From positions 1-64,000 of the forward strand of contig NZ_JADKYP010000036.1 of assembly GCF_015354405.1 (NCBI RefSeq): 64,000 nucleotides of DNA, given 5' to 3'. Shown in pieces: positions 1-64,000 of the stretch (positions within the stretch are counted from its first letter, which is position 1; each line of letters starts with the position of its first letter). The notes beneath the pieces are model-generated. The model saw nothing but the letters and a program-made list of their open reading frames with translations. It did not search any database and was not told the origin of the DNA. The stretch comes from Nocardia sp. BSTN01. GTDB lineage: Bacteria > Actinomycetota > Actinomycetes > Mycobacteriales > Mycobacteriaceae. The translations under genes were made by a program, and so were the position numbers.

Positions 1-50
1 GGCCTGCCAGCGGACGAAATGTCTTGTGCTGCTTAGGCTAGAGTGCCGGA

Positions 51-1505
51 ATGACCGATGCATCGACGTCGCCTGGCCGCCGGTTCGTGGATGAGTTCTC
101 GGCTTGGTTGAATCCACGCAATCCGGCGGACCCTGACAACGGGGTATTTTTCGAAACCGCGATGATCGTAGTGGATACAAATGTCCTGTTAGACCTGTAT
201 CGGGTTTCTTCCGCCACGCGAGCTGAAATCCTAACGGTTTTGTCGAGAACTTCAGACCGCCTCTGGATTCCCCATCAGGTTGCACTCGAATACAGTAGAA
301 ATAGGCGAAAAGTCGTCATCGATCGGAACATTGAATTCTCGGACATCAAGGCTGCGCTCCGCAAATCCGAGAAAGATGCGATAGATGGACTTGATGCGGC
401 TCTCAGGAAATTCATCAAGTTCAGGGACAAGAATCGCTCGAATCGCGATTGGGACCCTGCTGAATTCGGATTGGACCAAGAGGGAATAAAGGGGCGCATC
501 AAAGGAATTTGGGATCAAGTCCTGCAAGAATTGGATAACTTGGAAAGGGAAATCGATCTGTCGGAGAAAGACCTGGCGGCGGATCCGATATTGGTCGAAC
601 TTAATGATCTGCTCACCGGAAGAGTCGGTCCGGCGCCATCGACGACGGACCTTCAGCGGCACGTCGAGCGGTTCGTACATTTTCGTTTCCCAAGCAAACT
701 GCCACCCGGCTACGAAGATGTTGCTAAGAAGGAAGAGCCCGTCCGTCAGGCGGGCGATTATCTGCTCTGGAAACAGCTTATCGACCACCTCTGCAGCCAA
801 GCGTCCCGGATTGAGCCACGGCGCGTGATGTTGGTAACCGGCGACTCCAAGCCGGACTGGTGGGAACTGGACAGGGCAGGGAATCCGATCAGGGCAAGGC
901 CGGAGCTGGTGCACGAGCTGCGCCGGGAGGCAAACGCGGAACTACTTTTGCTTTCGCTGACGCAGCTTCTTCAAGGCGCGAAGGACTATCTCAACTACGA
1001 TGTGTCAGATGCCGCTATATCGGAAGTGCAAGAACGGGAGGAGGAAGATCAGCTTGCTGATCTCTTGCCTGAGTTTGTCCGGCAGGGACGGTCTTTCAAT
1101 GTCTCCGAAATTAGCTACAGCGGCCTCGAAAGTGTTGTACTGTACCTTTTGCTGAAGATGGAGTTCAAGGTCACACGGTATGCGATCAGGCGAGGGGCTG
1201 ACTTCGTCGCCACGGACAGCGAGGGGCAGCATTTTGCGGTGGACGTCTACCTACGACGTGGGACTGTCGGAATCGGACAACTTATGAATGATGCTCAGCA
1301 CGTTCTGGAGAGTATGGATGCGATGATAACCAGAGAGGTTAACGTCGATCGCGGAATGTTAATTACTACTGCGATGATTTCCCGGGCGGCTCGCAGTCGC
1401 ATCAGGGAGGAGCTTGGGAATCTCGTCCTAATTGGCCGCGAGGAACTGCGAGAGCTCCTCGAACTGCATGCCGGCATACGTATGTATTCGTCCGACGGCT
1501 GGTGA
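51..1505 (+). CDS. PIN-like nuclease with C-terminal restriction-endonuclease-like domain
   Basis: A 484-residue protein. Residues about 36-280 resemble a PIN-like domain: the first acidic residue is in VDTNVLLDLYR (D42), and an acidic TGDSKPDWW motif near residue 264 closes it, with a long helical, charged insert between (about 85-200). PIN domains are metal-dependent RNases. The last 110 residues contain GADFVAT followed by FAVDVYLRRG, a pattern like the D...(D/E)xK core of restriction-endonuclease-fold domains, but the lysine position is uncertain. The gene lies in an integrase-linked island beside an Mrr-like gene, which suggests a defence role. No toxin-antitoxin partner is seen upstream. 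Function beyond the nuclease fold is not assignable from sequence alone. Confidence 0.7.
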   Translation: MTDASTSPGRRFVDEFSAWLNPRNPADPDNGVFFETAMIVVDTNVLLDLYRVSSATRAEILTVLSRTSDRLWIPHQVALEYSRNRRKVVIDRNIEFSDIKAALRKSEKDAIDGLDAALRKFIKFRDKNRSNRDWDPAEFGLDQEGIKGRIKGIWDQVLQELDNLEREIDLSEKDLAADPILVELNDLLTGRVGPAPSTTDLQRHVERFVHFRFPSKLPPGYEDVAKKEEPVRQAGDYLLWKQLIDHLCSQASRIEPRRVMLVTGDSKPDWWELDRAGNPIRARPELVHELRREANAELLLLSLTQLLQGAKDYLNYDVSDAAISEVQEREEEDQLADLLPEFVRQGRSFNVSEISYSGLESVVLYLLLKMEFKVTRYAIRRGADFVATDSEGQHFAVDVYLRRGTVGIGQLMNDAQHVLESMDAMITREVNVDRGMLITTAMISRAARSRIREELGNLVLIGREELRELLELHAGIRMYSSDGW

Positions 1506-1749
1506 AAGAGTCGAGTGCGAAGGTGAACCTCCGGGGCGGCCGCCGGGCGCTGGCGGGAGCGTTCCGGTCTGCGCGCGGAGCAACCCGCACCCACCCCGTA
1601 GCCTATTCGCGTCAAATCATGCACGCGCCGGACTGCGTCCAGGGCTAAGACCCGACGACTGCGGAGCGATGCTCCTGTGGTGGTGGTGATGTCGGCGCCG
1701 GCGACTCGGCTGCGCAGGAGACACGCGGCCGCACGCTTAGGATTCAGCT

Positions 1750-2619
1750 GTGGCGAACGAAAGTGACGAGGGAACGCTTCAGAACACCGAGGCGAGCGAC
1801 GTACCGGATTCCGGCGGTGACCTGGATATGCTCCCCGACGATGACGATGATGAGTACGACCCCGGGGACGTCAACGTTGGCACTCTGGGATTCGACAAGC
1901 TAGACCCCACCGACTTCGAGGAGTTCACCGCCGACCTGTTGAAAGCCGTCGGCTTTATCAACGTCGACTGGAGAAAGGGCACTCCCCTCAACGCTTCACC
2001 TGCTGACCGCGGCAGGGACATCGTTGCGCAATTGCTGCGGGATGATGTCGATGGGCATCAGTACTCCGAGACCTGGTTCTTTGACTGCAAGCACTACTCG
2101 CGTGGCGTTCCGCCCGACGTTCTTGCAGGTTCGCTGGCGTGGGCACATTCGGAGCGCCCGCATGTCCTGGTGTATGTCGCATCGGGCTACTTCACCAACG
2201 GAGCGAAAGATTGGGCTGAGTCGATGCGGCAGCAGAAGCCGCCGTTTCGAATTCGTATGTGGGAGTTGCCAGAGCTGCGCACGATGGTCTCTGACCACCT
2301 TGATGTGGCCTTCAGGCATGACGTCGAAGTGCCGACGTTGCGCCGTGTCAGTGACATCCTCGTTGCCGAGGCCGAGATCACGGACAAGCTGTGGTATGGC
2401 CGTAAGCCAGACGAAGACGGAAATCCGAGTTGGTGGTCGGCGCTGTCTCCGGAACAGGCTGAGACAGTACGCGCCGGACTGCGTCTGATGGAAGAGAAGT
2501 ACGGAACGGAAGAACTCGACCGTTGGACTTCCAGCGACTTCGCCTGGGGTGAGCTGACCGGCATGGCCTCGGCGATCCGGTGGGTATTAGGTTACGACTG
2601 GGGCAACGCAGACAGCTGA
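1750..2619 (+). CDS. Mrr-like restriction endonuclease-domain protein
   Basis: A 289-residue protein with an acidic N-terminus (DDDDDEYD, residues 30-37), then an Mrr/REase-type domain. DPTDFEEFTADLLKAVGF (about 52-69) is the usual first helix, D90 in RGRDIVAQ and D112-x-K114 in FFDCKHY are candidate metal-binding and catalytic residues, and VLVYVASGYFTNGAKDWAE (about 139-157) is the late strand-helix of the fold. Mrr-family proteins cleave modified or foreign DNA (type IV restriction); the C-terminal 100 residues are not recognised. It is 244 bp downstream of the PIN-like gene, on the same strand, in the same island, consistent with a small defence cargo. It could also be a plain DNA-repair nuclease. 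Confidence 0.75.
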   Translation: MANESDEGTLQNTEASDVPDSGGDLDMLPDDDDDEYDPGDVNVGTLGFDKLDPTDFEEFTADLLKAVGFINVDWRKGTPLNASPADRGRDIVAQLLRDDVDGHQYSETWFFDCKHYSRGVPPDVLAGSLAWAHSERPHVLVYVASGYFTNGAKDWAESMRQQKPPFRIRMWELPELRTMVSDHLDVAFRHDVEVPTLRRVSDILVAEAEITDKLWYGRKPDEDGNPSWWSALSPEQAETVRAGLRLMEEKYGTEELDRWTSSDFAWGELTGMASAIRWVLGYDWGNADS

Positions 2620-2644
2620 TTTGGCTCAGGTGTCGGCCAGCGTG

Positions 2645-3577
2645 TCAGAGCTGGTCACCCAGTCGGGCTCTTCTATGTGCGGCCTTCGCTCTCTCGTCAG
2701 CGACTGATCGACCGTACTTCGCCAGCATCTGCCGGGAACGCCATCCGGCAAGCATCATCAAATCTTGTTCCTGTCCACCGTTGTCGAGCCAGTTGTGGGC
2801 GAAGAAGTGGCGGAACTGGTGAGGGTGGATGTGTTCGATACCCGCTGCAAGGCAGCGTCGTTCGACAAGTTGACCGATTCCGTGGTCAGTCATCGGTCCG
2901 AACTTTCCCAGCCACAGCGCGGGCTCGTCATTGATGGCCTTCGGGTGCTGAGCCCGAACTCGCAGATACCGCCTCAGCGCGGTCCGAGTCTTGTCGCCGA
3001 ACGGGACCGTCCGCGGCCGGCGCCCCTTGCCGAGCACCGTCGCGGTGTTCTCCGCGAAGTCGAGATCGTCTACCCGAAGCGCTGCGATTTCGCCGCGACG
3101 ACATCCTGTGTCGACGAACAGGCGAATGATCGCCGTATCGCGACGGTCTTCGAACGTCGTTCCGGCGCATTCGGCAAGCAGCGCTCTCAGCGACTCGATG
3201 GGCGGCACCGGCACTTGCTGCTCCGGGGCATCGGGCAGTGTCATGCGGTCGAACGGATCGACGTCGATGATTTCCTCGGTCTTGAGGTACTTGAAGAACT
3301 GCTGGAGGCTGCGGTACTGGCCGCGGGCGTACTCCGGGGAGAGCTGTTCGCCAGTCCTATGGTTCTTCCTGGTAAGCAACCACTCGATGTAGCCGCCAAG
3401 GTGGTCACGCGTGATCTGCGGTCCGGCTGTCGGCAGACCTTCCGCCTGGAGATAGTCGGCGAAATACCGGATGTGCTGGAGATAGCCATGGATAGTTCGC
3501 TGGCTTCGGTTCTTCCGTCGTAGCTCGGTGGCGAAGTCCTCCGCCAGCTCCCGGATATCGTCCAGATCCGACGTCAT
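2645..3577 (-). CDS. Tyrosine recombinase / integrase (XerC/D-like)
   Basis: A 310-residue site-specific recombinase. The N-terminal SAM-like core-binding domain (about 1-105) precedes a catalytic domain with all expected residues: Arg in TGCRRGEIAAL, Lys in LGKGRRPRTV, HxxR in HPHQFRHFFAH, the His/Trp position in LAGWRS, and the tyrosine nucleophile in AKYGRS. I place the start at the ATG at 3577; an in-frame TTG at 3598 is possible. It reads away from the tRNA(CAT) gene whose 3' end is about 100 bp upstream, so it is probably the integrase that inserted this island. It converges with the Mrr-like gene, 25 bp apart. Confidence 0.9.
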   Translation of the reverse strand: MTSDLDDIRELAEDFATELRRKNRSQRTIHGYLQHIRYFADYLQAEGLPTAGPQITRDHLGGYIEWLLTRKNHRTGEQLSPEYARGQYRSLQQFFKYLKTEEIIDVDPFDRMTLPDAPEQQVPVPPIESLRALLAECAGTTFEDRRDTAIIRLFVDTGCRRGEIAALRVDDLDFAENTATVLGKGRRPRTVPFGDKTRTALRRYLRVRAQHPKAINDEPALWLGKFGPMTDHGIGQLVERRCLAAGIEHIHPHQFRHFFAHNWLDNGGQEQDLMMLAGWRSRQMLAKYGRSVADERAKAAHRRARLGDQL

Positions 3578-3676
3578 ACTGATCGACGATACCGGCAAAG
3601 TTTAGAGCTGAACAAGCGCTGTACTGGATCAACTCGGCTGAACGTTTCAGCGTTTCCGCTGGTGGAAGGGTGTTTG

Positions 3677-3750
3677 TGGGGCGGGTGGGGCTCGAACCCA
3701 CGACCAGCGGATTATGAGTCCGCGGCTCTAACCGACTGAGCTACCGCCCC
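3677..3750 (-). tRNA. tRNA-Met (anticodon CAT)
   Basis: The minus strand folds as a complete cloverleaf: acceptor GGGGCGG/CCGCCCC, D arm GCTC...GAGC, anticodon stem GCGGA/TCCGC around loop CTCATAA, T arm GTGGG-TTCGAGC-CCCAC, and discriminator A. CCA is not encoded. The anticodon CAT gives elongator Met, but tRNA-Ile2 (lysidine-modified CAT) cannot be excluded without comparison to the other CAT tRNAs of the genome. The initiator is unlikely because the first acceptor pair G-C is intact. It is the inferred attachment site of the neighbouring integrase. Confidence 0.93.
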
Positions 3751-3776
3751 CTGGCCGCGCTGCACGCGCGTGGGGG

Positions 3777-4103
3777 ATGCTACCGGGTCGGGGGTACAAC
3801 GGCCTAGTTGGGCTCGGACGGGCGACCTCTCCCGGTGAGGTTCTCGCCGAAGAGTTTTTGGAACCCCTGCAGATCAGTCAGAATGCCTTGGCGCGGGCCC
3901 TGCATGTACCGCCGCGCCAGATCAATCAGATCGTGCACGGCACCCGAGCCATCACGACCAGGACCGCGCTACTTCTCGCTCGGTACTTCGGCACTACGCC
4001 CGAGTTCTGGATCAACCTGCAAACTCATTACGACCTGGTGCGCGAGCGTGAAAGGCTCGGGGACGAGCTATTTCGTATTCAACCACGTCAACTCGCCTCC
4101 TAG
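3777..4103 (+). CDS. HigA-type XRE family antitoxin-like protein (orphan)
   Basis: A 108-residue protein of the HigA/VapI family: SPGEVLAEEFLEPL, helix-turn-helix SQNALARALHVPPRQINQIVHG, and the family signature GTTPEFWINLQTHYDL. HigA proteins neutralise HigB RNases and repress their own promoter. No HigB-like gene is present upstream, where the usual higB-higA order would put it; the tRNA occupies that space. The only in-frame start, ATG at 3777, lies 27 bp from the tRNA 5' end, so this gene overlaps the tRNA promoter region and may be a remnant whose partner was lost. Confidence 0.75.
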   Translation: MLPGRGYNGLVGLGRATSPGEVLAEEFLEPLQISQNALARALHVPPRQINQIVHGTRAITTRTALLLARYFGTTPEFWINLQTHYDLVRERERLGDELFRIQPRQLAS

Positions 4104-4195
4104 CGCGGCGGAAGGCTCGTCGGTTCGCCGATGACGTAGCACGCCTGTCACTCCAGCGCCACAGTCCGATAGCGAACGGGCTGCAGGATCGGCTG

Positions 4196-4648
4196 ATGAC
4201 AGCCATCTACGCGAGTGAGCAGGTAATCGAACAACCGAGTCCGTGCATTGCGCCCGCGCAGTCGCGGTATCGGGAGATGTTCGGTGACACCTGGTACGAG
4301 GAACGGATCGGCGCGCTGGTCATGCGGTCGGGGCGGCTGTGCGCGGTGATGACACCCGCCGGTCTGGGCGCCTCGGTGCTCGGCGTACTCGGCGATCTCC
4401 ATGTGCCGGTGATGGCGGTCGGGGTGGGGGATCGGTGTGTGTGGTCGTTTCTCGCCGAGAATCCCAGCCGTGGTGAGGGCGCGGGCTGGTGGTCCGTGGA
4501 CCTGTTCCGCTGCTTCGTGACCCAGACCAGGCCCGGCGCATTGATCGCCCTCCCGACACCCGGCAATCCCCGCCGGACGTGGGTGCGCGAACCGCAAGGC
4601 AGCGTGCCGGATCTCCGCCTGGTCGCCGATACGATCGTCGCCGCCTAG
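4196..4648 (+). CDS. Hypothetical protein
   Basis: A 150-residue protein of unrecognised family. It is rich in aromatic and small residues, has no membrane segment or signal peptide, and contains a Trp-rich stretch (GWWSVDLFRC) and a final LVADTIVAA helix. It lies 92 bp after the HigA-like gene and 283 bp before the pit operon. Codon usage is typical high-GC coding, which supports a real gene. Confidence 0.5.
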   Translation: MTAIYASEQVIEQPSPCIAPAQSRYREMFGDTWYEERIGALVMRSGRLCAVMTPAGLGASVLGVLGDLHVPVMAVGVGDRCVWSFLAENPSRGEGAGWWSVDLFRCFVTQTRPGALIALPTPGNPRRTWVREPQGSVPDLRLVADTIVAA

Positions 4649-4700
4649 GGCGGTATCGCGAAGGGCGCTTGCCGGTCAGGCGTCCGGGGCGGCGGCCCCC

Positions 4701-4773
4701 GAACTTTTCGTGCAAACCTCGGCGAAAATGCGAGAAAAACGCCAAAAGAAGACGAGGTTTGCACGGATAGTTC
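4701..4773. repeat. Long inverted repeat upstream of pit
   Basis: Two 21-base arms (4701-4721 and 4753-4773) are inverted copies matching at 19 of 21 positions; the inner 13 bases, from CGTGCAAACCTCG, match perfectly. The 31-base A-rich loop contains a nested GGCG...CGCC stem. It could terminate the upstream hypothetical gene, structure the pit leader RNA, or be a mini-element. There is no T-run typical of an intrinsic terminator. Confidence 0.7.
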
Positions 4774-4931
4774 ACCGAAATCCTGTCGACTCCCGCAGAT
4801 GGCACGCAGACGATTCCATCGGGAACTTTCGATGAATCTCTGCCCCACATCGGTGAAACGTGCAGGCAGACGGCGTTTTCGGGAATCGGCAGGGGATTGT
4901 GAGGCGCGCCTCGACGCCGCACGATTCGAGG

Positions 4932-6167
4932 GTGAACAGCGAACTGATCATCCTGCTGTTGGTGATCGTCACGGCGCTTGCCTTCGACTTCACCAACGGT
5001 TTTCACGACACGGGGAATGCGATGGCCACGTCCATCGCGACGGGTGCCCTCAAACCCACGACCGCGGTGACTCTTTCGGCGCTGCTGAATCTGGTCGGTG
5101 CGTTCTTGTCGGTGGAGGTCGCGTTGACGGTCACCAACGCGGTGATCAAGATCCAGAACAAGGACGGAACACCGAAGGCCGAGTTCACCGCGGATCACGG
5201 GCGGGCCCTGCTGATCATCGTGATGGCCGGGTTGATCGGCGGCATCATCTGGAATCTGCTGACCTGGTTGCTGGGTCTGCCGAGTTCGAGTTCGCACGCG
5301 CTGTTCGGCGGATTGATCGGCGCCGCACTGGCTTCCGGCGCCGGCGTGGTGTGGATCGGGCACGGGAAGATCGACGGTGTGGTCGGCAAGGTGATCATGC
5401 CCGCGCTGTTCTCTCCGGTGATCGCGGGCATCGTGGCCGCGGTCGGCACCTTCCTGATCTTCAAGATCGTGGTGGGTATCGGCGAACGGTTCACCGAGGC
5501 CGGTTTCCGGTGGGGCCAGATCGGCACCGCCTCACTGGTCTCGCTCGCACACGGCACCAACGACGCGCAGAAGACGATGGGTGTGATCACGCTGGCGCTG
5601 ATCGGCTACAGCGCCTCGGACCCGCAGTCGACCGGCCCGTTCGCCTGGCACGAAACCGACAATGTGCCGCTGTGGGTGAAGTTCGCGTGCGCCGCCGCCA
5701 TCGCCCTGGGCACCTACATCGGCGGCTGGCGCATCATCCGCACCCTCGGCAAGGGGCTGGTCGAGATCAGTTCGCCGCAGGGCATGGCGGCCGAAGCGTC
5801 CTCGGCCACCATCATTCTCGCCTCCAGTCACCTCGGCTTCGCGCTCTCGACCACCCATGTGGCCACCGGCTCGATCCTCGGCTCCGGTGTCGGTAAGCCC
5901 GGCGCGCAGGTGCGCTGGAACATCGCGCTGCGCATGGTGGCGGCGTGGGTCATCACCCTGCCGGCCGCCGCGGTGGTGGGTGCGGTGATGTGGGTGATCG
6001 CGGCGAAGATCCCCACCTTGCTCGGCCCGCTGATCGCCTTCGCGATCCTGTGCGCCCTCTCGGTCTACATGTACCGGCGCGCCCAGTTGCAGAAGGTCGA
6101 CCACACCAACGTCAACGCCGAATGGGACGAGCCGGTCGCTCCCGCGGATTCGATCGCGAAGGTCTGA
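4932..6167 (+). CDS. pit: PiT-family low-affinity inorganic phosphate transporter
   Basis: A membrane permease of about 411 residues, importing metal-phosphate or Pi in symport. The N-terminal half carries the PiT signature FDFTNGFHDTGNAMATSIATG, and the repeat in the second half is LVSLAHGTNDAQKTMG. Another hallmark segment, LGLPSSSSHALFGGLIG, recurs as STTHVATGSILG. About ten hydrophobic segments are visible. I start at the GTG at 4932 (NSELIILLLVI), which begins the first membrane helix; an ATG at 4860 would add 24 residues of untypical sequence. It is the first gene of a four-gene run (pit, small membrane protein, DUF3349, ppk2) with gaps of 5-10 bp. Confidence 0.93.
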   Translation: MNSELIILLLVIVTALAFDFTNGFHDTGNAMATSIATGALKPTTAVTLSALLNLVGAFLSVEVALTVTNAVIKIQNKDGTPKAEFTADHGRALLIIVMAGLIGGIIWNLLTWLLGLPSSSSHALFGGLIGAALASGAGVVWIGHGKIDGVVGKVIMPALFSPVIAGIVAAVGTFLIFKIVVGIGERFTEAGFRWGQIGTASLVSLAHGTNDAQKTMGVITLALIGYSASDPQSTGPFAWHETDNVPLWVKFACAAAIALGTYIGGWRIIRTLGKGLVEISSPQGMAAEASSATIILASSHLGFALSTTHVATGSILGSGVGKPGAQVRWNIALRMVAAWVITLPAAAVVGAVMWVIAAKIPTLLGPLIAFAILCALSVYMYRRAQLQKVDHTNVNAEWDEPVAPADSIAKV

Positions 6168-6172
6168 GAACC

Positions 6173-6472
6173 ATGGAAACGATAAAGCTCGTTCTCGAAT
6201 CGGTCTGGAAGATTCTGCTCGTCGGCCTCGTGCTGGGCGCCGGTCTGCCCGCACTGTTCGCCGTCGGCGTGCGCGGCCTGGCGGTGGCCAACGGACACGA
6301 GTCGGCCGACGGAACCGTCCACCGGCCCAATCCGTTCGGCGCCGCCGTCGCCGTCGTGGTCTTCGCCGTCGTGGTCGCCGCGATCGCCGTCGGTATCACG
6401 ATCATCGTCGCATCCGGTTTCGGCAAGGCGGTCAGTTTCGCGCACATCTATCCGACGCTGGTCGAGAAGTAG
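6173..6472 (+). CDS. Small two-helix membrane protein of the pit operon
   Basis: A 99-residue protein with two strongly hydrophobic segments (about 11-36 and 55-83) separated by a short polar loop. It starts 5 bp after the pit stop codon. Mycobacteria carry a comparable small transmembrane protein between PitA and a DUF3349 protein, so the arrangement is conserved; the function is unknown, perhaps an accessory to phosphate import. Confidence 0.8.
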   Translation: METIKLVLESVWKILLVGLVLGAGLPALFAVGVRGLAVANGHESADGTVHRPNPFGAAVAVVVFAVVVAAIAVGITIIVASGFGKAVSFAHIYPTLVEK

Positions 6473-6482
6473 GAGTACACAG

Positions 6483-6794
6483 GTGAATTCGAGGACCAAC
6501 GACGAGGGCCTGCTCGCCCAGATCCTGGATTGGCTGCGCGCGGGCTATCCGGACGGCGTCCCGCCGAAGGACTACTTCCCGCTGCTCGCACTGCTGAAGA
6601 AACAGCTGAACCAGGACGAACTCGACCGGATTCTCGGCCTGCTGCTGGCCGGCCGGCCCGATGTCGTCGACCGCGAGCAGGTGGAGGCCGCGATCGTGGA
6701 GGTCACCCGCTGCGATCCGAGCGAGGACGACCTGCGCCAGGTGGCGGCGAAACTGGCCGCCGGTGGCTGGCCGCTCACCGGGTTCCACGACTGA
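6483..6794 (+). CDS. DUF3349 family protein
   Basis: A 103-residue soluble protein with a GTG start and AGGAG-like sequence just upstream. It carries the DUF3349 pattern: LDWLRAGYPDGVPPKDYFPLLALL, a central LDRILGLL helix, and the C-terminal ending AAGGWPLTGFHD. The family is restricted to actinobacteria and has no settled function. It lies between the pit-linked membrane protein and ppk2, 10 bp from each, so it is probably co-transcribed with phosphate genes. Confidence 0.88.
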   Translation: MNSRTNDEGLLAQILDWLRAGYPDGVPPKDYFPLLALLKKQLNQDELDRILGLLLAGRPDVVDREQVEAAIVEVTRCDPSEDDLRQVAAKLAAGGWPLTGFHD

Positions 6795-6803
6795 AAGGCG
6801 GAT

Positions 6804-7715
6804 ATGCAGCGCAACCTCAGTGCCGTCGCCGACCTCGGGTCCGCGGTCGATCTGACCGACACGACCGGATTCACGGTCGACGACCTGGACGACGACGATC
6901 CCGTACTGCTCACCGCCGCAGACGGTTTCGTCGTCGACACCTGGCGGGAAGGCTATCCGTACGACGAACGCCTCGGGCGCGAGGTCTACGAGGCCGACAA
7001 GCGCCTGCTGCAGATCGAACTGCTCAAACTGCAGAACTGGGTCAAGGCCACGGGCCGGCGTCTGGTCATCGTGTTCGAGGGACGCGACGCCGCCGGCAAG
7101 GGCGGCACCATCAAGCGCTTCATGGAACATCTCAACCCGCGCGGCGCCCGCGTCGTCGCACTGGAGAAGCCGACCGCCCGGGAATCGACGCAGTGGTACT
7201 TCCAGCGCTACGTCGAACACCTGCCCGCGGCGGGGGAGATCGTGCTGTTCGACCGGTCCTGGTACAACCGCGCCGGCGTCGAGCGGGTGATGGGATTCTG
7301 CACGCCCGAACAACATCGGCGCTTCCTGAACCAGGTGCCGCTGTTCGAGCGGATGCTCGTCGACGACGGGATGGACCTGGTGAAGTTCTGGTTCTCGGTA
7401 TCGCCGCTCGAGCAGCGCACCCGCTTCGCGATCCGGCAGGTCGACCCGGTCCGGCAGTGGAAACTCTCACCGATGGATCTGGCATCGCTGGACAAGTGGG
7501 ACGACTACACCGCCGCCAAGGAGGAGAACTTCGCACACACCGATACCGATTACGCGCCGTGGATCGTGGTCAAGAGCAACGACAAGAAACGCGCGCGCCT
7601 CAATGCGATGCGCTACGTGCTGGACCTGTTCGACTACGAGAACAAGGAATCCGACATCGTCACTTCCGCCGATCCGCTCATCGTCGGACGCGCCCGCGAC
7701 GTGGTCGGTTCCTGA
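6804..7715 (+). CDS. ppk2: Polyphosphate kinase 2
   Basis: A 303-residue single-domain PPK2. It carries the Walker A motif EGRDAAGKGGT (about residues 91-101) and the Walker B/lid region FDRSWYNRAGVERVMGF (about 149-165). The conserved late motif WKLSPMDLASLDKWDDY and the ending ATDTDYAPW-like NFAHTDTDYAPWIVVKS are also present. PPK2 enzymes transfer phosphate between polyphosphate and nucleotides, usually making GTP or ATP from NDP. Placement directly behind the Pi importer links phosphate uptake with polyphosphate metabolism. It is the last gene of the operon and converges with the next gene. Confidence 0.93.
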   Translation: MQRNLSAVADLGSAVDLTDTTGFTVDDLDDDDPVLLTAADGFVVDTWREGYPYDERLGREVYEADKRLLQIELLKLQNWVKATGRRLVIVFEGRDAAGKGGTIKRFMEHLNPRGARVVALEKPTARESTQWYFQRYVEHLPAAGEIVLFDRSWYNRAGVERVMGFCTPEQHRRFLNQVPLFERMLVDDGMDLVKFWFSVSPLEQRTRFAIRQVDPVRQWKLSPMDLASLDKWDDYTAAKEENFAHTDTDYAPWIVVKSNDKKRARLNAMRYVLDLFDYENKESDIVTSADPLIVGRARDVVGS

Positions 7716-7721
7716 ACCCGT

Positions 7722-8717
7722 TCACGGCGTCCGGTCCAGTACGAGGTCCGACAGCCGCACCGCATACGTCGACACCAGGACGGCCTCTTCGTGCCCCGGC
7801 ACTCCGGGCGGCACGTACGCGCGCACGGTTTCGGTTTCGCGCACCAGATCCAGCAGCGCCGCCCGCAGTACCTCGGGGCGCGGGGAGGTGGTCAGTGTGT
7901 GAAAGCTGTAGCGCCAGCGGTAATCGTCGATCAAGCGGTGCAGCCGTTCGGCCTCGACCACATGGTGGTGTCGTACCCCTTGCGAATGGGAGTCCATGGC
8001 GATCAGCAGTTGCTCGACTTCGGCCAGCCGCTCCTCGGTGCCGACCGGTGGCGCGCTGTAGGCGACTTCGCCCGAATCGCGGACGGCGTGTGCGCAGGCC
8101 TGCGGCAGATTCCACGGCAGGGACAGCTGCGCCTGCGAGCCGTATTCCGGTCCCGGCCAATGCGGGCCCGGGCCGGTGTCGGCGGCGAACAGCACCGCGT
8201 AGGGATAGCCCGCGCGGTGCAGCGGTTCGTCGTCCTGCCACGCCGGTCGTTGCGCCGCGTAGTCGAGCATGCGCCGGCGCAGCCGGACCATCGTGCGCAA
8301 CGCGCGGTAGCGGTCGGGCCGGGCCCAGCCGAAACCGTTGGCGATCAACTCGTGACGCACCGTCGCGTTCAGCCGATCCCAGCCCGGGCCGTCGGTGCAG
8401 GCGGCGATGCGCACGGAGTAGCCGTTGCCGAACAGATGGCGCAACAGTTGCCGCTCCTCCGCGGCCACCGAGTCGGGCGGGCCGGGGAGCAGGACCGCGC
8501 GCAGCGAATCCGCCCCGTCGAATCCGTCGCTACCGATATGTACGTCGATATGACCGCGGATCGCGAGTGCCGCCAGTTGCGCGGCGACAATGCGGCCGTA
8601 GCGGGCGGCACCCTGTTCGTGCATCGTCGGCGCGAGCAGCATTCCGGCCTGCAGCACCGTCATTCGGGTCGATAATCGTTCGAACGCCGCCGTCATCTGG
8701 CCGGGATCCGGAGGCAT
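7722..8717 (-). CDS. Hypothetical protein
   Basis: A 331-residue soluble protein not assigned to a family. The N-terminal half is mixed alpha/beta (AAQLAALAIRGHIDVHIG; LLRHLFGNGYSVRIAA), with a basic middle segment RTMVRLRRRMLDYA and a His-rich segment RHHHVVEAERLH in the C-terminal half. No catalytic motif is recognised. I use the ATG at 8717; two GTG codons lie just upstream. It converges with ppk2, 6 bp apart. Confidence 0.6.
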   Translation of the reverse strand: MPPDPGQMTAAFERLSTRMTVLQAGMLLAPTMHEQGAARYGRIVAAQLAALAIRGHIDVHIGSDGFDGADSLRAVLLPGPPDSVAAEERQLLRHLFGNGYSVRIAACTDGPGWDRLNATVRHELIANGFGWARPDRYRALRTMVRLRRRMLDYAAQRPAWQDDEPLHRAGYPYAVLFAADTGPGPHWPGPEYGSQAQLSLPWNLPQACAHAVRDSGEVAYSAPPVGTEERLAEVEQLLIAMDSHSQGVRHHHVVEAERLHRLIDDYRWRYSFHTLTTSPRPEVLRAALLDLVRETETVRAYVPPGVPGHEEAVLVSTYAVRLSDLVLDRTP

Positions 8718-8812
8718 GTACACCACTCACTCTGTGACACAGGGCAATCAGGTCCGCACCAGTGTAGAGCCCGGCGTGGCGTACATTCGGCAATATCGGG
8801 AGGGATCCCCTG

Positions 8813-10468
8813 TCAGATCGTGATCCCGGCCCGGATCAGCTTGCCGGTGATGTTGCGCGGCAACGGCTCCGAGGTGATTCGCCACCGTTCGGGCACCTTG
8901 AAATAGGCCAGCCGCTCACGGGCGAAGTCGCGGAGATCCGCCTGCGTCGCCGTGGACCCCTCGGCGAGGACGACGACGGCCGCCACCTGCTGCCCGAGGT
9001 CGGGGTGCGGTTCGCCGACGACGGCACATTCCACGACGTCGGGGTGTTCGTCGAGGCACTGCTCGATTTCGACCGGGTAGATGTTCTCGCCGCCGCGCAG
9101 GATCAGATCCGATCTGCGGCCGGTCAAGCGCAGGCGGCCCTGTTCGACGACGCCGAAATCGCCGGTGCGCAGCCAGCGCTCGGCATCGATCGCCGCCGCG
9201 GTGGCTTCCGGATTGCGCCAGTACCCCAACATGACGAAGGGGCTACGGACGTAGACCTCACCCTCGACGCCCTCCGATACGGGAGACCCGTCGGCGTCGC
9301 GGATCTCGAGCGCCACGCTGATGATCGGCCGTCCCAGGGTGCCGGGGGATTCGGCGAGGTCGGCGGGAGTCGCGACGGCGACGGCGGTACTGCATTCTGT
9401 GAGGCCGTAACTGTCCACCAGGGCGTCGGCGGCGAACGGAACCTCCTCGCGCAGACGCTGTTTGAACGCCGGTGACGACGGCGCCGACGCCAGGGCGAAC
9501 GCGGTGAGCGAGGAGGTGTCGTAGCGTCCGATATCACCGTGTTCGAGCAGCCGGGAGGCCATGGTCGGTACCGCACCCCAGTTGGTCACCCGTTCCTTCT
9601 CGATCAGGCACAGAATCCGGTCGGCGTCGAACCCGCCCTGCGGCATGATCACGGCACTGCCGGTGGCCAGCCGCGGGACCACCAGGTTGTGCAGGCTGGC
9701 GATGTGGAACAGGGGAGAGGTCAGCAGGCAGCGCAGATCCAGCGGTGCGCCGGGCTCCGGCGTCGTCCCGGTGAACGCGGCGGCGAGTGCGTCGGTGTAT
9801 TCGAAATAGCCGGTGACAGCCAGCAGATTGCGCTGGGAATGTAAGGCCGCCTTGGGTTTTCCGCTGGTCCCGCTGGTGAACAGGATGACGGCGGGATCGT
9901 CCTCCGCCACGTCGGGGACCGTGGGTTCGGCGTCGGCGTGGGCGGCGATCAGGCGCGGCAGATCCTCGTCCATGGTCAGCACGGCTGCGGAGGTGTCGAT
10001 ATCGGCGAGGAGTTTCGCCCGCTTCGCGTCCGCGACCACGACGGCCGGTTCGGTCAATGCCAGTCCGTACTCGATTTCGCGCGGCACCCACCACCCGTTG
10101 AGCCCGACCGCGATCGCGCCGAGGCTCTGCACCGCCCAGAAGGTGATCACCCATTCGACGGTGTTCGCGGCCAGGATCGCGACCCGATCACCGCGCCCCA
10201 CCCCGAACTCCTCGTGCAGCGCGGCCGCGAGAGCGGCTGCGGCAGCGGCATGTTCGCGATAACTCAGCCGCCGGTCCTCGGTGACCAGATAGTCCCGGTC
10301 GCCGAAGGCGACCGATGCGGCGAGCAGTTCCGCGACCGCGCGGCGGCGGTGCCGCAGCACCGGCATACGCGCGCCGAGAACCTCCTCCTCGACGAGCTCG
10401 AACCGGCCGCCCGGACCGGTCAGCTCGCGCATCACGGCGGCGATATCGGGCATGGACGTGGTGGTCAT
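8813..10468 (-). CDS. Acyl-CoA synthetase / fatty-acid-CoA ligase (FadD-like)
   Basis: A 551-residue adenylate-forming enzyme that activates a carboxylic acid with ATP and joins it to CoA. It has the P-loop-like [15 protein letters not shown] (about residue 195), the A5 motif [11 protein letters not shown], the TGD of [11 protein letters not shown], hinge motif [20 protein letters not shown], and the catalytic lysine in [12 protein letters not shown] near the C-terminus. The start is the ATG at 10468 preceded by AAGGA; an upstream in-frame start is less likely. Substrate is not determinable. An IclR regulator is encoded 97 bp upstream on the same strand and may control it. Confidence 0.9.
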
Positions 10469-10565
10469 GGGCGGTCCTTCTGTGTGCGGCATCACAACCA
10501 CCGCACTGTGTCACGCCCACCGGCGGCAGATGCCGGCGTTTCCGCTCAGCGAGACTCCCGCGCGG

Positions 10566-11435
10566 TTACGCGCGACTCGGCGCGGAGGCGAGTGGGCGAC
10601 CGCCCGTACGGACCGCCTGGCCGCGCCGCGCGGCCGGTACCTGCCGTCGCCCGCGGGCCTCCGCCGACAGCACGCGCGAGGTGCGCGCGGCCGCCTCCGC
10701 GACCAGCGGGGCGAGTCGCTCCATGGTGGCGAAGTTCGTCTCCCCGCATAGGCAGATCGCGGCCATCGGGCCCTGCGGACCACGGATCGCGGCGGCCACA
10801 CTGGGAAGTATCCGGCCCACCATCGCATTGGCGTATTCGCCGCGGTCGAACGAGAGTCCGCGGTTGCGGCGGATCCGGTTCAATTCGCGATGCAGGCTCG
10901 GCACATCCCATCCACGGCCCTGCACCGGATTGGCGAGCTGTTTGCCGAGCAGCGCCTCCACCTCCTCCGGTGGCAACCAGGCCAGCATGGCGCGGCCGCC
11001 GGTGGTGAGGTGGGCGAAACTGCGGCGTCCCACATGCGATTGCAGCGTGCGCGCGAACGGGCCGCCGAGTTTGTCGAGGAACACCTCGTCGGCGCCCTCC
11101 AGCGCCGCCAGGTGGACCACCAGTCCGGTTCGCAGCTGCAACTCGTGCAGGTGCTCGGCCGCCGCCTCGCGGATTTCCCCGTGCCGGCCGTCGTACCCGC
11201 CGAGCCCGAGCGAGCGCCGGCCCAGGCAGTAGCCCGAGGGGGTGTGCTCGAGCCAGTGCAGTTTCACCAGTTGGTCGAGGATGCGATGCGCGGTGGAGCG
11301 CGGGAGTCCGCTGTGTGTGCAGATCTCCACGAGGCTCAGCCGCGTCGACCGGTGCTCGAACATGTCGAGAATGAGCGTCATCCGCTCCACCATCGATGGC
11401 GGCAGGGGCCCGGGTGCCGAAGTGGCCAGTGGCAT
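10566..11435 (-). CDS. IclR family transcriptional regulator
   Basis: A 289-residue regulator. The N-terminal winged helix-turn-helix (MVERMTLILDMFEHRSTRLSLVEIC..., then GLPRSTAHRILDQLVKLHWLE) precedes an effector-binding domain containing LRTGLVVHLAAL and FDRGEYANAMVGRILPSVAAAI. The start at ATG 11435 follows GGAGG at good spacing; an upstream start at 11525 would add an untypical arginine-rich tail. IclR proteins often regulate catabolic genes beside them, here the acyl-CoA synthetase. Confidence 0.9.
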   Translation of the reverse strand: MPLATSAPGPLPPSMVERMTLILDMFEHRSTRLSLVEICTHSGLPRSTAHRILDQLVKLHWLEHTPSGYCLGRRSLGLGGYDGRHGEIREAAAEHLHELQLRTGLVVHLAALEGADEVFLDKLGGPFARTLQSHVGRRSFAHLTTGGRAMLAWLPPEEVEALLGKQLANPVQGRGWDVPSLHRELNRIRRNRGLSFDRGEYANAMVGRILPSVAAAIRGPQGPMAAICLCGETNFATMERLAPLVAEAAARTSRVLSAEARGRRQVPAARRGQAVRTGGRPLASAPSRA

Positions 11436-11705
11436 CGATGCCTCCGATCGTGAGTCGCTTCCATCCTGCCCGTCGAATCTGGGCGAGAACCGGAATTGAA
11501 GCCCGAGTGTAGTGACGCCAGACACACCGCGCGATGGTGGTCCATCCCGTTCGTCCGGTATCCCGCTGACCGGAACGGCGCCCGAACCGGTCTCGCGGAC
11601 CTGACAGCGTGGGGCTTTTCGCGAGCGTCGACATCGACTCCATCAAACTCCGCTGAGGCCGTTTCCGTCCCCGCCCGCGGGCGGACAGGCGGCTATCGTG
11701 GGGTT

Positions 11706-11867
11706 ATGGGCGTGTTCGGCGAGATGTTCCCCGGCAAGAAGCTGACCGACGAGAGCGGCGGTGACAGCGACGGGCAGCAGCATCGGCCGCGGCTGGATCT
11801 CGACCTGGACGCGGGCGTGATCCGGCTGTCGAGCACGCCGCGGTCGGATGAGGAGTCGTCCGAGTAA
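11706..11867 (+). CDS. Small acidic hypothetical protein
   Basis: A 53-residue protein (MGVFGEMFPGKKLTDE..., ending in an acidic tail). It is hydrophilic, without a membrane segment. The N-terminus and the compact high-GC codon usage look like a conserved short actinobacterial protein, but no family is recognised. It is isolated between the IclR gene and the RHH operon. Confidence 0.5.
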   Translation: MGVFGEMFPGKKLTDESGGDSDGQQHRPRLDLDLDAGVIRLSSTPRSDEESSE

Positions 11868-11910
11868 TCGGTCCGGGCTGTCACTTCGTGGAATTCGTGT
11901 GGTCCTTCAT

Positions 11911-11930
11911 CTAGCAATCTAGATTGCTAG
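11911..11930. promoter_or_regulatory. Perfect 20-bp palindromic operator
   Basis: CTAGCAATCTAGATTGCTAG is its own reverse complement. It ends 17 bp before the GTG start of the ribbon-helix-helix gene, where an autoregulatory operator is expected, and is AT-rich against its GC-rich surroundings. I infer it is bound by that RHH protein. Confidence 0.8.
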
Positions 11931-11947
11931 CATGTTAGTGTCTTCTC

Positions 11948-12115
11948 GTGGGTGCCGAGGAAGTCAAGCAGTTCAACGTGTATCTCCCGGTGGAGCTGAT
12001 CAAGCAGGTCAAATACCGGGCGGTCGAATCGGAGATGTCGCTGTCGGCGCTGGTGGCCGAGGCGCTGCGGGCGTACCTCGGCGCCGAACCGCCGACGCGT
12101 GAGAAGGAGAAGTGA
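11948..12115 (+). CDS. Ribbon-helix-helix (CopG-type) DNA-binding protein
   Basis: A 55-residue protein starting at GTG 11948. It has the RHH layout: beta strand [10 protein letters not shown], helix [12 protein letters not shown], then [19 protein letters not shown] dimers bind short palindromes through the strand. The stop codon is one base before the ATG of the VOC protein, so translation is probably coupled. It could be an antitoxin-like autoregulator, but the partner is not a recognised toxin. Confidence 0.8.
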
Positions 12116-12116
12116 T

Positions 12117-12458
12117 ATGGCCGCCAGAGGTGTCGAGGCGATCTTTCTGGAGACCCACAACTGGGGGAAATCGGCGAAGTTCTTCCAGCAGCTGGGATTC
12201 GAACTGGAATTCGCCACCGACCACAATTCCGGACAGCTGCGCAACGGGGACGGTCCGTACCTGTTCATCGCCGAGGTGCCGGCGGATCGCGAACCCGGAA
12301 TGCAGGTCGTGCTGAAAGTGGAAGCGGAACAGGACTTTCCGGCGCCCGTCGAGGTGGTGTCGCCGTTCGCCGACACCCATTACGGAACCCGCGAGATGAC
12401 CGTGCGCGACCCGGACGGGCGGGTGTGGACGCTGCAGGCTCCCGGTGGTGACCGATGA
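12117..12458 (+). CDS. VOC (glyoxalase/bleomycin-resistance fold) family protein
   Basis: A 113-residue single-repeat vicinal-oxygen-chelate protein: EAIFLETHNWGKSAKFFQQLGFELEF at the N-terminus and the terminal REMTVRDPDGRVWTLQAP. The metal-ligand glutamate is not certain. These folds serve in dioxygenases, glyoxalases and drug sequestration. It is sandwiched between the RHH gene (1 bp) and the methyltransferase gene (4-bp ATGA overlap), forming a three-gene operon behind the palindrome. Confidence 0.85.
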   Translation: MAARGVEAIFLETHNWGKSAKFFQQLGFELEFATDHNSGQLRNGDGPYLFIAEVPADREPGMQVVLKVEAEQDFPAPVEVVSPFADTHYGTREMTVRDPDGRVWTLQAPGGDR

Positions 12459-13309
12459 GCGATATCCGGACCGGTGCGGTGCCCGATCAGACCGCCGTGC
12501 GGGTTGCGCTGTGGCGCGCGCTGCACGTCCGGCTCGATCCGCCGCCGCATGTCCTCGACGACGAGATCGGCCTGCGACTGGCCGATCCGCCGGAGGGCTG
12601 GCGGGAGCGCGGCGATATGGATCCGGTGGGCACCAGCCGCTTCCGGGCGAGCATCGTGGTGCGTTCGCGATTCGTGGAGGATCTGCTCACCGAACAGGCC
12701 GGGCGAGTGGGCCAATACGTGCTGCTGGGCGCGGGACTGGAGACGTTCGCGCAGCGCAAACCCGAGATCGCCTCTCGCTTCCGGATTTTCGAGGTCGATC
12801 AACCGCAGACGCAGGAGTGGAAGCGGCGGCGCCTGGTCGAGACCGGCTACGAGCTCCCGGACTGGTTGCGTTCGGTCCCGGTCGATTTCGAGCAGGATTC
12901 GTGGTGGGAGCGGCTGACCGCGGCCGGTTTCGATCCGGCCCGGCCCGCGCTCGTCGCCTCGCTGGGGGTCAGCATGTATCTCACCGACGAGGCCAACCGG
13001 GAAACGCTGTCGCTGCTGGCGGCCTCGGCGCCCGGTTCCACGGTCGTCATGTCCTTCATGCCGCCACTGGAACTGCTCGACGAACAGGACCGAACGAGCC
13101 GGGAGTTCGCGGAATCCGGCGCGGCCGCCTCCGGCACGCCATTCCGCAGCTTCTACGCCCCCGCACAGATCGTCGCTATGGCCCGGGAGGCCGGTTTCGC
13201 GCGGGCGCACCACATTTCGGCGGACGAGCTCAACAGCCGGTACTTCGCCGGGCGCCCGGACGGGTTGCGTACCTCGAACGGTGAGGAGTTGCTGGTGGCG
13301 ACGACCTGA
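12455..13309 (+). CDS. SAM-dependent methyltransferase (leucine carboxyl methyltransferase-like)
   Basis: A 284-residue methyltransferase of the actinobacterial LCM/TIGR00027 type. The SAM-binding motif is VLLGAGLETFAQR (about 89-101), the acidic ribose contact is FEVDQPQTQEWKR, and ASLGVSMYLTDE is the late family motif. Members of this class act on small molecules or remain uncharacterised. It overlaps the VOC gene by 4 bp and so is co-translated with it. Confidence 0.88.
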   Translation: MSDIRTGAVPDQTAVRVALWRALHVRLDPPPHVLDDEIGLRLADPPEGWRERGDMDPVGTSRFRASIVVRSRFVEDLLTEQAGRVGQYVLLGAGLETFAQRKPEIASRFRIFEVDQPQTQEWKRRRLVETGYELPDWLRSVPVDFEQDSWWERLTAAGFDPARPALVASLGVSMYLTDEANRETLSLLAASAPGSTVVMSFMPPLELLDEQDRTSREFAESGAAASGTPFRSFYAPAQIVAMAREAGFARAHHISADELNSRYFAGRPDGLRTSNGEELLVATT

Positions 13310-13329
13310 GTCCCGCCTACGATGAGGCG

Positions 13330-13701
13330 ATGGCGAAATCCCAGCGCTTGCACATCGTGCCGTCCCGATTCAGCGTCGACCACATACCGGCCGCGACCTT
13401 CCCCGAGGACGACGAATGGGTCGCGCTGGTGCGAGCGCCGGAGGGGCTGACGGTCGTGCGCGAGGCCCCGCCCTGGGAGCGGGAGACGTGCTGGCTCGGC
13501 CTGTACGCCGCCACGCCGCGGGAGCTGGATACCTCCGGCGCGCTGACCGCGATCCTGGAACCGTTGGCGCAGCACGGAATTCCGGTGTTCGTCGCCTCGA
13601 CCTACCACGCGGACCTGGTGCTGGTCCCCGAATCGCGCAGCGCCGCCGCGACCGATGCGCTCACCGAGGCCGGATTCGAGATCGCCGGGGACGCGAGCTG
13701 A
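13330..13701 (+). CDS. ACT domain-containing protein
   Basis: A 123-residue protein resembling the stand-alone ACT proteins of the CASTOR-like type: DDEWVALVRAPEGLTVV, a GALTAILEPLAQHGIPVF core, and STYHADLVLVPE. ACT domains sense amino acids. It follows the methyltransferase gene by 20 bp and converges with the HNH gene 7 bp away. No partner enzyme is adjacent. Confidence 0.75.
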   Translation: MAKSQRLHIVPSRFSVDHIPAATFPEDDEWVALVRAPEGLTVVREAPPWERETCWLGLYAATPRELDTSGALTAILEPLAQHGIPVFVASTYHADLVLVPESRSAAATDALTEAGFEIAGDAS

Positions 13702-13708
13702 CGACGGT

Positions 13709-15346
13709 TCAGATGTGGTCGCCCTTGTCGCGGTTGCAGCCGCGGCACAGGATCTGCAGATTCGCCGCACTGGTCGCCCCGCCGCGGCTGAGCGGAATGA
13801 TGTGGTCGAATTCGAGGTAGTGGGTGGCGCCGCATTCCACGCACCGGCCGCCGTCGCGATGCCACACCTCGGCCTTGATATCGGGGCCGATGGACCGGCT
13901 GTCGCGTCTGCCCGGTGCGACGGTGAGCCGTTTCGCCACGCGCAGTGCGCCTTCCACGATCGCGGCCACCAATTCCGGCTCGTCGATATCGAATTCGGCG
14001 CCGCCGCGCGCCGACGTGGCGGCCACCGTCACACCGGTCTCGGTGGCCGATACGGAAACCGCTCGGGTCCAGGGGATTTCGATACCGGCGTCCGGCCCGA
14101 TGAAGCGCAGCTTCCGGTTCGAGCAGATCAACCGCCCCGGGGACGCGTGCGCGCCGCGCCCCGTCCGCCGGATGCGGGTGGCGGCGGTGTCGAGGTGGAC
14201 GCGTTCCTGCGGGTCCAGATGCAGATCGGGCACCGCGATCACCGGAAGCTCGCCCGCCCGCAGCCGGGACAGGATGCGCAGCCGGCGCAGACTGCGACGC
14301 AACTCGTCCACGGCCCCGTCGCGCACCCCGAGCGCGGCGACCGTCGCGTCGAATCGTTCCAGTTCGGCCCCGGTGATCGTGCCGTCGGCCAGGGCGAAGG
14401 CCGCCGTGCGCTCGAGATGCGCGACGGCGGGCCCGCGCAGGGCCGCGCGGGCGGTGCCGGGGTCGATGCGCTGGTGGCGGATCCGGGTCCACAGCTCGTC
14501 CCAGTCGGGTCCGCTCGGACCGGTGGTGGTCAGGACGCGAAGCGCTCGGATGCGCCAATCGGACAGATAGTCCTCGACCTCCGCCGCACACGCGCGGCAG
14601 GGCGCGGTGCCGAGTAGTCGCCACCCCCGCCGCCGGCCGCAGCGAGGACAGCCGCGCGGGTCGGCGGGCGGACGTGCCACCGTCTGTTCGGTCCACCGGG
14701 AGCCGTCCCACCAGCGCAGTGCCGCCGCGTCCGCGGGATCGGGATGCCAATCGGGGCGGGCGTCCCGAGGCGCGGGCATCGGCGCGGCGAATCTGGTGCG
14801 CTGCAACGACAGTCGCTGCGAGCGGTGCCGCGCCGAATCCGCGACGGGCGCGCCGAAGGTCGTGAACAACTCCGCCGCGTCGGCGTGTTGCGGTCCGCCC
14901 CGCACGAACCACCAGCGGTCCTCGGCCCGCCGGAACTCTCCGAACACCGCGGCCCGCGCGCCCGGGTCCGGGGCGACGTCGGCACGCGCCACCAGACCCT
15001 CGGCATCCTCGACCGACACCGCGAGGCCCGGCAGTGCGGCCAGGGGCTCGTCGGGACCGGACCCGGTGATCAGGATGCGGACGATCTCCGCCTCGGTGCG
15101 GGGCAGCGAGACCGACAGCCGCGCGGTGCCGGGCTGCGGATCCTGGTCGACGGTCACCGCCTGGGAGGGGTGACGCGGCGCGTTGAAATACACCACGTCG
15201 CGAGCGGAGCGGACCCGTCCGGCGGCGGTCAGCAGGACCGCATGCGCATCCAGCAGCGCCGCCGAACGCCACGAAACCAGTACCGACAGAAGCGAAGTCG
15301 GTACCGGCGTGGCGTCGCCGTCGACCGTGGGGCGCATGCTTGTCAT
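13709..15346 (-). CDS. TerD-like / DUF2510 / HNH endonuclease fusion protein
   Basis: A 545-residue multidomain protein. Residues about 20-165 look TerD-like: RSARDVVYFNAP, the acidic VRILITGSGP strand, VFGEFRRAEDRWWFVRGG. Next comes a DUF2510-type WHPDPADAAALRWWDGSRWTE, a zinc ribbon CPRCGRR...CRAC, a helical TerB-like segment (AFALADGTITGAELERF) and a GRAM-like stretch. The C-terminal HNH nuclease has CVECGATHYLEFDHIIPLS and LCRGCNRDKGD with paired cysteines. TerD proteins bind calcium and belong to tellurite/stress systems; here the sensor-like part is fused to a DNase, suggesting a stress- or phage-triggered effector. Domain calls apart from HNH and TerD are less certain. Confidence 0.8.
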   Translation of the reverse strand: MTSMRPTVDGDATPVPTSLLSVLVSWRSAALLDAHAVLLTAAGRVRSARDVVYFNAPRHPSQAVTVDQDPQPGTARLSVSLPRTEAEIVRILITGSGPDEPLAALPGLAVSVEDAEGLVARADVAPDPGARAAVFGEFRRAEDRWWFVRGGPQHADAAELFTTFGAPVADSARHRSQRLSLQRTRFAAPMPAPRDARPDWHPDPADAAALRWWDGSRWTEQTVARPPADPRGCPRCGRRRGWRLLGTAPCRACAAEVEDYLSDWRIRALRVLTTTGPSGPDWDELWTRIRHQRIDPGTARAALRGPAVAHLERTAAFALADGTITGAELERFDATVAALGVRDGAVDELRRSLRRLRILSRLRAGELPVIAVPDLHLDPQERVHLDTAATRIRRTGRGAHASPGRLICSNRKLRFIGPDAGIEIPWTRAVSVSATETGVTVAATSARGGAEFDIDEPELVAAIVEGALRVAKRLTVAPGRRDSRSIGPDIKAEVWHRDGGRCVECGATHYLEFDHIIPLSRGGATSAANLQILCRGCNRDKGDHI

Positions 15347-15435
15347 CGCCTCGAACTATGCCAGGCCGTCCCGACACGAATCGCGCGGTCGGCGCGGAGC
15401 TTTTCGTGACCGTCCGGGTGCGGCACAGTGGAACC

Positions 15436-15888
15436 ATGACGAACCCGAAGGGTGACTCCGGGCGCAAGCCCGGCGGCGCGCGGGTGCCGGGTGCGACGGA
15501 AATCCTCGCCGCCGCCCAGGCCGCCGCGCAGGCCGCACAGACCGCCGCGGGCCAGGCCATCGACGCCGCGCAGGTCACCGCCGGTACCGCCTTCGGTACC
15601 GCGGTGCGGCTCCCGCCCGCGTCCGTACAGCTGGCCGCGCAACTTCCGGATCTGATCGAGAATCTGGCGACCGCCATCGACCGGCTCAATTCCACCATCG
15701 ACCGCCTCGACCGGACCCTGGCCCTGGCCGATCCGGCCTTCGCGGCCTACGACCGGCTGCTGCCGCGGCTCGAGGCCGTGATCGCGCTGGGTGAAGACGT
15801 GCTCAGCCGGCTGTCGAAACTTCCGGGCATCTCGATGCTGGGCCGCCTCACCGGCCGCGAGGCGGAACCACCGCAACCGGAGCCCAAG

Positions 15889-15909
<21 letters not shown>
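15436..15909 (+). CDS. Alanine-rich coiled-coil hypothetical protein
   Basis: A 157-residue protein starting at ATG 15436. The N-terminal third is Ala/Gln repeat-rich (ILAAAQAAAQAAQTAAGQA), followed by amphipathic helices with a heptad-like run LATAIDRLNSTIDRLDRTLAL and a basic C-terminus. It is likely a helical, possibly membrane- or granule-associated protein. It converges with pabAB and overlaps its 3' end by 21 bp. Function unknown. Confidence 0.6.
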
Positions 15910-18243
<2,334 letters not shown>

Positions 18244-18398
18244 GGGGGTCCGGGTCCGCACCCCGTGGTCGAGAGTGGTCTCGCCCGCATGCCGAGACCG
18301 GGACGTGCTCATGTGCATCACCGTATCGGGCATCTCGGACCACACAGTGAGGGCATATGCCTTCAGTTGACCGGTCGTGGTGGTGCACAATGTGGGGC

Positions 18399-19454
18399 AT
18401 GTCTGTGGTGCAACCGGCCGAGGTCGAGCGCGAGGTCGTCGATTTCGCGGCCGTCGGCGAATGGATGGATGAGCAGGGCCTGCCCGGCGGTGACTTCGAG
18501 GATGTGACCTCACTCGGCGGTGGCACCCAGAACATCATGCTGCGGTTCCGCCGGGGTGGTCGCGATTTCGTGCTGCGCCGCGGGCCGAAGCATCTGCGTC
18601 CCAAGAGCAACGACGTCATCCGCCGCGAATCCCGCCTGCTCGGCGCGCTGGCGGGCACCGGCGTGCGCGCCCCGCGGGTGATCGCCGCGGGGGCCGACGA
18701 ATCGGTGATCGGCGCGGTCTTCTACCTGATGGAGCCGATCAGCGGCTTCAACCCGCAGAACGAACTACCCGCCCTGCACGCCGGCGATCCGGAGGTGCGG
18801 CGGCAGATGGGACTGTCGGCGGTCGAGGCCATCGCCCGGCTCGGATCGCTCGACTACGAGGCGCTGGGCCTGACCGATTACGGCAAGCCGGACGGTTTCC
18901 TGGAACGTCAGGTGCCGCGCTGGCTCGGCGAACTCGAGTCCTACAGCAGCAACGACGGCTACCCCGGCCCGCAGATTCCCGGGGTGGACCGGGTCGGGGA
19001 CTGGCTCGACCGCAACCGGCCCGCGCAGTGGCGGCCGGGCATCCTGCACGGCGACTGCCACCTCGCCAACATGATGTTCTCCTACGACGGTCCCGAGGTC
19101 GCCGCCATGGTCGACTGGGAGATGTCGACGATCGGTGATCCGCTGCTGGATCTGGGCTGGCAGATCGCCACCCGGCCCGAACCCGGAACCACCGGCGCCG
19201 CCCTGGTCGGCAAGCTCGGCGCCGCGGGCGGCCTGCCCACCGCCGAGGAGATGATCGCCCACTACGCGACCTTCTCCGACCGCGACCTCGGCCACGCCAC
19301 CTGGTACACGGTGCTGGCCTGCTTCAAACTCGGCATCGTGCTCGAGGGCACGCACGCCCGCGCCTTCGCCGGCAAGGCGCCCAAGCAGACCGGCGATTTC
19401 CTGCACGCCATCACGCTGGAACTGTTCGAGAAGGCCGCCCGGCTCTGCGAATGA
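18399..19454 (+). CDS. Phosphotransferase family protein (APH / ACAD10-like)
   Basis: A 351-residue protein kinase-like phosphotransferase. It has VTSLGGGTQNIMLRF (nucleotide loop), FVLRRGP with the ATP lysine/arginine, Brenner motif ILHGDCHLANMMF, and the metal-binding VDWEMSTIGDPLLDLGW. The class is common in actinobacteria beside acyl-CoA dehydrogenases and is thought to phosphorylate hydroxyacyl-CoA or small molecules rather than antibiotics. Start at ATG 18399 (MSVVQP). The substrate is unknown, and no acyl-CoA dehydrogenase is adjacent. Confidence 0.85.
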   Translation: MSVVQPAEVEREVVDFAAVGEWMDEQGLPGGDFEDVTSLGGGTQNIMLRFRRGGRDFVLRRGPKHLRPKSNDVIRRESRLLGALAGTGVRAPRVIAAGADESVIGAVFYLMEPISGFNPQNELPALHAGDPEVRRQMGLSAVEAIARLGSLDYEALGLTDYGKPDGFLERQVPRWLGELESYSSNDGYPGPQIPGVDRVGDWLDRNRPAQWRPGILHGDCHLANMMFSYDGPEVAAMVDWEMSTIGDPLLDLGWQIATRPEPGTTGAALVGKLGAAGGLPTAEEMIAHYATFSDRDLGHATWYTVLACFKLGIVLEGTHARAFAGKAPKQTGDFLHAITLELFEKAARLCE

Positions 19455-19471
19455 GCCGATGTGGCACGGCG

Positions 19472-20713
19472 TCAGCCGGCGTCGAGCAGGTCGGCGACGA
19501 TGGCGAGATCCTTGTCGCCACGGCCGGACAGGCACAGCAGGATCAGCGCGTCCTCGGCGATCGCGCCCTGTTCGGCCGACTCCAGCAGATATCCCACGGC
19601 GTGCGCGGATTCGAGCGCGGTGATGATGCCTTCGGTACGGCACAGCGTATCCAGTCCGCGCAGCGCCACCGCATCGGTCGCGACGGCGTGATCGATGCGG
19701 CCGATGTCCTTGAGATGGCTCAGTTCCGGGCCCACCCCCGGATAATCCAATCCGGCCGCGATGCTGTGGGTTCGCGCGATCTGACCCTCGTGGTCCTGCA
19801 GGACGTAGCTGAACGAGCCGTCCATCTCACCCGGTGTGCCCGCGCTGAGCGTGGCCGCGTGCTCGCCCGTGTGTAACCCGCGGCCCCCGGCTTCCACGCC
19901 GATCAGCCGCACCCGCGCATCGCCGGTGAACGCGTGGAACATGCCGATGGCGTTACTGCCGCCGCCCACGCAGGCGATGACGTGGTCGGGCAGCCGCCCC
20001 GTCGCCGCCAGCAGTTGTGCCCGGGATTCGATGCCGATCCGGCTCTGATGGTCGCGCACCATGCGCGGATAGGGTGCGGGCCCGGTGGCGGTGCCGAACA
20101 GGAAATGCGTGCTTTCGGTGTGTGCCACCCAGTCTCGCACCGCCTCGGTCACCGCGGCCTTCAGGCGGCGGTCACCGGAGCGAACGGCGCGCACGTCCGC
20201 CCCGAGCAGGCGCATCCGCACGACGTTGCTCTGCTGACGGGCCATATCGTCGGCGCCCATGTAGATCACACACGACAGTCCGAGCATCGCGCAGACGGTC
20301 GCCACCGCGACGCCGTGCTGCCCCGCCCCGGTTTCGGCGATGATGCGGGTCTTGCCCATCCGCACGGCCAGCAGCGCCTGCCCGAGCGCATTGTTGATCT
20401 TGTGGGCGCCGGTGTGCGTCATATCCTCGCGCTTGAGGAACACACGCACCCCGGGCACTCCCAGCGCCCGCGCGAGCTGCGGCGCCGCATGCAGCAAGGT
20501 CGGCCGGCCGACGCGCTCGCGCAGCAACCGGTCGAGTTCGCGGTGGTATTCCGGATCCGCCCAGGCGGTTCGATGGGCGTTCTCCACGTCGGTGAGCGCC
20601 GCCATCAGTCCTTCGGGAACGTAACGCCCGCCGAACGCGCCGAATCTACCGGGGTCTCGGATGCCGTCCCGAGTGGTGGCGTGGGTTGGCCTGTGTCCGA
20701 TCACCATTCGCAT
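19472..20713 (-). CDS. trpB: Tryptophan synthase beta chain (stand-alone copy)
   Basis: A 413-residue PLP enzyme of the TrpB1 type. It has FGAFGGRYVPEGL, the PLP lysine in REDMTHTGAHKINNALGQ, phosphate-cup GGGSNAIGMFH, and the terminal LSGRGDKD. It joins indole to serine. No trpA, trpC or other trp gene is adjacent, so this is probably a second copy or part of another pathway. Start at ATG 20713 (MRMVIGHRP). A strong hairpin lies 35-55 bases upstream in the leader. It converges with the APH-like gene 17 bp away. Confidence 0.9.
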   Translation of the reverse strand: MRMVIGHRPTHATTRDGIRDPGRFGAFGGRYVPEGLMAALTDVENAHRTAWADPEYHRELDRLLRERVGRPTLLHAAPQLARALGVPGVRVFLKREDMTHTGAHKINNALGQALLAVRMGKTRIIAETGAGQHGVAVATVCAMLGLSCVIYMGADDMARQQSNVVRMRLLGADVRAVRSGDRRLKAAVTEAVRDWVAHTESTHFLFGTATGPAPYPRMVRDHQSRIGIESRAQLLAATGRLPDHVIACVGGGSNAIGMFHAFTGDARVRLIGVEAGGRGLHTGEHAATLSAGTPGEMDGSFSYVLQDHEGQIARTHSIAAGLDYPGVGPELSHLKDIGRIDHAVATDAVALRGLDTLCRTEGIITALESAHAVGYLLESAEQGAIAEDALILLCLSGRGDKDLAIVADLLDAG

Positions 20714-20747
20714 CCGCGCTTTCTCCTCGCCGTCCGGCTCGGACAGT

Positions 20748-20768
20748 GTGTGCGATCCGCTCGCACAC
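20748..20768 (-). promoter_or_regulatory. Hairpin / inverted repeat in the trpB leader
   Basis: GTGTGCGA-tccgc-TCGCACAC: perfect 8-base arms with a 5-base spacer, 35 bases upstream of the trpB start on the minus strand. It could be an operator dyad or an RNA hairpin controlling the gene. There is no T-run. Confidence 0.6.
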
Positions 20769-20850
20769 CTGGTCACCTGCCGGCAACGAGTGAGTTAACA
20801 GCACGGAAGAGGTCATCGTCAGTGGTGGTAAGTCGGCGCGGGTGGCGAGA

Positions 20851-22065
20851 TCAGCCGCAGCGGAGTAGTGCCTCCCGGACGGCACGGGCGCGCGCATCGT
20901 CGAGGACGGCGGTGCCGAGGCGGTTCATCACATAGCCGAAACCCAAACCCGTTGCCGGATCGGCGAATCCGAACGAGCCTCCGTAACCGGTGGTGCCGTA
21001 GGCGCGCTTGTCGCTGCCGAAGCGGAAGCTGCCACAGGATTTGCGGAACCCCAGGTGGTAGCGGCTGCGGGTGAGCAGCACCAGATCGTCGGCGGGCACG
21101 TCGTCGACGGTGTCGGCGGTGGCCAGGCGGTCGAGAATGCCCGGTGCGATGGGCAATTCACCGGTGCGTCCCGCCGCCGCGCCGTAGACCCGCGCCAGGG
21201 AACGCGCCGTGCCCACGCCGCCCGCGGCCGGGCTCTCGACGCCGAGGAATTCGCGGCGGGTGGCACGTTCGGGCGCACCGGTGCGGGGGCTGCTCAAGGC
21301 GCGATAGGTCAGACCGCGTCGTAGGAACATCTGAATCGCGATGCGCAGCGGCACGTCTCGCTCGTACCGCAGCAGGTCCAGCCCTGAGGTCGACGCGAGC
21401 GTGGCGATGCGATCGAGGGATTGTTCCTCCGGCAGTCCGATGAAGAAGTCCAGTTCGAGCGGGCCGGCGAAGTCCTCGGCGAAGACGCGGCCCAGGGTGC
21501 GGTGCCGCGGATCGACGCGGCGCAGCAGTTCGCCCTGATACAGCCCGGCGGTGATCGGGTGGTAGCCCTGCCGGGTGCCGGGACTCCACAGTGGTCTCTG
21601 GTCGGCCAGGATCTCCGCGAGCCGATCCCGGTCGGCCATATCCGACAGCCGCACCACCCGATCCAGCACCGGCAGGCCCGCGCGGTGGTCGAGCAGCTGC
21701 CGCACCGTGATCGATCCCTTGCCGTGCGCGGCGAATTCCGGCCAGTACTGCGCGACCGGCGCCTGGTAGTCGAGCACCCCGCGCGAGACGGCACTCGCCA
21801 CGGCGAATGCCGTCATCCCCTTCGTCGAGGAGAACACCGGAACCATGGTGTCGCGCTCCCACGGCAGCTGTCCGCGGCGATCGCGGAACCCCGCCCACAG
21901 ATCCACCACCGGCCGGTCCCCGTCGTAGACGGCCACGGCCGCCCCGATTTCGCCGAACCGGGCGAAGTTGCGCCGAAACGCGTCCGCGACCGGCTCGAAA
22001 CCGCTCGCCACCTCACCGTGTACCTCAGCAACCTCGCCCATAGTGCAACCGATGGTAACGGTCAT
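20851..22065 (-). CDS. Beta-lactamase-fold serine hydrolase (family VIII esterase-like)
   Basis: A 404-residue protein of the class C beta-lactamase / EstB family. It has the catalytic SxxK in VFSSTKGMTAFAVA, a Tyr motif in QGYHPITAGLYQG, and a C-terminal GYGGSFGFADPATGLGFGYVMN replacing KTG. Members hydrolyse esters or lipids; several mycobacterial Lip proteins belong here. No signal peptide is seen, so it is probably cytoplasmic. An in-frame ATG at 22041 is an alternative start. Confidence 0.85.
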   Translation of the reverse strand: MTVTIGCTMGEVAEVHGEVASGFEPVADAFRRNFARFGEIGAAVAVYDGDRPVVDLWAGFRDRRGQLPWERDTMVPVFSSTKGMTAFAVASAVSRGVLDYQAPVAQYWPEFAAHGKGSITVRQLLDHRAGLPVLDRVVRLSDMADRDRLAEILADQRPLWSPGTRQGYHPITAGLYQGELLRRVDPRHRTLGRVFAEDFAGPLELDFFIGLPEEQSLDRIATLASTSGLDLLRYERDVPLRIAIQMFLRRGLTYRALSSPRTGAPERATRREFLGVESPAAGGVGTARSLARVYGAAAGRTGELPIAPGILDRLATADTVDDVPADDLVLLTRSRYHLGFRKSCGSFRFGSDKRAYGTTGYGGSFGFADPATGLGFGYVMNRLGTAVLDDARARAVREALLRCG

Positions 22066-22105
22066 CGCCGCGGCGTCGTACGGTGTCCACCCGGATCGGA
22101 ATCGA

Positions 22106-22879
22106 TCAGGCGGCGTGGATTCGGGAGCTGTCCGCGAAGTAGTCGAGGACGGCGCGATGCCACTCCTGCGGCGCCTCCTGCATCAGCACGTGTCCCGCCG
22201 CCACCTCGACGTAGTCGGCGCCCGGAATCGCCGCCGCCAGCTCACGCGAATTGGCGGGATCGACCAGCAGATCGGCCGTGGCGGCGATGACCCGGGTCGG
22301 CACCGCGACCCGTGGCAGATCGGCGCGGGTGTTCACCCGGGTCACCAGATCAGCCTGCGCCGCCGCCCCGCCCGGAACCTGGGCCGCGATCTGCGCCAGA
22401 TACTGCGAAAACACCTCGTCCGGCAGCGAATTGGTGAACGCGGCACTGTATCCGGACAGCAGCACTACGCGCGCGAACGCGTCGTGATCGCGGGCGGCGA
22501 GCGCACCGAGCCACAGATCCAGCGCGAGCCGCGCCCGATGGTCGGCTCGCGCCAGCCCGGCCGCGAGCACCAACCCGGTGACCCGATCGGGATGACGCAC
22601 GGCGGCGCGTACCGCCACCGCCGTGCCCAGCGAGAATCCGATGATCGGGAACCGCTCGGCGCCCGCCGCCACGGCCTCCTCGACCAGTGCGTCGGCCAAC
22701 CCGTCGAGGGTCAGGACGGTGTCGTCGGCCGGATAGTCGGAGCCGATCACGGTGTGCCGCTCGGCGAGCAAAGGGATCAGAGAACCGAAGTTGGCCTCGA
22801 TCCCGCCGCCCGCGCCGTGCGCGAGCACGACCGCGGGACCGCTGCCGGTCACCGATGTGGACAGTGAAATGTTGGTCAT
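22106..22879 (-). CDS. Alpha/beta hydrolase
   Basis: A 257-residue alpha/beta hydrolase with oxyanion HGAGGGI, nucleophile elbow GFSLGTAVAV, acid in ATADLLVDP, and histidine in AAGHVLMQEAP. I choose ATG 22879 because the next upstream ATG (22903) falls inside the MerR operator dyad. It is divergent from the merR-type gene and probably its target. Substrate unknown; an esterase, lipase or haloperoxidase-like role is possible. Confidence 0.88.
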   Translation of the reverse strand: MTNISLSTSVTGSGPAVVLAHGAGGGIEANFGSLIPLLAERHTVIGSDYPADDTVLTLDGLADALVEEAVAAGAERFPIIGFSLGTAVAVRAAVRHPDRVTGLVLAAGLARADHRARLALDLWLGALAARDHDAFARVVLLSGYSAAFTNSLPDEVFSQYLAQIAAQVPGGAAAQADLVTRVNTRADLPRVAVPTRVIAATADLLVDPANSRELAAAIPGADYVEVAAGHVLMQEAPQEWHRAVLDYFADSSRIHAA

Positions 22880-22896
22880 GGCCGCGACGTTAGGGA

Positions 22897-22918
22897 TTGA
22901 CATGAGTGTGAAGGTCAA
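22897..22918. promoter_or_regulatory. MerR-type operator dyad
   Basis: TTGAC-N12-GTCAA between the divergent hydrolase and MerR-family genes. On the minus strand the right arm supplies a TTGAC -35-like element with the long spacer usual for MerR-controlled promoters. The inference rests on position and symmetry. Confidence 0.6.
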
Positions 22919-22933
22919 GTCCGGGAGGGTGCG

Positions 22934-23305
22934 GTGCTGATCGGCGAGCTGGCGAACATCACCGGCGTCAGCACCCGCCTGCTGCGCTACTACGAGGAAC
23001 AGGGACTGCTGAGCGCCCGCCGCGACGGCAACGGCTACCGCGTCTACGCCGACGACGCACCCCAGCGGGTACACCGCATTCGCGAGTTGCTCGCCGCCGG
23101 ACTGCCGACCAGCGCCATCCGCGAACTGCTGCCGTGTGCGACCGCCACGGGCTTGCAGCACTGCGATCACACCCGAAAGATCGTGCGGGAGGGCCTGTCT
23201 CACCTCGACGCGCAGATCGCCGAGCTGACCCGGCGCCGCACGCTGCTGGCCCGTCAGGACGAGCAACTCGTGGCCGCGCCCTATCGCAGCGACGGCCCGG
23301 CGTAA
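22934..23305 (+). CDS. MerR family transcriptional regulator
   Basis: A 123-residue regulator with a GTG start. The winged HTH is LIGELANITGVSTRLLRYYEEQGLL, then RRDGNGYRVY; a dimerisation helix follows. The effector region has two cysteines (CATATGLQHC) and histidines that could bind metal or a thiol-reactive ligand. It is divergent from the alpha/beta hydrolase, sharing a 54-bp control region with a dyad operator. Confidence 0.88.
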   Translation: MLIGELANITGVSTRLLRYYEEQGLLSARRDGNGYRVYADDAPQRVHRIRELLAAGLPTSAIRELLPCATATGLQHCDHTRKIVREGLSHLDAQIAELTRRRTLLARQDEQLVAAPYRSDGPA

Positions 23306-23355
23306 CCGGCCTCCCCGCGGCGGCGGGCTCGGGCCCTTCTCGTAGGCTCGGTGCC

Positions 23356-24189
23356 GTGCGAGCACTGGAACAGATTCGCGACTGGCCCGTCCGGCACGCC
23401 GCAGCGGGCGTCGTCGATGCTCACGGCGTGGCCGGCACCGAGGGAGACCTCGACCGGGTATTCGCCCTCGCCTCCGTCACGAAACCCCTTGCCGCCTACG
23501 CGGTTCTGGTGGCGGTCGAAGAAGGTGCGATCGAACTGGACCAGCCCGCCGGCCCGCCCGGCTCCACCGTGCGGCACCTGCTGTCGCATACGGCCGGACT
23601 GGCCTTCGACACCACCGTGATCATGGCCGAGCCCGGGCAGCGCCGCATCTATTCCAGCGCCGGATTCGAAGTGCTCGCCGAGTTCCTCACGCGCGAGACC
23701 GGAATCGAATTCCCCGAATACCTGAGGCAAGCGGTATTCGAGCCACTCGGAATGAAATCCTCGGTCTTGGCCGGATCCGCCGGGCACGCCGCCCGCTCCA
23801 CGGTGAACGATCTGCTGCGTTTCGCCGCAGAATTGCTGAACCCGATCTTGATATCCGGTGACATGCTCACCGCGGCGACCTCCGTGCAATTCCCCGGCGT
23901 CGGCGGAGTACTTCCCGGATACGGATCGCAGCGCCCCAATGATTGGGGTCTGGGATTCGAGATCCGCGACCACAAGACTTCGCATTGGACGGGGGGAGCC
24001 AACTCGCCGCGAACCTACGGGCATTTCGGGCAGTCGGGCACCTTCCTGTGGGTGGATCCGGAGATCGAGGTGGCGTGTGTGGCGTTGAGCGACGAGAATT
24101 TCGGCGATTGGGCCCGAGCGGTGTGGCCGACGCTCAGCGATGCCGTCATCGCCGATATGCAGCGGATTCGCGACACGGCAGAAAAGTAA
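23356..24189 (+). CDS. Beta-lactamase-fold serine hydrolase
   Basis: A 277-residue protein starting at GTG 23356. It has SxxK in ALASVTKPLAAY, YSS in RIYSSAGFEVLAEF, and HFGQSGTFLWVD near the C-terminus, which matches the HxG position. It lacks a signal peptide. The family includes esterases and D-Ala-D-Ala peptidase relatives. Same strand as the MerR gene, 50 bp downstream. Confidence 0.85.
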   Translation: MRALEQIRDWPVRHAAAGVVDAHGVAGTEGDLDRVFALASVTKPLAAYAVLVAVEEGAIELDQPAGPPGSTVRHLLSHTAGLAFDTTVIMAEPGQRRIYSSAGFEVLAEFLTRETGIEFPEYLRQAVFEPLGMKSSVLAGSAGHAARSTVNDLLRFAAELLNPILISGDMLTAATSVQFPGVGGVLPGYGSQRPNDWGLGFEIRDHKTSHWTGGANSPRTYGHFGQSGTFLWVDPEIEVACVALSDENFGDWARAVWPTLSDAVIADMQRIRDTAEK

Positions 24190-24285
24190 CAGCCGTAACA
24201 TCGGGCACTCCAGTAAACTCGGGCAACGCCTGCGCTCGACGGGATGTTGGGGAAGACGTCCAATGTCGAGGCTGGAGGTGTACAG

Positions 24286-24813
24286 GTGCGCGCATCTGAT
24301 CAGTTCGCGGATGTGACGTGTGGTGTGGTGTACATCCACGCGTCACCGGCCGCGCTGTGCCCGCACATCGAATGGACGCTTTCCTCCACTCTGAAATCAC
24401 CTGCGTCGCTGCGCTGGACCGCCCAGCCGGCCGCCGCGGGACAACTGCGCGCAACCACCGACTGGGTGGGTCCGGTCGGCACCGCGGGGCGAATTGCCAA
24501 GGCGTTGCGGGATTGGCCGGTGTTGCGCTTCGAAGTCACCGAGGATCCCTCCGAAGGTGTCGATGGCGAACGCTACAGTTTCGTTCCCGGCCTCGGTTTG
24601 TGGACCGGTGCGATGAGCGCCAACGGCGATGTCATGGTCGGCGAGATGCGCCTGCGGGAAATCGTGCGCTCGGCCCGGGCACGCGGCCGCCACGGTGACA
24701 TCTCCGCCGATATCGATCGCGCCCTGGGCACCGCCTGGGACGACGAACTCGAACCCTTCCGGACCGGCGGCGAAGGCGCCGAGGTCACCTGGCTCCGCCG
24801 CGACGTCGGCTGA
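24286..24813 (+). CDS. DUF3145 family protein
   Basis: A 175-residue protein starting at GTG 24286 behind GGAGG. It has the family pattern: VYIHASPAALCPHIEWTL, RWTAQPAAAGQLRATTDWVGPVGTAGRIAKAL, and a terminal GAEVTWLRRDVG. The family is actinobacterial and uncharacterised. It converges with accD6 over a shared hairpin terminator. Confidence 0.85.
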   Translation: MRASDQFADVTCGVVYIHASPAALCPHIEWTLSSTLKSPASLRWTAQPAAAGQLRATTDWVGPVGTAGRIAKALRDWPVLRFEVTEDPSEGVDGERYSFVPGLGLWTGAMSANGDVMVGEMRLREIVRSARARGRHGDISADIDRALGTAWDDELEPFRTGGEGAEVTWLRRDVG

Positions 24814-24839
24814 GCCCCGCACCGATCGGGACAAACACG

Positions 24840-24870
24840 ACGGGTGGCCTCCGTTAGGGAGACCACCCGT
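24840..24870. terminator. Bidirectional hairpin between DUF3145 gene and accD6
   Basis: ACGGGTGG(C)CTCC pairs with GGGAG(A)CCACCCGT around a GTTA loop. It lies 26 bp after the DUF3145 stop and 21 bp after the accD6 stop on the other strand. T-runs are weak, as usual in high-GC actinobacteria. Confidence 0.7.
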
Positions 24871-24891
24871 AATGCGTTGGCGCCGAAGGCT

Positions 24892-26337
24892 TTACAGCGG
24901 GATGTTCTTGTTGTGGCTGGGCTGCGCCGGGGCCGAGGCCAGCGCGGCGGCAATGGTGGACCGGGTCTTGGCGGGGTCGATGACCTCGTCCACGACGCCG
25001 ATGGACAGGGCCCGCCCGACGCCGCCGGCGATGGTCTCGTGTTCGGCGGTGAGGCGCTCGATCAGAGCCTCGCGCTCCTCCTCGGGGGCCTTCGCGATGG
25101 CCTTCTTGTGCAGGATGCCGACCGCGGCCTTGGCGCCCATCACGGCGACCTCGGACTCCGGCCAGGCGTACACGGCGGTGGCGCCCAGCGAGCGGGCGTT
25201 CATCGCGATGTAGGCGCCGCCGTAGATCTTGCGGGTCACCAGCGTGACGCGCGGAACGCGGGCCTCGGCGAAGGCGTGCAGCAGTTTCGCGCCGCGGCGC
25301 ACCACGCCCTCCCATTCCATGCCGACACCGGGCAGATAGCCGGGCACGTCGGTGATCACGACCAGCGGAATGCCGAAGGAGTTGCACAGGCGCACGAAAC
25401 GCGCTGCCTTCTCGGCGGATTCGCTGGTGAGGCAGCCGCCCATGCGCAGCGGGTTGTTGGCGAGCACGCCGACCGTGCGACCACCGAGGCGGCCGAGACC
25501 GGTGACGATGCTGCGGGCGTAACCGCCCTGCATCTCCTCGAAGGAGGATTCGTCGTCGCCGTCCGGCGAGGGGATCTTGTCGAGCAGCTCGCGCACGACC
25601 GGCTTGACGTCGTAGGCGCGCTTGGCCGACTCCGGCAGCATCGCCTTGAGGTCCACATCGCCGTGGGCGGCGGCGGACAGATCGAATTCGCCCTGTTCGG
25701 CGAACATCGAGACCAGGCGGCGGCCGCGGTGCATCGCGTCGTTCTCGTCGTCGGCGACGATATGGCACACACCGGACTTCTTGCCGTGGGTCTCGGGACC
25801 ACCGAGGGTCGCCATGTCGACGTTCTCACCGGTGACCGACTTGACGACATCCGGACCGGTCACGAAGACGCGGCCCTCGGGCGCCATGATGACGACGTCG
25901 GTCAGCGCGGGACCGTACGCGGCGCCGCCGGCGGCGAAGCCGACCACGATCGAAATCTGGGGGACCAGGCCCGACGCGCGAACCATCGCCTCGAAGACGG
26001 TGCCCACCGCGTGCAGTGCCTCGACGCCCTCGGCCAGGCGCGCACCGCCCGAATGCCAGATGCCGACGACAGGAATCCGGGAGTCGATGGCGGTATCGAT
26101 CGCGTCCACGATGTGCTTGCACCCGTCGACACCCATGGCGCCACCCATCACGGTGGCATCGGAGCAGTACGCGACGGTGCGCACGCCGTCGACCTCACCG
26201 ATGGCGGCCAGCACGCCGGACTTGTCGCGGGGGTGGAGCGGGAGGACGGTGCCGGGATCGAAGAAGCGCTGCAACCGACCCAGCGGATCCCGGGGATCGG
26301 TCGTGGCGTCCGCCTGCGCGGGGGCCATGATGGTCAT
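24892..26337 (-). CDS. accD6: Acyl-CoA carboxylase beta subunit (carboxyltransferase)
   Basis: A 481-residue carboxyltransferase subunit with the two-crotonase-domain architecture. It has WHSGGARLAEGVEAL and VGFAAGGAAYGPALTD in the N-terminal half, and VPGYLPGVGMEWEGVVRRGAKLL plus AYIAMNARSLGATAVYAWP in the C-terminal half. AccD6 carboxylates acetyl- or propionyl-CoA to malonyl- or methylmalonyl-CoA for fatty and mycolic acid synthesis, with a biotinylated AccA3 encoded elsewhere. Last gene of the fabD-acpM-kas-accD6 cluster, separated from kas by 149 bp with a strong hairpin. Confidence 0.93.
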   Translation of the reverse strand: MTIMAPAQADATTDPRDPLGRLQRFFDPGTVLPLHPRDKSGVLAAIGEVDGVRTVAYCSDATVMGGAMGVDGCKHIVDAIDTAIDSRIPVVGIWHSGGARLAEGVEALHAVGTVFEAMVRASGLVPQISIVVGFAAGGAAYGPALTDVVIMAPEGRVFVTGPDVVKSVTGENVDMATLGGPETHGKKSGVCHIVADDENDAMHRGRRLVSMFAEQGEFDLSAAAHGDVDLKAMLPESAKRAYDVKPVVRELLDKIPSPDGDDESSFEEMQGGYARSIVTGLGRLGGRTVGVLANNPLRMGGCLTSESAEKAARFVRLCNSFGIPLVVITDVPGYLPGVGMEWEGVVRRGAKLLHAFAEARVPRVTLVTRKIYGGAYIAMNARSLGATAVYAWPESEVAVMGAKAAVGILHKKAIAKAPEEEREALIERLTAEHETIAGGVGRALSIGVVDEVIDPAKTRSTIAAALASAPAQPSHNKNIPL

Positions 26338-26393
26338 CGCGGTCTCTCCTCGAGGGAATGTGGAGTCGCTGACGCGGCTGCGAAGATGAAAAT

Positions 26394-26447
26394 CCCGGTG
26401 GGGCTTTTCGACGAGGGGATCTGCCTTGGCCGAAAAGCCCCACCGGG
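26394..26447 (-). terminator. Strong hairpin between kas and accD6
   Basis: Perfect 17-base arms (26394-26410 and 26431-26447; CCCGGTGGGGCTTTTCG and its complement) flank a 20-base loop. On the minus strand the stem is followed by ATTTTC. It could terminate most kas transcripts or reduce accD6 expression relative to the upstream genes. Confidence 0.75.
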
Positions 26448-26486
26448 TTCGCTGAAGTTGTCGACAGACGTTGTCGACGAGTCGGA

Positions 26487-27737
26487 TCAGTACCGTCCGA
26501 AGGCGAGCGCCACGTTGTGGCCGCCGAAACCGAACGAGTTGTTGATCGCGTACTCGATGTCCTGGCGACGGGCCTCACCGTGCACGACATCCAGGTCGAT
26601 CTCCGGGTCCTGGTTCTCCAGGTTCAGCGTGGGCGGAACGATGCCGTCGCGAATGCTGAGCACTGTGAGTACCGACTCGAGGGCGCCCACAGCGCCGATC
26701 GAGTGGCCCAGGGCGGACTTGGGCGCGTAGACCGAGGCGTGGGTTCCCACGGCCTTGTGAATCGCGTTCGCTTCCGCGGTGTCCCCGATCGGGGTGGCGG
26801 TCGCGTGCGCATTGATGTGCGTGATGTCGGACTTCGACAGTCCGGCGGTCTGCATGGCGCGCTCCATGGCGCGCGCCGCACCGGCACCCGTGGGGTCCGG
26901 AGCGACCAGATGGAAGCCGTCGGAGGTGATGCCGGCACCGAGCAGGCGAGCGTGGATGGTGGCTCCGCGCGCTTTGGCGTGCTCTTCGGTCTCCACGACC
27001 ATCAGCGCACCGGCCTCGCCGAAGACGAAGCCGTCACGATCCTTGTCGAACGGCCGCGACGCTCCCTTGGGGTCGTCGTTGCGGGTGCTCATCGCACGCA
27101 TCATGGAGAACGCGGCGATCGGCACGTCGGAGATGTAGCCCTCGACACCGCCGGTGACGACCATGTCGGCGTCGCCCATGACGATCATCCGCCACGCGTT
27201 GGCGATGCCCTCGGATCCCGACGAACATGCCGAGACCGGGGTGACCACTCCCGCCTTGGCCCCCAGTTCGAGGCCCACGACAGCGGACGGCCCGTTCGGC
27301 ATGACCATCTGAACGGCCAGCGGCGAGATCTTGCGGTAGCCGCCGTTCTTCAGCTTGTCCACCGAGTCGATGAGCGCGTCGCCGCCGCCGAGACCGGTGC
27401 CGATCGCCACGGCCAGGCGCTCGGGGTCGACCTCGGGGCTGCCGGCGTTCTTCCACACCTCGCGCCCCAGCACCATCGCCAGCCGCTCGACATATGCCAT
27501 GCGGCGGATCTCGACTCGGCTGAGCAGGGTGTCCGGCGAAACCTTCAGGTGGCCGCCGATGCGAACCGGGAGGTCGTATTCCTCGATGAAGGAATCCTCG
27601 AGAACGTCGATGCCGCTCTCGCCGTTGAGGAGTCCCTTCCACGTCGCATCGACGTCACCGGCGATCGACGTGGTCGCCGCGAGACTGGTGACGACTACGT
27701 TGGGGAAGTTCCCGTTCAAAGTGGAAGGAGTGGTCAC
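26487..27737 (-). CDS. kasA: Beta-ketoacyl-ACP synthase (FAS-II elongation, KasA/KasB type)
   Basis: A 416-residue condensing enzyme starting at GTG 27737. It has the catalytic triad Cys in [13 protein letters not shown] (about C172), His in [12 protein letters not shown] (about 308) and His in [13 protein letters not shown] (about 346), with the ending [18 protein letters not shown]. It extends acyl-AcpM with malonyl-AcpM. Mycobacteria have tandem kasA and kasB here; this cluster has only one copy, so KasA versus KasB cannot be decided. The start is 10 bp after the acpM stop. Confidence 0.92.
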
Positions 27738-27747
27738 AGTGTCGGCC

Positions 27748-28047
27748 TTACTGGGCGTCGAACTTGGCCTTGAGCTCCGCGGCGATCTCGGAATTCTCCG
27801 CCTCGAGCTTCTGGACGTAGGCGACCGAGTCACCGACGGTCTTCAGGCTGGCGAGATCCTCGTCCGGGATCTTGACGCCGTACTTGTCCTCCATCTGCAC
27901 GGCGATCTCGACCATCGACAGTGAGTCGATGTCCAGGTCGTCGACGAAGGACTTCTCCATCGTCACCTCGGAGGGCTCGATGCCGGTCACCTCTTCGATG
28001 ATCTTGCCGAGCTCTTCGACGATCTGTTCCTGGGTCAGAGCGGCCAC
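27748..28047 (-). CDS. acpM: Meromycolate-extension acyl carrier protein
   Basis: A 99-residue acyl carrier protein with Ser42 in [13 protein letters not shown] as the phosphopantetheine site. It carries the extended acidic C-terminal tail that distinguishes AcpM from housekeeping ACPs. It shuttles intermediates between FabD, Kas and the FAS-II reductases. It lies between fabD and kas. Confidence 0.95.
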
Positions 28048-28177
28048 TTGGTGGCTCCCTTCTTGTTCCTTCGTTGGTCCGACGTGAATCGGAGGTCCGA
28101 TTATTTCTTCGGTACGAGGTGGACGAATGTTTCGTCCTGCTCGCTCACGGTCGCGTCACTGCGAGCCGCGAGGAAAG

Positions 28178-29092
28178 CTAGCCGGTTGCCGAGAGCTCGA
28201 CAAACGCGGGGATGTTCTCGGGGGTCTTCAGCGCCAGATTCGGGGTGCCCTTGAGCTCCCGCTTGGCGATGCCGACCAGGGTTCCGGCCGGTGGCAACTC
28301 GGCCACCGCGGAAACCCCTGCCGCGCGAACGGTTTCGGTGCACAGATCCCACCGGACGGGCCGGGTCACCTGTGCCGCCAGCTTCTCGATGGCGTCTTTG
28401 CCCGAGTCGACCGGCTTGCCGTCGTAGTTCGACAGCAGGGTACGGGTCGGCTCACCGGGGACCATCTGGGAGATGGCTTCGGCCACGGCGTCCTGGGCGG
28501 GTGCCATGAACGCGGTGTGGAAGGCCCCGGCGACGGGCAGCGCGCGAATCCGCGCCTTCTCCGGCGGGTTCGCCGCCAGTTCCGCCAACGCATCCAGCCG
28601 GCCTGCCGCCACGATCTGACCGACCGCGTTGCGGTTGGCCGGGACCAGGTCGAGCTCGGCGAGCCGGTCGAGCACGGCGGCTTCGTCGCCACCGAGCACG
28701 GCGGACATACCGGTCGGAACCAGCGCACACGCCTTCGCCATCTCCTCACCGCGGATCGCGGCCAGTTTCACCGCGTCATCGGGGGAGACGACGCCGGCGA
28801 CGGCTGCGGCGGCGAGCTCGCCGACCGAATGTCCGGCGACGATGGTATCCGCCGGAACCGCTTCGTGCGGAATCTCGGCGAAAGCCAGCAGCGCGGCGGC
28901 GACGACCAGCGGCTGGGTCACCGCGGTATCGGTGATCTCCTCCGCGGTGGCCGTGGTGCCGAGGCGGAGCAGATCCAGGCCGGAGGCCTTGGACCACAGT
29001 TCGAGGCGGTCACGCGCGCCGGGAAGATCGAGCCATGGCGCGAGCATGCCGGGTGTCTGAGAGCCCTGTCCAGGGGCGAACAACGCGATCAC
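28178..29092 (-). CDS. fabD: Malonyl-CoA:ACP transacylase
   Basis: A 304-residue enzyme starting at GTG 29092. It has FAPGQGSQTPGM at the N-terminus, nucleophile serine in VAGHSVGELAAAA (about residue 90), and the catalytic His in PVAGAFHTAFMAP. It loads malonyl groups onto AcpM. First gene of the FAS-II cluster, downstream of mabR and preceded by a palindromic operator. Confidence 0.94.
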   Translation of the reverse strand: MIALFAPGQGSQTPGMLAPWLDLPGARDRLELWSKASGLDLLRLGTTATAEEITDTAVTQPLVVAAALLAFAEIPHEAVPADTIVAGHSVGELAAAAVAGVVSPDDAVKLAAIRGEEMAKACALVPTGMSAVLGGDEAAVLDRLAELDLVPANRNAVGQIVAAGRLDALAELAANPPEKARIRALPVAGAFHTAFMAPAQDAVAEAISQMVPGEPTRTLLSNYDGKPVDSGKDAIEKLAAQVTRPVRWDLCTETVRAAGVSAVAELPPAGTLVGIAKRELKGTPNLALKTPENIPAFVELSATG

Positions 29093-29158
29093 GCCTCTAA
29101 CAAAACACCGTGAGGGGGCTCTGGGGAGATGTCGGCGCCGATGATGTTTGAGCGACGC

Positions 29159-29179
29159 TTTTGTGTGGACCCCACAAAA
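29159..29179. promoter_or_regulatory. MabR-type operator upstream of fabD
   Basis: TTTTGT-N9-ACAAAA, an inverted repeat with nine of ten pairs complementary. It lies 67 bp upstream of the fabD start, in the mabR-fabD gap. From memory, this spacing and sequence match the inverted repeat reported for MabR in mycobacteria; the sequence itself shows only the dyad and position. Confidence 0.75.
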
Positions 29180-29220
29180 CGGCACGTGGGTCGTCGCGAT
29201 CGACAGCGCCCCGATGTCCG

Positions 29221-30549
29221 TTACAGGCGATCTTCGTAGAAAGTTGCCGACGAGTCTTCTGGGGCAGGTGTTGACGATTCGTTACGGGTTCGTGTCAAAC
29301 GACCTATCGTTGCCGCGATTCGGAGCACATAGGCGTCACGAGGATTCATCGGATCCCGGCCCGTGACCTCGGCGATGCGCTTGAGCCGATAGCGGACCGT
29401 ATTTGGATGAACGAACAGCTGCCGGGCACATGTCTCGACCGCTCCACCGCAATCGAGGTAGGCGTCGAGAGTGTCCGACAAGGCCGACCCGGCGGCGGCC
29501 AACGGTAGCACAAGATACTCGTTCAGAGCGTCGACCGCAGCCCGATCGCCGAGCAGTGCTCGCTCGGGCAGAAGTTCGGAGGCGTGCACCGGTCGCGGCG
29601 CCGCCCGCCAGCCCACCACGGCTTCCATTCCGGCCATCGCCTCCACCGCGCTGACGTGGGCCGCGGACAGCGTGCGCGTGGTCGGGCCGATCACCACGGG
29701 ACCGTCGGAGAACGCTTCGGCGAGCAGATCCATCAGGAACGGCGAGGGGTAGCCGGTGTCACCGAGATTGCCGCTGACCACCATCACCAGCCGCGAACCC
29801 TGCACGACGGCCAGTGCCGCGCGGCCGTGCCGGGCGGCGATGACGTGCACCGAACTCACCACGGCCACTTGATCTTTCGGCGGCGTACCGACCAGCACCG
29901 TCGCCGCAGCGGTGGCGTCCCAGTTCAATGTGGCTGCGCGCGAGAGCATTTCGGCGCCGGTGTCGCCGCGCACCACGGCGTCGACGACCAGCGCCTCCAG
30001 ACGGGTGTCCCAGGCACCGCGGGATTCGGCCGCCGAGGCGTAGACCGAGGCCGCGGCGAAACCGAGTTCGCGGCCGTAGCGCAGCACCGCCTCGGTGAGC
30101 GCCACCAGCTGGCGGTCGTTGCGGGCCAGCGCCGGCAGCCACTGCTCGAAGAACTCCATCGCGACGCGGACCATGTCGACGGTCTGACGCAAGGTCAGCC
30201 GCCGGGCCAGATCCTGCGGGATCACCTGGAACGCGTCGAGGCTGAAGCGGATATCGCTTTCCGGATCCTGCAACCACTCCAGGAAATTGACCACGGCGGT
30301 CTGCACCAGCATCTGCACGCCCGCGCGCTGGGCGGCGTCCAGGTCGCCGAAGAACGGTAGCCGGTCCTCCATCGAGGCGATCGCCTCGGTGGACAGCCGC
30401 CCGGAGAATTGCTTCACCCTCTTGAGCAGGGTGTCCGGCAGCGGATCGCGGGTTTGCCGATTGGGTGACAGGGCACCGGTCGGCAGATAGACCTCGTGCT
30501 CGGACGACCCCTCGGAAACCCGGCGAGGCCGCGGCGGTTTACGTTCCAC
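29221..30549 (-). CDS. mabR: PucR-like regulator of FAS-II (MabR homologue)
   Basis: A 442-residue regulator. The long N-terminal helical sensor region (RQTVDMVRVAMEFFEQWLPAL) is followed by a GGDEF-like degenerate central domain and a C-terminal PucR-type HTH AVETCARQLFVHPNTVRYRLKRIAEVTG. Proteins of this type next to fabD (MabR in mycobacteria, FasR in Streptomyces) control the fatty acid operon. The gene is 128 bp upstream of fabD, in the same direction, with a matching dyad operator in between. A hairpin separates it from aceE. Confidence 0.9.
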   Translation of the reverse strand: MERKPPRPRRVSEGSSEHEVYLPTGALSPNRQTRDPLPDTLLKRVKQFSGRLSTEAIASMEDRLPFFGDLDAAQRAGVQMLVQTAVVNFLEWLQDPESDIRFSLDAFQVIPQDLARRLTLRQTVDMVRVAMEFFEQWLPALARNDRQLVALTEAVLRYGRELGFAAASVYASAAESRGAWDTRLEALVVDAVVRGDTGAEMLSRAATLNWDATAAATVLVGTPPKDQVAVVSSVHVIAARHGRAALAVVQGSRLVMVVSGNLGDTGYPSPFLMDLLAEAFSDGPVVIGPTTRTLSAAHVSAVEAMAGMEAVVGWRAAPRPVHASELLPERALLGDRAAVDALNEYLVLPLAAAGSALSDTLDAYLDCGGAVETCARQLFVHPNTVRYRLKRIAEVTGRDPMNPRDAYVLRIAATIGRLTRTRNESSTPAPEDSSATFYEDRL

Positions 30550-30592
30550 TGTTCAATATTCCGTCATCGCGCTGGTCGGTCTCCGCAACCCC

Positions 30593-30623
30593 CCGGTAGG
30601 GGCGCGATTCGCGCCCCTACCGG
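30593..30623 (-). terminator. Hairpin terminator after aceE
   Basis: Perfect 15-base arms (CCGGTAGGGGCGCGA and its complement) with a 1-base centre, 6 bp past the aceE stop codon and 44 bp before mabR. No T-run follows, so it is a GC-rich actinobacterial-style hairpin. Confidence 0.75.
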
Positions 30624-30628
30624 ACCGG

Positions 30629-33577
<2,949 letters not shown>

Positions 33578-33815
33578 AATCAATGCTCCTCGTACAGGGG
33601 GTGGACAAGCTGATGGCTCTAACCCCGGGCAGCACCGCTGGTGTGCGGGCCGTCCGTCGCTCACGGTTTGGGGCGCACCTCACATCCTTGTCGATGATGC
33701 GTCCCAGGTCATCATGTCAGCCGTAAATCCAGTACCGTTCGCTAGGCTGTGACGCTCGTTGCAGCGGAGCTCGCCACAGAACATTCTTTCGACTGCTCGA
33801 GAAGCGGGGAGGACG

Positions 33816-34373
33816 ATGAAACTGCTGAACCCACGTGGGTTCGGACTGATGTGCGCGACCTTGGCGGTCGGCACCGGACTGGTGGTGGCAGGATGCTCTA
33901 CCGCTGTCCACGGTACCGCGACGGTGAACCAGGCGGACGCGGCCGCGTTCCGCACCGAGATGGCAGCGTCCTCGGCCGCGGCCACCTCGTCGAAAAAGGC
34001 TGCCGCACAGACGAAGGCCGTCGCCGACAACTGCACACCCTTCCGTGAGACCACCGGCGCCGCGGTGACGAAGTACAACGACTTCGTCGACGCGCACGAT
34101 GCGAACGCCCCCGATCAGGACGCCAAGCGCGATGCCGCCGCCCAGACCCTCGAGGACGCCGCGCGGACCGTGGAGGGACGGGTCACCGCCGCCGGCGACG
34201 CGTTACCCGCGGATCTGGCGCAGAAGTTCACCGACTATGTGAACGCCGCCCGCGGACTGGCCGGCGAATCCCGCAAGATGACCTACACCGCGCCCGTCGG
34301 CACGCTCAACGACGCCAGTAAGCGAGTCAACGACGCGCTGAACGCGGTGCGTACCGCATGCCCGGCGCGATAG
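33816..34373 (+). CDS. Predicted lipoprotein
   Basis: A 185-residue exported protein starting at ATG 33816 behind GGGGAGGA. The signal peptide ends in the lipobox LVVAGC with lipid-attached Cys27. The mature part is Ala-rich and helical (AASSAAATSSKKAAAQTK; KFTDYVNAARGLAGES), with two further cysteines. It is divergent from aceE; mycobacteria have a secreted protein of unknown function at this position. Confidence 0.85.
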   Translation: MKLLNPRGFGLMCATLAVGTGLVVAGCSTAVHGTATVNQADAAAFRTEMAASSAAATSSKKAAAQTKAVADNCTPFRETTGAAVTKYNDFVDAHDANAPDQDAKRDAAAQTLEDAARTVEGRVTAAGDALPADLAQKFTDYVNAARGLAGESRKMTYTAPVGTLNDASKRVNDALNAVRTACPAR

Positions 34374-34384
34374 CCGGGAAACGG

Positions 34385-34443
34385 ATGTCCCGGGGCCGCT
34401 CAGGGCGTTGCGAACCGCCTCTGCAGGCTTCGCCCCGGGGCAT
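34385..34443 (+). terminator. Hairpin downstream of the lipoprotein gene
   Basis: Arms 34385-34396 and 34432-34443 (ATGTCCCGGGGC / GCCCCGGGGCAT) pair at 11 of 12 positions with a 35-base loop, 12 bp after the stop codon. It is a probable terminator, but the long loop lowers confidence. Confidence 0.5.
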
Positions 34444-34550
34444 GCATCCGCGACATTTCGGAGGTTATTTGGGCGGATCGGCTTGCGTTGCGGCCGATAA
34501 CCATGTTCGCTTGCAACTATCTGTTGTCGGGAGTTGAGGAGGACACCACC

Positions 34551-34973
34551 GTGGTCGCCGCGGCGGACGCGCAGAACTACGCTCAGAAGCTTGGCATTGC
34601 CCACGGCATGGCGGTTCAGGAGTTGGGCTGGGACGAGGACACCGCAGACGAGTTGAGGGCGTCTGTCGAGGACGCGATCGGCTCCGAACTACTCGACGAG
34701 GACACCGACGAGGTGATCGACGTCGTACTGCTGTGGTGGCGCGACGGAGACGGCGACCTGGTCGACGAACTGATGGATGCCATCGGTCCGCTCGCCGAGG
34801 ACGGTGTCGTGTGGGTGCTCACCCCCAAGACCGGCCAGCCCGGGCATGTCGATCCCAGCGAGATCGCCGAATCCGCCCCCACCGCGGGGTTGACGTCGAC
34901 CACACCGGTCAGCCTCGGCACCTGGACCGGCACCAAGCTGATGCAGCCCAAGACGCCCTCGAAGCAGCGCTGA
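34551..34973 (+). CDS. DUF3052 family protein
   Basis: A 140-residue protein starting at GTG 34551, eight bases after GAGGAGG. It has the pattern AQKLGIAHGMAVQELGWDEDTADELRASVEDAIGSELL, VLLWWRDGDGDLVDELMDA, and VWVLTPKTGQPGHVDPSEI. Actinobacterial family of unknown function, conserved next to ahpE in mycobacteria. Confidence 0.88.
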   Translation: MVAAADAQNYAQKLGIAHGMAVQELGWDEDTADELRASVEDAIGSELLDEDTDEVIDVVLLWWRDGDGDLVDELMDAIGPLAEDGVVWVLTPKTGQPGHVDPSEIAESAPTAGLTSTTPVSLGTWTGTKLMQPKTPSKQR

Positions 34974-35052
34974 CCCACCGCGTGACTATTGTTTCGCACG
35001 GGCGGCCGCCGAGTACCGGAACAGCCCGCCGTCGAAGACAGGAGGACTGCGC

Positions 35053-35517
35053 ATGCCGCTCGAAGTGGGTACGGCCGCACCGGATTTCACGCTGAAGGAT
35101 CAGAACAACCAGGATGTGAGCCTCGCCGACTACCGGGGCCACAAGAATGTCCTGATCGTCTTCTACCCGCTGGCATTCACCGGCATCTGCCAGGGTGAGC
35201 TGTGCAAGGTGCGCGACGAACTGCCCAAGTTCCAGAACGACAACGCCGAGATCCTCGCCATCTCCGTCGGACCCCCGCCCACCCACAAGATCTGGGCGGC
35301 CGAGCAGGGCTATACCTTCCCGCTGCTGTCGGATTTCTGGCCGCACGGCGCCGTCACCCAGGCCTACGGTGTCTTCAACGACAAAACCGGCTTCCCCAAC
35401 CGCGGCACCTTCGTCGTGGACAAGGACGGAATCATCCGTTTCGCCGAAATGAACGGCCCCGGAGAGCCCCGTGACCAGGCGGCTTGGGAGAAAGCGCTCA
35501 CTGCACTAGATTCATGA
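35053..35517 (+). CDS. ahpE: One-cysteine peroxiredoxin AhpE
   Basis: A 154-residue thioredoxin-fold peroxidase reducing hydroperoxides and peroxynitrite. The peroxidatic cysteine is C46 in PLAFTGICQGELC (the family P-x3-T-x2-C motif); C51 follows. The ATG is preceded by AGGAGG. It lies 79 bp after the DUF3052 gene. Confidence 0.93.
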   Translation: MPLEVGTAAPDFTLKDQNNQDVSLADYRGHKNVLIVFYPLAFTGICQGELCKVRDELPKFQNDNAEILAISVGPPPTHKIWAAEQGYTFPLLSDFWPHGAVTQAYGVFNDKTGFPNRGTFVVDKDGIIRFAEMNGPGEPRDQAAWEKALTALDS

Positions 35518-35591
35518 ACCGCCGCGTACGGACCCGGACATCCGGCCCCGCGCAGCACACCATCTTCACCGCCGCCCGGCCGGTGAAGTCC

Positions 35592-35663
35592 GGGCGTATA
35601 GCTCAGTGGTAGAGCACTGGTCTTACACACCAGCGGTCGGGGGTTCGAACCCCTCTGCGCCCA
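35592..35663 (+). tRNA. tRNA-Val (anticodon TAC)
   Basis: Complete cloverleaf: acceptor GGGCGTA/TGCGCCC, D arm GCTC...GAGC, anticodon stem CTGGT/ACCAG with loop CTTACAC, T arm with TTCGAAC loop, discriminator A. CCA is not encoded. The tRNA 3' end is next to an integrase gene and is the likely attachment site of the right-hand island. Confidence 0.95.
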
Positions 35664-35765
35664 CTTCATTTTCCCAGGTAGAAGACCTTTTCTCCCGAAT
35701 TCTTGCGTCCCATGCGAGTGGCCGAAGCCGTGAAGTGGCCAAGAAGTGGCCAACGCGCGGTGGGA

Positions 35766-37142
35766 TCACTGTTCCTGGGCCTGGTCGGGGTTGTCGAACA
35801 AGGTGTCGCCGAGTTGGGCGAGCCGTTCCTGATACGGGTGGGCGTAGACGCGCAGCAGTACGGCAGGGTCGTGGCCGAGCCATTTGGCGACGGTGTCGGG
35901 TGAGGCGCCGGAGTCCAGCAACATGGTGGCGGCGGTGTGGCGGACATCCTTGAGCCGGATGCGCGGAACGCTGGCCGCGGTCATCTGCCGCCGGACCTCG
36001 TCGCCGTACCACTCGGGTCGCATCGGTTCGCCGTCTTCGTGGCGGGCGATCAGATCGTGCTCGTCGGGGTAGGCCGCGCCGAGCGCGAGCTTCTCGCGTG
36101 CCTGGACGGCATGAAAGGCGCGCAGTGCGTGCAGGACATCTGGTGGCACGGGCAGGGTGCGCGTGGAGCGCCACGATTTGGGGTCGCCGATCTCGGTCTC
36201 GGTCGCGGTGACCGCGACCCGGCCCTGCCGGACTGTGACGGTGCCGGCATCGAAGTCGACCGCGTTCCATTCCAGTCCCATGATTTCCGAGCGTCGCAGC
36301 CCGCACAGTGACAGCAGGAACAGCGCGTAGAGCCGGTGCCCGCGGACGTGGTCACGGAACTGGCGGCTGTGATCGCGGGTCCATACCTGGAAGTCCTCGC
36401 CGCGCACGCTGGGCCGCCGGACGGTGCGCGCGACGTTGCGGGGCACGAGGCCCTGGGTGACGGCGTCGTTGAGGGCCGCGGTCAGTTGGATCAACATGGT
36501 GGTGACGGTCTGGTCGGAGACGCCTTTGCGTTCCGGCGGTTTCGGCGGTGTCGGGGCCAGTGTGTAGTGGCCTCGCCCCAGGCGTGTGAGGTGCCCGGAG
36601 CGTACGAGTCGGGTGAGGTATTGGCTGGTGTTGGGGCCGAATTTGTCGACGATGTCGCCGGCGCGGACGCCTGCGGGGTGGTGGCGGGTGAATTCGAGGA
36701 TGGCGGTGGCGGTGTCGCTGAGGGGCTTGCGGGGGTTGCGGCCTTGGGTGAGTCGCCAGGTGACGAGGTCGTCGATGTGTTGTTTGGTGAGTTTCTGCAG
36801 CGGGAGCCGTCCGAGTCGGCGGATGACGGGTTTGAGGGCGTGGCGGTATCCGGTCGCGGTGACGCGGCGGACGTCGCGTCTGCCGTCGAGCCATTTGTCG
36901 AGGTATTCGCTGACGGTGATGGTGGTGCGGGGGACGTAGCGGCCTTCGGCGACTTCGGTGGTGATGCGCCGGTATTCGCGGCGGGCCTCGGCGAGGGTGA
37001 GGTAGGTGAAACGCTGCCGGTCGCGGGTGCCGTCGGGCTTGGCACCGACGTCGACGCGGAACCAGTAGGTCTTGGTGCCGTTGGCGGCGGTGTGGACGTT
37101 GATCGGTTCGCCGCGGCGGGCGGGTTTTGGTCTGTCGGTCAT
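35766..37142 (-). CDS. Tyrosine integrase with inserted winged-helix-like segment
   Basis: A 458-residue phage-type integrase. The N-terminal arm-binding segment (KTYWFRVDVGAKPDGTRDRQRFTYLTLAEA) precedes a core-binding domain interrupted by about 70 extra residues resembling a winged helix (AILEFTRHHPAGVRAGDIVDKFG..., SGHLTRLGRGHYTL). The catalytic domain has Arg in LCGLRRSEIMGLEW, HxxR-type LKDVRHTAATMLLDSGA, H in WLGHDPAVLL, and Tyr in RVYAHPYQERL. Its start ATGA overlaps the stop of the upstream gene. It reads toward tRNA-Val, 103 bp away. Confidence 0.92.
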   Translation of the reverse strand: MTDRPKPARRGEPINVHTAANGTKTYWFRVDVGAKPDGTRDRQRFTYLTLAEARREYRRITTEVAEGRYVPRTTITVSEYLDKWLDGRRDVRRVTATGYRHALKPVIRRLGRLPLQKLTKQHIDDLVTWRLTQGRNPRKPLSDTATAILEFTRHHPAGVRAGDIVDKFGPNTSQYLTRLVRSGHLTRLGRGHYTLAPTPPKPPERKGVSDQTVTTMLIQLTAALNDAVTQGLVPRNVARTVRRPSVRGEDFQVWTRDHSRQFRDHVRGHRLYALFLLSLCGLRRSEIMGLEWNAVDFDAGTVTVRQGRVAVTATETEIGDPKSWRSTRTLPVPPDVLHALRAFHAVQAREKLALGAAYPDEHDLIARHEDGEPMRPEWYGDEVRRQMTAASVPRIRLKDVRHTAATMLLDSGASPDTVAKWLGHDPAVLLRVYAHPYQERLAQLGDTLFDNPDQAQEQ

Positions 37143-37852
37143 GGCGGCGTAGCTCCTTCCGGGGGTGGGTTTTTCGGTTTGCGGTTCAGTTCTCCGGGGA
37201 TGAGGAGTCGCTGTTCGCGGGCTTTGCTGAGCCACCAGCGCACGGTGTTGGCGCTGGGTTGCCGTTTCGGGTCCGGCTCGACGCAAGCGGCGACGTACTG
37301 CGGGATCGGCTGGCCTCGCCGGTGCGCTTCTCGTGCGTAGTCGGCGATTTCGTGCAGGAATTCGTTGGTGAGTTTGCGCGGGCGCCCTCTCCCGCGGCGG
37401 CGGGGCTGCTCGGATTTGGCCACATCGGTGTGCTGCTCGGGGGCGACCAGGCGATCGGGGATGGTTTCGACGTCGTGCATCGATGTCAGCAGACCGGATC
37501 CCGCGGCAGCGGCAATGCGTGCGAGGGGAATGGATTTCAGATCGGCGTTGGTGATCGCGACATCGCCGAACCCGGGTGGGGAATAGAGTCGCAGATCCAC
37601 GATCTGCGGCGGCTGCCCCGGCTCTTCGACGACACGGACTTCGAATCGGAATGGTGATCCCGCGAGTTGCACGACGGCCCGGTGCCCGGGCAGCCGTCTC
37701 AACGCTGTATCTCCGTGAGTGCCATCGGGTCTCGATCGCCGCTGTGGTGTGACCGCCGGCGGTAAAAAGTCCACGAACGTGACATCGCCGGGCTTGGTTG
37801 GCGGCTGGACGAGTTCTAGGGGGTTGCGTGGGACGGGTTTTTTCCCTGCCAT
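37139..37852 (-). CDS. Hypothetical mobile-element protein
   Basis: A 237-residue protein starting at ATG 37852 and overlapping the integrase start by 4 bp, so translationally coupled. It has an N-terminal beta-rich part (FRFEVRVVEEPGQPPQIVDLRL), a basic linker RRRGRGRPRKLTNEFLHEIADYARE, and a C-terminal HTH-like segment (KRQPSANTVRWWLSKAREQRLL). It may be a DNA-binding accessory factor. Family not recognised by name. Confidence 0.7.
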   Translation of the reverse strand: MAGKKPVPRNPLELVQPPTKPGDVTFVDFLPPAVTPQRRSRPDGTHGDTALRRLPGHRAVVQLAGSPFRFEVRVVEEPGQPPQIVDLRLYSPPGFGDVAITNADLKSIPLARIAAAAGSGLLTSMHDVETIPDRLVAPEQHTDVAKSEQPRRRGRGRPRKLTNEFLHEIADYAREAHRRGQPIPQYVAACVEPDPKRQPSANTVRWWLSKAREQRLLIPGELNRKPKNPPPEGATPP

Positions 37853-37881
37853 TTTTCCAATGTTATCGAAGATGGAAAAAT
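37851..37881. promoter_or_regulatory. Inverted-repeat operator between divergent element genes
   Basis: ATTTTTCCA-N13-TGGAAAAAT, perfect 9-base arms, one arm overlapping the ATG of the minus-strand gene, the other 28 bp before the HTH gene. It is AT-rich against its surroundings. A likely autoregulatory site. Confidence 0.6.
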
Positions 37882-37908
37882 AACGTGGGTGGGCGCAATA
37901 TGGATGGC

Positions 37909-38157
37909 ATGACCACACGTGCGGAAGAGGCACTGAAGCGTGTCACGAGCGAGCCGACCGTGTCTGTCGATGACGCCGCAGTTCTACTCGGAGTTGGTAG
38001 ATCGACGGTCTACGCGGCAGTGAAGTTGCAGGAGTTGCCCAGTATTCGAGTGCGCCAACGGTTGCGGATCCCATCGAGCTGGCTTCGCCAAGTCCTGGAT
38101 TTGGCCGATCGCGCGGCTACGAATCCAGGTACCGAGGCCGGCAGGTTAGGCGATTAG
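37909..38157 (+). CDS. Excisionase / AlpA-like HTH protein
   Basis: An 82-residue protein with a MerR-like excisionase HTH: VSVDDAAVLLGVGRSTVYAAVKLQELPSIRVRQRLRIPSSWLRQVLD. Start at ATG 37909 (37900 possible). It is divergent from the integrase operon and probably acts as recombination directionality factor or repressor of the element. Confidence 0.75.
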   Translation: MTTRAEEALKRVTSEPTVSVDDAAVLLGVGRSTVYAAVKLQELPSIRVRQRLRIPSSWLRQVLDLADRAATNPGTEAGRLGD

Positions 38158-38384
38158 CTCAGGGTGCTGCGGGCAACTCATTGGGGCCCCTGTTCAGGGT
38201 CTGCTTGGGACGCACTTGCCGCTCAAAATCGAACCGCGACACAGAATCAGGCAGTGATGCGCCAGTTGCCCCGGCATCTCCGAAGCACCGATCGAGGAAA
38301 CTCAGGTAAGTCGCCTCAGCGAGCTTAAACTGCCGGACCCGATACGGTTCAGACGTCTGACCGCCGCAGTGTTCGCAAGCGGTG

Positions 38385-39650
38385 TCAGAGAACGGTATTT
38401 AGAGTGTTCTCGTCCAGGCCTGTGCCGCGGTGGGTGTCTGGGTCCCAGTCGTAGGTGCCGTACCAGCGGCCGAGGTTTCCGATGATGTTGTGGATCGAGG
38501 GTGTGACGTCTGATCGTTGTGCGATGTGCGTTGCGAGTTGGACTGTCCAGGGCTGGAGTCTTCTGAGTGCTGTTCTGGCGGTGATTGTTCCGTTGCTGAT
38601 GGCGGTGAGTAGCGGGTCGACGTGTCGGGCTTCGTCCGGGGTTGCGGCGATTACCTGGGGGACAGATTCTTCGTCGATCATCCGGAAGGCCTTCTTCTTG
38701 TCGCGTCTGGTGGAGGTGCCGGCGTCGATGAGGGGGCCGTCGGTAACCGCGCGGAAGTCGAGTTTCTCGCGGTTGTCCTGGATGGTTGGTCCGGCTGGCC
38801 ATGTGGTTTTGTCGCGGGAGGTGCGTTCGAGTTGGAGGTCGCGATAAAGCGCGCTGTAGTAGCGCGCGAGTGCCCGTTGGTCGTCGAGTTCGGCTGGTTT
38901 CGTGCCGAAGTGTTCGACGGTGAGTCCGACTGAGATTTTGTAGTCCGGTGGCATGTGGCCGTCGGCGGGATCGAACACGATGACTATGCCATCGTCCGGG
39001 AATTCGCCGTTGCGGTTGCAGCGTCCTGCGGCCTGCTGCAGTGAGTCCGCGGGGGCGAGAGCGCGCCACACGGTGGGGAAGGACAGGTCGACTCCTGCTT
39101 CGATGAGTTGAGTGGAGATGAGTAGGGGCGGCTCGCCGGCACGTAGTCGTGAGTTGACCGTTTCCAGGACAGCTTGCCGGTGCTCGGCGCACAGTCTGGT
39201 CGACAGGTGCCAGGCATGGCCGGTGTGCTGGAGCAGTCGGTAGAGGTTGCGGGCGTCGGCGACGGTGTTCACGACGATCAGGGCCTGCGGTTGCGTGGCG
39301 GCCTCGTCGGCGATCTGTTGCCATGTCGGTGGGGGATCGAGCCGCCACTGGTAGTTGACTCGGCGGGCCCGGTCGAACAGTGGTTGCGGGTCGGCGATCA
39401 CCTCGGTGATATCGACGGCATTGTGGGTCGTGGAGTGTTTCCATACCGACAGGGCCTGGAATTCGGGTTGCGTGGCGGAGGTGAGCAGGACGGTGGCGTT
39501 GAACGGCGGCTCGGCTAACGTTCGCAGCCCGCTGAGGATCGGCAGCAGTAAGTGATGCGGCAGTGCTTGGACTTCGTCGAGGACGATCACCGAGTTGGCC
39601 AGCCGATGCAGTTTGCGGATCTGGGAAGGCTTGCGTCCGAACAGTGATTC
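38385..39650 (-). pseudogene. cas3: 5'-truncated CRISPR-associated helicase Cas3
   Basis: About 420 codons matching the C-terminal two-thirds of Cas3: ESLFGRKPSQIRKLHRLANSV, DExH box VIVLDEVQ, motif III LTSATQPEF, and the late helicase motifs STQLIEAGVDL and QQAAGRCNRNG, with an apparently natural C-terminus. The HD nuclease and Walker A parts are absent; the frame instead runs into a tRNA-end-like sequence and the neighbouring integrase. No other cas gene or repeat array is in the window. It is a remnant, though the frame remains open. Confidence 0.85.
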
Positions 39651-39685
39651 GGCAGGTTTCTGGTTCGAGTCCAGATGGGGGAGCA
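39651..39685 (+). other. tRNA 3'-end-like sequence (candidate attachment core)
   Basis: TCTGG-TTCGAGT-CCAGA forms a perfect T arm, followed by acceptor-like TGGGGGA-GCA. This is what the 3' end of a tRNA looks like, and it resembles tRNA-Asn as I remember it. The 5' half is missing; the cas3 fragment is there instead. It lies just past a hairpin after the integrase, the usual int-terminator-attP order. Confidence 0.6.
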
Positions 39686-41145
39686 GAAAACGACCCCTGA
39701 CCAGGGTGGATATCGCACTGGTCAGGGGCCGTACTCGTACCGGAGTCTTCCGAATCGTAGAAAAGTCGTCGTAAAGTCGCGGACCGTCCTTTTTCGTCCG
39801 CATTCCCATCGAGCCGGGACCGCAGCCCGGCCAGCACCGCGTCGTTGATCACCGCGGCCGCCTCGTGATGGACCTTTCCGCGGCGCATGTACCGCCGTTG
39901 CGTCATGGCCGGGTCGGCATGTTGCAGCACGTCGGCGGTGACCCGCGCCGACATCTTCGCGTCGTCCAGCGTGAGGGCGATGAATTTCCGGAAGGTGTAC
40001 GGCGTGATGTCGTCGGGAAGCCCCAGCGCTTCCCGCACCCGCTGCCACTGATGGTTGACATTCACCGGGTCGCGTGCGGTCCACTCGAACGACGGAAAGA
40101 TGAGGTCTGTCTCATACTCGGCGGGCGGAGGATCGGTCTTCTTCCGTAGCTGTATGCGTTGCCAGCGGCGGTCCAAGATCTTGACCGCGAAGTCGGGCAG
40201 GGCGATTGTTCCCTGCGGATTCTTGCGATCTCCTTCCTTCACGACCCGCACGAGCCCTTTGCCCTTGACTCGCACGATCTTGCCGACGGTGCGGATGGTT
40301 CGTCTCTCCCGGTGGTAATCCGGCCAGGCGAGTCCGAGCACTTGGCTCGGACATTGCCCGACCGCCGCGGAGATGGCGATGAAGTCGGCGAGGTCTGCGC
40401 TCTCGCAATAGGCTGCCACCGTCGGGGGCGTATATGACCGTGCTGCTCGCGTGCGCTCGGCCTTGGAAAGGATCCGCGGGCACGGCACGGTCGACCAGTA
40501 GACCGAGGCGAGGATGAAGCACAGATCCTCGATCTCGATATCGCCGGCCCCGCCGACGCGGCCCTTCGGCTGGACGTCTTCCGGGATCTCCGCTTCGCGA
40601 ACCGGGTTCACTTCGAAGGCGTTCTTGCGCACCGCGAAGCGGAACATTCCCGACATCAGCGAACGTGCGTTGAGCATGGAACCGCGGCCGTGCTTCTCGG
40701 CCACTTTTTCCAGGTACGACTCGGCGGTGCTGGTTCTGAACTCTTCGGGCCCGATATGCCGGTAGCCGTAGTCGGCGATCAGATCGGCAGCCCACCGGTC
40801 GTATTGGCGCAACGTGCCGGGCGCGCGACCCTTCTTGACGAGATGAGCGCGATACGCGGCCCACAGCTCGGCGACTGTCGTGGCGCGTGTGATGTCGGTG
40901 CCGGAGTCGGGAACCAGCGAAGCGGCGGCGAAACGCGCAGCCTGCTCGGCGCGTGAACCGTCGCGGTCGGGCACTCGCCTACCTCTGCTGTCGAACCGTG
41001 GAGGCGAGACACGAGTAACCCTGCGACCCTTGCCGGACCGATCGCGAACCCAGACTTCAGCCCTCCACTGCCCGGGACGAAGCTCGGTCAGGGTGGCGCC
41101 GCCGGGGAATCCCACCGGCCGCGGCGGCCGTCCAGTTCTCGCCAT
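39686..41145 (-). CDS. Tyrosine integrase, divergent active site, no stop of its own
   Basis: An integrase of about 470 residues starting at ATG 41145 (MARTGRPPRPVGFPGG). The arm and core-binding domains are normal (TVAELWAAYRAHLVKKGRAPGTLRQYDRWAADL). The catalytic domain is changed: the first Arg position reads AVGQCPSQVLGL (Cys), the HxxR is TPYTFRKF (Tyr for His), while LQHADPAMTQRRYMR keeps His and Tyr. The frame has no stop before the hairpin and att-like sequence and stays open to 38302, antisense-overlapping nothing but sharing bases with the cas3 remnant in another frame. It may be inactive. Confidence 0.75.
39694..39728 (-). terminator. Hairpin downstream of integrase B
   Basis: CCCCTGACCAG-N13-CTGGTCAGGGG, perfect 11-base arms. 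On the minus strand it is followed by GTCGTTTTCTGC. It is probably the original integrase terminator, though the integrase frame now reads through it. Confidence 0.65.
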
Positions 41146-41430
41146 CTCACCTCCTCGTTGGGTGGAAAAATCAAGAAGCAAAAAATGTTTGGCCTCAACG
41201 GCGAGACAAGGCGACGGGCAAGGCCGATATTTGCGCAGTTGGCCGACTCATTCAGCATGCGCTGGAGAGTGTCAATTGCGGATTCGTACTCGATCGGACC
41301 CCGTCCGGTGCGCTGCATCCTTCACAAGGATCGGTTGGCGCTCAGCGCTTATGGATTGCCGAGTCACCGTCATCGCGTCGCCTGACACCAGCTACGTAGC
41401 GTCGGAATTCCGACAGTCATCGCCCATACG

Positions 41431-41670
41431 TCATTTCGGATGTATTTGTCGCAGTACTGAGCCATCTTCCCGCGCCTCCAGCGCGGCGTCCAGCGCGTCC
41501 AGATCCCATCGGAAATCTCGTCCGACCCGCTTCGGCTTCGGAAGCCACGGATACTTGTCCCTGTTTCGATTCCACCGTCGGAGAACCTCGGGATGGACTC
41601 GGATGTACTGTGCCGCATCCTTTGTGTCTGCCCAACGGCGCGGTCGCGATGTGGGCTCATTGCCTGACAA
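41431..41670 (-). CDS. Excisionase-like HTH protein
   Basis: A 79-residue protein: DTKDAAQYIRVHPEVLRRWNRN (helix-turn-helix), then PKPKRVGRDFRWDLDALDAALEAR, the usual excisionase/AlpA wing. It is 285 bp upstream of integrase B on the same strand and probably belongs with it; that gap contains no gene. Confidence 0.75.
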   Translation of the reverse strand: MSGNEPTSRPRRWADTKDAAQYIRVHPEVLRRWNRNRDKYPWLPKPKRVGRDFRWDLDALDAALEAREDGSVLRQIHPK

Positions 41671-42468
41671 TGCGGCTCACCCATGCTGGGCGCAGGTCCG
41701 GTTCGTATCTGCGTCGGCTAATCGGCCCTGTACCATTGTGTGTGGTGCGGCGACAGTCGCTTCAACTTCGAGCGTTCTCGAGGCAGCACATGACTGGGGC
41801 AACGCACGGCACGTCCACCTTTCCCGGTGCTTCCGTGCCGGCTGGGGAGTGAACCCAGACGGCGTCGGGCAGAAACCGGGGATCCCACACGGCCCCAGGC
41901 CCAGTCGAGTTCGATTCAGGACTAGACATGCGCAATTGATCGGAAGGGACAGTTTCCAGCTGAGACAGCTGTCTTTCGGTAGGACATGACACATCCTTCG
42001 ATTGCGATCGGTATGTGTTCGTCCCTCGCGGTTTGCCTCTATTGGAAGCCGAGTGCTCCCAGCTGTCAAGGCCCTTGACGTCTGAGGCTCCTTTTCGGCA
42101 TCGCGGCGATGACCACACAGATAGCCGCCAGCGCTGTCAGCGGCGCGTGTGTCGTGTCCCAGCGGCCATCGAGATCGGCTACCGGATTCTACTGTTGCAG
42201 TGAATGTTTGGCAGCGACCTGGGCGTACAAGAACATAATCAGCTCAGTCGGCAGCAACGGGTTCGATGGGGACTTCTTGCTCATTCGAGCGGGCTGTACA
42301 CAGACCGGCCACCTTCACGGCCATCGACTTCCCCCTTCCGGCTTGCCCAGGATAACGCCGCTCCATGGATACGCCGTACAGGGCCGCCGCAAGCTTCATG
42401 ATACTCCAGGTAACAGCCAATTATGAGAGCAGTAGCGTAAGCCAAGGTCCGATCATGGTGAACTCGCG
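41671..42468. other. About 800 bp without recognisable gene
   Basis: Short open frames on both strands have mixed codon usage and no recognisable motifs. Composition is less GC-biased than the core. It is probably decayed or junction DNA between the integrase block and the HxlR/SDR pair. Confidence 0.5.
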
Positions 42469-42927
42469 CTATTCGTCAGTGCAGGTGGTGTATTCGTAAC
42501 GAACCTCTCGCGCATGGATGTCGCGGCCGCAGCAGGTGCAGCGGATCACCTGCTCGAGCTCACCATCGTCGTCGGCGTGCAACAGCCGCAATGTGGGCCC
42601 CTCTGGACCCCACCGGTTGCCCCATTGCATGAGGGCGACCGTGATCCCGTAGAGGTCGCGGCCCTTTTCGGTGAGCCGATATTCGTCGCGGGGTGGCCGC
42701 TCGCTGTAGCGGCGGCGTTTCAGGATGCCGTTGTCCACTAGCTTCTTGAGGCGTTCGGTCAGGACGTTGCGCGCCACGCCCAGGTTGCGACGCATATCGG
42801 CGAACCTGCGGACGCCGAAGAAGATTTCTCGCAGGATCAGGAAGGTCCAGCGGTCCCCTACGTGCTCGACTGCGGCGGCAACTGGATCATGCTGGAGACG
42901 CCGGAGCTCGTCGTGGAGTTCGCTCAT
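42469..42927 (-). CDS. HxlR family winged-helix regulator
   Basis: A 152-residue regulator: DPVAAAVEHVGDRWTFLILREIFFGVRRFADMRRNLGVARNVLTERLKKL is the HxlR DNA-binding core (quoted as motif segments VGDRWTFLILREIF and ARNVLTERL). The C-terminus carries a CTCC cluster (RCTCCGRDIHAREV) that could bind zinc or sense thiol stress. It is divergent from the SDR gene with a dyad in the 85-bp gap. Confidence 0.9.
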   Translation of the reverse strand: MSELHDELRRLQHDPVAAAVEHVGDRWTFLILREIFFGVRRFADMRRNLGVARNVLTERLKKLVDNGILKRRRYSERPPRDEYRLTEKGRDLYGITVALMQWGNRWGPEGPTLRLLHADDDGELEQVIRCTCCGRDIHAREVRYEYTTCTDE

Positions 42928-42961
42928 TCGCCCAGATTACCGAGGTGGGTTGCGAAAGAAA

Positions 42962-42982
42962 ACCTACTCTGCCAGGGTAGGT
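42962..42982. promoter_or_regulatory. HxlR-type dyad between divergent genes
   Basis: ACCTAC-N9-GTAGGT, 30-50 bp upstream of the SDR start and 35-55 bp from the HxlR start. HxlR regulators typically bind such short dyads. Inference from symmetry and position. Confidence 0.6.
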
Positions 42983-43012
42983 CTCGAATCGAAACTAACT
43001 CGGGAGGCCGAC

Positions 43013-43861
43013 ATGCCCGCCAAATTCCGCGAACGGGTGCTCACCGCTGCCCTGCAACCCATCTCCTCACCCCGGAGACTCCGGCTGGGCCCGACGACAA
43101 CGCTCTCAGGAAAGCGAGTCGTGGTCACCGGAGCCTCATCCGGGATCGGACGTGCCACCGCGCTCCGGCTGGCCGACCTCGGCGCTGAGGTGGCGCTGGT
43201 CGCCCGGGGCCGAGACGCACTTGACGAGGTCCACGACGAGATCGCTCGTCACGACGGCCGCGTACGTGTTCTCCCCTGCGACCTCACCGATCGCGCGGCC
43301 GTGCAGGAACTGGCCGCCGAACTCCTCGATGAGTGGGGGCAGGTGGACATCCTGATCAACAACGCCGGTCGTTCGATCCGCCGGACCGTGCAGGAATCGT
43401 GCAAACGATTCCACGACTTCGAACGCATGATGGCCGTGAACTATTACGGGCCTGTGGCACTCACGCTGGAATTGCTGCCGAGCATGATCGAGCACGGTGC
43501 CGGCCACATAATCAATGTCGCGACCTGGGGTGTGCCGGCCGGTCGGATGCCGAAGTTCGCCGCCTACCATTCCTCCAAATCGGCGCTGACCGCCTTCGGG
43601 CACAGTCTCGGTGCCGAAGTCGCCGAGCACGGAATCCACGTGACAGCCGTACATTTTCCGCTGGTTCGCACGCCGATGATCGCGCCCACCGCCCACTATC
43701 GCGGAAAGCCCGCGCTCACCCCGGCGCAGGCGTCGGAATGGATGATCACCGCAATCGCCACCCGCGCACACCATCTACGCCCGCGCTATGTCCCGATGAT
43801 CGCAGCGGTCAGCGCCCTCTCCCCCGCCACCGCAGACTCGATCCTGCTGAGAATCAGCTGA
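43013..43861 (+). CDS. Short-chain dehydrogenase/reductase
   Basis: A 282-residue NAD(P)-dependent oxidoreductase starting at ATG 43013 behind GGGAGG. It has the cofactor motif TGASSGIGRATALRL, NNAG, and the catalytic Ser...YHSSK (YxxxK). The N-terminal 30 residues before the Rossmann fold are longer than usual. The substrate is unknown. It is divergent from, and probably controlled by, the HxlR regulator. Confidence 0.9.
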   Translation: MPAKFRERVLTAALQPISSPRRLRLGPTTTLSGKRVVVTGASSGIGRATALRLADLGAEVALVARGRDALDEVHDEIARHDGRVRVLPCDLTDRAAVQELAAELLDEWGQVDILINNAGRSIRRTVQESCKRFHDFERMMAVNYYGPVALTLELLPSMIEHGAGHIINVATWGVPAGRMPKFAAYHSSKSALTAFGHSLGAEVAEHGIHVTAVHFPLVRTPMIAPTAHYRGKPALTPAQASEWMITAIATRAHHLRPRYVPMIAAVSALSPATADSILLRIS

Positions 43862-44792
43862 AACCACACAGGAGCAGTAATAACCTCGCCGATCGACCTC
43901 ATCGCCGCCGTCCTCAAAATTACAGCTGACATCATCGCCCTCATCGGTCCCGAACAGCTCGGCGCTGCCCTGCTCTGTCCGAACTGGACCGCCCTCATCC
44001 ACGGAGCGGACCTCGCCGTCGCCCCCGTATAAGTCGATCCCCGGACCCGCGATCCCGGTGCATCGGTCCTCAATTCCGCAAGCACCGTCTCGAGTTCACC
44101 GACCGGGATGTGCAGTTCTTCACCCACGGCGGCGAGGGCGACGCAGGGGTCGACGGATCGTCCGACAAGTCAGCAGAACTCGCCGCCGTGCGGTTTGCAC
44201 TAAGCGCTGGTGAGCGGATATGCGGGCGCCGGAGGCACATCCCGCTTCGCAACCCGTCGCGCAGCCCTCAGCAGCCGCACAGCTCCTGCTGATGTCGAGA
44301 GGCGGTGGCACTACCGGACTTTCGCGCTTGATCGACATATTCGCGCCGCATTGTCGGCCCGAACCGGTCGGGAGCTCGTCGAAGACCTTCAGGCGGCCGG
44401 TCGCATTGAGCGCTCGAACATTGCAAATGGGAATTAAAACGCGCTCGCCACGTTCCGCCGGCGAACCCCGCGGTCGCCAGCACAGCTGGGCCAACTGGCG
44501 CAGGTAGTTGAAGGAGGAATCCAGCGTAGCTAGATGCCTGTGATCGCGCGGCAACCGCGTTTTGGCCTGAGATCGCGCCGCTGTGCCTTCCCATCCGATC
44601 TTGTCGCTTCGGGATCAGCGCGCCGATCTCCTCATTCGCGACCGCCGCTTGCTCACGATAGCCAGGATGTCATTTAGTAGCGCTGAGCCGACGGCACCTA
44701 TGCCGCAGTGAGATAGCGATCCGGAGTCCCTGTCGCCGATCCATTTGGCACAGATTTGACGGTGCCGGACGATGGTCGGTCAGCACAGAGAC
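43862..44792. other. About 930 bp without supported gene
   Basis: Just after the SDR stop, AGGAG is followed by a 50-codon frame (TSPIDLIAAVLKITADIIALIG..., ending AVAPV) whose first codon is ATA, so it may be a small gene that lost its start. The rest shows only short, inconsistent frames. Confidence 0.45.
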
Positions 44793-45299
44793 CTATTTGT
44801 CATAGCTGTTCCGTGGGCCAGGAGCGTGTCGCGCTGTGGCAGCCAAATCGTCGATTAGCTTCGCTTCGCACGCCTGCCATGCAGTTCGTGCGGCTTGAGC
44901 GACCGCGTTAGTTCTGTCGGACTCGTCGTGGTCCCTACCGTCTCTCGTAACGCGGCCCGGGATCGCCCTAATGGCAGCGATACCAATTTTCATCCAGGCT
45001 AACTGCGCGTGCTCGATCAGAGCCGCTCCTCGGCGAAGGTGGTCGGCCCTGGCATCACATTCTTTCGCTTCGTGGTAAATCGCATCGACATTTTGGCTTA
45101 CACGGCTTGCCGTGTCGCTGTCGGTCGAGAGGGCAGAGGGGCATGCTTCCGATTCGAGGGCTGAGGCCATCGCGCGTATCTCTTTTGCGGCGGCAGACCA
45201 GGAATTCGCGGCTCGAATCATCCCCGAGGGATTGCCGCTCGGGCGGGGTCCCAACATCGACTCGATACGTTCTTTCGGAAAGTCTTCCGACATTTTCAT
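44793..45299 (-). CDS. Hypothetical helical protein
   Basis: A 168-residue mostly helical protein with AGGAAAG before the ATG. The segment AANSWSAAAKEIRAMASALES followed by a second long helix (AKECDARADHLRRGAALIEHAQ) is reminiscent of WXG100/ESX-type helical hairpins, but no WxG motif is present. No partner genes are near. It looks genuinely coding although isolated in decayed DNA. Confidence 0.5.
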   Translation of the reverse strand: MKMSEDFPKERIESMLGPRPSGNPSGMIRAANSWSAAAKEIRAMASALESEACPSALSTDSDTASRVSQNVDAIYHEAKECDARADHLRRGAALIEHAQLAWMKIGIAAIRAIPGRVTRDGRDHDESDRTNAVAQAARTAWQACEAKLIDDLAATARHAPGPRNSYDK

Positions 45300-46302
45300 G
45301 CTTTCCTAGTGTTATGTGACGTTCCGCCTGCGATAATAAGCTGCGTGGCGCTGATTGTGTTATGCGATACACGCCTACCTATCATTGGCCAACAGTACCA
45401 ACTGAAGTAGCTTCACTAACTGTAGGAGGGACTGGGTCGGTGCGGCAGCCGTGGCGGTTTACGTTTAATTGCTTCTGACGTGGGGCATTGACGTCATGGG
45501 TCAGCGAGAAACGCTGAATGGCAGGACTGTGCGCCGATTATTAATATCTGATTGTTACGTACTATCCTGATTTCTAGTTCGCATAGAGCATTCCTTTCCG
45601 ATCGGACCCGTTGTGCACTCCGCATATTGGAACTTACACACTCCTCTATCAGTGGTCATGTCGTTGGCCCCCCGGCAATCAAAGCTCCGTACTCGATTGT
45701 TGCCCAGGCTGAGGTACAGGATTATCGTGAAGCGGACGGTGCAGCAGGTGAGCTGTTCGCCATTTTTTGGTGACCGCGAAGGTTGACGCACCTGCCGTGG
45801 TGGTGACGGCGGCGAAGGCAGAAACTGACCACGCCCAGGTCCGACCGACGCTGAGGTGTGTTCTCTTGCCCTGGAACACCGCTGCGAATGCGCTTGTTCC
45901 CAATCCGTCTTGTCCTGCACGAAGGCCTTGTAGTGACCTTACTAGAAACAGTCTGGCCCAGACTGGGCGCCGAATTTACGCTGTAGGATCGAGCCGCCGC
46001 AACGCGAGAATACCGCTGGGCCCGGGCGCTTATCTGTCCTTCACCACACCCCGCGCGCCCTCATCGACTACCAGCGCCGACGAACCCGAGAACGGCAGCC
46101 ACGGCAACATTCGCATCACACACCAGGCCACCACGCTATCGGCCGAAAGTGAGCCAGAGCCGTTGAATTGACATTCCCCGGAAATTGAAGTGGGCAGGGC
46201 TTTCAGTGTGGTGGACGGAGCCCGGTGTCAGACGCTGTCAGCGGACGGTCGATGTCGCCGGCGTTTCGGAGTAGGTTGCCGTGGTACCGCGCCCGATCGT
46301 CC
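45300..46302. other. About 1 kb without recognisable gene, AT-richer
   Basis: The stretch around 45350-45620 is noticeably AT-richer than the core (runs such as TTATTAATATCTGATTG). Only short frames without family features are found. It is probably non-coding, decayed island DNA. Confidence 0.5.
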
Positions 46303-46625
46303 TTAGCTGGCTATGTTGTATGCCTCGCCGATGTCGGCTTGGATTCGGCCACGCTGGAAATGTTGTAGCCATTGTTCTTTGCCCATTCGCGAATTGCGTC
46401 GGTCTGCTGCCTGTCGGCCATCGTGCGTGCAGCCGTCTCGCCCTTGCTCGCGGGGCGCGCACCTTGCGAGCAGGTTTTGGGCACTGCGCGAAGGTGCCCG
46501 GAGCTGTGGCCGCATTCTTGTTCGACAAGTTGAACTGGTCTTCGACGCCGTCGATACCGAACGACACCGTCTCCTTGGTTTTGGATTTGTTGTATAAGTC
46601 GTACCTTGAGCTGCGCAGTGTTCAT
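46303..46625 (-). pseudogene. lsr2: Frameshifted lsr2-like nucleoid protein gene
   Basis: Pieces of Lsr2 appear in order on the minus strand but in different frames: QLKVRLIQQIQ (start), then ETVSFGIDGVEDQFNLSNKNA (the dimerisation-domain strand), then DRQQTDAIREWAKNNGYNIS and finally RGRIQADIGEAYNIAS before a TAA (the AT-hook-like DNA-binding domain). At least three frameshifts separate them, so the gene is dead unless the sequence is in error. Lsr2 is the xenogeneic silencer of actinobacteria; extra copies travel on mobile DNA. Confidence 0.75.
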
Positions 46626-46898
46626 CGCTGGACCGCGAGTGGAGACGCTGCTCGGCGCATCTCACACGCAAAAGGTCGCTGGTTCGAAACCGGCTGGGAC
46701 CACGTTGTTTATGTCGATCATCGTGGGCTTCCCTCGGCACCATCGGTTTTCGCGCGATAGTCGTGCAATAGCTTTACGGTCTCGTCGCGTTGTCACTCGT
46801 GTGGCGATCCGAGCCGGCGCCCCGATGGCGTGGGCTGATCGATTCGGTCCGTCATGCTTGTCCGAGATCGACCACGCGAGCAGTGCTTTGATCGCTAG

Positions 46899-47921
46899 TC
46901 AGTCTGATAGTTGGGTGGGTAGGTCGAATTTCGGGAAGAGAGCCGGGTCGAGGTAGATGTCGATTGCGGCGATTTGGGTGTCGCGGAAGGTGAGCAGCTG
47001 GATCCCGAACGCCTTATAGGGCTGGCCCGGTGCTGTGGCGTGATATACGGCGAGTGCAGGACTTCCGTTGGCGTTGACGAGGGCTGTGCGGGCGCGCACG
47101 CACGGGTTGGGTGTTCGGCGGAACCACTGGTCGATCTGAGCGCGACCGGAAAGCCACAGCGGGTACGGCGGCATGGACAAGGTCGCATCTTCGGTGAGCA
47201 GGCTAGTCAGGGTGTCGAGGTCGGTGCGTTCGAATGCGTCGACGTAACGAGCGAGCAAACGCCGTTGTTCGTCTGTCAGCAGGTACGGGTCGCCGTCGGC
47301 ATAGGTGAGTCCAGCGAGGCGTTGGCGGGCGCGGCGGAGCATTCCGTTGGTCGAGGCGACGGTGAGCCCCAACAATGCGGCGGCCTCGTCGGCGGGCCAG
47401 CGCAGCACATCGCACAGGATCAATGCGGCGCGTTGGCGGGGAAGCAGATGTTGCAGAGCGACGACGAACGCGAGGCGTACCGAGTCTCGGAGCACGACGG
47501 TTTCGGCAGGATCGCCTTTGGTAGGAAACAACCATGTATCTGGTGCGGGTTGGACCCACGTGTCGTCGGATAAACGATCGCCTAGCGCCGAACTAGCAGT
47601 GCCGGACTCAACGCTATCGAGGGGATGTTCTCGTGCGCGCCCACGTCTGCGAAGCATGTCCAGGCACACGTTGGTGGCGATGCGGTACATCCAGGCGCGG
47701 CGGGAGGACCGACCCGCGAACTGGTCGAGTCCACGCCAGGCGCGCAACATCGTCTCTTGGACGGCGTCGTCGGCATCGAATGGCGAGCCCAGCATCCGAT
47801 AGCAGTAGCCCAGCAGCTCCTGCCTGTACCGGGCGTGAAGTTCCTCCCAGTGCGCAGGCTCCGTAGGCTCCGTCGAAACAGGTTCGACTGGTATGTCGGC
47901 CGTCTCTGTCTGTGTCTGCAT
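46899..47921 (-). CDS. ECF sigma factor with SnoaL-like C-terminal domain (1)
   Basis: A 340-residue sigma factor. Region 2 is RYRQELLGYCYRMLGSPFDADDAVQETMLRAWRG, region 4 RQRAALILCDVLRWPADEAAALLGLTVASTNGMLRRARQRL (core pieces), then a C-terminal NTF2/SnoaL-like domain (ERTDLDTLTSLLTEDATLSMPPYPLWLSGR). This is the SigG/SigJ-like ECF layout, in which the fused domain regulates activity instead of a separate anti-sigma factor. No anti-sigma gene is adjacent. It is divergent from an NmrA-type reductase, 120 bp away, its likely target. Confidence 0.9.
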   Translation of the reverse strand: MQTQTETADIPVEPVSTEPTEPAHWEELHARYRQELLGYCYRMLGSPFDADDAVQETMLRAWRGLDQFAGRSSRRAWMYRIATNVCLDMLRRRGRAREHPLDSVESGTASSALGDRLSDDTWVQPAPDTWLFPTKGDPAETVVLRDSVRLAFVVALQHLLPRQRAALILCDVLRWPADEAAALLGLTVASTNGMLRRARQRLAGLTYADGDPYLLTDEQRRLLARYVDAFERTDLDTLTSLLTEDATLSMPPYPLWLSGRAQIDQWFRRTPNPCVRARTALVNANGSPALAVYHATAPGQPYKAFGIQLLTFRDTQIAAIDIYLDPALFPKFDLPTQLSD

Positions 47922-48041
47922 GCCGCAGCCAACATGGCAGCTTCAGTTCGCATTCCCGGCGCGGTTAATCGTATGAGTCACGGTCGTCTTCATTGCGAGT
48001 GCCTTGAAACAGGCACTCCAAACCACGACAAGGAGAAATTC

Positions 48042-48947
48042 ATGTTCTTGATCACGGGTGCTACCGGGTTGACCGGCTCGGCAGTAGTCCGACGGTTTGC
48101 GCAGCAGGGCGAACCGGTGCGGGCTCTGGTACGCGAACCCAAGAAGCAGCAGTTCGCCGGTGTGGCCGGCGTCGACACCGTGGTCGGTGATCTGCTCGAG
48201 CCGGCAACCTTGGAACCCGCGCTGGCCGGAATCGACACCGTTGTACTGATATCCGGCGCCGACGACACGCTGATCGAGGCTCAGTGCAACCTGATCGATG
48301 CGGCTGAGGAGGCAGGGGTCGGCCACATTGTGAAGGTGTCGGGTCTCGGTTGCGACCACGACTCCCCGTTCCGGTTCGGCCGTTACCATGCCCAGATCGA
48401 AGACTACTTGCGGGCTAGTAGTGTGGCATGGACCATCTTGCGGCCTAGCCAGTTCATGCAGGTCTATTACCGCGAGGTGCCGACTTTGCTGGAGGATGGC
48501 AGCTTCGCCGTTGCCATGGGTGATGCCCGTCTTGCCCCGATCGATGTCGAGGACATCGCTGCGGTCGCCTACGCCGTAGCGCAAAGCGAAGAGCACCACG
48601 GCAAAAGTTTTGCGATGACCGGACCCGATGCGCTCAGGATGAGCGAGGTTTGCGATATCTTGTCGCCGGCCGTCGGCAAGCCGCTTCACTATCTTGACAT
48701 AGATCCGCGAATCAAACGGCAGCAGTTGATCGACAATGGAATTCCGCCGCGGCTCGCTGATGACATGGACGACTTGTTCCGGTTGCGTCGCGAGGGCGGG
48801 CCAGAATCAGAGGTTCATCTGGAGGTATTTGACCTCCTCCAGATCCGGCCCACGTCGTTCGCCGAATTCGTCCAGCGAAGCGTCGACATCTTCCGCGGCA
48901 CGACCACACCTGCCCAGTTGTGGGCTTCGGGCTGGCAACGGGTTTGA
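48042..48947 (+). CDS. NmrA-like NAD(P)-binding protein (1)
   Basis: A 301-residue Rossmann-fold protein starting at ATG 48042 behind AAGGAG. It has the cofactor motif LITGATGLTGSAVVRRF, VRALVREPKK, and the family segment AWTILRPSQFMQVY. Such proteins act as reductases, epimerases or redox sensors. Divergent from ECF sigma (1); SnoaL-type ECF factors are known to be linked with NAD-dependent epimerase/oxidoreductase genes. Confidence 0.9.
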   Translation: MFLITGATGLTGSAVVRRFAQQGEPVRALVREPKKQQFAGVAGVDTVVGDLLEPATLEPALAGIDTVVLISGADDTLIEAQCNLIDAAEEAGVGHIVKVSGLGCDHDSPFRFGRYHAQIEDYLRASSVAWTILRPSQFMQVYYREVPTLLEDGSFAVAMGDARLAPIDVEDIAAVAYAVAQSEEHHGKSFAMTGPDALRMSEVCDILSPAVGKPLHYLDIDPRIKRQQLIDNGIPPRLADDMDDLFRLRREGGPESEVHLEVFDLLQIRPTSFAEFVQRSVDIFRGTTTPAQLWASGWQRV

Positions 48948-49238
48948 GCCCGACGGTGTCAGCTCCGGCAACTCATGCTGTCGGCTGAGCGCGATGCGCT
49001 GCTCAGTCTGGATTCGACATCTTGTTGGTCGGCGGGATCATCGTTTCACATAATCGGCTCAGAGAAACTGAACACCTCTGCGGAACGCCGCCGAGTAGGG
49101 GCCGATGGGCGCGAAAGCGGGTATGCGTCAAGGGATCCCAGCCGCACGGCCTCCACGATCCTGCGCGACAGCGGCCTCGGCCACAAGTTCTGTTGCGGTC
49201 TGCGTGACATAAGGGCTGGACTCGCACGGGGCAACAGG

Positions 49239-49269
49239 GGGTGGGATGGACCTCAAATCCATCCCACCC
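49239..49269. terminator. Hairpin terminator at the end of the IPT-IDI-LOG operon
   Basis: GGGTGGGATGGA-N7-TCCATCCCACCC, perfect 12-base arms. It lies 45 bp after the LOG stop (minus strand) and 292 bp after the NmrA gene on the plus strand. The rest of the 48948-49313 gap has no recognisable gene. Confidence 0.8.
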
Positions 49270-49313
49270 TCGCCGGGGAATCGGGGACAGCCCGGAATGC
49301 AGGCTTGGCCTGG

Positions 49314-49961
49314 TCAGCGTTCGGAGGCTCGACCTGGGCTTCTAGTTGCTGTCACACGCTCGCCGGACGGCGTCGGCGATCCTGCCGGTAGCTGATTGGG
49401 ACCGTTCGACACCGTCGGCGGGCGCCAGGTATGCATCCGTATCAGGAGCGTTGCCGGGTCAGTGTCGGTGAGCAATAAGTCCCGGTGTGCGCGGTGCAGA
49501 AACTGTTCTTCGACGGCTCGGTCGAGGAAAGCGAGCAGGTGGTCGTAGAAGCCATGGATATTGAGCAAACCGACCGGCTTGTGCTGAAGCCCGAGCTGTG
49601 TCCAGGTTGCGATCTCCGCAGTCTCCTCGAGGGTGCCCAGGCCGCCGGGGAGCGCGACGAATCCATCTGCAAGCTCAGCCATGAGCGCTTTACGCTCGTG
49701 CATACTCTCGACCCGGTGAAGCGCACTGAGGTCTTCGGCAGCGATTTCGACTTCTGCGAGGTGCTTCGGGATGACGCCGACCACCTTCCCACCCGCGGCG
49801 CGAGCGGCGCGGGCCAATGCGCCCATGATGCCGACTTTCGCCCCGCCATACACGAGGGTGATATCCTCCGCGGCCAAGTGGCGGCCGAGGGCTTCGGCCT
49901 GGTCGATGTAAGCAGGATTCGCCCCCCGACTCGAACCGCAGAACACACATATCGCCTTCAC
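49314..49961 (-). CDS. LOG family cytokinin riboside 5'-monophosphate phosphoribohydrolase
   Basis: A 215-residue protein starting at GTG 49961. It has the LOG family nucleotide motif VYGGAKVGIMGALA (about 38-51), ESMHERKALM (85-94) and the hallmark PGGLGTLEE (105-113). LOG enzymes cleave ribose 5-phosphate from isopentenyl-AMP to release the active free base. The GTG overlaps the stop of the isomerase gene (GTGA), the third gene of the operon. LOG-fold proteins are also called lysine decarboxylase-like by error. A role in general AMP turnover is possible, but the context points to cytokinin. Confidence 0.92.
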   Translation of the reverse strand: MKAICVFCGSSRGANPAYIDQAEALGRHLAAEDITLVYGGAKVGIMGALARAARAAGGKVVGVIPKHLAEVEIAAEDLSALHRVESMHERKALMAELADGFVALPGGLGTLEETAEIATWTQLGLQHKPVGLLNIHGFYDHLLAFLDRAVEEQFLHRAHRDLLLTDTDPATLLIRMHTWRPPTVSNGPNQLPAGSPTPSGERVTATRSPGRASER

Positions 49962-50596
49962 CGACCTACGCCCTTTCCGCCGCGCCCGCGTCGTCTCCAA
50001 TGGACCGCAGCTGCGGGTAGCCGGTTCGGGTCGCCAGTGGGCCATTCCGCCGGGTCTGGCCCAAGGAGTGTTAGCTGTTCCACCTGGCTTTTGCACCACG
50101 GGGAAACGAGGAGGCTGCTGTCCAGTACCTGAGTTGCGAAGGCGGTCCAGGGCATCCATGTCGCCTCGGCGACCTCAGCCGGATCCGGATGCATGTCGAT
50201 GGAGGCGGCGCGAGCAACGTAGACCGGACAGAGCTCGTTTTCGACAATCCCATTGGCCATTTCGGCGCGGTATGAGAACGAGGGGAGCACAAGGGTTGTG
50301 TGGTGAACCGCGATACCGAGCTCTTCCATTATGCGGCGTTCGACTGCCTCGACCAGGGGCTCTGCAGGTTCGGGATGACCGCAACAAGTATTTGTCAAAA
50401 CTCCCGGCCAGGTCGGTTTGCTATGCGCGCGCCGTGTAACCAGCAGTTGCGCCCGATCGTCGAAGACATACGAGGAAAAGGCGAGGTGAAGGGGGGTAGA
50501 TCGATGATGGACCCGGTTCTTCGGTCGATAGCCGATCGCCTCCCCATTCGGTCCGCACAGCACAACCAGCTGTGACCTCACGGATTGAACTGTCAT
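49958..50596 (-). CDS. idi: Isopentenyl-diphosphate delta-isomerase, type I (Nudix)
   Basis: A 212-residue isomerase converting IPP to DMAPP. It has HLAFSSYVFDDRAQLLVTRRA, the catalytic cysteine in NTCCGHP (C72), Nudix-like helix AVERRIMEELGI, and the catalytic glutamate segment VENELCPVYV (E119/E121). Start at ATG 50596, overlapping the IPT stop as ATGA. In this operon it would supply DMAPP for the isopentenyltransferase. It is a second gene beyond general isoprenoid needs, or the genome's only idi; this cannot be decided here. Confidence 0.93.
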   Translation of the reverse strand: MTVQSVRSQLVVLCGPNGEAIGYRPKNRVHHRSTPLHLAFSSYVFDDRAQLLVTRRAHSKPTWPGVLTNTCCGHPEPAEPLVEAVERRIMEELGIAVHHTTLVLPSFSYRAEMANGIVENELCPVYVARAASIDMHPDPAEVAEATWMPWTAFATQVLDSSLLVSPWCKSQVEQLTLLGPDPAEWPTGDPNRLPAAAVHWRRRGRGGKGVGR

Positions 50597-51339
50597 GACC
50601 ACCCCGTTGTTTCGCATTGGTGGCCGACCGTCTGAGGCCGGCGAAGCTGTCGCCGCGGCATGGCGAGGAATGCCTGATGTTGAAGCTCGCCGTAGGCGGC
50701 GTGCTCATAGGCGATGACGGCCGCGAGTTCATCTGTTTGAGACGGGCTTGGAGAGAATTCGGATAGCGATTCGATGGGGATTTCGTGGCGGCCGCACCAT
50801 CGGATCACAGTGCCGAGTCCGACGATAGATGCGACGAATTCCTGCCGGGCCTTGTATCGCCACGCGGCGGCGAGTTCTTGCAGCAGTCCTGGCTGCCCCT
50901 CCGGGGGAGCGAGCATCCGACGTGCCCTCAGCCGTAATCGGTGCATATGGTCGTACGGGTCTGTGACCCGCATGAGTTCGGTGCTGACCTCGAACGGCAG
51001 GTCGTCGCTCGCACCTAAGAAGGCACTGAGCAGCGAAATTGAGCCTCCTTCCACCACAACACATCGGTGCTCTCGCGACAACTCATGCAGTGTGCGGCGC
51101 AGGGCAACGTGGGCGGCATCGGGAGAGTAGTCGCCGTCGTCGACGGTTCGCGTATCTAAGAAGTGCCGTCGTAGGTCGTCGTCCTCTTGTCCCGTGTGTC
51201 GGGCGCTCGTCGTAGTTAGATCGACGTAGCACTGAATCCGGTCTGCGACGACGATCGGCGCGTCTAGCCGCCGTGCCTCGGTGACCGCGCGAGCACTTTT
51301 GCCGATGCCGGTAGGTCCGATGATTGTGTGGACATGCAT
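50593..51339 (-). CDS. ipt: Adenylate isopentenyltransferase (cytokinin synthase, Tzs/FasD type)
   Basis: A 248-residue enzyme transferring dimethylallyl from DMAPP to AMP. It has the P-loop IIGPTGIGKSARAV (8-15 core), DRIQCYVDLTTTSAR (33-47), and VVVEGGSISLLSAF (about 93-106), the pattern of bacterial IPT/Tzs/FasD. The tRNA enzyme MiaA differs: it has a DSMQVYRG-type segment and a longer body with a zinc finger in some cases, both absent here. ATG 51339 gives the family N-terminus; 20 further upstream residues are possible. First gene of a coupled operon with idi and LOG. Confidence 0.92.
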   Translation of the reverse strand: MHVHTIIGPTGIGKSARAVTEARRLDAPIVVADRIQCYVDLTTTSARHTGQEDDDLRRHFLDTRTVDDGDYSPDAAHVALRRTLHELSREHRCVVVEGGSISLLSAFLGASDDLPFEVSTELMRVTDPYDHMHRLRLRARRMLAPPEGQPGLLQELAAAWRYKARQEFVASIVGLGTVIRWCGRHEIPIESLSEFSPSPSQTDELAAVIAYEHAAYGELQHQAFLAMPRRQLRRPQTVGHQCETTGWS

Positions 51340-51800
51340 AGGAGCCCTTGGATGTTCGTACGACTGCACACCCTGCTGTGGTGCCGCAGATGACACCAAG
51401 TCGATGCTGGTCAGGATGAGCTCTGAAATATGAGATAGCGATAGTACGAGACACGCATCAACCCCTCGCGTCGATCACTCCCCACTGGTGGTGGCAAGCT
51501 TCCTTGGTCGAGGCCCGAGGTGTTGGACGAGGTTGCAGCAGGCTGGTCGCCGGTCCGACCTGTTGGGCATCGTCGCGCGAAATTTATGTACCTCCGGTCC
51601 GGCAGCGCGAACCCGCTAGGCCGTCCGCGCGGGGAGAGCATGACCGTGATGCCTGCTCCGGTGTGGAGCGCACGAGGGACTACGCTAGGGGAGGAGTCAC
51701 CCGAATGACGCGCCGAGTGGCTCGTCGCCGCCGGAAAAATGACAAATCACATTGAATCGATCCGTGCCACCTTCGGGTCCCTTCCGATGGTGGCACCCGA
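51340..51800. other. Leader/promoter region upstream of the IPT operon
   Basis: 460 bp without a supported gene between the small protein gene (51801-52037) and ipt, all on the minus strand. It must hold the operon's promoter unless transcription starts upstream of the small gene. I see no clear -10/-35 pair or dyad. Confidence 0.4.
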
Positions 51801-52037
51801 TCAGGTGGTGAAGCGACAGCACAGGAAAACGTCGTCCGAATACAGACTACCGCCAGGGTAAATCGACTCGGACCGTCCACTACTACCAGGTTCGGTATAG
51901 AGAGTTGCGGTTGCGTCGGTTGCGTTATCGACGTCGCCGATACCGATGACGATGTTGTAATCGTCGTAGTCGGAAGGGTTGACAAGTTTTTGACGGTTGC
52001 CATCCCTATCGGGATAGGTAAATGTTCCATTTGCCAT
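51801..52037 (-). CDS. Small beta-rich hypothetical protein
   Basis: A 78-residue protein (MANGTFTYPDRDGNRQK..., ending DDVFLCCRFTT). It is acidic and rich in Asp, Tyr, Thr and Gly, suggesting a compact beta fold; two adjacent cysteines lie near the C-terminus. No signal peptide. A purine-rich GAAGAGACGA precedes the ATG. It lies upstream of the cytokinin operon in the same direction. Family unknown. Confidence 0.55.
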   Translation of the reverse strand: MANGTFTYPDRDGNRQKLVNPSDYDDYNIVIGIGDVDNATDATATLYTEPGSSGRSESIYPGGSLYSDDVFLCCRFTT

Positions 52038-52764
52038 TTTGAGTCGTCTCTTCGCTAAAACATCCGCCCCGGGGCTGCTCGGAGGCTAACACAAACCTTC
52101 TGTCCGGTATTTGTTACGCAGCTTCCCATGCGCGGGAAGATTTTGGTGGTTGGCCGCGTCGGTGGCGATGCGGGTAGGAGGTGGGGCCCCGGTCATGGAG
52201 TTCCCTGTTTAGAGGCGCTGCCCAGTCTGTGTGCATCGTCGACGGTCGAAAAACCCAGCGTCGTTTCGGGGGAGCCCGTTATGAACCGTAGGTCCGGCGA
52301 CGCCTTGCGGTGCTTCGTCAGGCCGACGAGGAATCGTTATCCATAGGAGTCGGCTGCCCATGCGACCAGCAGCTGGGCGGCGTAGGCGTGCGGCAACTCT
52401 GCGCCGTTGCGGGCGGTGATTGCGCCGACGGTGTTGCAGCACGAGCAGCTCCCGACTGACAGTAGACACTCTCGGCCGAGGCGCCGGCCAATCTCACGCA
52501 AAGAAGAGGGCGTGTTCGCCGAGCGCCGATAGCAAGTCGCTCGGGCAGACTAGTATACAACACCACTCTGCTCGGACCCCTTCGGAGATTCGAATATGGG
52601 AGGCGGTCGATTTCGCGGCGTCGACGGTATTTATTTGTTGTGGCCGGTTTTGAATCGAACGTCAGGCTGACCTGCCCGACCAGCCGGGGCAGGTCAGTTT
52701 GCGCGGCATCCAACGCCACGACTCCCGCAGGGGTCTTGGCGCCGGGGTTATGCTCAATTTGCCG
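52038..52764. other. About 730 bp without recognisable gene
   Basis: Short frames on both strands, none with family features or consistent third-position GC. It separates the small protein gene and ECF sigma (2). Confidence 0.45.
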
Positions 52765-53754
52765 TCACTCCGTCAATGTGGCCGGGAGTTCGAATAGTTC
52801 GAACAATTCGGGAGCGAGGAATTGCTCGATCGCGCTGATGCGGCCGTCTGTGATGTCGAGGACTTGAATCGCGAAAGCGGTGAACGCGCCGTTGTTGTTT
52901 CGGTGGTAGTGCGCGTATGCGGGAGAACCGTTGGCGCGTAGGGGGACCAATCGTGAGTTCGCGCACGTGCTGCTGTGTCGATCGAACCAGCTCAGTACGT
53001 GGTGAACTCCCTGGATCCACAGAGTGTATGGAGGCATCGAGAGCCGTGCTTCCTCGTGCAGAATTGTCATGAGGCTCGCGAGGTCTTGCAGCTGGAACGC
53101 TTTCACATAGCGCTCCAGCAGCTCCTGGGTTTGCCTGTCTGATTCCCCTACGTTGGGGAAAGTGCCGCCATCAGGCTGCTTTGCAGCAATCAGAGCTGCG
53201 CGGGCACGGCGCAGGTAGCCGTTGACGGAGGGGACGGTCGTGTCGAGCAGATCTGCTACCTCGGTTGCTCGGAAGGCGAGTACATCCCGGAGAATCAGGA
53301 CCGATCGCTCACGGGGAGACAGGTGCTGAAGCGCGGACACAAAAGCCAGGCGGACCGTTTCCGCGCGTGCAACATGGTCGGCGGGGTCATTCGTCTCCGC
53401 CGTGAGCCACGCATCGGGGACCGGCTGGAGCCATGCACTTTCCGACAGTGGCTCGCCGAGCCGGCCGTCGCTGTTCGTCGGCCCTCCGATGCCCATCGGC
53501 AATGCTCGACGTCCGCGTCCGCGCAGCTGGTCGAAACAGATATTCGTCGCTATCCGGTAGAGCCAGCCTCGCGCTGAGGACTCTCCGCGGAACTGTCCAC
53601 GCGATCGCCATGCGCGCTCGAGCGTCTCCTGGACTGCATCCTCAGCGTCGAACGGCGAGCCCAGCATCCGGTAGCAGTATCCGATCAACTCGCCTCGGTA
53701 CTCGAACAATGAATCAGGGTCAAGCTTGGCAGCGGACGAGTCGAGCGCGGTCAC
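52765..53754 (-). CDS. ECF sigma factor with SnoaL-like C-terminal domain (2)
   Basis: A 329-residue sigma factor starting at GTG 53754 behind GAAGGA. Region 2 is FEYRGELIGYCYRMLGSPFDAEDAVQETLERAW, region 4 SPRERSVLILRDVLAFRATEVADLLDTTVPSVNGYLRRAR (core pieces), followed by a SnoaL-like domain (QLQDLASLMTILHEEARLSMPPYTLWIQG). It closely resembles ECF sigma (1) in the linker and C-terminus, so the two are paralogues. No anti-sigma factor is adjacent. Its nearest downstream neighbours are the small protein and the cytokinin operon. Confidence 0.9.
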   Translation of the reverse strand: MTALDSSAAKLDPDSLFEYRGELIGYCYRMLGSPFDAEDAVQETLERAWRSRGQFRGESSARGWLYRIATNICFDQLRGRGRRALPMGIGGPTNSDGRLGEPLSESAWLQPVPDAWLTAETNDPADHVARAETVRLAFVSALQHLSPRERSVLILRDVLAFRATEVADLLDTTVPSVNGYLRRARAALIAAKQPDGGTFPNVGESDRQTQELLERYVKAFQLQDLASLMTILHEEARLSMPPYTLWIQGVHHVLSWFDRHSSTCANSRLVPLRANGSPAYAHYHRNNNGAFTAFAIQVLDITDGRISAIEQFLAPELFELFELPATLTE

Positions 53755-54434
53755 AATGGATCCTTCCTGCACAACCAGACCTAATGGGAAGCTGGCACAC
53801 TGCGGATCTGGTCCGGTTTCAGCCCAAGCAGCACCGATGGCCGACCGGTAGTTGAGGACTGGTCAGTTTCCGCCCTCGCAACCGTCACCCTATCGGGTAG
53901 ATTCTACCTTCGCTCACGCCGAAGATTCGAACTGCTCCCTATCGCGCCGTGGTTCACGATAATCCCGCACCCTTGGTTCTACAACCGTTGACTGAGGTCT
54001 GGTCTGTGGCCGCAGTGCACACCGGTGGGCCACCGATCGAGGAGGTAGATGCACAGTACTGTTGCCGATTGCCACGTTGTCGATCCGTGAAAGGGAACGA
54101 TACAGACCGACCGTTGACCGCAGCGGCATCGTGCCCGAGTGCACCCCGAGCAGCGGTGCAGCATTATTTGCCCGCGCTGGGCGAGTTGCTGGACCGGAGT
54201 TTCCGCGCTGTGACGACTGTTCGCAGAGTCCTGCTCGTTTGGTCCAGTTCCAATGAGATTCTGGGCGAAATGTCCTTCGCGGCTCGTCGGCCCGGTGGTC
54301 ACCGCCGCCGGTTCATGGCCGGTGCACCGAAAGCGATGGGAGAGCGACGAGATGAAAGCCCGCAGCGAACCGAGGCGAAGTCTCCGGTTCGAGCAAGGTG
54401 ATGCCATGACGATCCCGCTACTCGAAAGTGACTC
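53755..54434. other. About 680 bp without recognisable gene
   Basis: Between divergently oriented ECF sigma (2) and the HAD gene. Several overlapping short frames occur on both strands, none recognisable. It presumably holds promoters for both flanking genes. Confidence 0.45.
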
Positions 54435-55352
54435 ATGCAAGTCGATGCCGCATTCTGTCGAATTGCTGATCTTCTCGGTGAAGATATCCAGGAAGTCGTT
54501 ACTGGCCTGTCATCCTCCTACTTACGGGCCGGAGGTGAGGTCTCCGGAGCAACGGGACGGTTCGGACAGGCTGACCTTCGTGGAGGGCGGGAAATCGAAC
54601 AAGGTATCCAGAGTTCGAGCAGGGATTCGAGCTTCGGAAGTCCGTCGCTCGTAGCCCCTACACGCCTGGCTTCTCCTGCCGATATTGCTGCACTTATTGG
54701 GGATAGAACTTTGATTTTCGATTTCGACGGGCCAGTTTGTTCCCTGTTCAGCGAGTTCACCAACGTCCAAGTTTCCGATATTATGCGGCGTAGTATCCGT
54801 TGGCGGTTTCGGTTTCAGCGTGTCTCTTTCCCTCCCAAGATTAACCGAGAAAAGGATCCGTTCGAGGTACTTCGTTACGTCGCTAAGTTGGGAGAGGATT
54901 TCGGCATTGCTGGAGAAAAGAAGTTGAGTGCTCTGGAAGTCGTCGCGGCTCGCACGGCGAAGCCGACGCCCTATGCGCACGAGTTGATTCGTACGGCGTC
55001 GAAGTCGAGGGATGTGGTATTCGCCAGTAACAACGCGACAGCTGCCGTGAAGACGTACCTGGCTACTCACGACCTTGACCGCTACGCTAGTGGCGTATTC
55101 GGCCGGTCTTCGCACATCCTCAGCCGATTGAAACCGGACAGGTTCCTACTCGAACACACCCTGTCCGAACTCGGTCTGTCGCCGGACCAAGTCGTCTACA
55201 TTGGCGACTCCACGACTGACGTGATGGCCGCCCACGCCTCAGGGATACGAGCTATCGCCTATGCGAACAAACCCGGTAAACTTGCGAGCTTCATGCCATA
55301 CGAGCCCGAAGCGGTCGTCGATTCGATGAGCGTGCTGTTGCGAGCGCTGTGA
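54435..55352 (+). CDS. HAD superfamily hydrolase
   Basis: A 305-residue frame whose C-terminal 225 residues are a HAD phosphatase. Motif I is LIFDFDGPVCSLF (the nucleophile and acid-base aspartates), motif II FASNNAT, the lysine in RLKPDRFLLEH, and motif IV YIGDSTTDVMAAHASG. The first about 80 residues are Ser/Gly-rich and unlike the family, so the real start may be internal. Phosphatase on a small metabolite is likely. It is followed by a GlxA-type regulator. Confidence 0.8.
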   Translation: MQVDAAFCRIADLLGEDIQEVVTGLSSSYLRAGGEVSGATGRFGQADLRGGREIEQGIQSSSRDSSFGSPSLVAPTRLASPADIAALIGDRTLIFDFDGPVCSLFSEFTNVQVSDIMRRSIRWRFRFQRVSFPPKINREKDPFEVLRYVAKLGEDFGIAGEKKLSALEVVAARTAKPTPYAHELIRTASKSRDVVFASNNATAAVKTYLATHDLDRYASGVFGRSSHILSRLKPDRFLLEHTLSELGLSPDQVVYIGDSTTDVMAAHASGIRAIAYANKPGKLASFMPYEPEAVVDSMSVLLRAL

Positions 55353-55666
55353 CGTCCCAAGCGTCCGAGACGGCGGCGACCGCAGCAATCGCTGGTTCGA
55401 CGAGCAGGTTGGCGAACGGTGCTCACCGTCACCTGTCCGGGTGTTTCAGAGTCTGGATCATCTCGCAAAGCGCAATCCGTTGTCCCCCAAGCAGAATTGG
55501 GTATGGCTGGCAGGCCGAACACGGTCGCCGGCAACATTCCCGACTGAACCGCCGATCGAGTTCGGCATGTCACTCAGATGCCTACCTCACCGAACGGAAC
55601 ACCGAGGAATCGCGACGGGCTTGGTGGCAGAATGTCGCGATCGGTTCTCATGATACTGTTGACGAC
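55353..55666. other. Gap between HAD gene and GlxA-type regulator
   Basis: 314 bp, no recognisable gene; one frame is open into the regulator but lacks family sequence, so I treat it as leader. Confidence 0.4.
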
Positions 55667-56665
55667 ATGGACGTGGCAGTTTTCGTCATGGATCGGACAG
55701 CGGATTTCGGGCTTGCAGCGGTGCTGGAAGTATTTGATATGGCGAATGCGCTGCGGGGTGAGCTCGAACCCGCGCCGGAGCCGTGGACGGTGCATGTAGT
55801 TTCTGTATCCGACACGGCCCGAACCGGACGCGGTCATCTCGTTCCGGCACTCCCGCTATCTAGGTTGACTGTGGACTTAGACCTGATGATTGTGCCCGCT
55901 GTGAATGCCATCGATGCCAGCGAGCTGATTGATCTGGTATCGGACCCGGCTAATCAGCTTGTGTTACAACGCATTTCGGAGGCGGCAGAGCGTGGCGTCC
56001 ATCTGGCTGCTGCCTGCACGGGCACCTTCTTCCTCGCGGAGTCCGGTGCATTGGATGGTAGTCGTGCGACCACGAGTTGGTGGCTTGGACCAGCCTTCCG
56101 TCGCCGCTATCCGAATGTCGATGTTCAGGAGGGCCACATCTTATGCCGAGACAAGCTGGTCACCACAGCGGGCGCCGTGCTTTCTCACCTCGATCTCGCC
56201 CTTTCGTTGGTCGCGGCACAGAGTCCGGCCTTGGCCGAGATTACGTCCCGATTTCTTCTGATCGGTCATCGCCACAGCCAGATCGAGTTCGCGGTACCCG
56301 AGGTAATTGCTCGCGGCGATTCCCTCGTCGCCGCGTTCGAACGCTGGGTTCGTGACCACATCTCGAAGCAGTTCCGGCTCGCAGATGCAGCCCGTTCACT
56401 CGGAGTTACTGTTCGTAGCCTTCAACGTGCAACCCAAGGTGAGATAGGAATGGCGCCCAGAGACTTCGTCGACGAGATCCGGCTGGAGCGGGCTACCCAG
56501 CTCCTCAGGACGACTTCATTGACCGTCGATGCCGTGGCCGCCAAAGTCGGCTATCAGAACGCGAGCACGCTACGGACTCTCTTCCGCCGGCGCAGAAATC
56601 GCACGATTGCCGAGATCCGGTCTTCCCCCCTCTCCTGGGAAGCAGCTCCAGCCTCTCTGCAGTAG
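55667..56665 (+). CDS. GlxA family (DJ-1/PfpI + AraC-HTH) transcriptional regulator
   Basis: A 332-residue regulator starting at ATG 55667. The N-terminal DJ-1/PfpI domain has AVFVMDRTADFGLAAVLEVFDMAN and the nucleophile-elbow-like AACTGTFFLAESGALDG. The C-terminal AraC domain has two HTHs (FRLADAARSLGVTVRSLQRATQ and LTVDAVAAKVGYQNASTLRTLFRR). Such regulators control catabolic or stress genes; targets are unknown. Confidence 0.9.
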   Translation: MDVAVFVMDRTADFGLAAVLEVFDMANALRGELEPAPEPWTVHVVSVSDTARTGRGHLVPALPLSRLTVDLDLMIVPAVNAIDASELIDLVSDPANQLVLQRISEAAERGVHLAAACTGTFFLAESGALDGSRATTSWWLGPAFRRRYPNVDVQEGHILCRDKLVTTAGAVLSHLDLALSLVAAQSPALAEITSRFLLIGHRHSQIEFAVPEVIARGDSLVAAFERWVRDHISKQFRLADAARSLGVTVRSLQRATQGEIGMAPRDFVDEIRLERATQLLRTTSLTVDAVAAKVGYQNASTLRTLFRRRRNRTIAEIRSSPLSWEAAPASLQ

Positions 56666-57865
56666 CCAAACGACGAGCTTCGCCTCAGATCGCTACTGCT
56701 GGAACCATTGTGGGAGTGGTGGCGGCTCATGCGCACCGGGACTCAGTTCAGGTTTGGTTGCCGCTTCCTCCGGGGGCTGGGTCGGATCCGACGCTGGTGA
56801 TGCCATTCTGTGTCGGTGTTCTTCGACGAGGCATGGTCTCCGCGCAAGCTGATGGTGCCAGGTGGGGAGGTCCCTCATAACCCCTCGTGCAGAACGGCCG
56901 CCGATTCTCTCCGATCGGGCTCGCCATGTGTAGGCTCGGGCCGCAGAGAGGTCGTCGAAAGGGAGTGCCCGGCGTGCCTGCCTGAGATAAGAGAACAGAC
57001 TCGGCTGCCAGCCGAGTCTTCTGGGATGTGGCGATTACATGCTGTTCCAGTGGTGGTTGTAGGTGCCGCTGTGGATGGCCGCGACGGTGCCTCATCCATC
57101 GGGCCTGTTCGGCGGGATCCGTGGCCCTACTAATCGGTCGCTTCAATTCCCTTCTCCCGGAAACTTGGTCAGCTACGCCTGCCCATCCACTGTGTGCTCG
57201 TGCTCTCCACCATATATATAGGTGAGGGTTTGGGAACCGCGAGGTCCTTACGTAATAGACTGCGGGGCAGCGGTAGTAAGATCTGCCCGCCGGTTTCAGA
57301 TGCGAAGCATCTACTCGAATACATGAGCAGATCGGCTCGGCACTGTGTGGCAGTGGCGACGGAGCCTGAGTCCAATCCACAAATCCCCGCCGGAGTTTTC
57401 GGGAAACCCAATCTGGGTGTCTTGCTCCGTCGGCGGCCCGATTTACAATCTTGACGGGACCGGATCGTCCCTCCGGAACGAGGGAGTGATCCACGGAAGG
57501 CTCGCCGGTCCAACGGGCATTCAAACAGCTCGCGGAGAGATCGGCAGATATCACCACGCGCACCGTTGAGAACGTATCTCACCGGTTCAGGGAGGTCGGC
57601 GGCGCGGCTAAAGAGGCGGCCGAGTCTGCGCGCATCGGCCTCCGGGCCGAAGCCCGACAGCACGGAACCGAATCCGGGCCAGGGCCCTGGTTACAGCGTT
57701 ACTCAATCGGGTCTCACCACTGGGACAGCTGCGTGCTCGGGAAAACGACGCCTGGCAGGCCTGTCATGAGTCCGGTGTCTGAACCAAATGGGCTACCGGC
57801 GCCGTCTCGTTCCCTGACCGTGGCTCGGTCCAACTCCTCGGGCGAACTACCGAAGTCTCCACGGT
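56666..57865. other. 1.2 kb of decayed or non-coding sequence before the IS relic
   Basis: No intact gene. A minus-strand frame of 271 codons (56748-57563) lacks family features, and a short plus-strand piece (VQRAFKQLAERSADITTRT... around 57500-57640) reads like a helical protein fragment without a start. Confidence 0.45.
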
Positions 57866-58761
57866 CTAGGTCGTGTCTTCCAATGATTTGAGCCATTCGA
57901 CGATGAGAGCCAGTGTGAATCCGGGCGCGGTAGGTCAGGGGCGAGTTTGTCGTAGCGAGTCGCGACTGCGCGCCAGTGTTCGGCCTTGTAGAACGCGCGC
58001 TCGACCAGGTTGCGTCGTTGTATTCGACCTTGTCGAAGCCTGGCGGCCGGCCACCGCGGCGTCCGCGCTTTTTCCGGTTGGCGACCTGGCCGGATCGTTG
58101 GGGTATGACGCTGCGGATCCGTTTGCGCCGCAGCAGGTCCCGGTTCGAAACTGCCGAGTACGCCTTGTCCGCGATGACCGTGTCGGGAATACGCCGAGGT
58201 GGGCCGCCGACGAGCCGGGGCACCGCCACCTGCCGAGCACTGCGGGCAACATCGCCCGAGTCCGCGGCCTGGCCAGGCGTGATCAGCACGGCCAGGCCGC
58301 GGGACGTTACCGTCGGTGGCCGCGTGGGCCTTGGTGGTCAGCCCGCCCCGCGAACGGCCCAGCCCGTGGTCGGCCGGTTCATACATCGCCCTCCGGACCG
58401 GCGGTGTGGGCCCCGGCGGCGTGCTGATGCGCGCGCACGATCGTCGAGTCGATCGCCACCACCCAGTCCAGATCACCGGTGGTGTCGGCCAGGGGAGCAG
58501 CGCGGTCAGCACCCGGTCCCAGGTGCCGACGGTGGCATAGCGGCCGTGCCGTTTCCACACTGTCTGCCACGGCCCGAAAATTTCCGGCAGATCTCGCCAT
58601 GGCACACCGGTGCGCAGCCGATACAGCATCCCCTCCACGATCCTGCGATTCTCGGAGAAGTTACGGCCAACGCGCACTTCGGATTTCGGCAACAGCAGCT
58701 CCATCAGCTCCCATTGTCTGTCCGTCAGCACACGATACCGATCACCCACCACCGTCACCAC
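57866..58761 (-). pseudogene. Frameshifted IS5-family transposase
   Basis: The N-terminus is intact (LTDRQWELMELLLPKSE..., LYRLRTGVPWRDLPE, FGPWQTVWKRHGRYATVGTWDRVL). The catalytic core is split among frames: LDWVVAIDSTIVRAHQHAAG carries the first Asp, GLGRSRGGLTTKAHA follows, VIADKAYSAVSNRDLLR carries the second Asp, and RNLVERAFYKAEHWRAVATRYDK the Glu. The gene ends at a TAG in the IS terminus (VEWLKSLEDTT). At least three frameshifts make it non-functional. Confidence 0.88.
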
Positions 58762-58832
58762 GGCGAACTTGATGCCCGATCAGCCCCACCCAGCGGGCCG
58801 ACCGACAAACACTATTGGGAGACACGACCTAG
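57866..58832. mobile_element. IS5-family insertion sequence relic
   Basis: Terminal inverted repeats are TAGGTCGTGTCTtCCAAT at the left (from 57867) and its near-perfect inverse at the right (to about 58831). CTAG occurs at both ends, fitting the TA-type target duplication of IS5-family elements. About 965 bp, the normal length for this group. The single transposase gene inside is broken. Confidence 0.85.
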
Positions 58833-58885
58833 TTTCGATGCGCCAGCTGCCTATGTAACCTGCTGCGGCTTCCGGTACTCCGATG

Positions 58886-59785
58886 TCATAGGTATACTGC
58901 ATGCGACTCGCGCGGCGCGGTGCTGGTGATGGTATAAAAAGTATTGGCATTTCGCTGTGCGAAGGTGGCGAAGGTCGTTGGTTGAATCCCAACTGCCGCG
59001 TGAGCGCTGAGGTCGACGTGGGACTCGGAGCCTTCTCGGCGAAGAGTGACTAGTCGGTGTATGTCGTCGGCTAAGGCAGAAGCGACGCCACGATTAAGTA
59101 GAGCCGTCCGAATTCGGTTTGGACTGCTGGCAGTGAGGTAGATTGGCTTACCGTACAAGATCGACAGGGTCTGGGCGATCTCGTCCACAGTCAAAGCCTC
59201 CGGACCAGTCATAGTGTATCGCTTCCCCTCGTGCCCGCTAGTCGTCAGCAGCCGGTAGACAACTTTCGCGACATCGTCGATATCTACTGGGGCCATGCGC
59301 GCATTTCCTATTGCAGATTCCAATTCCGAATTGTGTATCAAACTTGGAATCGCGTGGAAATATGTCTGCATAAATTGGCTTGGCCTCAAGCGTGTCCACG
59401 CGAGTCCCGAGTCCTCGACCATCCGCTCGACTTCAGCGTGCATTCGCGCCGTGCGGTACGGCGACCGGGCGTTGCAATGGACGTTCGAGAGCTTGACCAC
59501 ATAACCCACTCCAGCCCTGACCGCAGCCTGGATGAAGCCAGTCTCGACGTCGATGAGGTCGAAACCTACAGCAGATAACACGAATACCCGATCCACTCCC
59601 TCGAAGGCGCCAACCAGGGTGTCGGGTCTAGCCATACACCCCAATACCACTTGGATACCGTTCGCCGCCAAGGCCGCTGCTTCGTCTACGTGATCGACTA
59701 ACACTCGGACGGGAACCGCGGCTTCAGCGAATTCCCGGACGACAGCAGCCCCGAGAAGGCTGGCGTATCCAGTCAGAAGAATCAA
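58886..59785 (-). CDS. NmrA-like NAD(P)-binding protein (2)
   Basis: A 299-residue protein starting at TTG 59785 with AAGGAG at good spacing. It resembles NmrA protein (1): AWTRLRPSQFMQTYF, RMAPVDIDDVAKVVYRL, YTMTGPEALTVDEIAQ. The Rossmann glycine motif is degenerate (LLTGYASLLGAAVV, middle glycine missing), so cofactor binding may be lost or altered. It is downstream of the IS relic. Confidence 0.85.
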   Translation of the reverse strand: MILLTGYASLLGAAVVREFAEAAVPVRVLVDHVDEAAALAANGIQVVLGCMARPDTLVGAFEGVDRVFVLSAVGFDLIDVETGFIQAAVRAGVGYVVKLSNVHCNARSPYRTARMHAEVERMVEDSGLAWTRLRPSQFMQTYFHAIPSLIHNSELESAIGNARMAPVDIDDVAKVVYRLLTTSGHEGKRYTMTGPEALTVDEIAQTLSILYGKPIYLTASSPNRIRTALLNRGVASALADDIHRLVTLRREGSESHVDLSAHAAVGIQPTTFATFAQRNANTFYTITSTAPRESHAVYL

Positions 59786-60722
59786 AGATTTCTCCTTAAT
59801 TAAGAAATCACATCGGAGAATCGCAACACAACATTTCTTCAGTGCGAGCACGAAAGGCCCGCCGAGACTGCCTCGACAGAAAGGGAGCCCCTGATGAAGC
59901 CGCGATCCGCACGTTGCCATGGACAGCCCGCGCGTTATACCTTATGCGTGGTGAAGTCCTGAAACTCACGGTTTCCGACTATCGGTTTCCGCAAATTTGA
60001 GCGTCCACCGACGGGCAGCCGACTAATGCTTGGCAACTCATCCAACTAGACGGCCGTACACTGCAGCAAGCGACAAGTTGCAAACGGGATGTGTAGAAAC
60101 CCTCAATCGCTCTGCTCGTGATCAATTCTCCGCCTTCCGCCTCGCTTAGCATCGGGCTAGATCTGGATCGCTTGCCGAAATCCGTAGGATCCACAGTCGA
60201 CATTGGACGTATCCATTTCTCCTTTACGCGTAGCGTCGAAGCGGACCAACCATGCCAAACATCTTACCCACTACAGAGTGGGCTGCCGGTTCCCAACTGC
60301 GGGAACCGCTGATGACCGCAACGGCCGAGCATGGGCCGCAAAACCAACAGCACATCAGCCAACCCGGCCGGAAGTTTCGTGGACACCCCACTTCCGGTTT
60401 GGTTTCCGGTTGCGCTTGGTCGTTCAACCCACTTACCGGAGACTTCGCCTATCTGCCAACGCGGACAGTGTCTTTTCAGGAAGTAGCCGGATTTCTCAAC
60501 AATATTCCTCGACCACTGTATATCGTCCTTCGCTGACAACGGCCCTCGACAGTCCCGATCAGCAACCCGCGGCACCGAGCCAGATCACCGCAGCGCTGAC
60601 CGGCAGTGCTACGGGCATTGCCCCTTTCGCGCGTATCCCGGCGGCCCCGAAAACGCTTTATTGGATGTTCACGAACGCTGTCGAGATTTGTGACACATCG
60701 GTGTCCATCTACCGCTGAAGTA
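59786..60722. other. About 940 bp without recognisable gene
   Basis: Several short frames on both strands; none shows a family motif. It lies between the NmrA (2) gene and the PNPOx-fusion operon. Confidence 0.45.
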
Positions 60723-61640
60723 CTACCCCGCCCACTCGCCTTCGTTGGTGAGTTCGATCTCGGGCACGGCGACCTCGAATCTTGTATCGTTCTTGTCGAC
60801 CGTCCAGCGCTGGGCGTCGTAGAGCCACCAGCGCTCGAACTCGAGTCGGTAGAAGCGCCGCGGACCATCGTCTCGAAATGTCTCGATCGGAAGCGCCCAT
60901 TCGGCACGTATACCGGGGTCGGGGAAGTTCGTCGCGTAGTAGTGCTCGTAATAATCCGGCAGTTCACCGGCGGTGGCCTCTCGGCAGTTGCCGACGAACT
61001 GGGCCCCATCGATCGGGATACCCGAAGGTGCGTTGGGCCCGGTCAACCCGGTCAGAAATATCGAGCCCGAAACCCGGGGTTGCGCAACAATGTTCATGGA
61101 ATGTGTCGCCTCGCGCAGGGAATACCACACCAGTACCAGTGGCCGCCACCGTGCGACGAAGTTCACGGTGGCGGCCCACGGCCCATTCGGCCCCTCGGTA
61201 GCGAGGGTGACGAATCTGGCTCGATCGAGCAGGAAGCGGCTCCGCTCGGGCGCGGGTCGTGGATGTGTGGCGCCGGAGTCGGCGTGTGGACCACCGCGGA
61301 CCGGCAGCGGGATCGGCAGTGGAGGATCGGACAAGATTCTGGAATCGAGTATCTCGTACCATTCGTCCTGGCTGGTCCGTCGACGCTCCCACTCGGGATC
61401 GGCGGAGCGGCGGCTTAGTTCACGTCGGTACCGTCCCCACGCCGCTTCGTCGGCGAAAGTGACCTTGTGTTCCAGACAATGCACATTGTCGCCGATGGTG
61501 ACGGTATGCCATGTGGCATCAAGCACCATGTCAAAGCCCGCGTAGAACCAGAGCTGGCGATCGGCGATCCATCGCCAGAATTCCGCGAGGTCCCCCCGAG
61601 CCTTGGCAGTCGGCGCAAATCTATAGACGAGGTGCAACAT
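60723..61640 (-). CDS. Two-domain protein: dimeric alpha/beta-barrel-like + PNPOx-like flavin domain
   Basis: A 305-residue protein starting at ATG 61640. The first 110 residues (MLHLVYRFAPTAKARGDLAEFWRW..., HCLEHKVTFADEAAWGRYRREL) look like a small alpha/beta-barrel of the monooxygenase/NIPSNAP sort. The C-terminal half has the FMN-binding split barrel of pyridoxamine-phosphate oxidase relatives: RFVTLATEGPNGPWAATVNFVA and the long C-terminal WWLYDAQRWTVDK part. It probably reduces or binds a flavin-dependent substrate. It starts 16 bp after the acyltransferase gene, so they form an operon. Confidence 0.75.
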   Translation of the reverse strand: MLHLVYRFAPTAKARGDLAEFWRWIADRQLWFYAGFDMVLDATWHTVTIGDNVHCLEHKVTFADEAAWGRYRRELSRRSADPEWERRRTSQDEWYEILDSRILSDPPLPIPLPVRGGPHADSGATHPRPAPERSRFLLDRARFVTLATEGPNGPWAATVNFVARWRPLVLVWYSLREATHSMNIVAQPRVSGSIFLTGLTGPNAPSGIPIDGAQFVGNCREATAGELPDYYEHYYATNFPDPGIRAEWALPIETFRDDGPRRFYRLEFERWWLYDAQRWTVDKNDTRFEVAVPEIELTNEGEWAG

Positions 61641-61656
61641 CAGGGCTCCTGTTCGG

Positions 61657-62790
61657 TCAGATGAGAAAGTCGAGCCATGCCGGGCTGAGCAAGTACGAGT
61701 AGTCGGAGAATCTGTCGAGATACTCCGAGGCCAATTTCCGGTTGTGGGCGCAGACGCTGCCGGAGTACAGCCTGCCCCGAGCCAGCAGGACGACTGCCGC
61801 GAGGGGCTCCACCATCGCGCCACGGCGAACCTTCGCCTCCAGCGACGATGTCGAGAGGTACACGCGGCGCAACCCATGTTGCGCCGCGTAGCCGACCGGC
61901 GCATGGCAGGTAGTGACGAAGTAGGACGATCCGATGCGGCCCGCCGATTCATCGGCGCCGTAATACCGACCGTGCAAACTGTCTGCGTGGCGGTAGCACA
62001 CGGCTACACTCACCAGTGCGCCGTTCCGCCGACACAGCAGCACTGTGGCGAATTCGTCCAGACCGAACTTTCGTTGTGCCTCGAAGATGCGATTAATCCA
62101 GGCAGCTCCCCCGCTGCTCCCGTATTTTCCGCGTGTATTCGCGATAAGTGGTGCTACCTCTGCGGCGACAGCGGGGGTGAGATCTGTCCATTCGAGCGTG
62201 TGACCGGTGGCGACGAAGTCCCGCAGTTCACGCCGTCGCCGTTTGCGGTTGTGACCACTGGCGTACCAGTTCGGTTCGGCCGCATGGTTCGGCGACATAT
62301 AAACGGTGGCATCCGCGGAATGCACCAGACAATGTGCATTCCGATGCGCCGCGGCCAGTTCGACCGCCGCGTTCACGGGTAGATACGGCACGATTACACC
62401 GTCGTGGCCGGCGTCATGAGCACAGGCGAGAGCACCCGACAGCAGCTCGCTGAGCGCCGCGGGGCGTTGCGGCCCCATCTCGCAGAGCAGGCCGTTGCGG
62501 ACCGATCTCCGCGCACCCGCCCACAGGAATGACGCACGCCCCAACTCGGGCATATCCGGGAAGAATGCGGGTAGATTAAACAGCCCCGGGTCACTGCGAT
62601 CTCCCTCCCAGACCGGCATCGCAGCAACGAGATGCCCCGCGCGACGCACCACGACTGCCGAATGCGGGGCGATCACGTCGTCCAAGTGACGCAACCAGGC
62701 ATGACTCTGGAAGAGATCGCCTGGCCGAACGAGGCTGTCCCATTCGGCGGCGGCAATCGATTCGACCGCGTCGGTGGTCATCCTGAACAT
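61657..62790 (-). CDS. GNAT/FemAB-like acyltransferase
   Basis: A 377-residue protein starting at ATG 62790, behind GAGGAA. Two GNAT-like halves are visible: an N-terminal WDSLVRPGDLFQSHAWLRHLDD and a C-terminal AQRKFGLDEFATVLLCRRNGALVSVAVCYRHAD (core), with GYAAQHGLRRVYLSTSS near the end. This is the BioF2/FemAB-like acetyltransferase layout used in cell-envelope or antibiotic synthesis. Substrate unknown. First gene of an operon with the PNPOx fusion. Confidence 0.85.
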   Translation of the reverse strand: MFRMTTDAVESIAAAEWDSLVRPGDLFQSHAWLRHLDDVIAPHSAVVVRRAGHLVAAMPVWEGDRSDPGLFNLPAFFPDMPELGRASFLWAGARRSVRNGLLCEMGPQRPAALSELLSGALACAHDAGHDGVIVPYLPVNAAVELAAAHRNAHCLVHSADATVYMSPNHAAEPNWYASGHNRKRRRRELRDFVATGHTLEWTDLTPAVAAEVAPLIANTRGKYGSSGGAAWINRIFEAQRKFGLDEFATVLLCRRNGALVSVAVCYRHADSLHGRYYGADESAGRIGSSYFVTTCHAPVGYAAQHGLRRVYLSTSSLEAKVRRGAMVEPLAAVVLLARGRLYSGSVCAHNRKLASEYLDRFSDYSYLLSPAWLDFLI

Positions 62791-62893
62791 GGAACGTTCC
62801 TCAAGGTAAGATAAACGGCGCGCCGTTCTCCATCGATAACGAGCGTGCGGTCCGAATAGCCGTTGTTCTGGGCCCGCGGAGGGTGACCAGGCG

Positions 62894-63946
62894 CTATTGG
62901 CCTCCTGCGATGTGTGGCAAACCTGCGAGTGGAAATAGCCGCGGGATCTGGAATAGTGCCATCTCGGTGACGGTCGTGCCTTTCGTGGTGAGGACCATCA
63001 ATCCGAACGGTCGGTGAACTTTCTGGGGGTCGCGGATGTAGATACCGAGCGCTGGCTGCCGGTTTGCTGCAGTAGGCAGCGCGCGGAACCTTCCCGGCTC
63101 GCTGGGACCGAAGGCGTGTTCGGTCAGGAAGGTGACGATCGCGTTTCGGCCCCGGTACCAGGAGGCGATCGGCGGCATCATGAATCGGGCATCAGCACTC
63201 AACAATGCGGCGACTGCGGCGGTGTCGGCATGTTCCCACGCTTCGACCATGTTGTTGAGCAGTGACCGATCGGTATCGGTCATCGCGGAAGTCTCTTCAT
63301 CGCCGGCCGCCTGGGGGGTCCACCGCTGCCGGATGGTTTCTCGGGCTCGTCGCAAGGCGCTGTTTATTGCGGCTGGGGTGGTGTCGAGAGCCTCTGCCGT
63401 CTCTTTGGCAGACCAATCCAGGACATCACGCAGGATAAGGACGGCTCGTTGACGAGGTGGCAGATGTTGAATCGCAGCTATGAACGCCAGCTCGGTAGTC
63501 TCCTTGCGGATCAGCTTCGCCTCTGGGCCGGTGTCGCGGGTGGCCATGCTTTCCAGCAACTTCTCGGGATACGGCTCGAGCCATGCAAAACCGGTGGCCC
63601 GTTCCGGCTCAGCGCGGGGATCGGCAGCATTTTTCACGTCCGCGGGTATCACTCGGCGAGCACGGCGTCGGAGCGCATCGAGGCAGGCGTTCGTGGCGAT
63701 TCCGTAGAGCCACGATCTGTACGTCGATCTCCCTTGATACGTGTCTCGCTTGGCCCAAGCGCGGAGGAACGTTTCCTGAACGAGATCCTCGGCGTCCTCG
63801 GTGGAGCCCATGAAGCGATAGCAGTGCAGGTGGAGCTCTGCTCGGTGCTGCTGAGCGAGAGCCTCGAAGCCCGCGCCATCGCCGGGCAGCGCAGCGGAGG
63901 CGCTGATACGGCTGTCCGTCTCCGAACCCTGAACCACCATTGCCAC
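62894..63946 (-). CDS. ECF sigma factor with SnoaL-like C-terminal domain (3)
   Basis: A 350-residue sigma factor with AAGGAG before the GTG start. Region 2 is HLHCYRFMGSTEDAEDLVQETFLRAWAKR, region 4 PPRQRAVLILRDVLDWSAKETAEALDTTPAAINSALRRAR (core pieces), followed by a SnoaL-like domain (EHADTAAVAALLSADARFMMPPIASWYRGR). It is more distant from the other two ECF factors than they are from each other. It reads toward the acyltransferase/PNPOx operon 103 bp downstream, its likely target. Confidence 0.9.
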   Translation of the reverse strand: MAMVVQGSETDSRISASAALPGDGAGFEALAQQHRAELHLHCYRFMGSTEDAEDLVQETFLRAWAKRDTYQGRSTYRSWLYGIATNACLDALRRRARRVIPADVKNAADPRAEPERATGFAWLEPYPEKLLESMATRDTGPEAKLIRKETTELAFIAAIQHLPPRQRAVLILRDVLDWSAKETAEALDTTPAAINSALRRARETIRQRWTPQAAGDEETSAMTDTDRSLLNNMVEAWEHADTAAVAALLSADARFMMPPIASWYRGRNAIVTFLTEHAFGPSEPGRFRALPTAANRQPALGIYIRDPQKVHRPFGLMVLTTKGTTVTEMALFQIPRLFPLAGLPHIAGGQ

Positions 63947-64000
63947 GAGACTCCTTCGATGAGACTGCTGTCCTAGGTATGACGTACGAAGGTCAGAAAA

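Follow-up and report, generated by a model that had tools for sequence, protein, structure and literature searches.

Described bacterial cytokinin loci comparable to the one considered here include combinations of an isopentenyltransferase (IPT) with a LOG-type phosphoribohydrolase or with an isopentenyl-diphosphate isomerase (IDI). According to excerpts of two papers, IPT and LOG have been proposed as the cytokinin functions necessary for virulence in Rhodococcus (PMC4092121, PMC7261884). In the isolate A21d2, as excerpted, the two form a minimal pair with overlapping frames in an actinobacterium; unlike the genes reported below, they are fused into one protein and adjoin radical SAM and hydrolase genes, and the passages of PMC4092121 consulted mention no adjoining IDI. 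The second combination is found in Pseudomonas savastanoi, where, in the available passages of PMC7472798, ptz and idi are each required for full tumours and are inferred to have once been linked, a likeness that we draw from the paper's description. Loss of idi raised trans-zeatin instead of lowering it, and cytokinins were not abolished, so idi need not raise cytokinin output (PMC7472798, in part). In strain NCPPB 3335 the two genes lie on two plasmids, unlike in our locus, and the word LOG is absent from PMC7472798.

Here we describe an operon of Nocardia sp. BSTN01 (source genome 7.79 Mb in 206 contigs) in which genes for all three enzymes stand together. It was found in a stretch of 64,000 nucleotides on contig C137, referred to as the window. 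The plasmid-borne fas operon of Rhodococcus fascians pFiD188 likewise encodes an actinobacterial IPT (40% identity to that of the window) and a LOG (48%). There, unlike in the window, genes for a P450, a ferredoxin, a transketolase-like protein, an FAD-binding protein (CKX) and methyltransferases lie beside them, and no idi match was found within the 16.7 kb examined, as a preliminary description of the window had supposed. Adenylate IPTs with a LOG nearby, as in the window, were also seen in Streptomyces, Lentzea, Nocardia vaccinii, N. vinacea and N. gamkensis. In the parts of the open-access literature that were searched, the ipt-idi-LOG trio was not described as such; the passages of PMC10410297 and PMC8554961 that were available mention tzs and do not contain "idi".

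Organization of the operon and enzyme assignments

The three frames (Table 1) are intact, with zero internal stops, and overlap by 4 bp at both junctions (ATGA between ipt and idi, GTGA between idi and LOG), as the preliminary description had it. The motifs named there were all recovered as well: GPTGIGKS, DRIQCY and EGGSISLL in IPT, the active-site motifs NTCCGHP and ENELCPV in IDI, and PGGLGTLEE in LOG, which fits PGGxGTxxE. The start codons are predicted, longer in-frame starts being available for all three ORFs, and the chosen starts agree with the alignment ends. Purine-rich stretches 5' of all starts were noted by eye as possible ribosome sites.

Table 1. Features of the operon and of the integrated element, in window coordinates.
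Feature	Position	Strand	Details
tRNA-Val (tac)	35592-35664		followed by the integrase gene
attL	35621..35664	+	last 44 bp (3') of the tRNA gene; marks the element's left end
phage-type integrase	35766..37286	-	beside tRNA-Val; PF00589, 1.2e-15
integrated element with operon	35665..64000	.	part in the window; on to contig end C137:72515, then C121:1-38924
inverted repeat	49239..49269	-	perfect, 12 bp, 7-nt loop; 44 bp past LOG stop; without T tract
LOG-type cytokinin riboside 5'-monophosphate phosphoribohydrolase	49314..49961	-	215 aa; GTG 49961, TGA 49314
idi, type 1 isopentenyl-diphosphate isomerase (NUDIX)	49958..50596	-	212 aa; ATG 50596, TGA 49958
ipt, adenylate isopentenyltransferase	50593..51339	-	248 aa; ATG 51339, TGA 50593

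Family scores far above chance bear out the three enzyme assignments. In profile searches IPT matched PF01745 over residues 1-233 with 187.6 bits (cut-off 20), and IDI matched NF002995 with 232.8 bits (2.3e-69, cut-off 127) and TIGR02150 with 154.3 bits (2.3e-45, above cut-off), in addition to PDB 3hyq (7.4e-38). LOG matched TIGR00730 with 184.9 bits (1.1e-54, cut-off 96.35) and PDB 5zbj (4.4e-62); against the narrow NCBIfam cytokinin-LOG equivalog NF058542 it reached 133.4 bits, under the cut-off of 300.

The perfect 12-base terminator hairpin of the preliminary description stood in part. The stem is perfect, and folding of the region 49215-49300 gave -40 kcal/mol (z -2.83), with 1 of 200 shuffles as stable; because the hairpin has no T tract and was not among the calls of a terminator scan, "terminator" is a reading and not a result, and we regard it as a possible terminator. 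A scan for sigma-70-type promoters on the operon's strand found none. The operon's neighbours include ECF sigma, NmrA-type and HAD genes.

An integrated element in tRNA-Val

The operon had been suspected to sit on accessory DNA, and it lies inside an element inserted in the tRNA-Val gene. An exact 44-bp copy of the att sequence occurs at G000:C121:38925-38968, where ARAGORN calls no tRNA gene; a direct-repeat scan confined to the window and locus L112 had given nothing convincing for att among the repeat families listed, the copy being on C121. The relative G040 is 98.6% identical in DNA to window positions 32851-35663; beyond the tRNA, its sequence aligns with the C121 side in blocks at 92-95% identity, interrupted by some additional G040 sequence, so that G040 has the empty site. 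No IPT match was obtained from G040 in the PF01745 search of the genus. Across a presumed contig join, the element would comprise C137:35665-72515 and C121:1-38924 and thus be 75.8 kb long or more.

The C121 part encodes a TrwC relaxase of 1857 aa (PF08751, 286.4 bits) and SSB and DprA-like proteins, and carries a P450 gene and a methyltransferase gene, neither of them beside the operon. The portion of the element inside the window has a GC content of 0.616, vs 0.680 at positions 5001-35664. The integrase next to a tRNA gene, the direct repeats at both ends, the unoccupied site of G040 and the relaxase together point to an integrative, probably conjugative, element; among the matches in the scanned part of its frames there was no transfer channel or coupling protein.

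Comparison with trios on Ri/Ti-type plasmids

The preliminary description set the coupled IPT-IDI-LOG arrangement apart from Fas-type operons, which suggests a lack of precedent. That suggestion is too strong, since of 11 records examined for Ri/Ti-type plasmids and their companions, 8 have ipt, idi and LOG in the same order on one strand (7 of the 8 had been chosen via their IDI match), and since ptz/idi of P. savastanoi is published. The eight are pRi1724 (twice), pRi2659, pRiO132, pTi6.2, pTi932, the pTi of R. rhizogenes C16/80 and a plasmid of Rhizobium sp. B230/85; on pAtAB2-73d, pTiCFBP5473 and pTiAg57 neither IDI nor LOG was found in the 5 kb around the IPT gene. An excerpt of PMC10410297 gives pTiB230/85 as lacking tzs, which makes it probable that strain B230/85 carries its trio on a different plasmid. 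Matches to IPT were found in 168 plasmid records (126 of Agrobacterium) and to IDI in 70, and the trio thus belongs to a subset. The closest plasmid IDIs, at 54-56% identity, come from rhizobial Ri/Ti-type plasmids (best 13 plasmid records of the IDI search, H79-H91, inspected except for H80, H84, H88 and H91). On Ensifer and Mesorhizobium plasmids idi adjoins ipt and no LOG match was found, and when plasmids were searched at the nucleotide level with the complete operon, the matches were partial at most.

The Ri/Ti clusters share with the window the three enzymes, their order and strand, a location on mobile DNA and, as described below, a sister relation of the IDIs. However, the genes are gapped in all eight plasmid records whereas they overlap in the window, a radical SAM gene lies between ipt and idi in 4/8 and a TetR gene follows LOG in 6/8. 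The window IPT also falls in another clade, and the Ri/Ti IPTs retain a D173/H214 pair (numbering of Tzs) that it does not have. What is known already is therefore the trio on Ri/Ti-type plasmids and ptz/idi in P. savastanoi; what is new is the actinobacterial, overlapping, element-borne form, with an IPT that pairs within the genus and an IDI that points to Ri/Ti-type plasmids.

Distribution and phylogeny of the three enzymes

In a PF01745 survey of the genus, 132 of 151 genomes gave a match and 6 of 151 had a full-length adenylate IPT; the remaining matches were partial (21-28 bits), and the eight inspected among them are of MiaA type. No IDI match was found within about 7-8 kb of six IPT loci in 5 other genomes of the genus, and searching the genus for LOG at 1e-55 returned the window's LOG alone (1/151 genomes). 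Whole-genome surveys found IPT in 6/401 genomes of the family, 2/394 of the class and 2/278 of the order, counts that include the window's own genome, and in 0/35 of another family (centre G683); in the family, class and order surveys the first look scored only 7 to 10 candidates per genome, so that misses are possible, and the samples overlap. An alignment scan of genome contigs, which depends on two peptide patterns and is thus incomplete and expected to pass over IPTs of the Ri/Ti type, yielded 50 IPT loci, 31 in Streptomyces and 7 in Lentzea. In their flanks of up to 6 kb, LOG was present at 45/50 and IDI at 1/50 (Litchfieldella L104). A single-sequence IPT scan of the same contigs gave 0 matches. 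Viral contigs had no IDI and no IPT match, and phages gave two weak, partial ones.

An IPT tree was built from 33 chosen loci, the window and, from the genus, 8 MiaA proteins; where several loci represented a single gene, the duplicates had been dropped from the trees and tables. The window IPT was sister to that of G115, a genome of the same genus (100/98), and the tree left its deeper placement among Streptomyces, FasD and rhizobial IPTs without resolution. By blastn, the G115 locus and the window part of the element have the IPT gene alone in common. Grouping the window IPT with the Ri/Ti clade including L049 was rejected (AU p 1.3e-48), as was grouping it with the wider rhizobial plasmid clade (AU p 3e-8).

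The isomerase gave another picture. In an IDI tree of 75 rows the window was sister to seven Ri/Ti rows (97/93), and in a denser tree with 40 more actinobacterial rows the relation to five Ri/Ti rows was again recovered (100/93), among actinobacterial IDIs. The denser tree kept five of the seven Ri/Ti rows and was made without native Nocardia IDIs, Ensifer, Mesorhizobium and Litchfieldella IDIs and near-duplicates; both trees were made without proteobacterial chromosomal IDIs, which limits what they say on ancestry. By plain identity, actinobacterial L158 (59%) stands above the Ri/Ti proteins, and the alternative of the window IDI with the f19 clade narrowly escaped rejection (AU p 0.055). Native-type IDIs of the genus, including a second copy in this genome, were distant from the window IDI in the tree. 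For LOG, from whose tree the short pieces L072, L075 and L099 and the cut LOG L186 were omitted, placement with the Ri/Ti proteins (AU p 0.31) and with a Lentzea group (AU p 0.32) were both allowed.

Taken with the rejected IPT pairing, the sister relation of the IDIs suggests that idi, and not ipt, shares ancestry with the Ri/Ti clusters: as far as the trees go, this appears to be so for idi alone of the two. Either one operon crossed phyla with a swap of ipt, or related idi genes were recruited twice. We tentatively put forward, as a scenario that may well prove wrong, that idi and perhaps LOG of the Ri/Ti clusters and of the Nocardia-type element go back to a single cytokinin operon of actinobacteria that passed between phyla, with ipt replaced on one side; in this element a relative of the donor would then have survived among actinobacteria.

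Substrate pocket of the isopentenyltransferase

The window IPT keeps the P-loop, D33, R34 and S45 of Tzs, in line with an adenylate IPT. In Tzs, D173 and H214 make up a hydrophilic pocket for HMBDP, according to an excerpt of PMC8234997; the alignment places V and Y at these two positions of the window enzyme. The replacements suggest an IPT that uses DMAPP and is fed by IDI, with DMAPP as the putative substrate and isopentenyl-adenine (iP) as the putative product. FasD, with Ala at one key pocket position, is reported in the available part of PMC4092121 to have a 10-fold higher kcat/Km with DMADP.

Across 69 IPTs, positions 173/211/214 read N/H/H in 47, D/Y/H in 10, A/Y/H (the FasD type) in 5, V/H/Y in 3, C/H/Y in 2, D/Y/Y in 1 and I/H/Y in 1. 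An IDI match in the locus accompanied, in the same sequence, 0/47 (unlike the window; LOG was present at 43/47), 8/10, 0/5, 1/3, 1/2, 0/1 and 1/1 of them. Thus idi goes with a hydrophobic/Y pocket in 3/6 cases and with a Tzs-like D pocket in 8/11, 7 of these from one plasmid family; as the rows are related and the Ri/Ti plasmid rows were partly fetched for their IDI, the pattern is a hint and not a test. The other three of the six hydrophobic/Y IPTs (G115, G121 and a Streptomyces plasmid) had no IDI in the flanks examined, so pocket and IDI do not always occur together.

Proposed function and alternatives

We think it likely that the three genes form a coupled, element-borne unit dedicated to converting IPP and AMP to iP. 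IDI would turn IPP into DMAPP, IPT would join DMAPP and AMP to iP-riboside 5'-monophosphate, and LOG would cleave off ribose 5-phosphate and release free iP. From the overlaps we infer translational coupling in vivo, so that ipt-idi-LOG would act as one unit for the free cytokinin, carried as cargo by the integrative, probably conjugative, element in tRNA-Val. This chemistry, likely on homology and pocket residues, agrees with the reading first proposed from the window. "Self-contained", also used of the operon, was an overstatement because the genome has a second IDI (C167, 181.8 bits) and, on C138, an adjacent pair of additional LOG-family genes; the operon copies are thus extras. Against the proposal weigh the LOG score under the NF058542 cut-off, the cytokinins retained and the trans-zeatin raised after idi deletion in P. 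savastanoi (PMC7472798, in part), the three hydrophobic/Y IPTs with no IDI in their examined flanks, the P450 gene on the C121 part and the negative promoter scan of the operon's strand.

The plant association suggested in the preliminary description may exist. The prenyl-adenine may instead serve the bacterium itself, whether as a signal, in the salvage of nucleotides or as part of a secondary metabolite, and would then not be meant for plants. We hold this to be possible if somewhat doubtful; it departs from the iP unit proposed above in role and not in chemistry. It is in keeping with the predominance of Streptomyces and Lentzea, genera with many soil species, among the scanned IPT loci. 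The known trios, on the other hand, are on rhizobial plasmids, several of them from tumours or hairy roots according to their records. Non-virulence roles of microbial cytokinins, which would fit use by the bacterium, are noted in an excerpt of PMC7261884.

That the genes are a silent or decaying passenger of a degenerating element seems unlikely. Their third-position GC is 0.65-0.71 vs mostly 0.75-0.9 in frames left of attL, and many nearby open frames seem non-coding, but the three frames themselves are intact, retain their active-site motifs and overlap tightly.

Also quite unlikely, in our estimate, is a trans-zeatin operon, in which IPT would, like Tzs, draw on HMBDP supplied by the MEP pathway while IDI would only adjust the IPP/DMAPP balance, or in which a P450 of the element would hydroxylate iP. 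The Ri/Ti-plasmid trios do carry idi despite their D/H pocket (7 Ri/Ti rows, or 8 of the 10 D/Y/H IPTs when Mesorhizobium is counted), so idi alone is no proof of DMAPP use, and the P450 gene on the C121 part makes a later hydroxylation of iP to zeatin possible. Against this stand the V/Y pocket of the window IPT and the 0 P450s among the proteins scanned at 46.9-62.8 kb of the window. Finally, a tRNA-modifying MiaA with its neighbours by chance, to which a weak NCBIfam MiaA score might point (40.5 bits, cut-off 148.65), is ruled out: the 8 MiaA controls formed their own clade (100/100) apart from the 34 adenylate IPTs, the reverse of the clustering that the preliminary description had named as grounds for abandoning its reading, and the genus's partial PF01745 matches stay at 21-28 bits vs 187 for the window protein, which by family and predicted Tzs fold is a true adenylate IPT.

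The operon would thus give an actinobacterial genus a compact, testable route of three enzymes by which IPP and AMP become a plant hormone, encoded on a seemingly mobile element. It may also make the role of idi in cytokinin clusters, unclear since the P. savastanoi work, testable where the IPT has lost its HMBDP pocket and the supply of DMAPP is expected to count for most. At the same time, the isomerase tree links actinobacterial cytokinin genes with those of some Ri/Ti-type plasmids.

Genes on the element and its integration site

Besides the ipt-idi-LOG operon, the element integrated at tRNA-Val carries genes for three ECF sigma factors whose C-terminal domains are of the SnoaL type, one of these assignments falling slightly below the cut-off of Pfam. 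Four NmrA/NAD(P)-binding proteins are encoded on it as well. This gene set resembles ECF41-type sigma factor/target pairs. Close to the integrase end, a frame with a Cas3-like/helicase C-terminal domain was also observed; no Cas3 nuclease domain was among its domain matches. Partial copies (91-100%) of the tRNA-Val 3′ end were found in the genus genomes G045, G117, G037 and G036, and may indicate an integration hotspot or could be other tRNA genes.

Features of the window, of a further stretch of the element (L112) and of the Nocardia vaccinii locus (L034)
Feature	Location	Strand	Basis
tRNA-Val	window 35592-35664		
Cas3-like/helicase C-terminal frame	window 38385-39809	-	
ECF sigma factor, SnoaL-type C-terminal domain	window 46899-47921	-	family search
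ECF sigma factor, SnoaL-type C-terminal domain	window 52765-53772	-	family search
ECF sigma factor, SnoaL-type C-terminal domain	window 62894-63946	-	family search
NmrA/NAD(P)-binding protein	window 47625-48947	+	family search
NmrA/NAD(P)-binding protein	window 58886-59920	-	family search
NmrA/NAD(P)-binding protein	L112:4629-5573		family search
NmrA/NAD(P)-binding protein	L112:9792-10805		family search
N. vaccinii IPT-LOG locus	L034:6368-10904		

Arrangements of ipt, idi and LOG at other loci

At the Nocardia IPT-LOG loci L033, L034, L035 and L036, a small protein separates IPT from LOG in three of the four; the only one scanned, that of L035, matched no family. In N. vaccinii, the genes upstream of IPT-LOG include one for a HisC-like aminotransferase and one for a thiamine-pyrophosphate enzyme. 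Genomes G115 (L032) and G121 (L031) encode solitary adenylate IPTs in which, as in the operon's IPT, the HMBDP pocket (D173/H214 in Tzs) is lost (V/Y, C/Y); up to about 7-8 kb away from them, neither IDI nor LOG gave a match. LOG and IPT are divergent, not arranged as one operon, in L250 (G1034) and seven Lentzea loci (L067, L069, L071, L076, L083, L084 and L093).

Among Pseudomonadota, ipt is immediately preceded by idi in Litchfieldella (L104), Ensifer (L048) and Mesorhizobium (L054), with no LOG match at these loci, and this is a second arrangement of the idi/ipt pair. In Rhodococcus A21d2, an IPT-LOG fusion overlapped by a radical SAM frame is reported (PMC4092121). In four Ri/Ti-type trios of rhizobial plasmids (L145-L148), a radical SAM gene separates ipt from idi. 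The nearest family to that of L145 is the B12-type methyltransferases, yet it scores below every cut-off. It is conceivable that the trios bearing this gene produce a methylated cytokinin.
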